This document shows positions 1 to 64,000 of a stretch of DNA of 64,000 bases, one piece after another. How positions within the stretch are numbered: position 1 is the first letter of the stretch; each line of letters begins with the position of its first letter. The DNA is from Patiria pectinifera (Eukaryota > Echinodermata > Asteroidea > Valvatida > Asterinidae), in NCBI GenBank assembly GCA_029964075.1, contig CM057141.1, positions 3,968,001-4,032,000 of the forward strand. The letters run 5' to 3'. Both the position numbers and the translations under genes were made by a program. The notes under the pieces were generated by a model. It saw nothing but the letters and a program-made list of their open reading frames with translations. It made no database searches and was not told the origin of the DNA.

Positions 1-505
1 ATCTTGGCTAGGAGGATATTTTTTAGAAGGGAAATATTGAGGTGACTAACCATTTTGGTTAGGAGGATATTTTTAGAAGGGAATTAGGGAGGTGACTAAC
101 CATCTTGGCTAGGAGGATATTTTTTTAGAAGGGAAACATGGAGGTGGCTAACCATCTTGGCTAGGAGGATATTTTGTAGAAGGGAACTGTGGAGGTGACT
201 AACCATCTTTGCTAGGAAGATATATTTTTTTTTTTTGATAGGTGACTAACCATCTTGGTTTGGAGGATATTTTTAGAAGGGAATTATGGAGGTGACTAAC
301 CATCTTGGCTAGGAGGATATTTTTTAGAAGGGAAATATGGAGGTGACTAACCATTTTGGCAAGGAGGATATATTTTTTTTAATTTTTTTTTTTGAGAAGG
401 GAAATATGGAGGTGACTTTTCATCTTGGCTAGGAGATATTTTTTAGAAGGGAAATATGGAGGTGGCTAACCATCTTGGCTAGGAGGATATTTTTAGAAAG
501 GAAGT
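1..505. repeat. Minisatellite with ~51-bp unit
   Basis: About ten head-to-tail copies of a purine-rich unit containing AGGAGGATAT, AGAAGGGAA and GGTGACTAACC recur every 50-52 bases. Copies differ by point changes and by T-run length. The array runs off the left edge of the window, so its full size is unknown. Confidence 0.93.
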
Positions 506-1324
506 CTGAAAGTGAGTTGCTATTGTGGCTTTTAGGATGTGTGTTTTTTTTTTTTTACATTTTATATATATATATATTATAATGGGATGATGTTGGGAAT
601 AACTATTTGATTTTTGATAATTTTCAGGTGATTTATGGAGTATGTCAAGGATCTTCGAGAAGGGATTTAGTATATGTGAAGTTGGCCGAGAACAGAAAGG
701 AAAACAAATGCCTTAGGTAGGTGTGTTCATGTATTTTTACAATAAGGCATGGTTATAAGTTAATAAAACCACACGTCCAAGGATAAACCTGGCGTGACTG
801 ATGGTGAAACATGAACATAAGAATTACGACACAATATAAGTTATTTTTGGAGTAAAACAAAACCATTTAATTAAAACAATGAGGAGGATTGAATGTTTGT
901 TATTTGCATAATTTATTTTCCATACAAATTTCCGATATATACAATTAAAATTGGTGAAATGCAAATTTCTGATATATACAATTGAAATTGGTGAGATGTA
1001 ACACGTATAATGGGAGGTAAAGCTGGCATAATGATATTAATCCTTCTGTATAACTAAGCCATGTTGTTGCTATTCTAAGCCATATTGTGTTAGTCGACAT
1101 CCTATTTGTGTGTGTTAAAAGTAAATCAGGAGAAGTTGAAGGAAACTTTGACTGTTTGTGACTTTTTACATAGTATGAGTGTTAATGAGTTATTTAAGAT
1201 CAAGATACAAAAAGTAAAGTTAAGAAAGGATGAGCGTGTGATGGTGAGTGTATTTAAGGGACACTTAAATGTACATTTATACAGAAGTGTAATAAAAACA
1301 AATTATTGGGTTTATATATTACAG
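506..1324. other. No gene seen; probable intron of the + strand SAMHD1-like copy
   Basis: AT-rich sequence without a recognisable exon. It contains a short direct duplication at about 923-1000, where two copies of ATATATACAATT-type sequence lie about 37 bases apart. The exon that should precede the degraded exon at 1340-1461 (the counterpart of 22843-22953 on the - strand) was not found here. Confidence 0.5.
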
Positions 1325-1735
1325 GAGCATACAGTGGAAATGGTGAGGGATCATATTCTGTGTGTGATGATCACCTACAACTTCGAGGCAAGTATATACA
1401 AAATGTAAACAATTACTCCAAGGCCAACCCCCAGCAAGCAGTCGTGGTCCGAAAGGGTCAGGTAGGAAGTCATGAGAGAGAGAGAGACCACCGTGTCCAA
1501 ATGACTGTGGCTACGGCTTTCAATAAAACTTGCTTCTATGGGAACACGGCTAAGTCATTTCCCATAGAGTAATTCTGATGCAGCCACAAAAGCACAGTAT
1601 TCAATGTGGCCGAAATTGTAGTCAGAATGTCCGTAGTGCTCTTTGAACAGTAAACAACAGGAAAGTTGAAAACACGATCCACAACAATTTCCTCGTTTTT
1701 CACCTCACAATCATTCTATATGTCAAAATTATACT

Positions 1736-2287
1736 ATACGTCAAAAAAGTCCTACTTTTGCTCCTAAATAACTCTGTTGTTTACCAATGGAATTAAACCA
1801 AAATTTTCAGATCATTTACACAAGGCATGCCAAATTTTGTGCTGCAAGTTTCATTAGCTTTGAACAATTTAAACGCCATACGAAAAAAACACCTCACTTT
1901 CAGAATCTGCCTCTTTTGTCTCGGTGTCCTCCAATGTTGATATGTACAGCCCTGGAGACGGTGTCATTGCACACCTCCTCGATCGGTGCAAGACACATTA
2001 GAGGCGGTGTGCAATGACATCAGGGTTGATCCTGCATTCCTTCAGAAGCTTTCGACCACAGCACGCGCCTTTCGCCACCGTCTCCAGCACTGTATCAACA
2101 TTTTTAAAGTGATTATGTTTTTTGAATGGCGTTTAAATCTCACCCTGTTGAGCAAAGCTAATGAAACTCGCTCCGTAAAATTTGACATGCCTTGTTTACA
2201 CGATCTGAAATTTTGGCTTAATTCCATTGGTATTAGGTAAACAACAGAGTTATTTAGGATCAAAAGTAGGACTTTTTTGGTCACATA
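1736..2287. mobile_element. MITE with ~230-bp terminal inverted repeats
   Basis: The left arm (about 1736-1970) and right arm (about 2080-2287) are long imperfect inverted complements. Shared blocks include AAAAAAGTCCTACTTTTG, CTAAATAACTCTGTTGTTTA and CAATGGAATTAA. There is no coding potential. It sits in an intron of the + strand SAMHD1-like copy. The family is not recognised. Confidence 0.8.
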
Positions 2288-2682
2288 GTTCATGTTTGCC
2301 ATTAGAAATTAAATAACACTGTACCTACTATCAGTGTAAATCTTGGACGTCCTGTTGCTTCCCAGTTACATGCCTGGATGTAAGCAATGCCAATACGCAT
2401 TTTACAACCAACAAATAGATGCAGGAACTTTGAAAGCTGATGCTAACTGAAAAATTAGCAAGGTTTTGATTCAACATGTGAACAAATAGATTAGTGCGGA
2501 CCTCCAGAACTTCAGAAATATTGTCTTTAGTCTGGAGTGCTGAATGGTAATACAAAGCAACAAGTGAAAATGCACGTGCTAATAGAAAGACGATTTCGCC
2601 GGCTGATGTAATCCCGTGCTGCCCTATAGTTCCTCCATGAAATAAATATTAATACTTTTTGTCCTTCCTCTTACAACTGCAG

Positions 2683-2820
2683 GTTTCGCAGATGTTGCCA
2701 GAGCGTTTCGCTGAGCAGCACATCCGAGTCTACTGCAAGCGACGTGACCCAGAATACATCAACAAGGCTTTCGAGTGCTTCCAGAGCTGGTGTGACAAGA
2801 AAAAATACACGGTGCAAAAG
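2683..2820 (+). CDS. SAMHD1-like exon (C-terminal lobe)
   Basis: An exon of 138 bp (46 codons, phase 0 at both ends) identical in length to the - strand exon at 21559-21696. It encodes the [17 protein letters not shown] stretch characteristic of the SAMHD1 C-terminal lobe, then [15 protein letters not shown] before the donor. The first ~110 bases of the following intron also align with the - strand copy, so the duplication included introns. Confidence 0.85.
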
Positions 2821-3449
2821 GTAAAGTATAGGAATTCACATCATACTATAAAGCTGAACTATGAAGCAGAAAAGGTGTGCTTGTATCTTTGTGTGTTCAC
2901 GAGCTGATTACGGGTGAGGCAGTGAAGCCGCCTATCCCGCGAAGCGATTGAGGCAAAGCCACGTTGTCCATAACCAAAACCTTGCTGCAGAAGTTTGGTC
3001 CAATCTGAAGACTACAGTCAGAAGCCATTTTTGACAGACATGCAACTTTTCCTCGAATCCACTGATTTCCTCATTTTTACTTCTCATGAATGTCATTGCA
3101 AATTGAAAAATACTGTACAAAGTCTTGTGTGGTTTGGCTTTTCCTTGGTTTTTTTTTCTAAATTTCCAGTTGCATGCCTGTATTGAGTTGGTACTCGTTC
3201 ACACGTGAAAAATGCACCCTCATTGCTTCTTCAACCAGTAGACTGTTTAAACTTTCTCCTAAATGCATGTGCACCTCAAAATTAAGAACACATGATATGT
3301 GTCAGTTTTGTCTGAATTCAGACTTTTTGAATCTGAGAGAGACATTATCAGTACAAAAAGAAATCTTTTTTTACAGATTTTTCATCCAATTTTTGAGATT
3401 TTTTTTAAATTGGCAATCTCATCCCTGGCTTTCCCAAACAAAAATTACC

Positions 3450-3590
3450 TGACCATTTATACTCCTGGGTGGAGAGAGGCAAGTGGGGGTGAAGTTGCTT
3501 GCCCAAGAACACAACACATGACCAGCAGCTGGATTTGAACCCCTGACCCTCTGATCATGAGTCACGAACTCTAACCACTAAGCCATATGT
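3450..3590 (-). mobile_element. tRNA-derived SINE fragment
   Basis: On the - strand the sequence starts GGCTTAGTGGTTAGAG (A-box-like) and later has GGGTTCAAATCC (B box), followed by a non-tRNA body. Its position inside an intron, close to an exon, and the extended body fit a SINE rather than a functional tRNA. Confidence 0.72.
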
Positions 3591-3626
3591 TTATACCAGT
3601 TTATATTTCTCTCTTTTATATTACAG

Positions 3627-3731
3627 GCCGGCAATGTGCATGACCCCGAGTTGACCCCGGCCAAGTCCGGGTCGCAAGAGGACAATCGGACGCCGGAGAA
3701 GCAGAAATCCCGAACCCGACTGTCCATGTAA
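3627..3731 (+). CDS. SAMHD1-like last exon and stop
   Basis: The acceptor is TATTACAG at 3619-3626, with 34 codons then TAA at 3729-3731. The translation is charged and disordered (TPEKQKSRTRLSM at the end). Sequence after the stop keeps the CCAGTGAAAAACCAGC block that contains the actual TGA stop of the - strand copy, so the two copies end at different codons of a homologous tail. Confidence 0.75.
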   Translation, partial: AGNVHDPELTPAKSGSQEDNRTPEKQKSRTRLSM

Positions 3732-4040
3732 TGCGTAGCATGCTGTGGGACACCAGTGAAAAACCAGCATATTCTGAGGTCTGAGAACGATAGAACTGCT
3801 CTGCTATCGCTAGCCACACAAAGCAGAAGGAGACTGCCATTTACAATGTAGTGTGGTTGCCCAGGTCATGATTGAATCACATGGGATCTACGGTAATTGT
3901 TCGTTCCCCGTTACTTGTGACCGGACTTGTGATCTACTTATGACCAGATTTATGATGCACTTGCGAACCATGCACAAGTACTTTGACAACATTTTCATAT
4001 CCCACCTATGTGGAAAAATGATCCCACCTATGAGGAAGGT
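3732..4040 (+). other. 3' UTR/flank shared with the - strand SAMHD1 copy
   Basis: This stretch aligns, with small gaps, to the reverse complement of about 20480-20804 downstream of the - strand copy. Shared blocks are CCAGTGAAAAACCAGC, TATCGC-AGCCACACAAAG, TTGCCCAGGTCAT, TGTGACCGGACTTGTGAT and CCAGATTTATGATGCACTTG. The shared flank marks one edge of the duplicated segment. Confidence 0.75.
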
Positions 4041-4289
4041 GTTATTTGCTGAACAATAGCCTCTCAAGATCTTTCAAAAGTAGAAATTTGCAGGATTTTT
4101 AAGAAGGAAGAGTACAGCCACTGTTAACATCAGACTTGAGGTCCTTTGAATCATTAAATGCAAGACTGTGCCATTGTGTTAATGTACAGTGCTGAATTTT
4201 TTTTTAGGATTCAAGAAAAGTTTCCTTGGGAGTCAGGGTTTAAGACAAATACCACCTGCACAAACATTTGTTTCCGCTTGCACTGATGC

Positions 4290-4650
4290 ATGTGTTATTG
4301 GAAGCCGTAACCAACACTGCCAAATTTATTCTACAACTTAAGGCCAGTTCTTACTTGCCGTGAATTTCAGTTAGGGTAACGACGAACGACACAATGAAGC
4401 TTCAGCTGTTGATGCCATGAAAATCACTCCGCTTTCGCTTTGGCGTGAAGTATGAATACCAACTGCAGTAACATTTTGTTCGCTTCCATTGTGTTATTGG
4501 AAGCTGTAACCAACACTGCCAAATTTATTCAACGACTTAGTTCTTACTTGAGAAGAATTTCAGTTACAGTAACAACAATGAAGCTTCAGTTGTTGATGCC
4601 ATGAAAATCACTTCGCTTTCGCTTCAGCGCGATGTATGAACACCGGCCTT
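4290..4650 (+). repeat. Tandem duplication, ~190-bp unit, two copies
   Basis: Two adjacent copies begin with TATTGGAAGC(C/T)GTAACCAAC, continue with CACTGCCAAATTTATTC, and end with GATGCCATGAAAATCACT and CGCTTTCGCTT. They differ by several substitutions and indels. There is no coding frame. Confidence 0.8.
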
Positions 4651-5867
4651 TATTAGCTAGCCTTCCACTTGATGCCAAATTCACCCACAGATGAATTTCT
4701 CAAGTTTTCCGTGTTTTTAATCTTTTTTATTTACCTGGTCACCAAGCCTAAAAGCCTGAGTTTTTCAGGCAAAGTTTTCATTAGGGTTCATCGTGGTTTC
4801 AAAGTATGAACTCATGAGACATGTATTGTAAGCATTGTGCAACTTCAGAAATGTTCTCTGAGTAGGGTCCCTGTCAACCTACAATCCCGGCCATAATGGT
4901 TGGGACACTTGGAAATAACCTTAGCCTTCCACGGTCACCCACTCCCCCGGTCAATGTTGTTCTCTCCAGCTGATGGAGCACATGCACACCGCGCAATGAG
5001 AGACAACATTGACAGGGGGCCGGGGGGTTGGGGGCCCAGCGAGATTTGGCCAGGATTGTAGTTTCCATGGATACAATCTTGCCGCGCCTTGTCGCTTCCC
5101 ATCATGCCTTGCGCGACACCGGTCGATGTACCTAATGCGTGACGCAGTGCTTAATTTTTGTTTTTGTAGAATCAGTTTTTTTAATCATGAGATTTTGATG
5201 TAATGTTGTTTAGTTATTTATGTACCTTTGTTGTCCCTTTACAACACAAGATACAGATTTTTGTGGGCGAAAAACGAGGCTTCCATTATCCATATTGATA
5301 GGCATCTTACTGTTTTGAAAAGAAAAATATTTGTATGTGACGTGACGTGCACCAGTACCCCATCAACGGCCAGAAAAGGAGAGTTGGGGGTGATTTAGAC
5401 TGGTTCCCGATCAATCCACTGCGTATTTCGAATGTCTCCAATGTTATTGGAGGCGGAGATTAGTCTCTGAGACCATTGCAAGTTGAATTGGAGTGTATTC
5501 GCACGCTGACGACGCCTGACGCTCACACGAAGACGCACTTGCTATAGCTTTTGCACACTCAGGAAGTCGTGCGTACTTTCCGAACACGAACCAGTACAGT
5601 AGAGTACGCGCACGCTGTGTCCCCGTCCACGGAGCTCAAAAACGCGCCCTCTTTTGTTCGAGCACGGAGCTCATAGGGCATGCAGTCTTAAAAATACGCG
5701 CACAGTACGCTCTGAATAGCCAGTCAGCATCGTTTACGTATTCCTGACGGCCAGGGGTTAGTGAAGGAATGTGCACGCACCCATGGAGTCGAGGCTGGGT
5801 CCCTGAATTACTACTCAAATTTAATGAGACAAAAGTCTGAAGGTTGAGCGTTTTGTGATACAGACGG
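4651..5867. other. No gene recognised
   Basis: Mixed sequence with a modest inverted pair around 4950-5030 (GTCAATGTTGTTCTCTC against GAGACAACATTGAC) and a moderately CG-rich patch at 5380-5860. Short ORFs lack recognisable domains, so nothing further can be supported. Confidence 0.4.
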
Positions 5868-6269
5868 TTTTATAACACCTCACCCACAGATTCTGTGTCT
5901 TGATTGGCCGAGAGCGAGTCACATGTTACTTTCTAATGTTGCTATCTTTCTGTGCACGGCCAAAAGTACTATGCGCATAGAAACCAAAGTACTATGCGCA
6001 TAGCAACCAAAGTACTATTTCCACGGCGCGGTATTTGTGTGCAAATGCATGCTGGTAGGCGCGTTGCGCGTTGTGCGTAGCGCGTATTATTCCAAAGAGA
6101 GCGCGCCGCAGACTTGGGTTCAAACATTTCGTAAAGGGGTAGTTTTTAAGAGAGAAATACATTTTCCACCAATTTAGTATTGAAATTGAAGTTTATTTCA
6201 GCTGTGTTCAGATTTAAATAATTTAAAATATTAAAATCAAACAGAATCTGTGGGTGAAGTGTTATAAAA
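5868..6269. mobile_element. MITE-like element with 29-bp inverted ends
   Basis: The 29-bp ends at 5868-5896 and 6241-6269 are inverted complements with one mismatch; the core is CACCCACAGATTCTGT against ACAGAATCTGTGGGTG. Inside is TTGATTGGCCGAGAGCGAG followed by TCACATG. Related motifs occur near 16676 and 43734, so this is a dispersed family. The right end abuts the palindrome at 6261-6437. Confidence 0.65.
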
Positions 6270-6437
6270 CAAATATTGAATGCTTTATCTCGTGGTGAAG
6301 TAAAACTAGCCTCCCTCGGTGATCCATGGATCATTCTATTTTCCCTCGGCTTCGCCTCGGGAAAATAGAATGTCCATGGATCACCTCGGGAGGCTAGTTT
6401 TACTACACCACTCGAAGCATTCAATATTTGTATAACA
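6261..6437. repeat. Long near-perfect palindrome (copy 1)
   Basis: Arms of about 80 bp flank a centre near 6352 (CTCGGCTTCGCCTCG). Outer arms read CAAATATTGAATGC and GCATTCAATATTTG, and inner arms contain AAACTAGCCTCCC and GGGAGGCTAGTTT. The same design recurs at 7029-7202 and 30168-30345. Confidence 0.85.
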
Positions 6438-7028
6438 GTTAGGATCATGACGCGGTATTTGTGTGCAAATGCATGCTGGTGTGCGCGTTCAGCGTTGCGC
6501 GTAGCGCGTATTGTTCCAAAGAGCCAGCGCTACAGCGTTGGGTTCAAACCATAGATGTAGAATAAAAAGACTAGATCGGCAGCGCGTCCACACGCGCCCA
6601 TTCACTGTGCGATAAATCTCCGCCATTTTTTTTGTCCCTCGTGGACGCGCAACTAATTAACGTAAAGTAATGGAGCTAAATGTATCTTTCCTCCAGCACG
6701 TGACCAAGCTCAACGCGCGCGAAGCCCGAAATGCGCACCGAGTATTTACGCGATGCGCCCACGCGTTACCGATAATGGTGCAATGTGCGCGTAAACGGCG
6801 TTGCGTTCGTCACGTTTTCGCGCATTAGTTGTATCTTTCCTCCAGCACGTGACCCTCCATGAAAGTCCGCGCGTGTGGACGCGCTGCCGATCTCGTCTTT
6901 TTAGTCTATATCTATGGTTCAAACATTTTCGTGAAAGGTTGGTTTGGAAGAGGGAAATGCATTTTCCTCCAGTTTTGTATTGAAAAAAGTTCAAATATAT
7001 CAAATGACAAGGATCTATATGTCAATTA

Positions 7029-7202
7029 TATAGAACAAATATTGAGTGGCTTTTAATTGTGAAATGGGAGGAATATTATCGCTCGGTAAAATCTGGACTT
7101 TTCCAGTTCACTCGGCTTCGCCTCGTGAAATGGAAAAGTCCAGATTTTACCTTGCGATAATATTGCTCCCATTCCACGCTGAGCCACTCAATATTTGTAT
7201 AA
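7029..7202. repeat. Long near-perfect palindrome (copy 2)
   Basis: Outer arms are CAAATATTGAGTGGCT and AGCCACTCAATATTTG. Inner arms include GGTAAAATCTGGACTTTTCC and its complement, around a CTCGGCTTCGCCTCG centre. Its flank repeats the GCGCGTAGCGCGTATT-type sequence preceding copy 1, suggesting two relatives lying side by side. Confidence 0.85.
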
Positions 7203-8741
7203 CGATGACATAGAGAATGATAAATTAACAAAATAGGTGTGTCTATGTTATCCAAAAAAGTAGCTACACTTTTTTTTTTAATTCACAAGAAATTTGTACG
7301 TACATGGGCATTATGCACTGTGAGGAAAACATTATTATGTACTTATATTTATGAAGCATATTTTTGTACCTTTGTAAGATGTTGGATTAGATACCGCTGT
7401 TTTACTATTTTATGATTGCAGAGAAAGTACAAGTGTCTCAGCATTGATTGAACTTAGGTATTTTTGTTTATCTGGGGTCACCACCTAAGTTTGGTTGACT
7501 GAGATATTCAAATGAACTCCTAAATGTTCCAGGAAGGGTGAAGAATATGTTTTGTTTTTTTCAGGGAAGTTTTTGCATATTCCAAAGTTTAGTCCCAAGG
7601 AAATTGGACTTTTCAAATCTTCGAATTCTCCCTTTCCGGTATACGTACAATTCATTTTCATAACATTTGTCTGAAATTAATGCTTTATCATGTTTATTCC
7701 CCAAATTATCACATAACAAAAATATTCAGAGAAAAACTTAGATTGGCCTTTTAAAGACATTTCCTAAAAATGTCCAAAGTTTTACGAAAATTAGGCTAAA
7801 AAATTGAATTTCATGTTTTGTTTTAATTCTTTCTTTGTCTTTTTAAAATTTTGTTCAACAATTGTTCTCTGAAACCAGGACTTTTTCTCAGTTTTAATAT
7901 TAAAAAAAAACCTATTTTAACCTTTTGATTAATCATACTGAATTGAGCTGATCGCTGCTGGAAGTAAACATTGGTGATTTAAAACTAACAGGTAGCATTC
8001 AAAGGTAATTTTAAGTGATGCAAATAAACTTTGTATTTTGAATCCAACCCTTTTGCTGAGCAACACTTTTTTAAATTTACCTGCTTCAATAGAGAACAAA
8101 ATGAACTCATCTGCATATTCTAAATAAAAACATCTTTACATGTTCGGTAATATAATATTGATTTTGTTCAGAAAGTGTAGTTGGTGTTTTTCTTCAGAAA
8201 GTTTGGTTGGCTTTGTTTTTAGTAGAACCTTTCTCATTTGGCCATAAATTAAAACATTTCCTCAGCTCCATGCATAGTAAGGAAACCCAAATGGTGCCCC
8301 TTATATTTTTAAAGATTCTTTTTTTATGTACCGCTTTTCAGATCTTGGGCACACTGCCTCACTACTACTCTCTGGTGAGCACTGCTCCACATTTACCATC
8401 AATATTTCCATGCTTTCCAGATCTATATTGTGACAAACATTGCTCTGCCTCTGTTAAATTTTTAGAAACATTTTATTCAGTCAGGTTTGTTTGTTCTTTT
8501 CTTAAATACATGTACACATTTTTTCCCCCTAGCATTGGTTGTATTTACCAACTGTCACTTGAATATAGGGGCACATTCCCGATGAATGTAGAACTGGAAG
8601 CATTACTTACACTGGTGACCAATTTCCCCATAGAGTTGTTATTTCTTAGAGATTGTATAGTTACAGTGGTTTGACTGGTTAATGGCAGAAGTGTCTGTGT
8701 AAAGCAGGCATTAATGAGTACGATTTGTACGTTAAAATACG
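7203..8741. other. No gene recognised
   Basis: AT-rich sequence. A 155-codon ORF at 8207-8674 has no recognisable domain and biased hydrophobic composition, and I do not call it a gene. It ends at the first assembly gap. Confidence 0.4.
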
Positions 8742-9241
8742 NNNNNNNNNNNNNNNNNNNNNNNNNNNNNNNNNNNNNNNNNNNNNNNNNNNNNNNNNNN
8801 NNNNNNNNNNNNNNNNNNNNNNNNNNNNNNNNNNNNNNNNNNNNNNNNNNNNNNNNNNNNNNNNNNNNNNNNNNNNNNNNNNNNNNNNNNNNNNNNNNNN
8901 NNNNNNNNNNNNNNNNNNNNNNNNNNNNNNNNNNNNNNNNNNNNNNNNNNNNNNNNNNNNNNNNNNNNNNNNNNNNNNNNNNNNNNNNNNNNNNNNNNNN
9001 NNNNNNNNNNNNNNNNNNNNNNNNNNNNNNNNNNNNNNNNNNNNNNNNNNNNNNNNNNNNNNNNNNNNNNNNNNNNNNNNNNNNNNNNNNNNNNNNNNNN
9101 NNNNNNNNNNNNNNNNNNNNNNNNNNNNNNNNNNNNNNNNNNNNNNNNNNNNNNNNNNNNNNNNNNNNNNNNNNNNNNNNNNNNNNNNNNNNNNNNNNNN
9201 NNNNNNNNNNNNNNNNNNNNNNNNNNNNNNNNNNNNNNNNN
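8742..9241. other. Assembly gap (500 N)
   Basis: Exactly 500 N, probably a placeholder length. It falls at the left end of the TGACGTCA-rich array. Sequence resuming at 9242 matches the unit start seen at about 34749 and 41673, so the missing part should include a unit terminus. Confidence 0.98.
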
Positions 9242-11642
9242 TTTTAATCAATAATATGCCCTGAATATGCATGAACATAAAATCTGTCAAAGTTAGCCAA
9301 AAATCGGCTAAAACGGTCACTGTGGATAGGATTTGACCTCGGCAATACGATGATGTGCGTGTGTACAAGGTCTTTGCTTGGACAAAGAGTGATCTAAATA
9401 AATTACTGGCAAAGAGTCGAAAAGGCACTTTGAAAATCGACAAATATTTTTAAATTTTTTGATGACGTCATTGTGACGTCACTTCCAACTTTGCATACTA
9501 GTATGATTAACTACCTACCCACCAAGTTTCATGACAATTGGACCTTTCCTTATATGAGTTTTGAAAAATCGCATTTTGATGACGTCATGATGACGTCACA
9601 CATTTTTCAAGTTTTGTGCGAATAGCTATTACATAACAGACCAAATGCAAAAAAGAATTTTGCATTTTGCATGTTGCGTTCGGGAGATATGGCTAAAAGG
9701 TAAAAAAAAAATATTCATATAAAATCTCAGGATGACGTCATCATGACGTCACCTCATTTTTAATCTATAACACATCCTGGTATAGCCACATACCAAGTTT
9801 CAACCCAATCGGACTTACATTTCTGTAGATATAAGACTTCACAATATGTACGTAAATTTTCAAAAATCAATAAAAAAATTAGGTGATGACGTCATCGTGA
9901 CGTCATAGTCTTGGCATAATTTTTGTATGAGGGTCTTTCTTGGCTGTAACTTTGATGACGATTCCAGATCGCCAAGTTATAAAAATGGTGGCTTGAAAAC
10001 GTGTACAAAGTCAATGGGTTAAAAACCCAACAACAGAAAACTGCACCTTTAAATACGTGATTTGCCTTTAAACTGAAATTTTTTTATAAAATATTACTCG
10101 ATATTCTGACTATTGGGAATATTTTCAATCAAATGGCAAACGTAAAAAAATACGATTTCTTTTTCCTTCTCATAGTAATTCTCGGCCGAAGTTCAGAACT
10201 TCTCAGTAAGAAATATCAGTGTTGTATAGGAAAAGACTTGTGGAAAAAGCTGTGTACAAAGTCTATGAGAAAATTTAATTATTCATAAATACATAATAAA
10301 TCACTTGATGACGTCACCATGACGTCACTCTTCGGGACACATCTTGGCTATAGGGACTATGCTTATGCCAACTTTCAATGATATCTGACAAAGATTAATG
10401 CCAAAAGTGCTATAATACGTCCCTGTCTATGCGCATGCATGAACATAAAATCTGTCAAAGTTAGCCGAAAATCGGCTAAAACGGTCACTGTGGACAGGAT
10501 TTGACCTCAGCAACACGTGCGCTGCAGGCTGACTGACATACGATGTATGTGCCTATGTACAACGTACGTGCATGTACATGTACATTGTGGACGTCCTGTC
10601 CTGTGCATGTTTTGAAGCAGAGGTATTGTCAACGTGAAGTTTTAAGCGTGCGCAGGGTATGTTCGAGTTCGCTTATCGCCTCGAAACTTTGAAATGTTTT
10701 AGACCTACCCTTCATTCGACAATTAAAGTAAAAACAAATATAAAAACTGCCATGGTTGATTTTTCAGGAATTTTCAAATGAAAAAGAGTCTTTTTATTAT
10801 AACTTCCGGTCTGATGACGTCATTCGCCTAAAACTTCGCACACGTCTTAAGTGGGTCAAGGTCATCATATACACCAATATTTAGGCGATTCCGACAAACT
10901 TCGCCACAGACATCTATTCAAAATACATTTTTGCAAATTTTTAACCTGTCGCTAGAGGGCGCTTGAAGATTGCATGACATCATTGGTAGATGATTTAAAG
11001 AATAGTTTTAGCCAAAACACTAACACCGTTGAAAGCAACTTCATATCTATTACCATTTTCAAATAATAAGCCACTTCCTGTTTTGGCCTTTTTCGACCGG
11101 AAGCAAGGGTCACATGATTTCACGCACACTGAATGAAATAAAGACCTCAATCTACTCTACCATTTGCCGGCAACAGAATGCTGCGGACGCGTACGGTTGA
11201 TTTCTTATGCATTTTTAAATATTAAAAGTGTCACAATTTAATTGCCTATAAATACACACCGGATGACGTCATCATAACGTCATCATTACACAATGTTGTT
11301 TGAATTAGGGTCTTTGCTTGGACAAAGATTGGTGTAAATAAATTACTGGCAAAGAGTCAAAAATGCCCTTTGAAAATCGACAATTTTTTTTTAAATTTCT
11401 GTGTACAAAGTCTATGGGAAAAATTAAATATTCAAAAATCTATAATAAATTAGTCGATGACGTCACCATGACGTCAATCTTCGGGACACATCTTTGCTAT
11501 AGGGACTATGCTTATGCTAACTTTGAATGATGTATGATAAAGATTAATGCCAAAAGTGGAGGCCAGAAAAAAACGTGCACAAAGTCAATGGCATTTGAAG
11601 TGGAACAAAAACAAGAAGAAGAAGAAGAAGAAGAAAGAAAAA
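9242..11642 (-). repeat. TGACGTCA-rich array unit 1 (left end in gap)
   Basis: About 2.4 kb of non-coding sequence with repeated pairs of TGACGTCA spaced 3 bp apart. Between the pairs lie modules of the form CCAAGTTTNANNNNNATCGGAC. It includes a GTGCATGTTTTGAAGCAGAG block at 10594, also seen near 40060 and 40577. It ends in a GAA-rich tract at about 11610 and then the next CTAG. I infer a Helitron-like element whose 3' end points left. Confidence 0.65.
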
Positions 11643-13164
11643 CTAGAAATGTGTTTGTGGACAAACACTGAGCTGTTTCGACCGTTTTATTAATGACTGC
11701 CGTAAAGGAGTTTCATCCAGGACGAATGAACATGTACATGCGTATTCTATACAAAAAGTGTCTATGCTATGTAAAAAACACATTTTTCATGACGTCATGA
11801 TGACGGCACACATTTTTGAAATTTTCTGTATCTATCTACGACCTAACAAACCTTTTGCAAAAAAGAATTTCGAATTTACCACGTTCCATTGATGAAATAT
11901 GAGTAAAAGGTCCAAAAATTGAATAATTCATATAAAACACATGATGACATCATCGTCACGTCACTGCAATTTTTGACTATGCATGAACATAAAATCTGTC
12001 AAAGTTAGCCGGAAATCGGCTAAAACGGTCACTGTGGACAGGATTTGACCTCAGCAACACGTGCGCTGCACGCGGGCTGACTGACATACGATATGTACAA
12101 TGTACGTGCATGTACATGTACATGTAAAAGTACATACACTTCCTGTGCATGTTTTAAAGCAGAGTTATTGTCAACCTGAAGTTTTAAGCGTGCGCAGAGC
12201 ATGTCCGAGTTTGCTTATTGCCTCGAAGCTTTGAAATATTTTAGACCTACCCTTAAATAAACAATTAAAGTAAAAACTAATATAAAAACTGCCATGGTTG
12301 ATTTTTCAGGAATTTTCTTAGGAAAAAGGGTCTTTTATTATAACTTCCGGTCTGATGACGTCATAAGGCTTAAACTTCGCACACGTCTTAAGTGGGTCAA
12401 GGTCCTTCTATACACCAATATTTAGGCGATTCCGACAAACTTCGCCACAGACATCTATTCAAAATACATTTTAAATTTTTTTTAACCTGTCGCTAGAGGG
12501 CGCTCGAAGATTGCATGACGTCATCTGTAGATGATTTAAAGAATACTATTAGCCAAAAGACTAACACCGTTAAAAGCAAGTTCATATCTATTACCACTTT
12601 TAAATAATAAGCCACTTCCGGTTTGGGCCTTTTTCGACCGGAAGCAAGGGTCACGTGATTTCACGCACACTGAATGAAATAAAGACCTCAACCTACTCTA
12701 CCACTTGCCGGCAACAGAATGCTGCGGACGCGTACGGTTGATTTGTTATGCATTTTTAAATATTAAAAATGTCACAATTTAATTGCCTATAAATAAACAC
12801 CGGATGACGTCATCATGACATCATCATTACACAATGTTGTTTGAATTAGGGTCATTGCTTGGACAAAGATTGGTGTAAATGAATTACTGGCAAAGTGTCG
12901 AAAATGCCCTCTGAAAATTGACATTTTTTTTTAAATTTCTGTGTACAAAGTCTATGGGAAAAATAAAATATTCAAAATTCTATAATAAATCAAGTGATGA
13001 CGTCAGCATGATGAAAAGTTTCGGCATACATCTTCAGATGATAGTTTAACTGTGTGCCAGGTTTGAAGTCGATCAGATTTGAAACAAGGCAAAAAGTGAC
13101 TTGTAGAACGAAAACACGTGTTATCCTATGGGAAAAAAAGTGGGAAAAAAAAAAAAAGAGAAAA
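11643..13164 (-). repeat. TGACGTCA-rich array unit 2 (type A terminus)
   Basis: Starts CTAGAAAT followed by the palindrome GTGTTTGTGGACAAACAC at 11651-11668. Read on the - strand this is a hairpin, four bases, CTAG, then T, as at Helitron 3' ends. The body repeats modules of unit 1, including the 12130-12900 block closely similar to 10590-11340. Confidence 0.65.
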
Positions 13165-14825
13165 CTAGAAATGTGTTTGTGGACAAACACTGAGCTGTTT
13201 CGACCGTTTTATTAATGACTGCCGTAAAAGGAGTTTCATCCAGGTTGAATGAACATGTACATGCGTATTCTATACAAAAAGTCTCCATGCTATGTAAAAA
13301 AAACACCATTTCTCATGACGTCATGATGACGCCACACATTTTTTGAAATTGTCTGTATCTATCTACGACCGAACAAACCTTTTGCAAAAAAGAATTTCGA
13401 TTTAACCACGTTCCATTGATGAGATATGAGTAAAAGATCCAAAAATTGAATAATTCATATCAAATGACATGATGACGTTATCGTGACGTCACTGCAATTT
13501 TTGTCTATAAAACTTCCTGGAATATCTGCATACCGACATTGAACCCAATCGGACATCAGGTTCTCTGAAGTCGATCGGACCATATTTTATATAATTTTTG
13601 AAAAATGTGAAGAAAATATTAAAATTTGAAAAATTCATAAAAAATTAGAAGATGACGTCATGATGACGTAACTTCAGATTTTGAATGCTTTTATCTATAT
13701 CTACCTACCCACTAAGTTTCATAACGATCGGACATACCCTTATATGTGAATCACAACATCACGTTTTTGATGATGTCATGATGACGTCACACATTTTATG
13801 AAACTTTGTGCATCTATCTTTCACCTGACAAACATGTTACAAAAAGAATTTTGAATTTACCATGTTCCATTGATGAGATTTGAGTAAAAGAACCAAAAAT
13901 TGCATAATTTATATAAAATCACATGATGACGTCATTGTGACGTCACTGCAATTTTTGTCTATAACAAGTCCCGGAAACTTCCATACCAAGTTTGAACTAA
14001 ATCGGACCTCCGGTTCTGTAGATATAGGGCCTTAAAGTATACACTTTAAGGATGACGTCATGTGACACGTGATGACGTCATGATGACGTCATGATTCGGC
14101 ATACATCTCCAGATGGTTGTATAAGTGTGTGCCAGGTTTGAAGTCGATCGGACCGTATTTTATATAATTATGCAAAATTTGAAGAAAATATTAAAATTTG
14201 AAAAATTCCTAAAAAATCAGATGATGACGTCACGATGACGTCACTTCAGATTTTTAATTCTGTTATCCATACCTACCTACCCACCAAGTTTCATGACGAT
14301 CGGACATACCCTTCTATGTGAATCAAAAAATCACGTTTTTGATGACGTCATGATGACGTCACACATTTAACGAAATTCTGTACATCTATCTATGACCTAA
14401 CAAACTTGTTACAAAAAGAATTTCGAATTTACCACATTCTGTTTATGAGATATGAGTAAAAGGTCCAAAAATTGAATAATTCATATAAAATCATACGATG
14501 ACGTCATCATGACGTCACTGCAATTTTCGTCTATAACACGTCCCGGAATACTTGCATACCAAGTTTGAACCAAATCGGACTTCCGGTTCTGTAGATATAG
14601 GGCCTTGAAGTATGTTCTTTTAGAATGACGTCACGTGACACGTGATGACGTCATGATGACGAAAAGTTTCGGCATACATCTTCAGATGGTGGTCTAAGTG
14701 TGTGCCAGGTTTGAAGTCGATCGGATTTGAAAAAAGTCCAAAAGTGCCTTGTAGAACGAAAACACGTGTTATCCTATGGGAAAAAAAGTGGAAGAAAAAA
14801 AAAAAAAAGAGAAAAAAAAAAATAA
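13165..14825 (-). repeat. TGACGTCA-rich array unit 3 (type A terminus)
   Basis: The same CTAG plus 18-bp palindrome terminus lies at 13165-13190. The body shows the module order most clearly. CRE-like pairs alternate with (i) GCATACCAAGTTTGAACC, (ii) GCCAGGTTTGAAGTCGATCG, (iii) CCACCAAGTTTCATGACGAT and (iv) ACAAAAAGAATTTCGAATTT. It ends in a long A-rich tract. Confidence 0.65.
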
Positions 14826-15955
14826 CTAGAGGTCTATGTCTGTTTGCAACAGAGCATAGGGCTTTTCCGCATTATGTTTTTTTTTATTTGGGGTCATGTT
14901 TTTGGTATGGTGCAAAACTGTGTGCATTTATGTTTTGTCTAACAAACCTCATTCGAAGGGAAATTTGATTTTGGCATATTGCATTTGTGAGATACGGCAA
15001 AAGTCTTATATATAAAATATATATATATAATCACAAGATGACGTCATGATGACGTCACCTCAATATTTATTTGTAACATATCCCGGCCTACCCCCATACC
15101 AAGTTTTAACCCAATCTGACGTACTGTTCGTGAGATGTAGGGGCTTAAAATATACAAGTTAAGGATGATGTCACATGTCTAATGATGACGTCATCGTAAC
15201 ATTACTTGGCAGTGCTCATTATTTTATTGTGGTTTTAGTCTGTACCAAGTTTGAAAACAATCGGATTAATATAAGTGTTAAATTTTGTAAGCAGAATAAA
15301 ATAAGCAAAATTTAAAAAATCTTTAAAAATCGATCGATGACGTCATCGTGACGTCATTCAAGATTTTGTGTACTAGTGTTATTATCTACCCACCCACCAA
15401 GTTTCATGACGATCGGACATTCCCTTATATGTGTTTCAAAAAATCGCATTTTTGCTGACGTCATCATGACGTCACGCATTTTTACAAATTTTGTGCATAT
15501 ATCTATTGCCCAGCGAACCTAATACAAAAAGAATTTCGAATTTATCATATTGCGTTAGTGAGATATGGCAAAAGTCTTCAAAAATTCAAAATTAAATATA
15601 AAATCATATGATGACGTCATGATGACGTCATCTCAAATTTTATCTATAACACTTCCCTGTCTAACCACATGCTGAGTTTCAAGCCAATCGGACATACCGT
15701 TCTGTAGATATAGGGCTTTGAAATATGCAACGTTGCGATGACGTCACATGACCCATGATGACGTCATCATTGCGTCTATCTTCGCGAACGACCTTTGCTA
15801 TATGTTCTGTGACTATGTTAAGTTTTGATGTCATATGACTTTGTTTTATGCCAAAAGTGTTTGCTAGAAAAAACGTGCACAAAGTCTATGGCATTTTGGT
15901 TGGAAGTCCCAAGAGGAAAAAAAAAAAAAAAAAGAAAAAAGAAAAAAAATTCGTA
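14826..15955 (-). repeat. TGACGTCA-rich array unit 4 (type B terminus)
   Basis: Begins CTAGAGGTCTATGTCTGTTT with a stem-loop (CTATGT-CTGTT pairing with AACAG-ACATAG on the other strand), then GGGCTTTTCCGCATTATG. The body carries the same paired TGACGTCA motifs and CCAAGTTT/ATCGGA modules. It runs into the hairpin cluster through an A-rich tract. Confidence 0.62.
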
Positions 15956-15965
15956 GAGAAACAAA

Positions 15966-16303
15966 GGCTTTTCCGCAACTTTGCGGAAAAGCCAACAAAA
16001 ACAAGAGCTGTTTCGGTGTGTACACCGAAACAGCTAAAAAAAAATAACAGAAACAAGAGCTGTTTCGGTGTGTACACCGAAACAGCTAAAAAAACCAGAA
16101 CAAAAAGAAAGGCTTTTTCGCAAATTTGCGAAAAAGCCAAAAAAATGAGAACAAAAACAAAGGCTTTTCCGCATTTTGCGGAAAAGCCAAAAAAAAAAAA
16201 TGAGAACAAAAACAAAGGCTTTTCCGCATTTTGCGGAAAAGCCAAAAAAAAAAAAAAAAATGAGAACAAAAACAAAGGCTTTTCCGCATTTTGCGGAAAA
16301 GCC
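15966..16303. repeat. Cluster of seven perfect hairpins in A-rich spacers
   Basis: Hairpins lie at 15966-15993, 16006-16035, 16058-16087, 16111-16138, 16162-16188, 16217-16243 and 16277-16303. Five are of the GGCTTTTCCGC type and two of the AGCTGTTTCGGTGT type, each almost fully self-complementary. Spacers are A-rich (AACAAAAACAA). The arm sequences match the subterminal GGGCTTTTCCGC of type B units and GAGCTGTTTCG of type A units, which ties the cluster to the adjacent array. Confidence 0.9.
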
Positions 16304-17121
16304 AAATATATATAAAACCTTACCCCAGGGTCAGTCAATCCCAAATGTTAGGATGTCTCATGCATGTACATGGAGTGGTGTGCATTCTGTACTGTGAAAA
16401 ACACATAGAACTACATGTACATGGTTAAACACATGTACATGTACGCAGAAAGCTTCATTTTGTACATCACGTGTCTGCAAACTTTACACAAATAAAGCGA
16501 TCAAAGGAAGCTGTAAAGTGGATCTATGTAATCTTGGCTTAATAAATACTCACTTCCTGGAACTTTAATCCCCAAAAATTGTACTATTCCGTCTCATTTC
16601 AGGATGCATGTTGTCATTCCTGAGTTCCTGACATTAGCGTATATTCTTAAATACCTAAGACAGTTTACGCATTCCTATTGGTCGAGAGCCCGTCACGTGG
16701 CCGGTCTTAAAAGGATGATAATGAAATGGCTAGCTGGTCTTAAACGCTTTTCCAGTGTTACATGAAATTTGGACTCCTAAGAAATCCGGTGTCTTTTAAC
16801 GTTTCATTGGTTGTACGTTCAAATTCCTCTCGTATGCATGCGCAATGTACTACCAGTGAATCAGTATTTCATGGTCCGAAATTCACACTACACCAGCCCA
16901 GCTGCGTTTTTCGCGACATCGCGCAGTACGCGCGACGCGCACGCCAATGTCCCAATAAGGTAACGAGTTGTGTAGGCATTCCATATTATAGTCAGAGGGG
17001 TGTTTCGTAAAAACATGATGTAAAATTGTTGAAAAAATAGTGGGCAACTTGTAGTCCAAGTACTTGACCCCGCTTCGCCTCGGGTAATTATCGCGCATCC
17101 AGACTTAGTATTGTTGATGTA
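16304..17121. other. No gene recognised; diverged MITE remnant
   Basis: Contains ATTGGTCGAGAGCCCGTCACG near 16677 and CATGCGCAATGTACTACCAG near 16838. These resemble sequence around 43734-43830 and 5900, so part of this stretch belongs to the same dispersed family. No exon is seen. Confidence 0.45.
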
Positions 17122-17478
17122 CCCTAACGTGGCGCGGCCCCCAACGTGGCGCACTTTGATTTTTCGCCTGTATAGCGTCTATAGCTAGAGCAAAAGTTTT
17201 AACTAAAATGTTAATTTGGAATTTTCCGAGATGTATTCAAGTGCACCAATTTAATAGGGAACACTCCGCCAATATGTGCCCAATTTCCGGACGCCGCGGT
17301 TTTTGAATTTCGGATTAAATTTCATGAAACCGAAATTGTTCACAGAGGTTAAATAGCGAGCATTAATAAGGTCAAAGTACCAGTATTTCACTGCATGAAT
17401 TTGAGGTTTGTCACCAAAGAGGTTTGGGAACACTACACGAGGAAAGTCGGGTAAGCTTCGAAGTGCGCCACGTTAGGG
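17122..17478. mobile_element. Short element with 14-bp perfect inverted ends
   Basis: The ends are CCCTAACGTGGCGC (17122-17135) and GCGCCACGTTAGGG (17465-17478). The interior holds TTTCCGGACGCCG and a GCGAGCATTAATAAGGT block that recurs near 63870-63955. It has no coding potential and is too short for an autonomous transposon. Confidence 0.6.
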
Positions 17479-17639
17479 AACACCACAATATTCTCCTACA
17501 TGTGTCCGAATTTCTCATCGCCCACTTTACGCAAAATTATTTCTCATTGAGGAAAAGTCCCTCCGCACGCAATCGCGGTGCCATAGAGAAAAAGCTCTCT
17601 CGACAAACCCGCCGTTGTGCCCTATCATATCGGGACTCC

Positions 17640-17835
17640 CACATAAAGAATACTTTTAACGTACACACCAAGATCAATAAGAAGGGCACTAATCTGTGTA
17701 CATTTTGTAATAATGAAGAGGATCGTCCATCTTTTCTGCACCTGTCTTCATGGATTAAGGAGAAGACCAATGTTTCTATTGCAATCGATCATGAAGTTCT
17801 TTTATTCGGTAACACTAATGTTAACATTGGCTGAT
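17640..17835 (+). pseudogene. LINE reverse-transcriptase 3' fragment (zinc-binding tail)
   Basis: The + frame reads KINKKGTNLCTFCNNEED, then later DHEVLLFGN. The CTFC-NEE pattern is the Cys-rich region found after the RT domain in many non-LTR elements (zf-RVT type). The normal CP-VQ-FW part is disturbed and no RT catalytic region lies upstream, so this is a short dead fragment. Confidence 0.6.
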
Positions 17836-18179
17836 CCAGCGGGGTTGCAGGGGGCACACGCCCCCGGCAAATATTTTAAAACTATCGGTGAAAAACGGAC
17901 GGTGATCCGACGGGCCACGCGTTTTGAGTTTGAGGAAGAACAATCGTTCAAAAAAGGCGTGGCAATTTTCACGCACCTCCTACGACTTTATGCGCAAGTT
18001 AGGATGGCCGCACGATACGCAGATAAAACCAAGAAACCGTGACTGTAGTGGAGTCTCATTTCGCGTATTTTTTTAGCGCGTCATAAGAGACTGCACGCGG
18101 ACAACTGCTGCGTACAATGCGTATGAAGGTCAAACCGTTTCCATGCTCCGAGCTCGGTGACTAAACAAAATCAAACAAT

Positions 18180-18330
18180 AGACCACTTGCAGACGCGATC
18201 GATAATTGACGCGCTAAGGTGAGCGACGCCATGTTCTGGGACAAAATGTGCGTGGATAGATGCCTGTCCCACAACATGGCGTCGCGCGCCTTCGCGCGTC
18301 AATTATCGAACACGTCTGCAAGCGGTCTAT
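18180..18330. repeat. Foldback palindrome, ~64-bp arms
   Basis: The left arm contains GATAATTGACGCGC and GCGACGCCATGTT. The right arm carries their complements AACATGGCGTCGC and GCGCGTCAATTATC. A loop of about 20 bases (AAATGTGCGTGGATAGATGC) separates them. A few mismatches occur, and no coding is present. Confidence 0.82.
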
Positions 18331-20050
18331 GGCCACTTCAGATTCTGTTAAAATATTTTTTTCGGATACGTTTCATGCCAGTTTGTCACATCCCCAAATA
18401 TGCATCCGCTGTAATGAAATATTTTTTTTCATGTCAGTTATGTGACTGAGCGCGGAATTACAAATATGTGCATGTTCTCAACTTTAAGGTTTGAATACAG
18501 AATAAACATTATACATTTAAGAGTAGGCCTTTATAGGCCTATATGTATTTGAAACAAATGAAACAAAATATCCCCTCATAATTTTAAAAACTTTTGCTAA
18601 AAAAATCAGGGGAAAGTGGTGCCTCAGATTGCACCACAGAACAACTAGAATCCAAAAATTTCGCCGTAAGGGCTTCGCACTCCGCATTAGTCCACTGGCC
18701 AAATTTCCTCTATGCTATAATTTCACCCTAGTGGTGCCCCCACCTTTTTTGTACCTTCAGCAGCGAATGGCTGAGGCTCGGACTACAAGTGGCCTAAATC
18801 CCTTTCCAAACTAACTGCAATTTCGCAAAAATAGCATTCGAATCTATGTCGATAGCGGCCAATTTGAAGCTAAGTATTTTATGCTACCGGCGGGGGGTAC
18901 GAGCGAATGCGTGCGGTGTCGTGCTGGCGCCCTCTGCCGGCTGCCGGCCGGCACCGACGCCACACTACAGCTCTCTAGTACAGAAAGATTATTCAAAAGA
19001 ACAATGTGATTTTTGTCACACTCTTACCCACTTAAAAACAATACGTCCCCGCTTTCAAATTCAAGCCAACATATGACCTAAACAAATCAGAAGTTAAGAA
19101 ACACACTAAAATGTTCATAATTTTCATAGGGGTAAATTTCACACAAAATGCGAGTAGGTTCAATATTAAAACAGTAATGATAGGGCAGTAACATTTACTT
19201 TCTACTTGGTCATACACGTGTGTATGTTTGGCTGCAACACAAAACACCTTCAAAATCGAACAATGCTGAAATTTGGTCTAAACTAATATATAATGCACAA
19301 GTTATCAAACAAGTTTGATTGTGCAACATATTCCAACACATAACTTGCATGTATACAAATATCTGAATTTTAAGTTATATTCATCATATGTTCATAAAGC
19401 ATCAAAATCACAAAGTCAATTTTTTAAAGTATTTTTGAACAGTATCTTTACATTAGTAACCATGTACCAGGAAATATAATTCAAATTCTTACATGACCTA
19501 CGCATTGTAAATGGCTACGTATAAACCAAAGATCCTATGGCGCTATAGGATCTTTGGTATAAACCCCGCACTCCATTGTAAGCAACATATATGAGGTGGT
19601 GGTGATTCAACTTGCAGCTACAGTATAGGACACACAAACTTGCAGCTACAATAGCACACTTCATGTTCACGACTTTCCTGGGGGGGGGGGGGGTTCAACA
19701 CATATTTTAGTCTAGAACGACTCTATCTATCATCAATAACATCTACAAACGATAATCTAGAACAATGCTCAATACTTATACATAGCTCTGATTCCTATGT
19801 CTGCATATACAATCACAATTAACCAAGAAAATGACCGTCTGCAGTCCGGCACAGCAGTCATGCCATTATTGGATCGACAATAATTATCCCCGCCAATCAC
19901 AACGGCGCGAAAAACTTGCGAAAATTTGACACCGAGGTCAACGCACTGAGTGAAATTGTTACAATGTTTCATTTTAGGAATGAAAACAAACTACTGAATT
20001 GACACGCAATACAATCGCTGCTGCACGCAAAATGATAATCAAATTCAAAT
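18331..20050. other. No gene recognised; one perfect 34-bp hairpin
   Basis: Mostly AT-rich. At 19525-19558, ACCAAAGATCCTAT and ATAGGATCTTTGGT flank GGCGCT, giving a perfect 14-bp stem. A G-homopolymer of more than ten bases lies near 19680. Neither indicates a gene. Confidence 0.5.
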
Positions 20051-20470
20051 GAGTGCGCCGCCATGCGATATTATTTACCACGGAAGAAAGCAAAGAAGAG
20101 ATTCAAGCCACCATGGATATGTTCCAAAGTAAAGAAATCAATAATGACAAAATACAATCTGAAAACTTCAGAAAACTTAAGTACAAAGACTATGAAGAGT
20201 AGGCTACAAAAAACGGAACAAGACAGAGAAATTGTCAGACAAGCGCAAGCCAATATTACGAAGAAAGACTTATGAAGGAATTTAAGAGAAGCCCAAAAGC
20301 TTTCTATAGCTACGTTAGACAGAAACAGAAGGTGAAAGTTGGAGTTTTCCAACTTGAGAAAGAAGATGGATGCCTAACAGCAACCTATAAAATGTATATG
20401 TCTCTTGCCTTCACAGATTCCCCCTCTAGGGAAAGGTGTGCCCCCTCATCAGAATGTTATAATTAAGCCT
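20050..20470 (+). pseudogene. LINE fragment (CR1/Jockey-like, region before the RT domain)
   Basis: Adjacent + frames give KRFKPPWICSKVKKSI and then MKEFKRSPKAFYSYVRQKQK with VGVFQLEKEDGCL. These match the linker between endonuclease and RT in CR1/L2/Jockey-type LINEs (pattern PKAF-YVR-K-KVK-G---L---DG-L). The reading shifts between frames and ends without RT motifs, so it is a decayed fragment. Confidence 0.68.
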
Positions 20471-20804
20471 AGCTACTCCACTGCACATAGGTGGGATATA
20501 ACAGTATTGTAGTCCAAGTACTTGCAATGGATCACAAGTGCATCATAAATCTGGTCACAAGTAAATCGCAAGTCTAGTCACAAGTTATAGGGGATGAACA
20601 ATAACAAAGGAATGCCCTTGTCACGATTCATTTGAAAAGCTTGTAAGATACGGTAGAAGCGTCCGACTTGTGACTGATTAAGACTTGTGATCCAATGACC
20701 TGGGCAACAACACTGGTTTATGGCAGCCTCCTTCTTCTTTGTGTGGCTTGCGATAGAAAAGTAGTTACATCCTTCTTGGACCTCATAATAATTACGCTGG
20801 TTTT

Positions 20805-23800
20805 TCACTGGAAATCCGTGTCTGGGATTCTCTGCTTCTCCGGGGTCTGGGTGTCCTGCAACCAGGACACATCTGTGGTCGACACTTCCATGGTCGCCTC
20901 TGAAGAGTCAAGCACTTCATTCTCAGCCTGTAATAAGAGATTTAATAAAAAACAAAGACTGGCATATTCATCCTGTTTTTGAGCAATTGGTCAATAAGGG
21001 TTGTTTTTTTAGTAATAAGACAAAATTAAACCATGTAGCAAATCTCTTTTTATGAGCTTGAGAGGTTCTGAAAAGAACCAAGGGAACTCAAGGTATTTTT
21101 TAGTTGGAAAAAGAAAAAAATTACTACGCCATCGGTGAGTTGGCACCAATGGCATAGCTGGGATTTTTTCAGTTGGGGGGGGGGGTATAGGATGAGGCAT
21201 CAGCATCTAAAAAGGTAGCACAAAGGACAGATCCCGAACCCAATGTTTGAGGGCTGCTGGCCGTAGTAATTTTAGAAAAGTTCTGGGGGCTGGACCTCAC
21301 TTGATGCTATGGGTGCTCTTTCCCCTTTTTCTTACATTTGTTTTATTCAATTCAATAGCCATACATATACATCCCACTGATATATGCAGTATATTCGGTA
21401 TATTAATAATGCATTATGATTTTTATGTTTTCTGGGGGCAATATCAAATTTGGCAAGGGGGGTGGTAAACGGCAGCTTCACCCCCTAACCCGTGATTAAC
21501 TCATGAACACACAAACATAAAAGCACACACCTTGTCTGCTTTAGTTCCTATACTTTACCTTCTGCACCGTGTAGTTTTTCTTGTCACACCAGCTCTGGAA
21601 GCACTCATGAGCCTTGTTGATGTATTTGTCCTCACGTCGCTTGCAGTAGACACGGATTTGCTGCTCAGCAAAATGCTCTGGTAGCAACTGTGAAACCTGT
21701 AATGTTTCAAGGGCAAAAGAGGAAGAGAACAAGTTATTTTGCACGGTTGAACTTTTTATTAAAATTGTGAATTAGCTTGCTTATATTTCAGTTAGCATCT
21801 GCTATCAAAATTCCTGCATCTGTTTGGTGGCTGTTTACAGTTCATTTTACTGTTCAAACAGCCCTGAGGACTCCAGGCAAAAGTACCCCCGCACCCTCAA
21901 TAGCTTACAAAGACAGAGCTAGAAGGGAGTCAAACACATGCCACTGTATGCACGGCTCTCACAACCCGACAATACAGGTTTATGCACATTCAGAATTAAC
22001 AAATGGAGTGTGCTTTGCACCTATGCAGGTGAACCAGTGATGTAACCACAGGGGGACAGAGTGCATGATGTGTCCCTCCCAAAGAGCTGTCAGGACGGGT
22101 CCCAAATGAATGCCATCTTTTGTGCATTCACAGGGTCTACATACCATCCTGGACGTTCAAAAGACTGCCACTAGTAAGCTTTAGAAATGACTGAGTGGAA
22201 TTTGCAAACAGCGCCATTCTCTAGTTCATGCGCACAGTCCATTGCCGGTGTTGATATCTATGGCATGCACACCCGAAATACATAGCTGTGGCCAGCTGTA
22301 ACACCCGTGTCCACGCCGAGTGAATTAGCCGTTCCCATAGGTGCATGTGTAATTGCAAGCAGTAGGCCCCCTATATAGCCAAGTAATTCGGACGCGGGCT
22401 CTAGCTCTTTCTATCTCTTGGCTTCCTACCTGATCCTTTCGCAACAAGACTGCTTCCTGGGGGTTGGCCTTGGAGTAGAATCTCACTTCTTTGATCGGAT
22501 TTTTCCCACCCTTGCCAAAATTCAGATCCACAATCTGTAGAGTATCATACAAAAGAAGAGGTTTCTCTCTCATTCAATTGACGAGATCAGAAATTTACGT
22601 TTTTTACACAGGACATCATCAGCACAAAGAAAATACGGAATTTTGCAGGCAACAATTATATATTGTCGCGCATCATAGTAGTTAACAAATGTTTAGTATT
22701 TTAATAGTCACATATGCATGGTCAAACAGGCCTTTTCACATTACAAGAGGTTACTCAAGGGTTCACATAGCAAACAGAACCAGATCGAGACCAAGAAGAA
22801 AGTAACTGCGCTCTCTACCGGTCAAGCGCAAAGCCGACCTACATGCACGATCAGCTGGTCGGCGGTGAGTTGTTCACCGTCCATGTTCTCGAGTTCCTGA
22901 GCCTGAATGATCGCTTCTTTCATGATCTCTTCTTCTTCCTTATAAACACTCTTCTGTGGACAGAAATGGAAAACAAAATGTACAAAAAAAATGTGACCTT
23001 TTAAATTTGTGCCGCCTTTATACTCCCTGATATCAAGTGTCAGCATGTACTTAAAATTGAAGAATTACAGTTGGCCTGTGTTTGAACTTTTAAACCTTAT
23101 TATTTTAATGATTTTTTTTACTGTATTAGCAACTTTCAAATAGAATTTTAAAGCATGGTGGCATTGTGAATTGCCCAGCATCTACGACTAAGCCAAAATC
23201 ACCCCCATGTCATAAGCCACTAAAAACAAACCCCACATAATTATAAGACCAAGTGTGTTACATTCTTGTTCTGTAGTTGTGGGGACATTCGTTTCTACGA
23301 GGTATTTGTTGGGACCAAAAATGCAGTGGGGACAGCAGAAAGTCCCCACAACTCGGTCCTATAATTTGCCTTACAATAAAAAAACGTCCCCATATAATGT
23401 GGTGATGGCCTGCCCAGCCTTAGACACGTGGAATGCCACGGTCTAGTGGTTACGGTGTTTGACTTATGTATGAAAGTGCGTGGCGGTTCAAACCCTGCCA
23501 GGAACATGGTGTTTGTGCCCTTGGGCTAGATACTTAACTACGGTTGACTGATTGAGCACTGATATCGGCTGCCGCGTAGTCCCATGGCCTGATGAACAGG
23601 GTATTAATTGTAAAGGGCTTTGAGATTGTAATGCTACGATGGAAAATAGCGCTATATAAGCGCAGTTATTATTATTATTGACTATCACATATACTTAAGG
23701 GGTAGACCTTTGGTTTCCTTCTTTTGTTCTCTGTTCCTAGTGAAATCTCAAACTAAAGACTTCCTATCTATTGTTCTATTTGTGTTTTCTACCCCACATG

Positions 23801-26800
23801 TATACACGAGTAAGGTACAATCATACAGGATAAAAGTGCTGTGGAGCAATTATAAACGTCTGGTTTAAAACCAGATTTAAAAGGGGCCTCTGGCCACCGA
23901 AAATGGCAGCCAGTCCCTAAACCGGTTCTAAATATCACATTTAACTCTCCATCAAATTGTTATCCCATTTATATATACTTTTTCCGTCAAAAGTTATGGA
24001 AAAAAAGTTGAAAAACTCCAACAATTTTGAGCTACCATTTTACTCAACAATTTCTACTCGATTGTAGCATGGCAGTTGAAACCATCCACATGATGGATTC
24101 TCGACCAATAAGAATGAGTAAAATGTCTCAGGTATTTATCCATGGCCTATAAACGTGGTCTTTGGATTACATGAAGATTTTTAAAACGACAAAAACTTTA
24201 TGCAGTGAACCAGTTCTCGGCATAAATGGCACCCTCTTTTGTTCATGCACAGAGTGCACTGTCTGCATACCTTTTCATCAGGATTGGGGGCTGGGGGCAG
24301 GCGCTGGGTCTGGCCAATAAACTTGTACAGACGACGTTGTTGGACCATCTCCAGTATGCGACGGGACTCGGCCAGGGCTGGGTCATCGGAGCGCATGATC
24401 TGAAGGATGATGTCGTCTGTCATGTTGGTGTAGGCGACCATGTCATGAATTGCTTCCGACATCTTCAACATTTTGCTGTACAAGTTGTACGTATTCCAAA
24501 AAAAGTAATCCAAAAAATAATAGGCAAAGCTGTTAAAGCCTGAGTCCATCATTTGCAGCTATCCAAAAAAGTAACTGGCGTAATTATTGTTGAAAAACAT
24601 ACTGGTTGAAAGATAGTAAGGGGACTAAACTCCCTGTGAAATTATCCTTTCTGGCAAGCTCTCATTTGAAGAAATCAAGGAAAGAAGGCATTTCCAACGG
24701 TGCGTCTTAAGAAGCACTGTAGGAAAATTTAAATTAGTAGTTCGTTTTGTTATTCAGCGCAGCGCGCACAAGCATTGGAACGGCGCACAGGCGCGCGCGG
24801 TTGCTATAATTCGTCGGATCAGTGCGCGACATCGCGTAAAGCTGCAATTCAAAAAAAAATTCGAAACATGATTTAGCAACTTTTGATTTGAAATTGAGAT
24901 CCTAGAATGCTGTTTTTCTCAGAATATAAAGCTGAAGCTGAGCTGAAACTTCATCAAGTAAGTTGTTTAGTATCCTTCATTAGATTTTGAACACTTTTGT
25001 TGCTTCAAACGAACAAAATGCACTAATTACAAATGATGGACTATAGCTTTAACACTATGTACTTTCAAGTGGAATCAATTTCCAAGTAATGACGAGACAT
25101 ATTATCTTCCTTAAAGATTGTAGATCGAGCTGTCCATTTTCGAATAACCTAGTATTCGATTACTCAAAACTATGTTTGACCGATATTAAAACTGCCCACT
25201 GCAACTGCGTATACTGCGCAGGTAAAAAGTTGCACGAAGAACTCGCATGAGAAGAAATTGGCATGCGGTGATCGATATGGATTGCTGGAGTGTTTTTTGC
25301 AGTAATTTTTTTTAAACTGTAAACATGCAGCTTTAACCTGCAAAAATGATGTGAACAATGGAACCACTGTCAAAAAAAATTATATCATCCACAAAAAGTG
25401 CCACTTGACAATAAGGCGCTGCAAGTTTACGATTAAAAAACGCCACAACCGTGAGTGTATATGCCCGTAGTTTTGTTGTTTTCGAATATTAAAACTTATT
25501 TAGAGTATATACATGGAGTATTTAGTGTATATTGACAGCCCTAGATGATTTGAAGGATACATGTACGTGAGAGTTGTAAAGGCCATCGTTTCCCAAGGAG
25601 TCATAGCCTGCTGGGCCCATCCGCATTTACTCGTAAAGCCGTTTAAAACTGTTTAAAAAATCAGTTGCTAAGTTTCTACTCACCCCTCCTCTCCTTTGAC
25701 CAAGAAGTGATCGTTTGCCTTTACTAATGCTTCAACAAGCCTACCGTAGATCAAAAAGTAAAATTTGAAGAAAACAAAACTCAGAAATTAATTCCAGTTC
25801 ACTTAAGATAAAATAGAACATTTTGAAAATTAAATATATTTTAAATATCTTGGAAGAGAAATAAAAATAATCATACAAAAGGATTTTTTGGACTGACACA
25901 AATGTGGTGGATCATACAAAAGGATTTTTTGGACTAGCAGCGGCTATTATCTGTCAACATTGGGGGAACGGGGGGAACAGGCGGTACCTTCGAAGTTCGG
26001 AAGTGGGGGTGTGTGTGTGTGTGTGTGTTGGGGAAGATTTTCAAGGGCGCTGTTCCAAGATGTTGGATACAAACTCACATGATTTCGATGATCTTGGTCA
26101 CCTTGTGCTTGTAAGCGCGGCGGTGGAGGTTGTATCTTGCGTGGAACATGTCGCTCAAATTTCCCTCAATCAGAATAGAAAACAGCCAAAAAACAAAGAA
26201 AATCAGATTTCTTTGAGCCAAGTACCATTGGTTCACTGAATCACCTAGTGTGACAATTAATATTCCACCTAATAGGCAATACAAACTGGGGTGAGATCTT
26301 ACAATGAACAACATAAACCCTGCCGGAGATTTCCCATTGGCTATGCAAAAAAAAACTCAACAACAATGAGTAGTACGCATGAGTACCAACTGTAGCTATT
26401 TCAAAAATCTTATGATACGTGTGAATAGGACTAACTCATATTCCAACTTATTCAGAGTATCCAGTCAATGCTACTCATTTAGACTCAATTCATACAATTC
26501 TGTATACTTGGTGGATTCAGACATAAAGGACTCAACTTCATGCAGCTCTTTCACTCTAAGAAGAAGAAATTCCAAACCAACCTTATCCCTGGCGCATATC
26601 TGCTTCTCGCCTTCCACCTCGTTGACTCGGAAGAACGTCATGAATCGGTGGCAGTTAAAGCCACTAGAGATGCCCAGGTTGTGGCAATCTCGCATGATGT
26701 AATCCCACTTGTCCACGTCGATTCCGTTACGCTTGTTGGCAACAATATCATACAGGAAGCTCTTGTCCTTGGCACAGCCTTTGTAAGGCAAACGTTTCTG

Positions 26801-29800
26801 AAAAAAAAAAAATACAGGATGACTTGAAGATAAGATTTCTCCTGAGCAATGATGAGTGAATTTGGAAGACATACCCAGATGCAACACAGATTAATCAACA
26901 GTATGGATGCTTGTTTGTTACAGTACTTTGGTCATATAACACAGAAAAAAAGGTAACAGCCTAGAAAAAAATGATATTGCAGGAAAGAGTGATTCCAGCA
27001 AATTTATATGCGTGATTCCAACATAAAGGATACCTTTCGGTATCCTTGAAAGTACACACCATCTAGTTCCATTGTCGTGGGGAAGAACACTTGTCACTAC
27101 GAGGTACGTGAGGACCAAAAATGCTGTATTTGCCCAACAACAAAAATATTCCTTATAACGCGGTGTAGGCCTACTCAGCGGTCTCACATTGAGGCTAACC
27201 CAAAGCTGCCCCCCCCTCCCTGATTGAAATGTTCCCCTCTCTCCAAACTGAAAAATATTTGCCACGCAGAAAATCATAATTTTAATTTTGCTTAAAGCTA
27301 ATTTTTAATTTGACCCCCCCTAATAGCATTCTAGTTTACTATATACTTCCTCTTTTAATATGCATGTGTGTTCACAAAGTGTCCCCCCCCCCCAACTCCA
27401 GACAATACGGACCCCACTGCCCCTCCCCCCCCCCCCCCAAAAACCCCAAAATCTGCCCTTATGTATAGTAGTACTGCACTGCGTTCTTACATTATTTTGC
27501 TTCTTCGGCTTATCAATTAGGTCCATGATGAAGCTGATGTCTTGGTCGTGTAAACCATATTTGGCAAAGACGCTCTTGAGGTGGTTGGCCTTGATCAGAT
27601 GATCTAACATGGCTATTGAGGCTTCCTCGTGCTGTAAAAGATGGGGTGAACCAAAAATCTAAATTACCAAGATAGCAAACATGTACTAATTAACATGAAA
27701 AATACAACAACAAAATTTAACAGCTGCAAACTGCTCAATGACTGGATTGACCAGAAATATACCAATCAAAAAGTATATTTCGTTTTTGCAAAGACTTCTT
27801 TAGAGGCAAATGACACGGACAAGAAACAAACATGCAGGGGACATGCACACACATAGGGTTGGAAGAAGAAAAACAAAGGAGGGAAGGGGTGGTGGAAGAA
27901 GGTATTCAGTGGATGAAAGGAGATTAGGGAACAAGGGAGTGTGGTGGGAGTGGGGAACAAAACAGGGTTGGGGGAAGGAAGGTAAAGATGCAGGGGACAC
28001 AAAAGAGAGTAGTGATGAAAGTAACAGGGTAAAGATGAAGAAAGGGAAGGCAAGGACAGTGTAGTCAGTGTAAAAAGGAAGGGGAGGGGCACAAAGGATG
28101 AGTACCAACCACAGAGGGAAAGATGATGGATCTGAAACAAATTACACCAAGAGAGATAGATAAATAAATCGTTGCCTTGTTGGATGTTGAGACCATGTGG
28201 TTCAACAGTCCGAAAACACTTCATCCACACTTTCTCCCTGCTTAGATGAACTGAGTTCTTGCGGTGACCAAGTGACTCTATACCCTGTAACGTCATAACG
28301 TCATATTGGGAATTGAATGGTTAGAGAGGTTGAAGTTGTAGCCAACAGGCCCGTCGCTTGGTGTCGACAGTTACTCGATGACCATAGAAACGCTTCTTAA
28401 GCGTGTTAGCCTCCCCAACATATAGTACTCCATAGACCCTGCAAGAGATTATAGATATACAACATTAGATGTGTTGCAGGAGATGTTGCCAATGGTGCCG
28501 TGAGTGGTTCCAGAAGAATGGCCAGTAAAGAAATCAGACTCCTGGATGTTTACCTGGCAAACAACACATCTGCTACTGCACTTTAAAAGTGCCATGCTGG
28601 GTGGGAGGGGGGCATTTAAGGTGGGGACTTCGGCTTGAACTATCAGATCTCGTAGATTGCGGGGTCGACGTCTAGAAGCCAACATGGGCTGTCTGGAAAC
28701 CTCACAGTCACAGCACCATTGGCAACATCACCTGCAACATATCTAATGTCATATCTAATCTCTTGCAAGGTCTGTGGAGTACAGTTGGGCTGTCAACATT
28801 AAGAGGCTGGACACCCCTGTTAATTGGCTACCACTTGAACCTCCCTAACAACCTCCCTAACCGTTCAATTTCCAATATGACTTACAAGGGAGAGTCACTT
28901 GGCCGTCGCAAGGACTCATAAGTTCGTCTCATCAGCAGGGAGAAAGTGCTGATGAATTAGCGTCTTTGTACTGTTGAACCACATGGTCTCAACACCAAAC
29001 AAGGCAACGATTAATTTTTCTATCACTCCCAGTGTAATTTGTTTCAGATCCATCTTTCCCTATGTGCTTTTCACTCAACCTTTGTGTCCCCTCCCCCTCC
29101 CTCTTGTAGAGCCTCGCAACTTTTCATTGTAAAGGCTCGCAACTCTTCAGAGTTTAAGCAGATTCTAACTATGAATGCAGTCTTCAATGTTAAAATAGTA
29201 GGCTACGCACTCCATCCACAAGTTGCAAACCCAACAATGTGCCTTAGTCTTCAACAAGTTGGCGCAGAACTTGGACGAAGACACTGACAACACTGTCGTT
29301 GCCCTCCCTTTTTTTTTATCTCAACCCTGTTACATTCATCACCACTCTCCTTTGCTCCCCCTGCAGGCCCAAACCCCTTTTGTTCCCTGCTCCCACCACA
29401 CTCCCTTGTTCCCTAATCTCCTTTCATCCACTGTGCACCTTCTTTCCCTCCCCAATTCCCTTTTTTGTGATCTCCTTCCAATTAACCCTGCCTGTGTGCA
29501 TGTCCCCTGCATGTTTGTTTCTTGTCCATGTGTCGTTTGCCTCTGAAAGTTCACGTACTAAAACATATTTTTATCTACAATGATCATAGTATATGAAGAG
29601 CATTCCTTTCTTCAGAACCCTCCCAAGTTAAAAAAAAAAAAATCATTCAATTCATTAAAACCTTCCCTCTCTGGCCGGCACTTTCATCAACAAGGCCAGC
29701 CCAGCAGTCAAAATAAATTAAGTGACTGATTAACAGTTGAGTGCTCCTTGCCTTCATAAGCTTGATGAAATCTCACTTTATACTGTGAAATTTGAGCCAC

Positions 29801-31462
29801 ATTAGGGGCCGCAACACATATAGAGGACATCAACAATATTTTCTGCTAATTGAAATCGGTTTTTGTTTTGTTTTGTCTGATGGGGCAGTAAGTGGTCATA
29901 CTTGCTTACCCTCCATTCCGAACCTGGTAGTGTTACCGGTATGACGGCCGGAATAAAGAGCTTATCGAACATGTGGGAAAATGGACCATGGCCTGAATAA
30001 GAACAGAAAGTAACAACACAGAAATATTTAATCGAGTCAGAATTACTTGGCTACAGCTGGAAATAACACACAGTCTATATGGCTCCTATATAGAAACAGG
30101 TGAATTCACTTAAAAAAAAGTTTGCATTCTCTGACCAATCAGATGATAAGGATTTATTCAGGTGTTGTGTAAAACAAATAATGAATGTTTCACGTTCATG
30201 CAATGCTAAGAATAATTTCATGAGGTGACAGATTAAATGTCCTACTCAACTCTGCTTTGCCTCGTGGCATGAAACATTTCATCTGTCACCTAATAAAATT
30301 AGTCATGCAAATAATTGCACTCATAAACTTTCATTATTTGTATACCTAGAAGTTCTTGTTAATGCCCTTACCCAAGTCATGGCAGAGACCCGCAATTTCA
30401 ACACAAAGGACGTCTTTCTCTGTGATGTTCAGGTCTTGCTGATTTTTCTGCAGTGTCCGACATAATGTCCCTGCCAAGTGACACACTCTGACGGAAAGTA
30501 GACAAAACGTATAGTTAGTCCCACTCATCCTGAGCCTCTTGCTCAGAGTTTTTGCAGAATCAGTCAGCCATGTCACAAAAATATAAGTTCCGGTTTTTTT
30601 CAAGCAGACCCTGTGGCATATCTCTGCCTCTGCCTCACATGTACCAAACTCTGGGTGTGACTCTGGATTTTTGCTTTTCATGCACTTATGAAAAAAGACG
30701 TACCCTTTTGAATGTAAAAGAATGATTGAAATAAATAAACAATAACTATTCCAAGAAACTATTACATCGAATGTCACTAAAAAAGATCAAAGTGATGTTC
30801 ACAAAAGATTGTTTTGTACCGCCAGACTTTGTTAGAGTGATTTTCAGACTGCAGATTTTGGCTAGTATTTTGTCACAAAACTAGAAGTTCCCTTTTGTGT
30901 ATACACATTCTTTAATTTTCTTTCTGTAAACATACACCCAAGCAACTGAATTTGGATTTGTATAAATGTTTGAGCAGCGCTGGTGGCGCGTGCATGTTGC
31001 CCCGTGGTTGCTCAGTCCATGATCCATCATTGTCACTCAATCCATGATTTTGCCATTGCACTTTGTACGTGCACTATTAATGACTGTTTTAAGTCGATAC
31101 AATCAGCCTAAAATATTGTTCTATTTTAATTAAAAGTACAATTTGATAATTTTATAGCAATTTTGATGATTTTGATAAAAATACATGTTGCTAAAAATCA
31201 TGGCTAGTGCAGCACTACTTTCCGCCCCACTGCTAATTGTTACAGCACCTAAAATTTAGAAGACAAAAAGGGGAATAGTCTCCTTCTCAAGCCACTTCTT
31301 ACCCCAATGAATGCTCGAATCTATTGTGTGCTGCACCAGGAAGACTAGGTAAGCACAGCCCAGCTGTTTGATGTACCGCAACCTCTGGAACTGTGGAGTG
31401 TCGATGATCTGAACGCAGAGAGGATGCAGCTCAATGTGTCCATGGATTGGGTCGTGAAATAC
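20805..31462 (-). CDS. SAMHD1: SAMHD1 homolog, dNTP triphosphohydrolase (5' end not found, one frameshift)
   Basis: SAMHD1 hydrolyses dNTPs to deoxynucleoside plus triphosphate and restricts dNTP pools. Twelve exons in transcript order are 31303-31462, 30372-30487, 29910-29992, 27491-27631, 26582-26797, 26079-26164, 25684-25740, 24271-24475, 22843-22953, 22430-22534, 21559-21696 and 20805-20927 (stop TGA). All junctions have GT/AG and compatible phases apart from the first exon. Motifs in order are [26 protein letters not shown] (allosteric dNTP site), [14 protein letters not shown] (metal-binding HD), [18 protein letters not shown] (catalytic Asp in RDC), LYKFIGQTQ and [19 protein letters not shown]. 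About 513 codons are visible, close to the human protein from residue 117 onward. No SAM domain or start codon was found upstream, so the N-terminus is missing, too divergent, or absent in this lineage. The first exon lacks one base relative to the expected frame. Confidence 0.9.
23431..23680 (+). mobile_element. tRNA-derived SINE with (ATT)n tail
   Basis: The A-box-like GGTCTAGTGGTTA is followed by B box GGTTCAAACCC, a body with TTTGAGATTGTAATGC, and the tail AGCGCTATATAAGCGCAG plus ATT repeats. The 3' end resembles those shared by CR1/L2-mobilised SINEs in marine animals. It lies in the intron between the 22843-22953 and 24271-24475 exons of SAMHD1. Confidence 0.82.
27715..28690 (-). mobile_element. 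Penelope-like element, 5'-truncated 3' fragment
   Basis: On the - strand this reads [16 protein letters not shown] and [18 protein letters not shown], the region just before the GIY-YIG endonuclease. It continues through [19 protein letters not shown] and a pyrimidine-rich 3' untranslated tract. It matches the 3' third of the element at 37048-40051 but is decayed. It sits in a SAMHD1 intron, head to head with the fragment at 28700-29600. Confidence 0.8.
28700..29600 (+). mobile_element. Penelope-like element, 3' fragment in opposite orientation
   Basis: The + strand carries the GIY-YIG region (GGCAACATCACCTGCAACAT, then CTCTTGCAAGGTCTGTGGAG). It is followed by a degraded REKV-W region, the pyrimidine-rich tract and a tail resembling that of the neighbouring copy. 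It covers largely the same part of the element as 27715-28690, so together they form an inverted pair about 1.9 kb long. Unrelated sequence may be inserted near 29105-29290. Confidence 0.75.
30168..30345. repeat. Long palindrome (copy 3, diverged)
   Basis: Outer arms are AAACAAATAATGAATG and its degenerate complement CATTATTTGTATAC. The centre is CTCTGCTTTGCCTCG. It has the same architecture as 6261-6437 and 7029-7202 but is older. It lies in a SAMHD1 intron immediately upstream of the 29910-29992 exon. Confidence 0.7.
31303..31462 (-). CDS. SAMHD1: SAMHD1 exon with apparent 1-base deletion
   Basis: The exon begins [14 protein letters not shown] and runs through QLGCAYLVF. The expected continuation [13 protein letters not shown], which carries the first metal-binding His, is present but in the next frame. 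Its 160 bp leaves phase 1, whereas the following exon needs phase 2, so exactly one base is missing after the codons for VF. Read in the given frame, translation stops inside the next exon. Everything downstream is otherwise well conserved, so a sequencing or assembly error in a short C run is plausible. Confidence 0.85.
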
Positions 31463-31499
31463 CTAATAAGACAAAACACAAATTACACAGTGACAGCAC

Positions 31500-32240
31500 A
31501 TTAAAGGGCCACGAAATGAAATTTTCTCAGGAACAGCATGACATGTATTTTGTTCACCTTCGCTCCCCTTAAATGCATGAAAACTATTTGACAACCTTCA
31601 ATTGTTGGTTAATTTTATTTACTTAAAAGTGCAATTCTTTCACCAGTTTGCACAGGGGTTATTTTCGGCCGAATATCTCGATTTTCCAAAAAGGCAAGAT
31701 ATAGCAGGCAACTTTTGATAAACATGTACAGCCAAATTAATGCCACAACTACTGATTCACAAGAGTCATTTCAACAGTATTTCTACGATATTTCGTACCG
31801 CAACCTCATATTTTTCAACACTCCAGGGTGTGCCCACAGAGCATTATTTGTACCAGGCCGTGCACAGTGGCCAAGTTCAAGTTCATTACCCAGTCCGCCT
31901 CTTGGATGTTGTGTCCCATGTACAAAAGAAATGGAATAAGCATGTTTAGACGTCATCCAGAGGCGAGTCAAGGCACACTTGACATTTAAAACCGTCAGCT
32001 GTGCCAATGGGCTTTGCCAAGATGGCACAATAAGGGAGTTCCCCCCCCCCTAAACCTTGCCCCCTAACCCCAAAAAAAAAAAGGAGAAACATAGCTATAA
32101 CATTGAGGTTTGTGCCTGAAATGACATCACACTCTTGCTCATGAACATGGAAATTTGCAAAAAGCATAGAAACCAAAAAAACACCAAAATACCCTACAAA
32201 AAGTGCCTTTTTTTCAATTTTGCATGGCCAATAAATAACA
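31500..32240. repeat. Dispersed repeat (partner at 57850-58345)
   Basis: The edge TTAAAGGGCCACGAAATGAA matches TTAAAGGGCCATACATGAAA near 57855. An inner block (GCCTGAAATGACATCACACT at 32114, then AACACCAAAATACCCT) matches about 58248-58330. The copies share only parts, so the element is indel-rich. It has no coding capacity and its class is unknown. Confidence 0.6.
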
Positions 32241-32765
32241 ATAATAATAGTGATAATAAGTATAATATTGGGGTTCATGTTTTCTACAACAACGCCACGT
32301 ATGTAACTGTCGTTTTAATTGCGGGTTAGCACGTTGGCACTATCTATAGGGGTATTTCCCAGTGTCAGAAACATTGGGCAATATATAGGGATATTTCCCA
32401 GGGTGTAAAATCTTTCACATCGTGTGATGCATGATAGGGGGATTTCCAAGTGTGAGAAATCTTTCTAACTTAAACTGCATTCTGTATAAATGTATACACA
32501 GTAGTGGGCAATTAAAGAGGCACTAAGTCCTGAAATCCTGGAAAATGTCATCTGTCGATTGTTTATCCTATTTCAAACATCTGTTTGAATTTCGAAACCA
32601 ACCTAATGCGTTACCGCTCCTGTGAAAGGAAAAAAAAACACACCTGGTTGTTTACATCAGACACGACGGAGTACGCGTACATTTTTCCTGTCGTTTCTAT
32701 TCAATGTACAACACATTGTGTGTGTCAATTACATAATGCATATGTGGTTTCTTACATGGCCACAA

Positions 32766-33125
32766 TAAGTCCAATGCCTCATATGTCCGACACCTCATAG
32801 CTCCGACGCCTCGTAGCTCCGACGCCTCATTGATCCGACAATCAAATTTACTTTTATTTTTGTCCATAATTCTGACGCCTCATAAATCCGACGCCTCATA
32901 AGTCTGACGCCTCATAATTAAGTCCGACGCCTCGTAAGTCCGAGTCCTCGTAAGTCCGACGCCTCTTGAGTCCAACATCCAATATTAATTAATACAAACA
33001 TTGCGTAAAATGTCAGAATGTTATAGTGCCTCTAATTGCTAGAGTTAGCGATAACACATTGACATTGAGGTATCACCATATACTTGAGGCGTCGGACTTA
33101 TGAGGCGTCGGGACCTATGAGGCGG
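32766..33125. repeat. Foldback minisatellite, 16-bp unit
   Basis: The left half carries about ten copies of CTCATAAGTCCGACGC with variants (32766-32985). The right end (33082-33124) carries the same motif inverted (GAGGCGTCGGACTTATGAGG). About 100 bases of unrelated AT-rich sequence lie between. The arrangement forms a long potential stem. Confidence 0.85.
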
Positions 33126-33592
33126 AAAAATAATATACTCATACCAGAGGTTATGATGTTGGGAACCGTTTTGTGAAGACAGGCAAGACAACTTGTGTTT
33201 TTTTTTTTAAACTTCAACAGGTTTGGTTTTGAAAGTTCCTCTTTGGATTTTTGAGTACTGTTCCAACTGGAAAGGAACAAAATGCATGAAAAACGAAAAA
33301 GGTCCTACATGCCTTTAAATCAATCACAAATAGCACAGCATGGAAAGGTACATGAAAAGCATGGCAGAGCAAATTGCAGAATTAAATAGGCCTATACATT
33401 TATATGCACAACTTCACTATAATGAACATATGGGGTCCAAAATATAGACATTTTCAGCAGCCATTTTGTGGTACAAAAATTTCTCTTTGTTTGTTTGCAA
33501 AATTCTACTGTATTATACACAATGGGACAGAGTCCTCCACAGGCAATCAAAACAAGAACATACAAGTTATCGTACCAGATTCAGAAACAAAA

Positions 33593-34693
33593 CTAGAGAT
33601 GTGTTTGTGGACAAACACAAGCTGTTTCGGATATTTAAAATACTCAGTGCACGTGATGAACAATCAGTGATGTCACTAACAATGTCATCTATAACAGCAC
33701 ATTATACGTACATGTCAAGTTATAACCAAATCGAACATATAGGTCTGTAAATATAGGCCTATGAAGAACAAAATGCCCCTTTAAGGGACGTCACATGACA
33801 TTTGATGATGACATCACATGAATTTTCATCTATAACCCATCTCGGCATTGGTACGATCACGAATTTCTTCTAGGACCATCTGTGGGTGGTAGTCTTAGTG
33901 TGTACCAGGTCTAACGTCGATCGCATAATTTACAAAAGTGCCAAAGTAGAGTGTTTTAAAACGTGTACAAACCCTATGGGGAAAAATGCATCTTTAATGT
34001 GATGTAACCCAACACCTGATGACGTCACGTTCGCGCATTTCTTCTAGGACCATCTTTGGGTGGTGGTCTAAAAATGTATCAAGACTGAGGTCGATCGGAT
34101 TTACGAAGGTGCCAAAGTGGAGTGTTTTAAAACGTGTACAAAACATATGGGGAAAAACGCATCTTTAATGTGACGTAACCCAACACCTGATGACGTCACG
34201 ATCACGAATTTCTTCTAGGACCATCTGTGGGTGATGGTCTAAGTGTGTACCAAGTGTAACGTCGATCGGATTTACGAAAGTGCCGAAATGGAGCGTTTTA
34301 ATACATGTACAAACCCTATGGGGAAATATACATCTTTAATGTGACGTAACCTGACACTTGATGACGTCACGATCACGAATTTCGTCTAGAACCATCTGTG
34401 GGTGGTGGTCTAAGTATGAATTAAGTTTAAAGTCGATCGGATTTACGAAGATGCCAAACTGGTGTGTTTTAAAACGTGTACAAAACATATGGGAAAAATG
34501 CATCTTTAATTTGATGTAACCTGACCCCTGATGACGTCATGATCATAAATTTCTTCTAGGACCATCTGTGGGTGGTGGTCTAAGTATGTACCAAGTCTGA
34601 AATCAATCGGATTTAAAAAAGTGGCAAAGTGGACTTGTAGAAGAAACGTGTGTTAAACCTATGGAGAAAAAGTCTGAAAAAGGAGAAAAAAAA
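33593..34693 (-). repeat. TGACGTCA-rich array unit (type A terminus) with 171-bp satellite
   Basis: Starts CTAGAGAT plus the palindrome GTGTTTGTGGACAAACAC at 33601-33618. From about 33850 to 34640 it consists of roughly five tandem copies of a 171-bp unit: GACGTCA starts at 34021, 34192, 34363 and 34533. Each copy includes TTCTTCTAGGACCATCTGTG and GTCGATCGGATTTACGAA. It ends in an A-rich tract before the next CTAG. Confidence 0.7.
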
Positions 34694-35693
34694 CTAGAGA
34701 TCTATGTCTGTTTGCAACAGAACATAGGGCTTTTCCGCATTATGATTTTTTTTTATCAATAATATGCCCTGAATATGCATGAACATAAAATCTGTCAAAG
34801 TTAGCCGAAAAATCAGCTAAAACGGTCACTGTGGACAGGATTTCACCTTGGCAATACGATGTATGTGCGTGTGTACAAGGTGTTTGCTTGGACAAAGAGT
34901 GATCTAAATAAATTACTGGCAAGAGTCGAAAACGCACTTTGAAAATCGACAATTATTTTTAAATTTTTGATGACGTCATCGTGACGTCATTTCGAACTTT
35001 GCATACTAGTATGATTAACTACCTACCCACCAAGTTTCATGACAATTGGACCTTTCCTTATATGAGTTTTGAAAAATGGCATTTTGATTCCGTCATGATG
35101 ACGTCACACATTTTTCAAGTTTTGTACGAATAGCTATTACATAACAGACCAAATGCAAAAAAGAATTTTGCATTTTGCATGTTGCATTCGGGAGATATGG
35201 CTAAAAGGTCAAAAAAATAAATATTCATATAAAATCTCAGGATGACGTCATCATGACGTCACCTCATTTTTAATCTATAACACTTCCTGGTATAGCCACA
35301 TACCAAGTTTCAACCCAATCGGACTTACATTTCTATAGATATAAGACTTCACAATATGTACGTAAATTTTCAAAAATCAATAAAAAAAATAGGTGATGAC
35401 GTCATCAAGACGTCATAGTCTTGGCATAATTTTTGTATGAGGGTCTTCCTTGGCTGTAACTTTGATGACGATTCCAGATCGCCAAGTTATAAAAATGGTG
35501 GCTTGAAAACGTGTACAAAGTCAATGGGTTAAAAATCCCACAGCAGAAAAACTGCACCTTTAAATACGTGATTTGCCTTTAAACTGAAACATTTTTATAA
35601 AATATTACTTGATATTCTGACTCTTGGGAATATTTTCAATCAAATGGTTAACGTAAAAAAATACGATTTCTTTTTCCTTCTCATAGTAATTCT

Positions 35694-36579
35694 ACGGAAG
35701 CTTAAAGTGACCATTCGAGTTTCCACGTTTCTTTGATGATTTATCTCAGAAAGATGGATTACTAAGATATTTATGACGTGTTTCCCTGATATCGTGTCTT
35801 GGAAAGACGTCTTTCCCTGATATGGTATCTCGGAAAGACGTCTTTTCCTGATATCGTATCTCGGAAAGACGTCTTTCCCTGATATGGTATCTCGGAAAGA
35901 CGGCTTTCACTGATATTGCATTTCGGAAGGACATCTTTTCCTGATATAACATCTCGGAAAGACGTCTTTCTCTTATATCATCTCGGAAAGACATCTTTCC
36001 TTGATATCGTATCTCTGAAAGACGTCTTTCCCTGATATAACATCTCGGAAAGACGTCTTTCTCTGATATCATCTCAGAAAGACGTCTTTCCTTGCTATGA
36101 TATCCCGGAAAGACGTCTTTCCCTGGCGGAAAGACGTCTTTCTCTCATATCTTATCTCAGAAAGACGTTTCCCCCTGATATTGTATCTCGGAAAGACGTC
36201 TTTCATCTCGGAAAGACGTTCTTTCTCTAATATCTTATCTTGAAAAGACGTTTTCACCTGATATAACATCTTAAGACGTCTTTCTCTCATATATCATCTC
36301 GGAAAGACGTCTATCCTTGATATCGTATGTCGGAAAGACGTCTTTCTGAGAAACGATATCAGGGAATGACGTCTTTCCGAGATACAATATCAAGGAAAGA
36401 CGTCTTTCTGAGATACGATATCAGGAGAAGATGTCTTTCCGAGATACGACATCCGGGAAAGACGTTTTTCCGAGATGCGATATCACGAAAAGACATGTTT
36501 TTATCTCAGTATTCCGTCGTTCCGAGATAAATTATCTCGGAAACTTGGAAACTCGGATGGTCACTTTAAGCTTCCGTAT
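35694..36579. mobile_element. Foldback transposon with 31-bp internal repeats
   Basis: The ends are ACGGAAGCTTAAAGTGACC and its complement GGTCACTTTAAGCTTCCGT, extended by GAGTTTCC/GGAAACTC. The inside is a tandem array of a 31-bp unit, TCTCGGAAAGACGTCTTTCC plus a GATATCGTA-type link, and array orientation flips near 36345. The flanks share TAATTCT on both sides, as a target-site duplication. The uninterrupted site TAATTCTC(A/G)GCCGAAGTTC is present at about 10181 and 37007. There is no transposase, so it is non-autonomous. Confidence 0.88.
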
Positions 36580-37528
36580 AATTCTCAGCCGAAGTTCAGA
36601 ACTACTCAGTAAGATATATCAGTGTTGTATAGGAAAAGACTTGTGGAAAAAGCTGTGTACAAAGTCTATGAGAAAAATTAATTATTCATGAATCCATAAT
36701 AAATCACTTGAAGATGACGTCATCATGATGTCGTAGTCTTGGCATAATTTTTGTATGAGGGTCTTCCTTGGCTGTAACTTTGATGACGATTCCAGATCGC
36801 CAAGTTATGAAAATGGTGGCTTGAAAACGTGTACTAAGTCAATAGGTTAAAAATCCCACAGCAGAAAAACTGCACCTTTAAATGCGTGATTTTCCTTTAA
36901 ACTGAAACATTTTTATAAAATATTACTTGCTATTCTAACTCTTGGGAATATTTTCAATCAAATGACAGGCGTAAAAAAATACGATTTCTTTTTCCTTCTC
37001 ATAGTAATTCTCAGCCGAAGTTCAGAACTACTCAGTAAGATATATGAAAAAAAAGGTAAGACTGCTGCAAACTGCTTACTGACTGGATGGACCTGAAATA
37101 TATAAATCTAAAAATTAATGTGGCCTGACGTTGCGAACTTAGCAAGTTCTTCTTCAGAGGCTAAAACAGAAATGACAGGGGTACAAACATTAACATGGGG
37201 GTGCACACAAACATGCAGGGCTGAAAGAAGAAACACAAAAGGAGGATTAGGTGGGAAAGGTGTGGAAAGATGCAGGGGAGGGTGGATGAGAGAACAAAGG
37301 AACAAAGGGAGATGGCAAACCACAAGGGGTCTAGTGTAAACAGGGGAGGGATCAGAAAGGGGAAGAGAAAGGGAGAAGAAAAGACAAAAGAGTGTGAGAG
37401 TGATGATGATGGGGGGGGGGGACAGTATGGGGGTGGAAAGGGATGAAAGATGGGGGAAGATGGGTAAACACAAACAAGGAAGACCAGGTGGATTATCTGT
37501 AACAGAAGACAATGGAGGAAGAAAAGGA

Positions 37529-38176
37529 TTAATCATTCCCTAGTTGGATGTTGAGACCATGTGGTTGAATAGTTCGAAGACGATTCATCCACACTTTCTC
37601 TCTGCTGAGGCGAACTGAGTCCTTGCGATGGCCAAGAGATTCAATGCCCTGCAAAATCATATCAGAAATGGAGTGGTTAGGCAGGTTGAAGTGATGACCA
37701 ACAGGGGTGTCTAGTTTCTTGGTGTTGACCGTTGACCGGTGGGCATAGAAACGCTTCTTGAGCGTATTCTTAGTCTCACCTACATACTGCACTCCACAGA
37801 CCCTGCAAGAAATGAGATATATGACATTAGAGGTGTTACAAGTGATGTTACCAATGGTTCTGTGGGTAGTGACAGAAGAGTGGCCAGAAAAGGAGTCAGA
37901 CTCCTGGATATGAATCTGGCAGACAACACATCTGGAACTGCACTTGAAAGTACCATGCTGGGTGGGAGGGGATGCATCTAAGGATGGGACATCAGCTCGA
38001 ACAATCAGGTCCCGTAGATTTCGAGGACGCCTGTAAGCCAATGTGGGGCCGTTGGGGATGGCGCGGGCAAGGCGATCTGAAGTGTGGAGGATATGATGAT
38101 TGTCATTTGTGATTTTGCGAAGGGGAGGGAGATTGGGGTGAAACGTGGTAACCAAGGGAATCATGGGTTTGGCCAT
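37529..38176 (-). CDS. Penelope-like GIY-YIG endonuclease region
   Basis: The frame has [16 protein letters not shown], a Cys-rich stretch [15 protein letters not shown], then VIYLISCRVCGVQYVGET with downstream TLKKRFYAHRS, the GIY-YIG nuclease core with its Arg and catalytic-region Glu context. After that come HFNLPNHSISDM and SREKVWMNRLRTIQPHGLN. In this family the nuclease nicks the target for primed reverse transcription. The equivalent region is seen in the fragments at 27715-28690 and 28700-29600. Confidence 0.9.
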   Translation of the reverse strand: MAKPMIPLVTTFHPNLPPLRKITNDNHHILHTSDRLARAIPNGPTLAYRRPRNLRDLIVRADVPSLDASPPTQHGTFKCSSRCVVCQIHIQESDSFSGHSSVTTHRTIGNITCNTSNVIYLISCRVCGVQYVGETKNTLKKRFYAHRSTVNTKKLDTPVGHHFNLPNHSISDMILQGIESLGHRKDSVRLSREKVWMNRLRTIQPHGLNIQLGND

Positions 38177-38200
38177 GGCATCAGGGCCTTTCCCGTGAGG

Positions 38201-40051
38201 CTAGATTTCTGGGGATAGCTTTAGCTCTGGCATTGGCACGAGGAACTTGGCGAGAGCTGTGACCCCCACCAAGTTGTTCCTCAGTATCTGTGTATGGCGG
38301 GAGAAATCTGAATCATTAGAACAAATTCTTCTGAGTCTGAGTGCCTGGCTGAACGCTATGCCAGTTTTGCAGTGCCTGGGGTGACAGCTGGAGGAGTGGA
38401 GGTACTGGTGGGTGTCTGTGGGTTTGGAATACAGGTCAGTGGTTAGTGAGTTGCCTTGCTTGCGGACGGTGACATCCAGAAAGTGGGTTTGGTGAGCCGA
38501 GAACTCCGACGTGAATTTGATGGTTCTGTGGAAGGAATTGATGTGGTTAGTGAAGGTCAAGAGACTGTCCTCATCACTGGTCCAGATGAAAAAAACATCA
38601 TCAATATATCTCCACCAGATCCAAGGGCGACATGGGGCCGAGGCAAGCATGCGTTCTTCGAGGTCACCCATGAAGAGGCAAGCCATGGAAGGGGCCATGC
38701 GAGTGCCCATTGCGGTGCCGTGTACCTGTAGATAGTGTTCACCAAGGAAGGAAAAATTGTTCTTCGTTAGTATAAGTCTCATGAGGGTGCCAACATCACT
38801 GATGGGAGGAGTCGTGTGTGCCTTGGCCAGAGCCAAGGAGCAAGCACGAACACCCTCCTCATGTGGGATGTTGGTGTACAGAGATGAGACGTCGAAAGTC
38901 CCAATGATGGCTGTGCTGGGAATCTGGTCCTTGATTCCTTCAAGCTTGCGTAGGAAGTCTGGGGTGTCGTGAATGTATGACGAAATCTGTGGGACAAGGG
39001 GTTTGAGAAAACTGTCAATGAACAGGGAGATGCGTTCCGTGGGTGAGCCATTACCGGAGATGATGGGTCTACCGGGGTTGCCAGCCTTGTGAATCTTGGG
39101 TAGAAGGTAAAATCTGGCAGTCCTACAATCACAGGGAGAAAGGAATTTGTGAGCTTTCTTGGACAACTGGTCACGTGATCGCATATCGTCAAGTACCTGT
39201 TGTATATCTCGACAGAAAGTGCCTGTGGGGTCAGAGTCAAGGCGGGTATAGTTAGTGCGATTATCCAACTGGCGGTGGGCCTCATCAATGTACTGCTGAC
39301 GATCCATGATGACCACAGCTGAACCTTTATCTGCTGGCTTGATGATGATGTCGGTGCGAGAGCGCAAGGAGTTGAGAGCCAGGCGCTCCTCTCTGGGGAG
39401 ATTATCATGAGTCCTGTGGGGGAAGTTGTCCGGGTTAGTGACTTGGGAATTGATAACTTGAACGTATGTCTCTATGGCTGGCACACGATTCTTGGGGGGT
39501 ACCCATGAACTCTTGACTCGAAAAGGCTCAGGTTCACACGGTTCACTGTCCAGGAAAAACTCACGCAGACGGATTCTACGGTAGTATTCCGTGAGGTCTT
39601 GGCTGAGCTGAACCTGGTTCACAGAACGGGGAGCTGGACAAAAATTGAGACCCTTGGAGAGAAGTTTGTGCTCTGCGTCAGATATTGATGAGGAAGAAAG
39701 ATTAACTACAGTGTTGACAGGGGGTTCTGGCGTTGGCGTGGTAGATGGGGACCTAGGACGTCTGAAACGTCTGTGTCTGCGTTGCTGTTGCTTGGCAAGC
39801 AAGCCACCAATCTTCTTGTTTCTCCTGTTGAGTAGGACAGAGTCAAGGTTAGACAAACCCCTTTCAATCTCATCATGGAAATTCCTGTACGTGGAATCAG
39901 AACAACTGGATTTGAGTTGGGAGTCAAGGTGGGAAATATTCTGATGGAGGTCCTCACGTGTAAATTGACACTGCTGAGAGAGAATATTGATGAGTTTAAT
40001 AGAGGCACCATGTAAAACTTGATTCCATCTCCTTTGAAGGTGTGGTGGGAG
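38201..40051 (-). CDS. Penelope-like reverse transcriptase
   Basis: The ORF is open from the truncated 5' edge, giving about 616 residues. Motifs in order are an Arg-rich N-terminal stretch, IIKPADKGSAVVIMDR (a signature of Penelope-like RTs), CRTARFYLLPKIHKAGNPGR, FDVSSLYTNIPHEEG, GTRMAPSMACLFM and the catalytic YIDDVFFIW. It ends with a HTHFLDVTV and HQYLHSSSCHPRHCK thumb region. Such RTs are related to telomerase RT and prime at nicked target DNA. It adjoins the endonuclease frame on the same strand. Confidence 0.92.
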   Translation of the reverse strand, partial: LPPHLQRRWNQVLHGASIKLINILSQQCQFTREDLHQNISHLDSQLKSSCSDSTYRNFHDEIERGLSNLDSVLLNRRNKKIGGLLAKQQQRRHRRFRRPRSPSTTPTPEPPVNTVVNLSSSSISDAEHKLLSKGLNFCPAPRSVNQVQLSQDLTEYYRRIRLREFFLDSEPCEPEPFRVKSSWVPPKNRVPAIETYVQVINSQVTNPDNFPHRTHDNLPREERLALNSLRSRTDIIIKPADKGSAVVIMDRQQYIDEAHRQLDNRTNYTRLDSDPTGTFCRDIQQVLDDMRSRDQLSKKAHKFLSPCDCRTARFYLLPKIHKAGNPGRPIISGNGSPTERISLFIDSFLKPLVPQISSYIHDTPDFLRKLEGIKDQIPSTAIIGTFDVSSLYTNIPHEEGVRACSLALAKAHTTPPISDVGTLMRLILTKNNFSFLGEHYLQVHGTAMGTRMAPSMACLFMGDLEERMLASAPCRPWIWWRYIDDVFFIWTSDEDSLLTFTNHINSFHRTIKFTSEFSAHQTHFLDVTVRKQGNSLTTDLYSKPTDTHQYLHSSSCHPRHCKTGIAFSQALRLRRICSNDSDFSRHTQILRNNLVGVTALAKFLVPMPELKLSPEI

Positions 40052-40185
40052 GTTATGTGCATGTTTTGAAGCAGAGGTATTGTCAACGTGAAGTTTTAAG
40101 CGTGCGCAGGGTATGTTCGAGTTCGCTTATCGCCTCGAAACTTTGAAATGTTTTAGACCTACCCTTCAATCGACAATTAAAGTAA
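40052..40185 (+). repeat. 134-bp patch identical to 40570-40703
   Basis: The segment starting GTTATGTGCATGTTTTGAAG and ending ACAATTAAAGTAA is identical, as far as I can read, to 40570-40703 in the same orientation. It lies between the truncated 5' edge of the Penelope-like element and the right copy of the target duplication. It overlaps that duplication by AGTAA. Confidence 0.9.
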
Positions 40186-41613
40186 GATATATGAGTGTTG
40201 TATAGGGAAATACTTGTGGAGAAAGCTGTGTACAAAGTCTATGAGAAAAATTAATTATTCATAAATCCATAATAAATCACTTGATGACGTCACCATAACG
40301 TCACTCTTCGGGACACATCTTTGCTATAGGGAGTATGCTTATGCCAACTTTCAATGATATCTGAAAAAGATGCCAAGAGTGCTATAATACGTCCCTGTCT
40401 ATGCGCATGCAGGAACATAAAATCTGTCAAAGTTAGCCGAAAATCGGCTAAAACGGTCACTGTGGACACGACTTGCCCTCAGCAACACGTGCGCTGCAGG
40501 CTGACTGACATACGATGTATGTGCCTATGTACAACGTACGTGCATGTACATGTACATTGTGGACGTCTTGTTATGTGCATGTTTTGAAGCAGAGGTATTG
40601 TCAACGTGAAGTTTTAAGCGTGCGCAGGGTATGTTCGAGTTCGCTTATCGCCTCGAAACTTTGAAATGTTTTAGACCTACCCTTCAATCGACAATTAAAG
40701 TAAAAACAAATATAAAAACTGCCATGGTTGATTTTACAGGAATTTTCAAATGAAAAAGGGGCTTTTTATTATAACTTCCGGTCTGATGACGTCATTTGCC
40801 TAAAACTTCGCACACGTCTTAAGTGGGTCAAGGTCATCATATACACCAATATTTAGGCGATTACGACAAACTTCGCTACAGACATCTATTAAAAATACAT
40901 TTTGCTAATTTTCAACCTGTCGCTAGAGGGCGCTCGAAGATTGCATGACGTCATCGGTAGATGATTTGAAGAATACTATTGGCCAAGAGACTAACACCGT
41001 TGAAAGCAAGTTTATATCTATTACCACTTTCAAATGATAAGCCACTTCCGGTTTTGGCCTTTTTCGACCGGAAGCAAGGGTCACGTGATTTCACGCACAC
41101 TGAATGAAATAAAGACCTCAACCTATTCTAGCACTTGCCGGCAACAGAATGCTGCGGACGCGTACGGTTGATTTTTTATGCATTTTTGAATATTAAAAGT
41201 GTCACAATTTAATTGCCTATAAATAAACACCGGATGACGTCATCATGACGTCATCATTACACAATGTTGTTTAAATTAGGGTCTTTGCTTGGACAAAGAT
41301 TGGTGTAAATGAATTACTGGCAAAGAGTAAAAAATGCCCTTTGAAAAGCGACAATGTTTTTTTAAATTTCTGTGTACAAAGTCTATGGGAAAAATTAAAT
41401 ATTCAAAAATCTATAATAAATTAGTCGATGACGTCACCATGACGTCAATCTTCGGGACACATCTTTGCTATAGGGACTATGCTTATGCTAACTTTGAATG
41501 ATGTATGGCAAAGATTAATGCCAAAAGTGGCACTGAGAAAAAACGTGCACAAAGTCAATGGCATTTGAAGTGGAACAAAAAGAAGAAGAAGAAGAAGAAG
41601 AAGAAAGAAAAAA

Positions 41614-42289
41614 CTAGAGATCTATGTCTGTTTGCAACAGAACATAGGGCTTTTCCGCATTATGATTTTTTTTTATCAATAATATGCCCTGAATATGCAT
41701 GAACATAAAATCTGTCAAAGTTAGCCGAAAAATCAGCTGAAACGGTCACTGTGGACAGGATTTCACCTCGGCAATACGATGTATGTGCGTGTGTACAAGG
41801 TGTTTGCTTGGACAAAGAGTGATCTAAATAAATTACTGGCAAAGAGTCGAAAACGCACTTTGAAAATCGACAATTATTTTTAAATTTTTGATGACGTCAT
41901 CGTGACGTCATTTCGAACTTTGCATACTAGTATGATTAACTACCTACCCACCAAGTTTCATGACAATTGGACCTTTCCTTATATGAGTTTTGAAAAATGG
42001 CATTTTGATTCCGTCATGATGACGTCACACATTTTTCAAGTTTTGTACGAATAGCTATTACATAACAGACCAAATGCAAAAAAGAATTTTGCATTTTGCA
42101 TGTTGCATTCGGGAAATATGGCTAAAAGGTCAAAAAAATAAATATTCATATAACATCTCAGGATGACGTCATCATGACGTCAGCTCATTTTTAATCTATA
42201 ACACTTCCTGGTATAGCCACATACCAAGTTTCAACCCAATCGGACTTACATTTCTGTAGATATAAGACTTCACAATATGTACGTAAATT
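41614..42289 (-). repeat. TGACGTCA-rich array unit (type B), cut by gap
   Basis: Nearly identical to 34694-35367, including CTAGAGATCTATGTCTGTTT and paired TGACGTCA motifs. It is interrupted by the second gap. Sequence after the gap is unrelated, so the array end is unresolved. Confidence 0.75.
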
Positions 42290-42789
42290 NNNNNNNNNNN
42301 NNNNNNNNNNNNNNNNNNNNNNNNNNNNNNNNNNNNNNNNNNNNNNNNNNNNNNNNNNNNNNNNNNNNNNNNNNNNNNNNNNNNNNNNNNNNNNNNNNNN
42401 NNNNNNNNNNNNNNNNNNNNNNNNNNNNNNNNNNNNNNNNNNNNNNNNNNNNNNNNNNNNNNNNNNNNNNNNNNNNNNNNNNNNNNNNNNNNNNNNNNNN
42501 NNNNNNNNNNNNNNNNNNNNNNNNNNNNNNNNNNNNNNNNNNNNNNNNNNNNNNNNNNNNNNNNNNNNNNNNNNNNNNNNNNNNNNNNNNNNNNNNNNNN
42601 NNNNNNNNNNNNNNNNNNNNNNNNNNNNNNNNNNNNNNNNNNNNNNNNNNNNNNNNNNNNNNNNNNNNNNNNNNNNNNNNNNNNNNNNNNNNNNNNNNNN
42701 NNNNNNNNNNNNNNNNNNNNNNNNNNNNNNNNNNNNNNNNNNNNNNNNNNNNNNNNNNNNNNNNNNNNNNNNNNNNNNNNNNNNNNNNN
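42290..42789. other. Assembly gap (500 N)
   Basis: Exactly 500 N, the same length as the first gap and therefore probably a placeholder. The missing sequence should contain the remainder of the TGACGTCA-rich unit that begins at 41614. Confidence 0.98.
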
Positions 42790-43018
42790 GGGTAATCAGG
42801 TAGACCTATAAAGCCGTCTGCAATGGCGGTAATTGGATTTTTAACAATTGGGCTTGGTTTTCTAGGACCTAGTTGCATTTAGCGGGATAAAAATAAATCT
42901 CCAAACTAATGGAGGCGAGATATTGAAATGTGCATCAGCTTCACTTCTTGAAATATTGGTGCAGCGAGTGCCTTCACACATAGTCGAGCAGATTGGTGCA
43001 CAAATGTGAAAACATTGT

Positions 43019-43283
43019 TCGTTTGATGACAAAAGCATGAAAGTTGGCACACAATCAGAGTATGTCATGGGAAAGATATTTGGCTCTAGGGCCATCGCAG
43101 ATTTGTCCTTTGAAAAAAATATCATAGGATAACATGCAATGGCTGCCATTTGAAAAATTTTGAAAATTGCTTGTTATTCTATGATATTTTTTTTTCAAAG
43201 GACAAATCGGCGATGACCCTTTAGCCAAATATCTTTCCCATGACATGTGTGCCAAATGTCATGCTTTTATCACCAAACTGAAC
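43019..43283. repeat. Foldback element with ~115-bp arms
   Basis: The left arm contains GGGAAAGATATTTGGCT and TTTGTCCTTTGAAAAAAATA. The right arm carries their complements TATTTTTTTTTCAAAGGACA and AGCCAAATATCTTTCCC. The centre is about 30 bases (ATTTGAAAAATTTTGAAAAT). Several mismatches occur, and no gene is present. Confidence 0.85.
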
Positions 43284-43689
43284 AATCTTATCACCAATCT
43301 GCTGTAACAATCATTGGAGCTATTATCTACAGAACAGAACTTTGGGACTACTCTGCATCTCACATAATGTCGCTCCAATTTTATGAAGTAACAACACTGA
43401 TGTTAGAAAGACGTACGGATATTTTGAGGGACGGAACGGAAAGGGGTGAGCTTACAAGGAAAGACTACCAACGGTTGAAGTTAAAGGATTCTTAATTATG
43501 CGTAACTGACAAAAGGAAAGCCCTTTAAAATTGTACATTTTAAAATACAATTGTCTCTTAAGTTATAGTCTTTATAAGTTAGGGAATGTGAATGCTATAT
43601 ACAAAATATTCTATTGATTTCAAAGAACCAAAAAAATAATTTGAGTTTTTACAACCGGATACCGACATTGCAGATATACGTCCGGTGTC

Positions 43690-44240
43690 ATTTGAAAATT
43701 GGACTCTATGAAAATAGGACTCTTTTTCCTTTTATTGGTTAAACCCTCTCACGTGACCGGTCCCTCTCCTAATTATCTATGCATGAGCATGCGCAATACC
43801 ACCAATGTGTCAGTATTTCATAAAACCTAAACTCATGATACACCGTATACCCTAACTAAAAACCCAAAAAACAGTAGGACACAACTCACTGTATAGTTGG
43901 TTCACTGCTCGGTATCGCATCGATTTACATGCGCTTCGGAACTGTGTACCAACAACGGTCAGCTCGCTGATTTTAGGTCAAGGGGAAGGAATCAATTTAC
44001 AGAATATTTTACAGGCTGGCTGTAAGAAAGGGTAAGAATGCGATCAGAAGGGAAGGGATATGTGTCAAAAATTGAGGACGACAGGAGATGGCGACAAGAG
44101 CCTCATGTTGCAGGTTTATAACTATAGAGCTCGATTTGTGCTTTGATACATTTTGGCACTGCTGCTTTTTTTCTCATGTAAGTGTATCAAGAGAATAAAG
44201 GTATGCTGATGGTTACTTCGACTGCTCTACCGACAGTGTC
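43690..44240. other. MITE-related sequence, then TLC gene 3' flank
   Basis: The TTTATTGGTTAAACCCTCTC stretch followed by CACGTGACCGG, and CATGAGCATGCGCAATACCA further on, resemble 16670-16870. The remainder up to the TLC stop shows nothing recognisable apart from AT-rich 3' flank. Confidence 0.5.
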
Positions 44241-44245
44241 TGCAT

Positions 44246-47200
44246 CTAGACCTCAGAAAATATCGTAGCTTCACTTTCACCAGCTGCTGCGCTCGTTGGT
44301 GTGTCCTGTGCCCGGTTTAGGCCTGCTTGCAGTTCGATAGACTCTGGGGTATTGTTCAGCGGTGACTGACATTCAGAACTCGGAGCTGTGCCCAGCGTGT
44401 TGAAGAATGCCGCTATGTCCATCTTGTGATAATCCTTGCCACTGTTGGTTAGATTCCCGGCCGTTAGAGTGTTCGAGGCAAGGTTGGTGTTGGAGCAAGG
44501 CGCGAGTAAGTTCAAGTCGTTGCGCTTGGCCGTGAAACTCGCTTGAGTGAAATTCGCTTGCGTGTTGCTGGATCGGGCCTGCCTGACGTCTAGCCCGTGC
44601 GGCTTGCCCGACTGGAGCGGGCGCATGTACAACCAGGCCGACCTAGATCGGTAGTGGGCGCGCAGGGAGTTCCCCGCGGAGTACACGAACCAGAGGTTCA
44701 GCATCCCGAAGAAGACCAGACTCAGGAAGTAGCAAGACATGACCAGGATGTCCATGGTGAAGGGCGAATCGACGACGTAGGAGTATACTACGAAGCCAGC
44801 AGGCAGCAATAGTCTAAAGACCAGGGCAAAGAGGCCACTGAGGAAGAAACTGACCCCGCACGCCGAGCGGTGTTGCTCCACGTGCAACTCCTTCAACAGG
44901 TCGGACAGTTCGAAAAATGGCGCGGCTGCAGCGAAAAACAACCCCACCGTGCCGCTGAGGGCGTTCTGCCTGTACTCCAGGAAGACCAAGTAGACGACGG
45001 CTGCTACCAGATGGTGCATGAAGGTGATGTAGTAGTTGGGTAGATGGCGTTGTAGTAAGGCATCCTGAATCAGGAGATACATGTAACAGCCGATGTTTAT
45101 GGCAAAACAGGTTCGACCGGAGGTGGTTAGACCAAGGAACGGATTCTGCAGGACATCGCCCTGAAGTAGGAGGGCAAAAGCCGCAAAACACAGGACGAAG
45201 GACTGGACAAGAATCAGCGAACTGAAAAGATGGAAAATGAAACAAACAAGAATCGTAAATGTCTTTGTCAATACTACTTGTTTACAATAAACACCTTTCA
45301 CTTTTAAAGTTGGTGTATAGGCCTACGTGCTTTTTGGGTGTGGCACCTTAAAAGTAGATTTTCAAATTGAATTGATAATTTTCTAGCATTACATAGGTTA
45401 TGAGCTTTCCAATGCTGCATCGCACGAAAAAAAAATCAGCCCGTGACAAGAAATCAATTAATTAATTTCAACATTTGAATATTCGTTTTGAATAATTATA
45501 GTGTGCGCACTTCTTTCTGAGCTGGAGCTAGCGCGCCATTTAAAACAAAATAATGTTTAAAACTGTATAAAGGTAAACAACAAACAAGCAATATTTGTTA
45601 CAGGACATTTTATTCCTTTAAATTTCGTTCGGAAAAGAAAATTTTGAAAAAGCACGTTTTTACCAACTTTAAGCTGTTTCCCTTCGTTTTTAAAATATAC
45701 CCTAAAGTTTCACTACATCCTGTATTACTCATTAACTGTAGTCTCATTTCTCCGAAATTGAAAATGTGATTTTAATAAAGAATGCCCACTGAATGACGAA
45801 ATAATACCGAAAGTGACTGTCAAACGAAATCCCCCACAAAAATCCCCGAAAGCTGATGATGTTTGTTCTATAATTTTGATAAATGAGAAACACAACTCAT
45901 TTCCCGTTCATGCAAAAAATATTCCATAGGGTACACGCTCAAATCCGTATAGTCATCCTGGAATCAGTATACCAAGGGCATTAACCGGGTAATTACAGAC
46001 AATGACGTCATTTCCCTGATTGCGACATTTTGGGCTGATTGTTGTATAACACCAGGAAAAGGACCTCCATTTGAAAGCCTTCCATTCATAATTCACTCGA
46101 AATCTTTCAATTCGTCCCGAGCCATTCGACCGTGAAGACCAGGCTTTTTGTGGGTGCCTTCCCCTTTGAAATTGGTTCGTAATTTCTCTGGATAACTTCC
46201 CACTTTATAGCAGCGATCGGAAAGTTTGACACATACCCGACCCCACGCCTTTATTCAAACAGTATATCACGCATTGGCAAAGAACCTTCAGTAGTACTTT
46301 AACCATGCTATATAGGCCGGACGTTGATTCATTAATGCAGGAGCGCGGGCGCGGCAGGCGAATCCGGGTTCCTTAGAATCCATCTACTTGATCCTCCAAT
46401 GGTGGTCTTACATTTCCTTATGGCAATCGTGTTCGACTCAATTTTGTTTTGGAAAACAAAAAAATCTTTATTGAACTTTATATAAACAATGTCCGGCTTT
46501 TACATAGAAACAAAGCAACATAATTTTATAATGGCTTTTTTATTTATGTGGGATTAAAAACCGAAATCTGACATTAAAAATCCAGGCACACACATTTTTT
46601 TCTTTTTCGCACTAACAAAAATTACGTACGCACCGCACTTTTTACAAGGTGCTCTATTATACTGTATCACTTGAAAGAAGTATTCATATTTATCGAATTA
46701 TATTATTCGTGATAATTAAAGTGCGAGCATCCAAACATTCTAACAATATGATACAAAGTTGTTAAAAACTCTCATTTTAAATGTCATCTCGGGGTATTTT
46801 GTGCGCAGTGCAACGAAAGACAACGACATTCGATCAGTTTTGAGCTTTTCAATGAGATATTGCGAAAAAATATGGCCTACAATAATTTATGCAACCGATT
46901 TAGTGAAATTAAAACTCTCTGAAAACAGAGTCAAACCTAGGGCTAATTCTAACAATATCATCGCGTGTCGCACAAAATGGAAACACATTTTAGGAAGATC
47001 TAATAGTCGTACAATATGGCTTGATTTCTTTCACTTGAAAAATAATGGTCGTAAATTCTTTGTGAACATAAAGCTGAATTTATAAAATGATTTTTTTTCT
47101 TCAAAATAGGACATGGACATTAGTATTTTTCATGAATTGCAATTCTAAAAATACATATATATCATACGTATAATGGATTTAATGAAATAAAAATCGAACA

Positions 47201-47407
47201 TCAACACATCACTTACAATCTGGCAAGACACCACGGCTTTTCGTCTTGAAGAACGAACAGCGACCTCCGCCACGAACCGTCCGCGGCTTCCCGCGCGAAC
47301 CGGCCCGTGGCCCAGCCGGCCAGCCCCCGCCAGGCAAAGAACAGCGCCGTGCTAGCGTTGACGGTCGCGGAGATCCAGAACAGATCCACTGCCAAATTTG
47401 CATCCAT
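44246..47407 (-). CDS. TLC-domain (TRAM-LAG1-CLN8) membrane protein
   Basis: A two-exon gene: exon 1 is 47217-47407 (start MDANLAVDLFW), exon 2 is 44246-45221, together 388 codons plus TAG. The splice is AGATT|GTAAGT to TTTTCAG|T with matching phase. The protein has an N-terminal hydrophobic segment and several membrane spans (SLILVQSFVLCFAAFALLL, CFAINIGCYMYLLI, MHHLVAAVVYLVFLEY, FFAAAAPFFELSDLL, ILVMSCYFLSLVFF). The FMHHLVA motif with a later FELSDLLKEL is typical of TLC-fold proteins. A soluble Asn/Ser-rich tail of roughly 120 residues follows. Family members act in ER or plasma-membrane lipid metabolism and trafficking; the exact subfamily (CLN8/TLCD type) is uncertain and I assign no symbol. 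An alternative in-frame start lies at 47473, giving 22 more residues. The gene is much more GC-rich than its surroundings. Confidence 0.82.
45222..47216. other. TLC gene intron
   Basis: About 2 kb, AT-rich, with no recognised repeats or exons. A 108-codon + strand ORF at 46759-47085 has no recognisable domain and is not called. Confidence 0.7.
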
Positions 47408-50400
47408 GATGACCCTAAGAGTGAGTTTATAATAACCCCCTGGAGAACAGTTGGTGAAGGTGTTCGCTGTCAAAATTAAGCTTTTTTGAGGTTTTTATGA
47501 AAGTTCAGCTACATTCGATGAGCTCACTTTATAGTGTAGCGCTAGCAGACGCCGAGAAATCTAGCACTATGATCGACTGACCATTTTCATTGACATTTCC
47601 TCATGGACATTTCCTCGTGCAATTTTTACAGGCATCTCATTGGCTGAAACATTTGTAATTAAATCTCTCCCGTTCGTTGCTACAGGTTATCAACATCGAT
47701 CACACAAGACTTACGCAGCATGGACCATGTTTTGACAATCTGCCGGCATACTGCACGGCGCAGACGTTTTTATAAGCGGTTTTCACTTCGCGCAGAAAAA
47801 AATGGGACACGAGTGGGAAAATCCCCGCTCGGTTTGTACAAACGAGATAAAAATAGCACGTGCCTGTGTGGCGTACTTTTTGTACACTGTATACTGACAT
47901 GCATGACGCATCACACACGGGTACATTGTACTAGCATGGCATTCGTATAAAGGGAGGGGGCGTGGGGATTCCCCGCTTTGAATGACGTCTTGCCGGGAAA
48001 AAAAAGCCAGGCCAGTGATCATAATAACTTTTAAGGAAACATTTCCATGGGCTCGTTACGGTTTTTTTCCTCAATAAATCGCGAAGTCACGATTATATTG
48101 GAATGTTCGCTATTCATACGCCTAAAGTTTACATAGAGTGGAAAGAAAACTTGATCCCAGAAAATAAACATTTGTAGTGGAATGAAAGACACTGTGATTA
48201 AAAGCTACATTTTTCTTTTCGTTAGGAGATAAAAACCAAAAGATAACAGGACTGAATAACAACGTCCGAAAGCGATTCCGTGAAAGTGCAATTTCTGATT
48301 CGACTAAAGAGTTCCTGAGTGGGAGGTTTTTGAAGCCGTGTCCGCATTGAAAGCCGGATCGAAGCACCAACAATCTGTGTTAAGATTGTCTCGGCCTGTA
48401 GTTTCTCCGTTAGCTCATGTATATATGTACTGCACGAAATATTCGGGAATCTGTCGAACTGAATTCACTGTCAATGCATGGAACATTTTGACAGCTGAAT
48501 GGAAATGGCAAACTTCGTGTGCACTTACAGCATTGTTTGGTGTAAAGAAATTCCCATACATTTCCCAAGACTTTTCCAGGACAACATTGGGCTTTCTATC
48601 TAAATTCCATGACCAATTCCTATGCGTGACGTCATTTCATTCCGAAATCAGGACTAAGATTGTGATTGGTCAATTTCGATGCCGGTTTTTGTAACACAAC
48701 AACCTGTACAGAAATGCCACTCATCCGTGGGCGTGATGTTTACGCACGCGGGAGGAATTACGCGCGTATAGAGGGCGCCCGCTGACTTTTTCTCGAGGTC
48801 ATACGCATTCTAGTTGCATAATTAATCGCCGAATCTTTTTATGTATAATTAATAGACCATGGTCGGCTTCGCCAGGGCAAGGGCCTATGACTACCCACTT
48901 ACTGGCCAGTCATCACTTTGAAAACTAGAAAGCACTCAGAGAGCGCAAACCTCTAGCTGCCAAGGCTAAATACTTCCCCGCCTTATTGTAAGTATACACC
49001 GAAATACTAAAATACCAAATGCTAAAAATATTCATGACTCATAAGACGTCTGACGTCATTGAAACCATGGTGAAACCATAGTGAAACCGACTTCATCCCC
49101 GTGGCTTTTCCTGTACAGTTGCGCAATATCATTTATACTATTAATTTACTTCAGAGCTATTTCAACTTGACATGCCGCGGGCCCCAAAGAAATGGCAGTC
49201 TGACATGACCCGCACGCGATCCACCTCCACTTCCCCAAAATCTTCCCACCAGATTTTTTGTCACATTTGGAGGAATGTGGGGGAAGTCAAATCGGCTTGT
49301 TTACTTCCACGCCTCACTTTTATATAAATAAAAACCAGCCAACTATAACAAGGGGAAGTTTTCCGTATCAATTACACTACTAGACCAGGAAACGAGGCTA
49401 AATTTGGTGGTGGTTAGTGCGGTCCTATAAACGTTGTATACACAAAAGCCAGTACTTCATTCATAATCATAAGAACATGTACGTTGCCCAAATTCTCGTT
49501 ACCACAGCCCGGAAACGGAAGATTGTAGACTTATAAAGTTGGGTCTGTACATGTCGTCATTTTTATGGAAATAAAGTGCAGACAGAAATAGTGATTTCCC
49601 CTCTCACCAGCGAGCTCTTAGTTTATGGAATATCCCCTTAAGCCCTTGTCACACTTGAGCCTCTCAACCTGGGTTGAACTCAACCTTTGGCGAACCCAGT
49701 GCCGCCCCGGGTGAGTTTTTGATTGTTCAACCCTGCATTCAACCCCGCATCATTTCACACTTGTTTCATGCAAATCAAACTTATCATGCTCAATTACTAC
49801 TGTTTTGAACCCTGGCAAGAATTTCAACCCGGGTTGAAAATCTCAACCCTGGTCTGGAGCAGGGTTCAGTTCAACCCGAGTTGAAATATGCGACCCCACA
49901 CCCCAGTCCAAATCGGAGTCGACTTTAGAAATTGTGACGTCATTTCGATCAGAAATGTGGACTATAAGCTGTCGACTAGTCAATTTGGCTGCCATGTTTT
50001 TGTAACACAGCAACGCGTTACCGTAGACCTGACAGAACTTCAAGAAGGCGCCCGCTGAATGGTCAGAATCTGGAGGTCAAGTTTTGCACAATCATTGCCG
50101 AATTGCTTACATATCATAGACCCTTGATGTGTATGTAACTTGTGTCTTTTTTTTCTTTACATATTTTCAACAAACACTGTTGAAATGACTCTTACGAATC
50201 AGTATTTGTGGCGTTTGGCTTATATCAGAGGTTGGCTGGAATAGTTTGTCTTTTGCGAAAAACCCGGCGCGAAGTGGTTAAGTTCTTAACAGTTATCCAC
50301 CATTTGGGGTCTTTTTATGTTTAATCCCATTCACCCTTACCGTTGCCTTTCATGGCGAGTAACAAAAGCACCAACATAAAACAATCCAGGCCAGGCCAAC

Positions 50401-52343
50401 CCAAACTTAAAATTTAATTTTCTCTGCAGTTTCATTGATAACTATTAGGTTAAATTAAAAATGTCCAGTCCCGGATGAGGCTGTGGCTATTGGAAACCGG
50501 TCGTGTGATTCATGATAATATTTGTGAAACAAAAACGAAATGAGGTACAAAACATCTATTTAACGAAAATACATACACAGTCACATCCTCTACTGACTAT
50601 TGTATATTTTTATTATTAAAAAATCACAAGGGATTAACCTATATGGAAATATAATATTATCGAAAAAACTTTAATGGCACAATTATCAGACGCGGTTCTA
50701 GAGCCAATATTTTTTTTGGGGGGGGGGCTAGCAGGGTGGATCCAGAATTCTTTCAGGGAGTCGTTTAAATGTTTAGAAAAGTGCACTTTTCAATCAAATT
50801 AACCACAAAGGGATGTCAAATAGTTTTCATACATTGAAGCGGAGGTAGAAAGTTGCACAAAATGTGCTCCTAAGAAAATTCATATTGGGGGCCCTTTAAT
50901 AAAGATTAATAAACGTTTTTATTTTCCACAGGAAAAATTATCTGAGGCTGCATTTCCACTGTCAATCAAACCAAGTGCCCACTGCAAAAAAAAAATTGTC
51001 TGCGTGTTATGAATTGCAGACCTACATGTTGTCAGATCTTAACAATGGCCACAATACATCATCTTTTTTTCTTAGTCACATTCACACAAAACATCACCAG
51101 CCTCACTCCAATGTCCATGATCTGTTTATTTTTTCAAGGGGGGGGGAATTCTTGAAACAGGATGCAGAGGGGGAGTCTATACTTCAACAAACGCAGCTGC
51201 CAAAAAAATCTATTCTCCTCTTGAGAAAGAAAAAAAGAACTCTTGGCAACGTTTTTGTTTTATTCCAGGAATGATCGACAAGCTGTTGGCTCGGACTCAA
51301 ATTGAACAGGTGCTGGTGTTAACGGCTCCCACGAAAAAAACAAAAGTTTGGAGCAAGTGATAACTACATGTACTTCACACAATCCATTGGAGTCATGATT
51401 GAAAGACCCTAGCCCAGGGTACCATTTGACAGTCAGTGGTTGCACTTTGACCCCAAATACAATAGCAGAAATCTTCAAAAAGTACAGTCGTATTAAGCAC
51501 ACATGAACAGAATACATTTTTTTTTAGAGGGCTGTGCATTGTGGAAAAATTTAGTATTCAATCATTCAAACAGGGACTCGACCACATATTCAATTTCAAA
51601 ATACAATGACCAAGTCACACATGTGCCAGTCAAAGCTGGCTGGTACTCAGATTTTAGAGCACCTGCACTCTTCAAAATTGACAAAGAGTTTATCAAAATA
51701 ATATTGAGGTATAGTGGTGGCTGAAATTTGACTGATTTTAAGGAAGAAATTTGAATCAAAATTCCTCATGGACGCTCTCACACCATGCCCGGTAATGGTT
51801 TTCAACCAAAGTGTGGCATTTGACAGACAATTAAACCACACAACTGATTCATTTTTTATCATCTCTTCAAGACTGCTCAAATTTTCCAAATATTCAAATC
51901 GAAGGAATCGGAACTGCAGGGTGAGTAAAAACAAAATGCATCCCAAATGGCAGGACCAATTTTTGAATGAAGTTTTGCCTGTAGCACAAAAACTACCGGT
52001 AGGATAAGAAAACCCAATCAATGAGCTTTCTTTTAGCACAAGAATCATTCAAATCACCCATGTCCTTTTCAAGTTACGGCATTTTGAACACAAAGGCCGT
52101 TTAAAGTTCTGTCCACAGATCACAAAAAAGGTACAAGTTCTTTCGGCAAAACAAAACAATTCACATGCATCCCTATGTACATTCCAAAAAGGCAGTTAGT
52201 TTCGATGGTGCCAATATTTTTGCAGCCGTGAAATTACGGCCGCATTTTGTTCAGCTGTCAAGGTTGAGATTTTGTTCACACACTTTCTAAAAGTTTTTTT
52301 TTTTTTTTTTTACAGGGAAACACCGACACTGCCATTTCGTTTA
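47408..52343. other. Intergenic stretch between TLC gene and BOLA3
   Basis: No exon was found. It holds a dispersed repeat pair at about 48610-48850 and 49925-50115, both with a GTGACGTCATTTC block, TTTTTGTAACACA and GGCGCCCGCTGA. Near 49640-49880 is a region rich in CAACCCGGGTTGA-type inverted motifs. The first few hundred bases (47408-48050) contain the presumed TLC gene promoter, but no defined element can be read. Confidence 0.55.
51912..52200. mobile_element. Solo arm of the CAGGGTGAGTAAAA MITE
   Basis: Starts CAGGGTGAGTAAAAACAAA and continues with TGAGCTTTCTTTTAGCAC, AATCATTCAAATCAC and AAAGTTCTGTCCACAGATCA. It parallels the left arm of the element at 61031-61567. No matching right arm was identified nearby. 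Confidence 0.7.
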
Positions 52344-55300
52344 TCACCTGGTGTTTGTGTCTGTCTTTTCTGGTACAGATGTAGATATTCTCAAGCCGTG
52401 CATCTGTTTGACTTCTTCAGCTAATGCCTAGAAAGAAAAAACAGGAAGAAGAGAAAGGAAAGAAAAAAACTAAAGTAAAAAAAAAAATGACAGCTAGGAT
52501 TCAGTTTCAGATGGTTAATTTCACCAACGTGTAACATACAGGGTGGTGCAACAAGAAGGAAACCCACTTTTGACAGGAATTTTAACCTACGGTACTTAAC
52601 GTATTTGAACTGTTGTTTTTTATAATGTAGTGAAGTATAGCTCTTCAACCATGCGTGGTGAAAAAAATCTTCAAAAAAATTGCAAGAATAGTGTTATTAT
52701 GCTAATTTGAATACAAGTCACCAAAATCACTGTTGTCCACTCGAAACTCTAGTGTAGTTGTTTGTTTTTCTTCAAATCAAGCTCCGGAGCTCAGTCAAGC
52801 GAATGGAATAAAGCCGTCCGTGGACAAACAGCTTTGGCACATGAAATTTTAAAACTACCATATCTCAGAGACAAAATATGCATTTGCAATCATTTTTATT
52901 TCTTGACTTATGTTTCAAGATCAATATTTTAATACCATTAAATTGAATTTTTGAAATATGCTCAACAAGTAGGTGAAAATTGCGGTCAAAAGTGGGTTTC
53001 CTTCTTTTTGCAGCACCGGTCACCCTGTGCAGGCAACCCAAACATTTAGGTATCTTTTGCATGTTATTTTGTCTACGTATAACAGTTTATGTCAACACTT
53101 TTAAACCACACATACTGGAATTTGTATCCTTGTGGAGTCATTTCTTTGTTCTTGTGTACTCAAATTTTAGAGTTTGAAACTGTGGTTTCAAAATTCTCCT
53201 ATAACCAGAATTAATTTCCTGGGCTGAAATTTGGACTTAATATCCCTCACACAAAATACTTCAATTTGCGACTGATCAACACACCTTGGAAATTCCTAGT
53301 TTCTGAGTAAAATCCATATATCTATTTCGTTAAACCTTGTGGAGACATATTCACCGATCGAAATTGCCCAGTGGAGACGTATACAATCTTTTGTTCCCTA
53401 TTATGCACAATGCATGTCTCCACAGGGTACCGTGTACCAGATCACTGATATTTCAGTATAATGAGCACTTTCCCCTTTGCATGGTTTACGATTTCAATTG
53501 CCATGCAGAGGTGTGTTTTTGCAGTATACATGAAGGGTGTATGGCAGAATGCCATGCAATCATATTACTCACTGCAGTTTTTTCCCCTCTACCTGTCGGA
53601 CAGTAATTCTGTCTGTATGTTAAATGTATTTAGCTGTTTCGGTGTAACACACCGAAACAGCTCTTGTTTTTGTTATTTATTTTTTTTTCGCTTTTTTTTT
53701 TTTTCTTCCACTTTTTTCCCCATAGGATAACACGTGTTTTCGTTCTACAAGGCACTTTTGGACTTTTTCAAATCCGATCGACTTCAAACCTGGCACACAC
53801 TTAGACCACCATCTGAAGATGTATGCCGAATCATGACGTCATCACGTGTCACGTGACGTTATCCTAAAAGAGCATACTAAGGCCTTATATCTAGAGAACC
53901 GGAAGTCCAATTTGGTTCAAACTTGGTATGCAAGTATTCCGGAACGTGTTATAGACGTAAATTGCAGTGACGTCATGATGACGTCATCGTTTGATTTTAT
54001 ATAAATTATTCAATTTTTGGACCTTTTACTCATATCTCATAAACGGAATGTGATAAATTCGAAAAAAATTTTGTAACAGGTTTGTTAGGTCATAGATAGA
54101 TGCACAAAATTTCGTAAAATGTGTGACGTCATCATGACGTCATCAAAAACGTGATTTTTTGATTCACATATAAGGGTATGTCTGATCGTTATGAAACTTG
54201 GTGGTTAGGTAGGTATAGATAACAGCATTCAAAATCTGAAGTGACGTCATCATGACGTCATCATCTGATTTTTTATGAATTTTTCAATTTTAATATTTTC
54301 TTCAAATTTTGAAAAAAAATTATATAAAATACGGTTCGATCGATTTCAAGCCTGGCACACACTTATACAACCATCTTATACAAATCATTTTGTAAAAGGC
54401 TTGTTTGGTCGTAGATAGATACACAAAATTTCAAAAAATGTGTGCCGTCATCATGACGTCATGAAAAATGTTTTTTTTGTACATAGGATGGACACTTTTT
54501 GTATAGAATACGCATGTACATGTTCATTCGACCTGGGTGAAACTACTTTACGGCAGTCATTAATAAAACGGTCGAAACAGCTCAGTGTTTGTCCACAAAC
54601 ACATTTCTAGTTCTTATATTTGTTTTTTCCATGTTCTGCTTTGTTTTCCTCGCACATTTTATTTGAGTGCCGGTATACTTTTTTTGGTTGTTAAGTGTTA
54701 TGTTTTGCGCAATTCTTACCTCTAGATGAACATAGTACATTAATGTTGCACAATTGATATGTTTGTTATATGATGTAATTTTTATTATTACATAGAGGGC
54801 ACCTTCGAAAAGCAGTTTTTTTAACTGAAATGGACAACCCTCTTTAAAGATCACAACAAATTAATCAACTGATATTTCAAGAGATATGCATGCAGTGCAG
54901 AAGAGAACCGCTTCCTGAAAGTTGGAATCACACAACCACAATATCCAACTTCATAAAATAAGGTCACATGGTCAATAGAAAATCACTCTACCGGTATTAG
55001 CTTTCAAACAAAATGGACAAATCCTGGACTGAAAGAAACCTTGGGAGGTAAAATCCCTTCATTGCAACAGACAAAGCGCTTTTCCTTTTTGTCCAAATAA
55101 AGAAACAAATTCAATGAAGAGACATTCAATCAAAACACAAAACGTTCAAACAGGAAACCAAAAATGGGGTGAAAAAAATATTGAAAAGAATCGCTTTGAT
55201 ATTTGTATTGATGTTGCACTGCAAAAGCAAACAGAACATTGATCCAAAAAAAATCCCCAGGATATCTACGTAACTTTGCCGGTCTGTGATTGGTCGGTTG

Positions 55301-58300
55301 TGGCAGACACCTGTCGTCGGACACGGCAGGGGATGATGAGAGAAACGACAGGGAAATACCCACACTGTAACTCAACAATGCAAACAATCAAGCTTTTAAA
55401 ACCGCAGGTGTAGTAGGCCATCAATAGATATCAATAGATCTCAACAATGAAAGCAATGTTGTGTGCTCCACTGCCGATAAGCCTACGGCACATATCAATG
55501 CATACAAAACTTCACTTTGTCCTTTTTCTTATCTTTTTTTTCACATCCTGGTGCACAAATTATGACTATTCTAATGAACCAAAGGTTAGTTGCTTAGGCA
55601 TGTTAGGCGCGGCTGACAATGTCATGTAATGACGTCATATTTATGAGCGCCCTCTATTTGTTTTCCATCTGCAGATGGCAGGCAAGAAACTATAGATTGC
55701 CTTTGCACACAAGTGGTAAATCCTGTCAATAAAACTAAAGTCCGTCCACCATTACAACCTCCTGGCACCTGGGGGTGCTGTTTATGCAGATGAGACTTAA
55801 CACCACCTGACACTGGGCGGTGTTTTTCATCAGCTGGGGGGGGGGGACAAGGCTGGATCCAGAACACATTTCTCTTTTGGGGGAGGCCAAAATTTGTGTT
55901 GTTCCTGAAAAGGTGGGTCCAAAAAAATTTCCGCCCCAAATTTAATACGAAAAGCAAGAGGAGAAGATGCAAATGTATTGCTTTTGTTGAGTTTTGTGGT
56001 TGGTGTACGCAATTGCTGCCTACTGGTATTTTGTTACATTAGGCCCAAAAAAAAAGAGTCTCCGGTTTCTGGTATGCGCTGCTTTCGTTCATGCCGCGCA
56101 AGCAAAAAAAAAAAATTTTTTTTTTTTTGAAGATGATGTGAAAACAAAAAAAACTCGCTGGTTTTACTGGGAACTGGCTGCTGCACAATTTTTTTTTTTT
56201 TATTTTTGGGTTATGGTGGTCGATAATTTTTATGTGGCCTCTCTGGACTTTCATATATTTGCATAGTTTCGTTGGACACCATTGCAGTCACGTCATCAAT
56301 TTGAAAATAAAAAAAATCAAAAAAAAAAGCCTTACTAAACAAAAAAAAGAATTTTTGTTAAAGAAGGGGGGGGCATGGCCCCTTTTCCCCCCTGTTCATG
56401 ACACAAAAGCAGAGTGGAGAGGGTTCAGTTTTCAAACTCCATGGATCTGCCACTAAGTACATGAAATACCTAGTACACATTTAATAAGGAACGTTCAAGC
56501 AAGGCACTCATCACAATTATTTATTTTCTGCTTTTACTTCTGTTGTTTTAGATATTAAAGTGACATCATTTGCCAAAAAATTGAATTTTTGCTGGTTTAA
56601 GGAACAACAATACAATAAATCTGAAGCAAATTAAACAATTGTGCATTTTAAACAACGACCCTAAATGACCCCTAGATGACCTAGATAACCTCTATTTTCA
56701 GGGGGAACAAATGTGAAAGGGGTGGTTGACATGGAGAAAGGAGTGCATGAGTATCTAAGGAGTAAACATTAATAAGGTAATAACTTAAAGGGACGGACCT
56801 GGGTGACCATGCGATGTTGCTGCAGGGTCCTCTTGCCCGCAAAGTCTTCAGATTCGATGTTGACCTGATACATTGCCCCACAACCTCCTAGAATTTAAAA
56901 ACAAAAGCAATCTTCAAGCATGCAACAAAATATGGGATGATACCATCTGCGGCCGATTTCAAGGAGCTTGGTAAAGCACAGACAATATTTCAGGTTCCAA
57001 CCAAAATGCCTGCTATGGGGTTTCTACTGGCTTTTGACTGATTCTCAACTAAGGCCGAGTAAAATCATTATAACTAGTTTCTCGTCCAGGTTTTTTAAAA
57101 GAAGGAGGCGGGCTTTTTTTTTTCTTTTCTGTTTTTTTTTCCAAAATGGCAGATTTCCCAAGATTGCAGATGGATTGTTCCATTTTCTCGACTCTTTTGC
57201 TGATACAAAAATGTTGGAAACAAATGAAAATAAAAGATATTGACAATAGGCTATATCTGCAAATATTTTGCAAATGTATTTTTTTTTTTTTTTTATTTAA
57301 AAGGAGACGAGCGGGAAAAAGAAATCTGACGGGACGAAAAAGCTGGTTTATTTTATTACTCTTATTACTTTTATTTTGGATTTTTGCCAAAAAGCTTCTT
57401 CTCTACATGTAGGACTTTCCTTAACAATAACAAAAATTTCAAACTTGTCTTCAGAACTCTCTGGGACATTTCATTACAATTCCCAGAAATTCCTGGGACT
57501 TTCCAAGGTGGGTCAAGGCCTTATGAACTTCCTTGATGCCAAGGATGTGGAAAAACCCGGTGGGCAGCAAAAGGCAACAGTGGACTGACCACCTGGCAAT
57601 GGGACAGAAGTTCTTTGAAAAGGTGCAGTTTCTATTAGCATTGATTGTTTAAACAGCTGTAACGACCGAGGCCTTTGCTTGAAAACTACAGCTGGACAAA
57701 ATCAACAAAAACTTAGCCAAAGCTTCTCAAGGACTACCAATATTAATGAAGCTTATACATGTTATAGTTATAAACCTGACAGAAAAAAACTTGGGGAAAA
57801 GCTGTGCCCTCCTACTTTATATATATCTGCCAACAAAGACATTGTTTAAACATGTTAAAGGGCCATACATGAAATGACTTTTTCATAGGAATATATTTTG
57901 TGCAATTTTGAACTCTTCTTAAATATATATAAAAATATATATATTACATCAATTTTGTCTATTTTATTGAAAAGTGCACTTCGTAAAAACATTTTAAAAT
58001 GTCCATGCGTTTCTGGACAACTGAGGGCGCTGTTGCTGTGATGTCATTTCAGGAAGACACTGTTCATAATTGTGAACCCAAAAATTTGTTCATTGAAAAC
58101 ATCTGTTAGAAAAGTTGGCTCACTGGCTTACAACTACCGTATGTACTGACACAACAACAAATTAAGAAAGAGCGGATAATTGACGACAGCAAAACATCCA
58201 AAATTCTGGTAACTTTTTTGTGCTGAAATAACTGTAACTTGGAGGTTTCTGCCTGAAATGATATCACACTTTTGCTCACAAATATGGAAATTTACATAAC

Positions 58301-60350
58301 ATAAAAACCAAAAAGACACCAAAATACCCTTGAAAATGGCAAAATGAAATAAATTGAATACAAAGGTGCACGTTAACTGAATTAATTTAGTTAAAAATTC
58401 GTTGTGTGTATGGACCCTTTTAAACATTGATGCTTGTCTAAACAATTTACTTTGTCAAGTGAGTTTTTGGAATAATATTTTTTTCGTCTGTACCTGACAC
58501 ATCTTGCACTTGGATCAGGGTAGCTTTGGGGAACCTTGCTTCTAGGATACCCTTCAGTTGAAGCTCTCCCTCGGTTAATGCCAGATTATCCGATAAGCCT
58601 CGCCATCTCGATATGAGATGCTAGAATTGCAATAAATACAAACATTCAGAGTCATTATTACAAAATATGCTCTATCCTTTCTGTCGTCGAAAACCTTAGG
58701 AAATTTCCCAAAATGTCATATTTTATAAATGATGTATTGCCAATAAAAAAAAATTCAAAAATCCATGATAACTTATCGGAAAACAATTTAATTCATCTTC
58801 AGATGACAGGAACAGATAGCGCTCTGAAGGACCAACAACTGCACATCGATAACTTGATTTCATAACTCCCATTTAACAACTGTGCAGTTGTTAAAACCTA
58901 AAATAGATTTTTTTTTCAAAAAAGAGCAACGACGTGACATATGACTTGGTTACCAACTAAAAGGCGGCGACGATCATCGTATTCAAAGGCCGCTTGCAGT
59001 CACGCAATGAATGGTCCAGGCTTGAGGTCACAATGCTTTAGCTATCATGGCTATGGACATTCCCGAGGGATTGGAATGATAATGGTCAAAAATGTAATCG
59101 CCCAAGAGTTCTAACTCCTTCTGTATGTTCCTTGCTCCATGGGTTGACATGGAATTGACAATGTCATTTCTTACTTAGTCATGTTAGTAATTAAAAAAAA
59201 TCTTGATTCTAATTTGATCGGGAGTACTAATTGCAGAATACCCCGCCACTTGGAAATACACCTCTAAAATCTCTGGCTACGCAATTGTGCCTTTGATGGA
59301 AACAAAACAGGGCCAGGGGCCACACTAAACGATCGCCCAATATTAGGTCGGCACCCGCCAACTCGGCACCTGTAAAAATACCAACTCAGCGGCCCAACTC
59401 AGCACCTAACATTTATGCCTGACGAGAATGTTGCACTTTGCCGCTGACCGATAAAGCACAGCGGGTTTTCACGGGCACATGAGCAGACCGGGCTTGTACG
59501 CACAGGTCTCTCCGCCGGTCAACGTGACCGTCCGACGGTGAAATCATCTTGTGCCGGCGTATGTATCACACGCGCACGGTGAAGCCTGGCGGCGCGATTC
59601 GGCCCACAATTTGGCAGATGGTTCCACAACTTCCACTACTCCGCGCAAAGCACACGGTTATTTTATTGGCACTCGTGAGGAAAGGACCCACCCTGCTGAT
59701 TTTCTTCGACCTCGTGCGCGCGCCCCCCTAAAAAAAACAAAAAAAACGTCTTAGACCAGAAAGTAACGATTTCAGGGACTTTTCCAAAGAAAAGTGGGAC
59801 AATTAACTGATTATTTGGGGACGGACCAGGAGGTCAGGTGCCGAGTTGGAAGTCGGGAGAAAGAGGCAAAATTCGGGTGCCGAGTTGGCTAGGTGCCGAG
59901 TTGGCAAGGTGCCGAGTTGGCAAGGTGCCGAATTGACAAGGTGCCGAGTTGGCAAGGTGCCGAGTTGGCAAGGTGCCGAGTTGGCAAGGTGCCGAGTTGG
60001 CAAGGTGCCAAGTTGGCAGGTGCCGAGTTGGCGAGGTGCCGAAGTGACCGATATTCATCCAATGCAATGGGCGCTTGTGGTGCGCGCGCGTGTATGACGT
60101 TACTGAGCATGCATGCCGATTAGACGTGGCGAGTAAACAACTGTACAATTAACGCCACGTTCACGGGTCTAGCCCTGCTCGGTTTACTCCAACTGCAATG
60201 CAAGTGCAACAAATGAACAAGGAGTGTTGAGTAGTATTTGAGGCAGATGCAGATCGGTTAAAAATTATTTCATTTCATTTCATTTATTTCATTTTTGTGA
60301 TTTGTGAGGACTCAACTTACCAATCGTCCGTTTAAAAGTCTTCGAAGCAT
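52344..60350 (-). CDS. BOLA3: BolA family member 3, mitochondrial Fe-S cluster factor
   Basis: A complete four-exon gene encoding 109 aa. Exons in transcript order are 60321-60350 (start MLRRLLNGRL), 58494-58620, 56799-56887 and 52344-52427 (stop TGA); all junctions are GT/AG with matching phase. The N-terminus is Arg/Leu-rich without acids (RRLLNGRL, SRWRG), as expected for a mitochondrial presequence. The BolA fold follows: TEGELQLKGILEARFPKATL, then VQDVSGGCGAMYQVNIESED (invariant Cys in GGCGAMY), KRTLQQHRMVTQ (His cluster ligand) and ALAEEVKQMHGLRISTSVP. Human BOLA3 has 107 aa and the same order. BOLA3 works with GLRX5 and NFU1 to deliver 4Fe-4S clusters to lipoate synthase and respiratory complexes in the matrix. 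Confidence 0.95.
52537..53034. mobile_element. MITE with CAGGGTG ends
   Basis: The left end is CAGGGTGGTGCAACAAGAAG followed by GAAACCCACTTTTGAC. The right end is the complement, with GTCAAAAGTGGGTTTCCTTC, CTTTTTGCAGCACC and CACCCTGTG. It is about 500 bp, has no transposase and lies in BOLA3 intron 3. The CAGGGTG start is shared with the elements at 51912 and 61031, though the arms differ. Confidence 0.82.
53632..54610 (+). repeat. TGACGTCA-rich unit with hairpin start and CTAG end
   Basis: The opposite orientation to the other arrays. It begins with the hairpin AGCTGTTTCGGTGT / ACACCGAAACAGCT (53632-53662), then a pyrimidine tract and a body with paired TGACGTCA motifs. It ends in palindrome GTGTTTGTCCACAAACAC (54585-54602), ATTT, CTAG (54607-54610), followed by T. 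Being a single unit in intron 3 of BOLA3, it gives the clearest view of both ends. Confidence 0.75.
54611..56798. other. Rest of BOLA3 intron 3
   Basis: AT-rich sequence with homopolymer runs (A/T near 56105-56200, G/C near 55840 and 56370). Short ORFs at 55126-55387 and 55622-55972 have no recognisable domain. Nothing else can be supported. Confidence 0.5.
56888..58493. other. BOLA3 intron 2, with dispersed repeat at 57850-58345
   Basis: The 57850-58345 part shares edge and internal blocks with 31500-32240 (see that entry). The rest is AT-rich with polypyrimidine runs and no exon. Confidence 0.55.
59340..60050. repeat. Foldback minisatellite, 16-bp unit
   Basis: The right side (59829-60050) has about a dozen copies of GGTGCCGAGTTGGCAA. 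The left end (59345-59408) has the motif inverted and degenerate (CCGCCAACTCGGCACC). A non-repetitive middle of about 400 bases separates them. The outer borders are vaguely complementary (AATATTAGGTC against GACCGATATT). It lies in BOLA3 intron 1 and has the same architecture and unit length as 32766-33125 with a different motif. Confidence 0.85.
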
Positions 60351-61030
60351 GTTGATCACTTTTTTTTTCAAAGATGATAACTAAATATAAAATTATTAAA
60401 ACTCAGCTGTAAAATTCATGCATTTACATTGGGGGCCGCCATGTTGCTTTCCTGACAAATTGATAATTCTGCCCGTTCTCGAATGGCAAGATTTAACTCA
60501 GTTTTTGGATTTGCACCACCGCCGGATTTCGAATGATTAAACGACCCATGATGAGCCAACCGAAACATTAAATTTTGAGTAAAACTGCTTTGGGCAATTC
60601 AGAATAGCCAATGTTAAAAAGTTTCGATCTTTGAAATTGTGGGTGGGTGTGTCAAACTCAAAGGGAATACCTTAAAATCGAGATTCAGTTTTCAATTGAA
60701 GTAAATTAAAGTAATTGAAAAAAAAATACAAGAAGAAGGGGAAAAATACCCAGCGGGCTCATTCGAGAAAATGCAGATATTTTTCTCTTTTCTTTCTCGA
60801 TCGATTTTTTTGCAAATATCAAAAAACAAAACTACCAGATTTTTACGAAATACCTTACTAGGATGTTGGTAAATGACAGTCTAAAAGGCAGCATCCTGTA
60901 AAATTATGGCACCTGGTGTGAAGTCATTTTCAAGAAAAGTGATATTTTGTATAAATTTCCAGCGGTGGTCGGCCGACCACCGTTGGAAAAAGTTAACTTT
61001 TTGTCAGTGTAACAATTATTTGATCTACAG
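60351..61030. other. BOLA3 upstream region
   Basis: Contains the presumed BOLA3 5' UTR and promoter immediately above 60350. AT-rich, with no TATA or other element that I can assign. A GCCGCCATGTTG stretch at about 60435 has an upstream ATG in another frame. Confidence 0.4.
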
Positions 61031-61567
61031 GGTGAGTAAAAAAAAACCGAAACCCAAATGTCGGGACTTTTGTTTTAGTAGAAGTTCTTCATGTAGCACT
61101 TTGAAATCTATATGAAAGCTCAATGATAAGCTTTCTTTTAATCATTCAAATCACTCATGTACTTTTCAATGATGAAGTTACGGAATTTTAAACACAACCA
61201 CCGTTTTAAAGTTCTGTCCACGGATCACAAAAAAGTGTGTGTTCTTTCAGCAAAACGAAAACAATTCACACACACACATCCCTATCATGTGATTTGTTTT
61301 CGGTCTATTCCTTCCTCCATGGTTTTGCTGAAAGAACACTGAACTTTTTGGAGATCCGTGCGGGACAGAACCCTAATTATAAAACGGTTGTGCTTAAAAT
61401 TCCGTAACTTGAAAAGTACATAAATGATTTGAATGATTCTTGTACTACAACAAAGTTTATGAATTGGGCTTTCATATCCTAGATTTTGAAAGTGCTATCA
61501 TGCAGAACTTCAATAAAACAATAGTCCCTACATTTGGGTTTCGGCCGGTTTTTTTTACTCACCTTGT
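61031..61567. mobile_element. MITE with ~230-bp inverted arms (CAGGGTGAGTAAAA)
   Basis: The left arm starts CAGGGTGAGTAAAAAAAAAC, then CGAAACCCAAATGT. The right arm ends with the complement (ACATTTGGGTTTCGGCCGG, then TTTTTTACTCACC). Blocks AATCATTCAAATCA, GTTACGGAATTTTAA and GTTCTTTCAGCAAAAC occur in both arms. It is non-coding, and related to the solo arm at 51912. Confidence 0.85.
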
Positions 61568-62300
61568 TATGCCCCGGCGAAGCCGAAGGGCATACTGTTT
61601 CTGTCTTGTCCTTCCGTGTGTGTGTGGGTGTGTGTGTGTGTGGGTGTGTGGGTGTGTGGGTGTGTGTCATCACACTTTTTTTTTTCATCACGATAGCTAA
61701 ATATAGATTGATGGATTGTCATGAAATTGGCATTTAGTTTGATAGTGGGTTTCCCCAGCCTTTTTTTGAATTTGAGGGCACATGTACAAGGTCAAGGTCA
61801 ATATGGCTAAAAAAAAAAAAAAATGCTCATCAAGATATACTAAGATATACTTGGATTACGATAACTCAAATTAGCATTGATGTATTGTCATGAAACTTCA
61901 AAGATGGCTTGCTAGTGTCAATATGGCTAAAAAAAAAAGAAATGTTGTCATCATGATAACTCAAGAAAAGATTTGATGGATTGTCATAAAACTTGGACAG
62001 GTGGCTTGCTAGGGTACCCAAGAGCCTATTTTTGGGGGGGGGGGGTTACCAGTCAGGTCAATCAATCAAAATAAAAAAAAAGAAAAAATAAATAACATAA
62101 AAGAAAGAAAGTGCTGTCATCACGATAACTCAAAATTAATTGATGTAAAGCAAAAGAATGCTTGTCATCACGATAATTCAAGATAGACTTGATGGATTTC
62201 ATAAAACGAAGACACACTTTTCTTGTATTTATACTAACTTCAAATAGTTCATTTCTGATAATTACAGCAAAAACCAATGATGTACATTCTCTTTAAGCAT
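61568..62300. repeat. Diverged interspersed repeat with GT microsatellite
   Basis: Begins with a palindromic GCCCCGGCGAAGCCGAAGGGC-like start (61570-61590), then (GT)n-type runs to 61667. Imperfect internal copies of a block with ATCACGATAACTCAA, TTGATGGATTGTCATAAAAC and GGTGGCTTGCTAG follow. The class is not recognised. Confidence 0.6.
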
Positions 62301-63078
62301 GGAGGTGAAACCATGGTCAAACTCATGGAGGAGCAAGATGGTCAAATCATCATCAGTTACCAGAAAAAAATACTTTTTAAAGACGATGGCGTGTACAGTT
62401 GATGTTTTTCTTTATATAAAACAAGAAGAGGGCCATTTTGTATTTTGGTTAATTGCCAAAAGGGCATTCAAATAAGCCGTGACTGTACCGGCTACAGATT
62501 TTGCCAAAATGCATATTTTGGGGGCGATTGAATGAACACGTGGAGGAGCAGGGGAACAATTGACAGATTGAAGCGCATGTAATTGGAGTTTTTTTATATC
62601 ATAAAATGAAACGTCTTCAAGTTCATAGTGATGTGGATTTGGGGTGAGGGTTATTTTTCGGACAGTTTGCCATGGTTTGCTAGGCGGTTGGGTCGGGTCC
62701 TTGTTAGTCGTCGGGTAAATTTGTCAGACGTTTTTGAAGTTGGTTTTTGATTCCCCGATCCTCAGCGAGTGAATTTGTTTTGGCCCGTGTACGAATTTTC
62801 AATAAGGAACCCATTCGCGAATTCACCACCGATCAGCAGACTGTCGACATGTCAAACCATGGAGAAATAAAACTTCATGAAGTTATGTGAAAACTGACGC
62901 AGTGCGGCGCGAAGTGATGCGTGTCTTTTGGAGGTAGGAATATAGAGTCTTTAAAATTAAATCAGTGTGAATGTTGTCCTAAATGGAAAAAATGTTGCAA
63001 CCTGACGCCACTTTTTTCTGTTATCATTTCAATGAAGGTCAGTCATTGCAAAAATGATGATAATTATAAAAATTAGGT
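62301..63078. other. No gene recognised
   Basis: Unique-looking AT-rich sequence with short ORFs only, and no domain, repeat or RNA motif. Confidence 0.4.
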
Positions 63079-63641
63079 AGTGTATATTTTGCCGGAGGTA
63101 ACGCCGGCAAACTAACGTTTACTAAAGGTTTGCCGGCGGCAATCCATATCAACAGAGGGCGCTGTACTCTTTAAGATAGGGCTGAATTATAACATGTATT
63201 AAATTCCCACCAAAGTTGTGTAGCACAATTGGTGCAGTGGTTAAGCAATAGCTCTAGTGAGTGGGATGTCCCGAGTTCGAATCCTGACCCCCGCCACAAT
63301 TTTAAGGTGTTTTTTTTCCAATCCCCAAATAAATATAAGAATATTCTTCTTTTATTATTTTATATGTCTCAAACATTTTATTGCAGAGTATTACTTTTTC
63401 TTTTTCAGATTTGTGGCTCTGGAGGATTTTTTTTAAAGGGAAATAAAGTCCGAAATTATAAAATGTTCTGATTCCCATCTTGTTAATACAAAAATACAAC
63501 GATAATATTGGCATGGAGCCAGACTAAAATTTGTCACCGGAAAATGTTTAAGTACAAAAAAACAGTAACTGCGCATGTTCAGTGCATATCCGGCAAACTA
63601 ACGTTTACTGAAGGTTTGCCGTCTCCGGCAAAATATCCACT
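63079..63641. mobile_element. MITE with TTTTGCCGGAG ends, containing a SINE-like insert
   Basis: The ends AGTGTATATTTTGCCGGAG and CTCCGGCAAAATATCCACT are inverted complements with one mismatch. Both sides also carry GGCAAACTAACGTTTACT in the same orientation next to GGTTTGCCG. It is about 563 bp and non-coding. Confidence 0.75.
63215..63300 (+). mobile_element. tRNA-like SINE head
   Basis: Has the A-box-like TTGGTGCAGTGGTTAAGC and the B box GAGTTCGAATCC at tRNA-like spacing. A coherent acceptor stem is not evident, so it is read as a SINE-type insert within the MITE. A diverged tRNA pseudogene is the alternative. Confidence 0.6.
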
Positions 63642-64000
63642 GCTTTAAAATTAAGACATGAATCTGGGACTGAGAAATACACATCCAAGTGCACAACCTT
63701 TTTATTAAAATACGCCTAAAAATAAGAAATTAATTTTCGGACAAAGTGTAGTTGGGTATGTGAGGGGACACAATAATTATTTCTCAGAATTTATCAACTT
63801 TAAAGAAATTTATATTGTTAATGTGAATTTTTCATAGGATTCGTTCTTGCTTGAATTGTGATATTTCCGGACGTCGTCGTTTTTGAATTTTGGACTAAAT
63901 ATCATGACATTGAAAAAGTTCACAAAGGTTCAACAGCGAGCATTATTAAGGTAATACTAACATGACTAACAAATTAATATTAAACTGAATTAATTTGAAT
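63642..64000. other. Repeat fragment shared with 17270-17380
   Basis: TTTCCGGACGTCGTCGTTTT and GCGAGCATTATTAAGGTAAT near 63868-63955 parallel the interior of the 17122-17478 element. The CCCTAACGTGGCGC ends are not visible here. No gene reaches the right edge. Confidence 0.55.

Follow-up and report, generated by a model that had tools for sequence, protein, structure and literature searches.

Arrays of HINE-like elements in Patiria pectinifera that probably grew by successive insertion into copies of themselves

The window analysed here is a 64,000 nt stretch of the Patiria pectinifera genome (assembly GCA_029964075.1, contig CM057141.1, positions 3,968,001-4,032,000 of the forward strand). 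Three loci in it, at 9242-16303, 33593-42289 and 53632-54610, carry the same single kind of non-autonomous Helitron-superfamily element (Table 1). The original prediction, made from the letters of the window, had grouped these loci, and both their repeat content and their ends bear this out. The word TGACGTCA occurs 83 times in the window against an expectation of 0.99, with 78 of the 83 copies inside the three loci; pairs of the word spaced 3 bp apart number 24 when exact and 39 when up to two mismatches are allowed (0.01 expected). CTAG ends with stem-loops, likewise predicted, are present at all seven positions, six on the minus strand and one on the plus strand. Both arrays are cut by gaps of 500 N, one at 8742-9241 and the other at 42290-42789. 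The 3' end of the fourth unit of the first array is probably of type B, because positions 9242-10182 of this unit align to 34750-35693, a segment lying a short way upstream of the type B end at 34694-34720. In the second array, the long unit is broken by a foldback-like repeat at about 35.7-36.6 kb and by a reverse-transcriptase element at about 37.1-40.0 kb, and the internal repeats of the outermost unit lie at 33853-34633.

Table 1. Elements and array units in the window, with coordinates given as positions of the window.
Feature	Position	Strand	Remarks
Seven stacked 5' hairpins, front of first array	15960..16303	-	From the outside inwards B B B B A A B, with a T-rich tract after each
Innermost unit: T tract, TGACGTCA-rich body, type B 3' end	14826..15959	-	CTAG 14826-14829
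Second unit outward: resumed T tract, body, type A 3' end	13165..14825	-	CTAG 13165-13168
Third unit outward: resumed T tract, body, type A 3' end	11643..13164	-	CTAG 11643-11646
Fourth unit: long body	9242..11642	-	Truncated by 500 N at 8742-9241; type B end expected shortly beyond
Second array: body and type B 3' end	41614..42289	-	CTAG 41614; array front lost in 500 N
Second array: resumed unit, type B 3' end	34694..41613	-	CTAG 34694; two foreign repeats inside
Second array: outermost unit, 171-bp internal repeats, type A 3' end	33593..34693	-	CTAG 33593, then flanking DNA
Solo type A element	53632..54610	+	5' hairpin 53632-53668, body, 3' stem-loop, CTAG ending 54610

The element is ordered 5'-TT-hairpin-T tract-TGACGTCA-rich body-subterminal repeat-3' stem-loop-NNNN-CTAG-3' and is followed by T. 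The 5' subterminal palindromes are AGCTGTTTCGG...CCGAAACAGCT or GGCTTTTCCGC...GCGGAAAAGCC, and the subterminal repeat upstream of the 3' stem-loop, CGAAACAGCT or GCGGAAAAGCC, is a copy of a hairpin arm. Palindromic subterminal repeats, as in Helentrons and HINEs, are present at both ends, as are the asymmetric terminal inverted repeats and terminal hairpins of Helitron2. The 3' stem-loop ends 8 nt before the terminus (four bases, then CTAG), and CTAG is the last conserved motif before the T. The Helitron-like 3' termini that had been predicted are supported by this arrangement; the perfect 18-bp palindrome ascribed to type A is, more exactly, a stem-loop with two 8-base arms and a 2-base loop. 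The 5' hairpins of the first array and of the solo element had been overlooked. They fold strongly, at -13.9 to -16.4 kcal/mol and with z-scores of -6.1 to -9.5 against shuffles. The two 3' ends, folded as ssDNA, surpass their shuffles only moderately (z of -2.1 and -2.4, with 6 and 5 of 200 shuffles folding equally well). The two predicted terminus types, A and B, are each of high copy number genome-wide, and a type D, a type resembling F and two subtypes of A can be added to them. The copies are non-coding, and the prediction that the elements are non-autonomous is supported.

Across the genome, exact searches returned 1138 3' ends of type A and 496 of type B, together with 1057 A and 811 B hairpins, with 0 for each reversed control; A hairpins and A ends are thus close to 1:1. 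T directly follows 1104 of the 1138 A ends, and only two hairpins of one loop class, a class counted without its total, lack a T two bases upstream. Solo insertions with both ends occur in the window and at L043, L050, L062 and L065, which answers the concern that these might be satellite arrays never found alone. The joined flanks of L062 gave 410 candidate places, of which 40 were scored and 16 of the 40 fetched; the flanks match all 40 as uninterrupted sequence, and the empty site holds exactly five Ts in 15 of the 16 and six in the remaining one. The occupied site reads TTTTT[AGCTG...CTAG]TT, so that the gain is TT plus the element inside a T run. At this one locus insertion is in TT without target duplication, with nothing beyond the ambiguity of the T run; a TT duplication is formally possible at L062 and is disfavoured because the right flank of L043 begins TC. 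All 40 scored places represent the repeat at L062, and the other five of the six joined-flank sites queried had no match among the matches listed (40 scored of 410 candidates). Of the TC or TT start envisaged for the 5' end, TT is found at the site tested. The insertion at L062 lies inside a T run and not between A and T; the flanks of L065 and L054-L055 would fit A|T.

The inner junctions of both window arrays join CTAG to a T tract, without a hairpin. The predicted adjacency of the CTAG of one unit to a pyrimidine tract therefore holds, but we take this tract to belong to the resident element, which resumes there, and not to the start of the next unit. Hairpins, by contrast, are stacked at the front of the array: 269 A hairpins genome-wide have another no more than 35 bp behind, and 56 of 181 exact hairpins in C1-C3 lie within 110 bp behind another, some perhaps inherited with a composite. 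The 24 spacers listed for A-hairpin stacks on C1-C2 comprise 20 distinct sequences, all 24 ending in TT. Among the 100 listed of 155 junctions found between an A 3' end and a following hairpin, the spacer is TT in 32 and TTTTT in 18, and none is of 0 or 1 base.

We propose, with a probability of roughly 0.78, that the arrays are self-nested non-autonomous Helentron/Helitron2-type (HINE-like) elements, formed by successive insertions behind a resident 5' hairpin. The elements insert before a T, often in a T run whose T strand matches the element's orientation, with no detectable duplication. Because every copy has a T run of this kind just inside its 5' hairpin, a later copy could land there in the orientation of the resident. 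Each self-insertion would leave the resident hairpin in front, add the newcomer's hairpin, body and CTAG, and displace the resident's T tract and body behind the newcomer's CTAG. Repeated rounds would give a hairpin stack and then CTAG-ended bodies, with the first hairpin closed by the last CTAG, in nested-bracket arrays that resemble tandem repeats; the inner units would lack a 5' hairpin because new copies entered the T tract just behind the resident's.

Tandem Helitron arrays are commonly taken as rolling-circle multimers or young satellites. The original prediction leaned to the former, in which replication runs past the 3' terminus and the multimer is inserted in one step, as tandem Helitrons are explained in the available portions of PMC4067079 and PMC5148889, to which all statements on these sources refer; the 32 CTAG-TT-hairpin junctions among the 100 listed are also expected from joined TT...CTAG ends. 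Concatemers should, however, have a hairpin at each junction and near-identical neighbours, and neither is seen in the arrays compared: the window arrays lack hairpins at their joints, the stack at the front mixes hairpin types, and, as described below, pairing is mainly last-in-first-out and compared neighbours have diverged. Rolling-circle concatemers are disfavoured for the hairpin-less arrays and are, overall, an improbable explanation. Simple tandem duplication was rejected alongside them, given the mixed types, the bracket order and the diverse spacers.

Front and back end types tend to pair last-in-first-out, like nested brackets. In a parse of exact matches in C1-C3 (86 A and 41 B 3' ends, 98 A and 83 B hairpins, and 51 clusters with both kinds of end), last-in-first-out pairing gave 85 matches and 5 mismatches, against 72 and 18 for first-in-first-out, with 46 hairpins left unclosed and 13 ends unopened. 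For the 13 clusters with both hairpin types the figures were 33 and 3 against 20 and 16, and shuffling of hairpin labels within clusters gave a mean of 22.5 matches, 33 being reached in 1 of 20,000. It is the innermost pairs that produce this excess over the shuffled labels, and they would match under any model with matching ends; second-level pairs alone gave 10 matches and 2 mismatches (p = 0.18, not significant) or, with A subtypes, 21 and 5, which 5809 of 20,000 shuffles equalled. Subtyping of A by hairpin loop over the whole parse (78 matches, 11 mismatches and 1 unknown for last-in-first-out; 59, 21 and 10 for first-in-first-out) was a poor classification, with extra mismatches arising because several TGTAC loops bear the other subtype's spacer.

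Single arrays vary in how cleanly they close. C3:7706900-7721500 matched in four of four pairs in the exact parse; with fuzzy tokens it gave 3 matches, 3 mismatches and 2 open, and it is bracketed only with three hairpins left open and one degenerate end set aside. At L091 three B hairpins are still open within the 5 kb read, and a B hairpin with its B end lies enclosed by a D hairpin; a D-type end comes after them, and it was looked for only once the D hairpin had been noticed. Two A hairpins are open in C3:16952900-16960000, L092 is balanced once one mismatch is allowed, and L072 reads A5...B3...A3 with no B hairpin. L056-L059, with one hairpin and four ends, is only an apparent counter-example: another three hairpins are present at a distance of 2.0-2.2 kb outward, and a variant CTAG end directly precedes the inner hairpin, the stretch between them and the outer hairpins lying outside the sequence read. 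As predicted beforehand, a T tract and element body resume after the last CTAG in three of three arrays, and in two of the three the 1.5 kb read also contains one more end, with the subterminal type that was expected. These are L101 and L102, the latter with the CTAG itself gone and with one of two predicted ends found before apparent flanking DNA; L100 has no such end in the 1.44 kb read.

In the arrays compared, sequence divergence indicates that array neighbours are as a rule not closest relatives. The four units of L056-L059, of near-equal length, differ by a mean of 8.2% among themselves (6 pairs) and by 7.9% (16 pairs) from four copies at other loci, which were picked from 12 aligned, the eight dropped being partial or more diverged (10-38% from consensus). 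The nearest copy lies elsewhere for two of the four units and is an array mate for the other two, and the units of this array show no trend in age from the innermost outwards. For all six units of three two-level arrays, the best identity among the matches listed is at another locus. These comparisons bear on the second common explanation, in which unequal crossing-over of one element yields satellites whose hairpins are gained or lost through T-tract slippage. The near-equal lengths and two array-mate pairings in L056-L059, the hairpin missing from L072, and the identity of three stacked B hairpins of the window across the hairpin would all suit such an origin. It is nevertheless very improbable in view of the mixed types and bracket order within single arrays, the diverse spacers (20 distinct of 24 listed), the six of six matches at other loci and the near 1:1 ratio of A hairpins to A ends.

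Self-insertion may be accompanied by a further process. There is about an even chance that part of the stacks was made by chimeric mobilisation (PMC5148889, Fig. 7), in which copying of a nested composite begins at an outer hairpin, stops at the first 3' end or at a later one, and the whole copy is inserted, so that one body may have several hairpins; this would add to nesting without replacing it. A double hairpin with the junction GTTATT-AGCTG occurs at three places in C1, with different 5' flanks seen at two of them and differing 3' flanks among the three arrays, and a D-A double hairpin is found in both L073 and C3:7706900-7721500. Occasional re-mobilisation of composites from the outer hairpin would also account for unclosed hairpins. 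However, recurrent insertion at one T could yield the same junction, and chimeric mobilisation alone cannot give equal ends and hairpins, for which prior nesting is needed.

Enrichment of self-insertion was gauged by comparing the 56 of 181 hairpins that lie behind another with the share that the 1868 exact hairpins make up of all T runs of at least 8, whose number is estimated at 86,000-829,000 (0.2-2%). For runs of at least 10 the estimate is 5,700-267,000, and the enrichment of self-insertion over other T runs is only suggestive because the low figure, which comes from Rep loci, would erase the excess.

As had been predicted, the window holds no Rep/helicase as far as the PF14214 profile can tell: of 162 genome candidates, 150 were scored and 148 matched, none of them inside the window. 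One Rep gene, whose sequence was read in pieces, has an endonuclease-like stretch behind it. The Rep loci read yielded no autonomous Rep-helicase element sharing these ends: 30 loci had no A or B ends or hairpins in the 1.5 kb to either side of their Rep domains, and the surroundings of one Rep gene (about 5 kb after and 2 kb before) showed no convincing shared ends. On C7, among the matches listed, an excess of Rep genes is apparent by eye 9-30 kb from A ends, mostly in opposite orientation; one place was followed as a link to an autonomous element and had no shared ends. The Rep-helicase would presumably be supplied by the Helentrons of this genome, acting through rolling-circle chemistry.

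The T tract could, tentatively and with considerable doubt, be an evolved landing pad, with transposase at the resident hairpin drawing new copies in, so that the family grows mainly inside itself, host genes are spared and re-mobilisable, bracket-ordered archives of insertion accumulate. If such a pad is preferred beyond its T content, it would be a transposon's way to limit host damage. Types A, B and D are natural labels, and the order in which fronts and backs match reveals how an array was built. For a Metarhizium triplet, the available portion of PMC5148889 leaves undecided whether insertion at the 5' end or rolling-circle replication was responsible; this question becomes testable in long-read genomes with such elements. 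Bracket order also gives relative insertion dates.

Canonical Helitrons (Helitron1) have a 3' CTRR with a stem-loop about 11 nt upstream and insert between A and T. The elements described here share with them a 3' stem-loop a few bases before the CTRR, here CTAG with the stem-loop 8 nt before the terminus, and the T that follows; they differ in having TT and a hairpin at the 5' end in place of TC, which is absent at the empty-site locus, and in their subterminal inverted repeats and T-run insertion. In the available description in PMC4067079, CTRR is given for canonical Helitrons and CTAG for the proto-Helentron, and neither for HINEs. The proto-Helentron of Phytophthora infestans (PMC4067079) likewise has a 5' TT, a 3' CTAG and no target duplication, but it is reported to insert between A and T and to carry a Rep/helicase gene, whereas the site tested here lies within a T run and the present copies are non-coding. 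The original prediction recognised no described family; apart from the CTAG, however, the architecture matches HINE/Helentron and Helitron2 elements as far as these are described in PMC4067079 and PMC5148889. Shared with HINEs (PMC4067079) are palindromic subterminal inverted repeats, one a few bases from the 5' terminus and one close to the 3' terminus, a 3' palindrome, T-rich targets with Ts at the borders and no target duplication, and Rep genes exist in this genome. The CTAG end departs from the HINE 3' end without CTRR that PMC4067079 implies, and self-nesting arrays do not feature in that part of the description. Helitron2 of Fusarium (FoHeli) has asymmetric terminal inverted repeats, with hairpins at both termini in some, and self-insertion and multiple 5' termini have been proposed for it, with one nested copy and several copies with multiple 5' termini; FoHeli1 and 2 end in ATTTT, unlike the CTAG here (PMC5148889). 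Cg_HINE of the Pacific oyster, in the portion of PMC7492417 available, has the HINE architecture, T-rich targets and internal tandem repeats, comparable to the 171-bp repeats of the window, but its tandem repeats lie within one element and are not nested elements. The kind of element is itself known, and its notable feature is self-nesting on such a scale.

Within the window, which spans C13:3968001-4032000, the CTAG ends were located at the positions that the original prediction had given for them; units are read on the plus strand at the third locus and on the minus strand at the other two. Each unit closes with a 3' end in which a subterminal repeat, CGAAACAGCT for type A and GCGGAAAAGCC for type B, precedes a stem-loop; four bases separate this from CTAG, and T comes next. 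The 5' terminus, which was absent from that prediction, is a strong hairpin with a T tract behind it, AGCTGTTTCGG...CCGAAACAGCT-CTTG in type A and GGCTTTTCCGC...GCGGAAAAGCC-TTTG in type B; TT precedes it in the copies printed, and its arm repeats, in inverted form, the subterminal repeat found at the 3' end of that type. A search of the genome (613.5 Mb, 1020 contigs) returned 1138 type A and 496 type B 3' ends and 1057 type A and 811 type B 5' hairpins as exact copies; the reversed controls gave 0 each. Solo elements with both ends and differing flanks are found in the window (53632-54610) and at L043, L050, L062 and L065, elsewhere in the genome. The motif TGACGTCA, a CREB/ATF-type site, occurs 83 times in the window against 0.99 expected, with 78 of the 83 copies inside the three loci; 48 copies form exact pairs spaced 3 bp apart, found all along the element bodies (e.g. 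9463-15766), and these pairs may have a role in the element's expression.

The first array is in bracket order, with last-in-first-out pairing of hairpins and 3' ends: three of three pairs are seen, and a fourth is presumed, the fourth unit, which a run of N cuts just before its end, aligning with a B-ending unit. The pairing parse covered contigs C1-C3, for which each of the four exact-match lists is complete, and used 86 type A and 41 type B 3' ends and 98 type A and 83 type B hairpins. Last-in-first-out pairing gave 85 matches and 5 mismatches, against 72 and 18 for first-in-first-out, and the 13 clusters that contain hairpins of both types gave 33 and 3 against 20 and 16. When hairpin types were shuffled within clusters the mean was 22.5 matches, and 33 was reached in 1 of 20,000 shuffles. 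This excess is due to the innermost pairs; second-level pairs alone gave 10 matches and 2 mismatches (p = 0.18), and with type A subtypes 21 and 5, equalled in 5809 of 20,000 shuffles. Bracket order is consistent with these data, and the type statistics alone are no proof of it.

Positions of array features and of other repeats (window positions unless a contig is named)
Feature	Position	Description
First array, hairpins	15960-16303	All on one side; from the outside inwards B B B B A A B
First array, 3' ends from inside	14826; 13165; 11643	B; A; A
Clear mixed example	C1:3620579-3625602	(A (B B) A)
Clear mixed example	C3:18786604-18791513	(A (B B) A)
Clear mixed example	C2:19309236-19333738	A opens ahead of four B hairpins, closes behind B ends
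Element inside second array, minus strand	37108-40086	Reading frames for a reverse transcriptase (PF00078) and for GIY-YIG (PF01541); a Penelope-like element
Copy of part of that element	28164-28688	77% similar
Foldback-like inverted repeat within an element body	35688-36583	31-bp GACGTCTTTCC units
Tandem repeat	59876-60042	16-bp unit GGTGCCGAGTTGGCAA, 10.5 copies, 94% matches

For three arrays with two open hairpins each, we predicted before reading (1.5 kb per array) that a T tract and element body would come after the last CTAG, with more ends within 4.5-5.5 kb. The body resumes behind the last CTAG in all three. In L101 there is another end, which has CTAG and the subterminal repeat that was expected, and behind it one more T tract and body. 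L102 has one more end, consisting of subterminal repeat and stem-loop with the CTAG gone, and what lies behind it is apparent flanking DNA, so that only one end is present where two were predicted; in L100 no further end occurs in the 1.5 kb read, with body right to the end of the piece. The exact-match parse of C1-C3 left 46 hairpins unclosed and 13 ends without an opener. Some of these cases are detection losses, as in L092, which balances once one mismatch is permitted, and others belong to further end types, such as D in L091 and an F-like end in L101. A B hairpin is missing from L072, three B hairpins are unclosed within the 5 kb read of L091, and two A hairpins at C3:16952900-16960000; at C3:7706900-7721500, with fuzzy tokens, 3 pairs match, 3 do not and 2 hairpins are left open, a poorer fit than the exact parse.

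Rolling-circle copying, with which the original prediction had found the tandem units consistent, is unlikely to have made the head-to-tail arrays. In the four-fold array L056-L059, units differ by a mean of 8.2% among themselves and 7.9% from four copies at other loci (picked from twelve aligned, the eight left out being partial or more diverged), and the nearest relative lies in the array for two of the four units and elsewhere for two. For all six units of the two-level arrays L052-L053, L054-L055 and L063-L064, the copy of highest identity among the matches listed lies at another locus; the inner L052 unit shares 98.9% identity with the outer L063 unit and 95.1% with its own mate. Array mates thus look like separate insertions. 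We propose that the arrays are built of non-autonomous Helentron/HINE-like elements that nest in themselves behind their own 5' hairpin, an explanation that as a whole we consider probable (roughly 0.78). Double hairpins sharing one junction were found repeatedly at different places; a nested composite copied as one unit, by the chimeric route that PMC5148889 proposes, would carry the same junction to several places.

Insertion appears to be directed to sites before a T, often in T runs; all but 34 of the 1138 type A 3' ends have a T directly after them. L062 is located within another repeat, of which at least 40 uninterrupted places were scored; 15 of 16 empty sites fetched have exactly 5 T and one has 6 T, and the occupied site reads CCCCTTTTT-AGCTG...CTAG-TTATTT, so that two Ts were gained along with AGCTG...CTAG. 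The simplest reading of this comparison is that an element TT...CTAG was inserted between two Ts, its place within the T run being ambiguous and a TT duplication possible there; the TC to the right of L043 argues against such a duplication.

Helitron_like_N (PF14214) has at least 148 scored matches in the genome, some being pieces of one gene, and by hand count 86 of the 148 lie on C7, a contig of 44.9 of the 613.5 Mb that may represent a sex chromosome or one rich in heterochromatin. No A or B ends or hairpins were found at one C7 Rep gene or in the 30 Rep loci read, and the link between the arrays' elements and the genome's Rep genes is one that we infer. The long upstream part of this Rep gene with an open frame of 3564 aa (L074, C7:15631500-15635500) contains a PHD finger and a domain like Herpes_teg_N. 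Past a frame change, the gene is followed by an Exo_endo_phos-like stretch (E 4.9e-5; 23.6 bits, just missing the curated cut-off of 24.5), and the piece ahead of that stretch has no Pfam match; this endonuclease-like stretch behind Rep resembles Helentrons.

No title or abstract opening among the papers listed on nested or tandem Helentrons, drawn from a literature with few subscription journals, reports bracket-ordered arrays. Among known systems, sections of PMC4067079 describe HINEs whose subterminal repeats are palindromic, whose targets are TT and whose border Ts vary, and a proto-Helentron with 5' TT and 3' CTAG; internal tandem repeats of oyster HINEs appear in part of PMC7492417, and the termini and some self-insertion of Helitron2 in part of PMC5148889.
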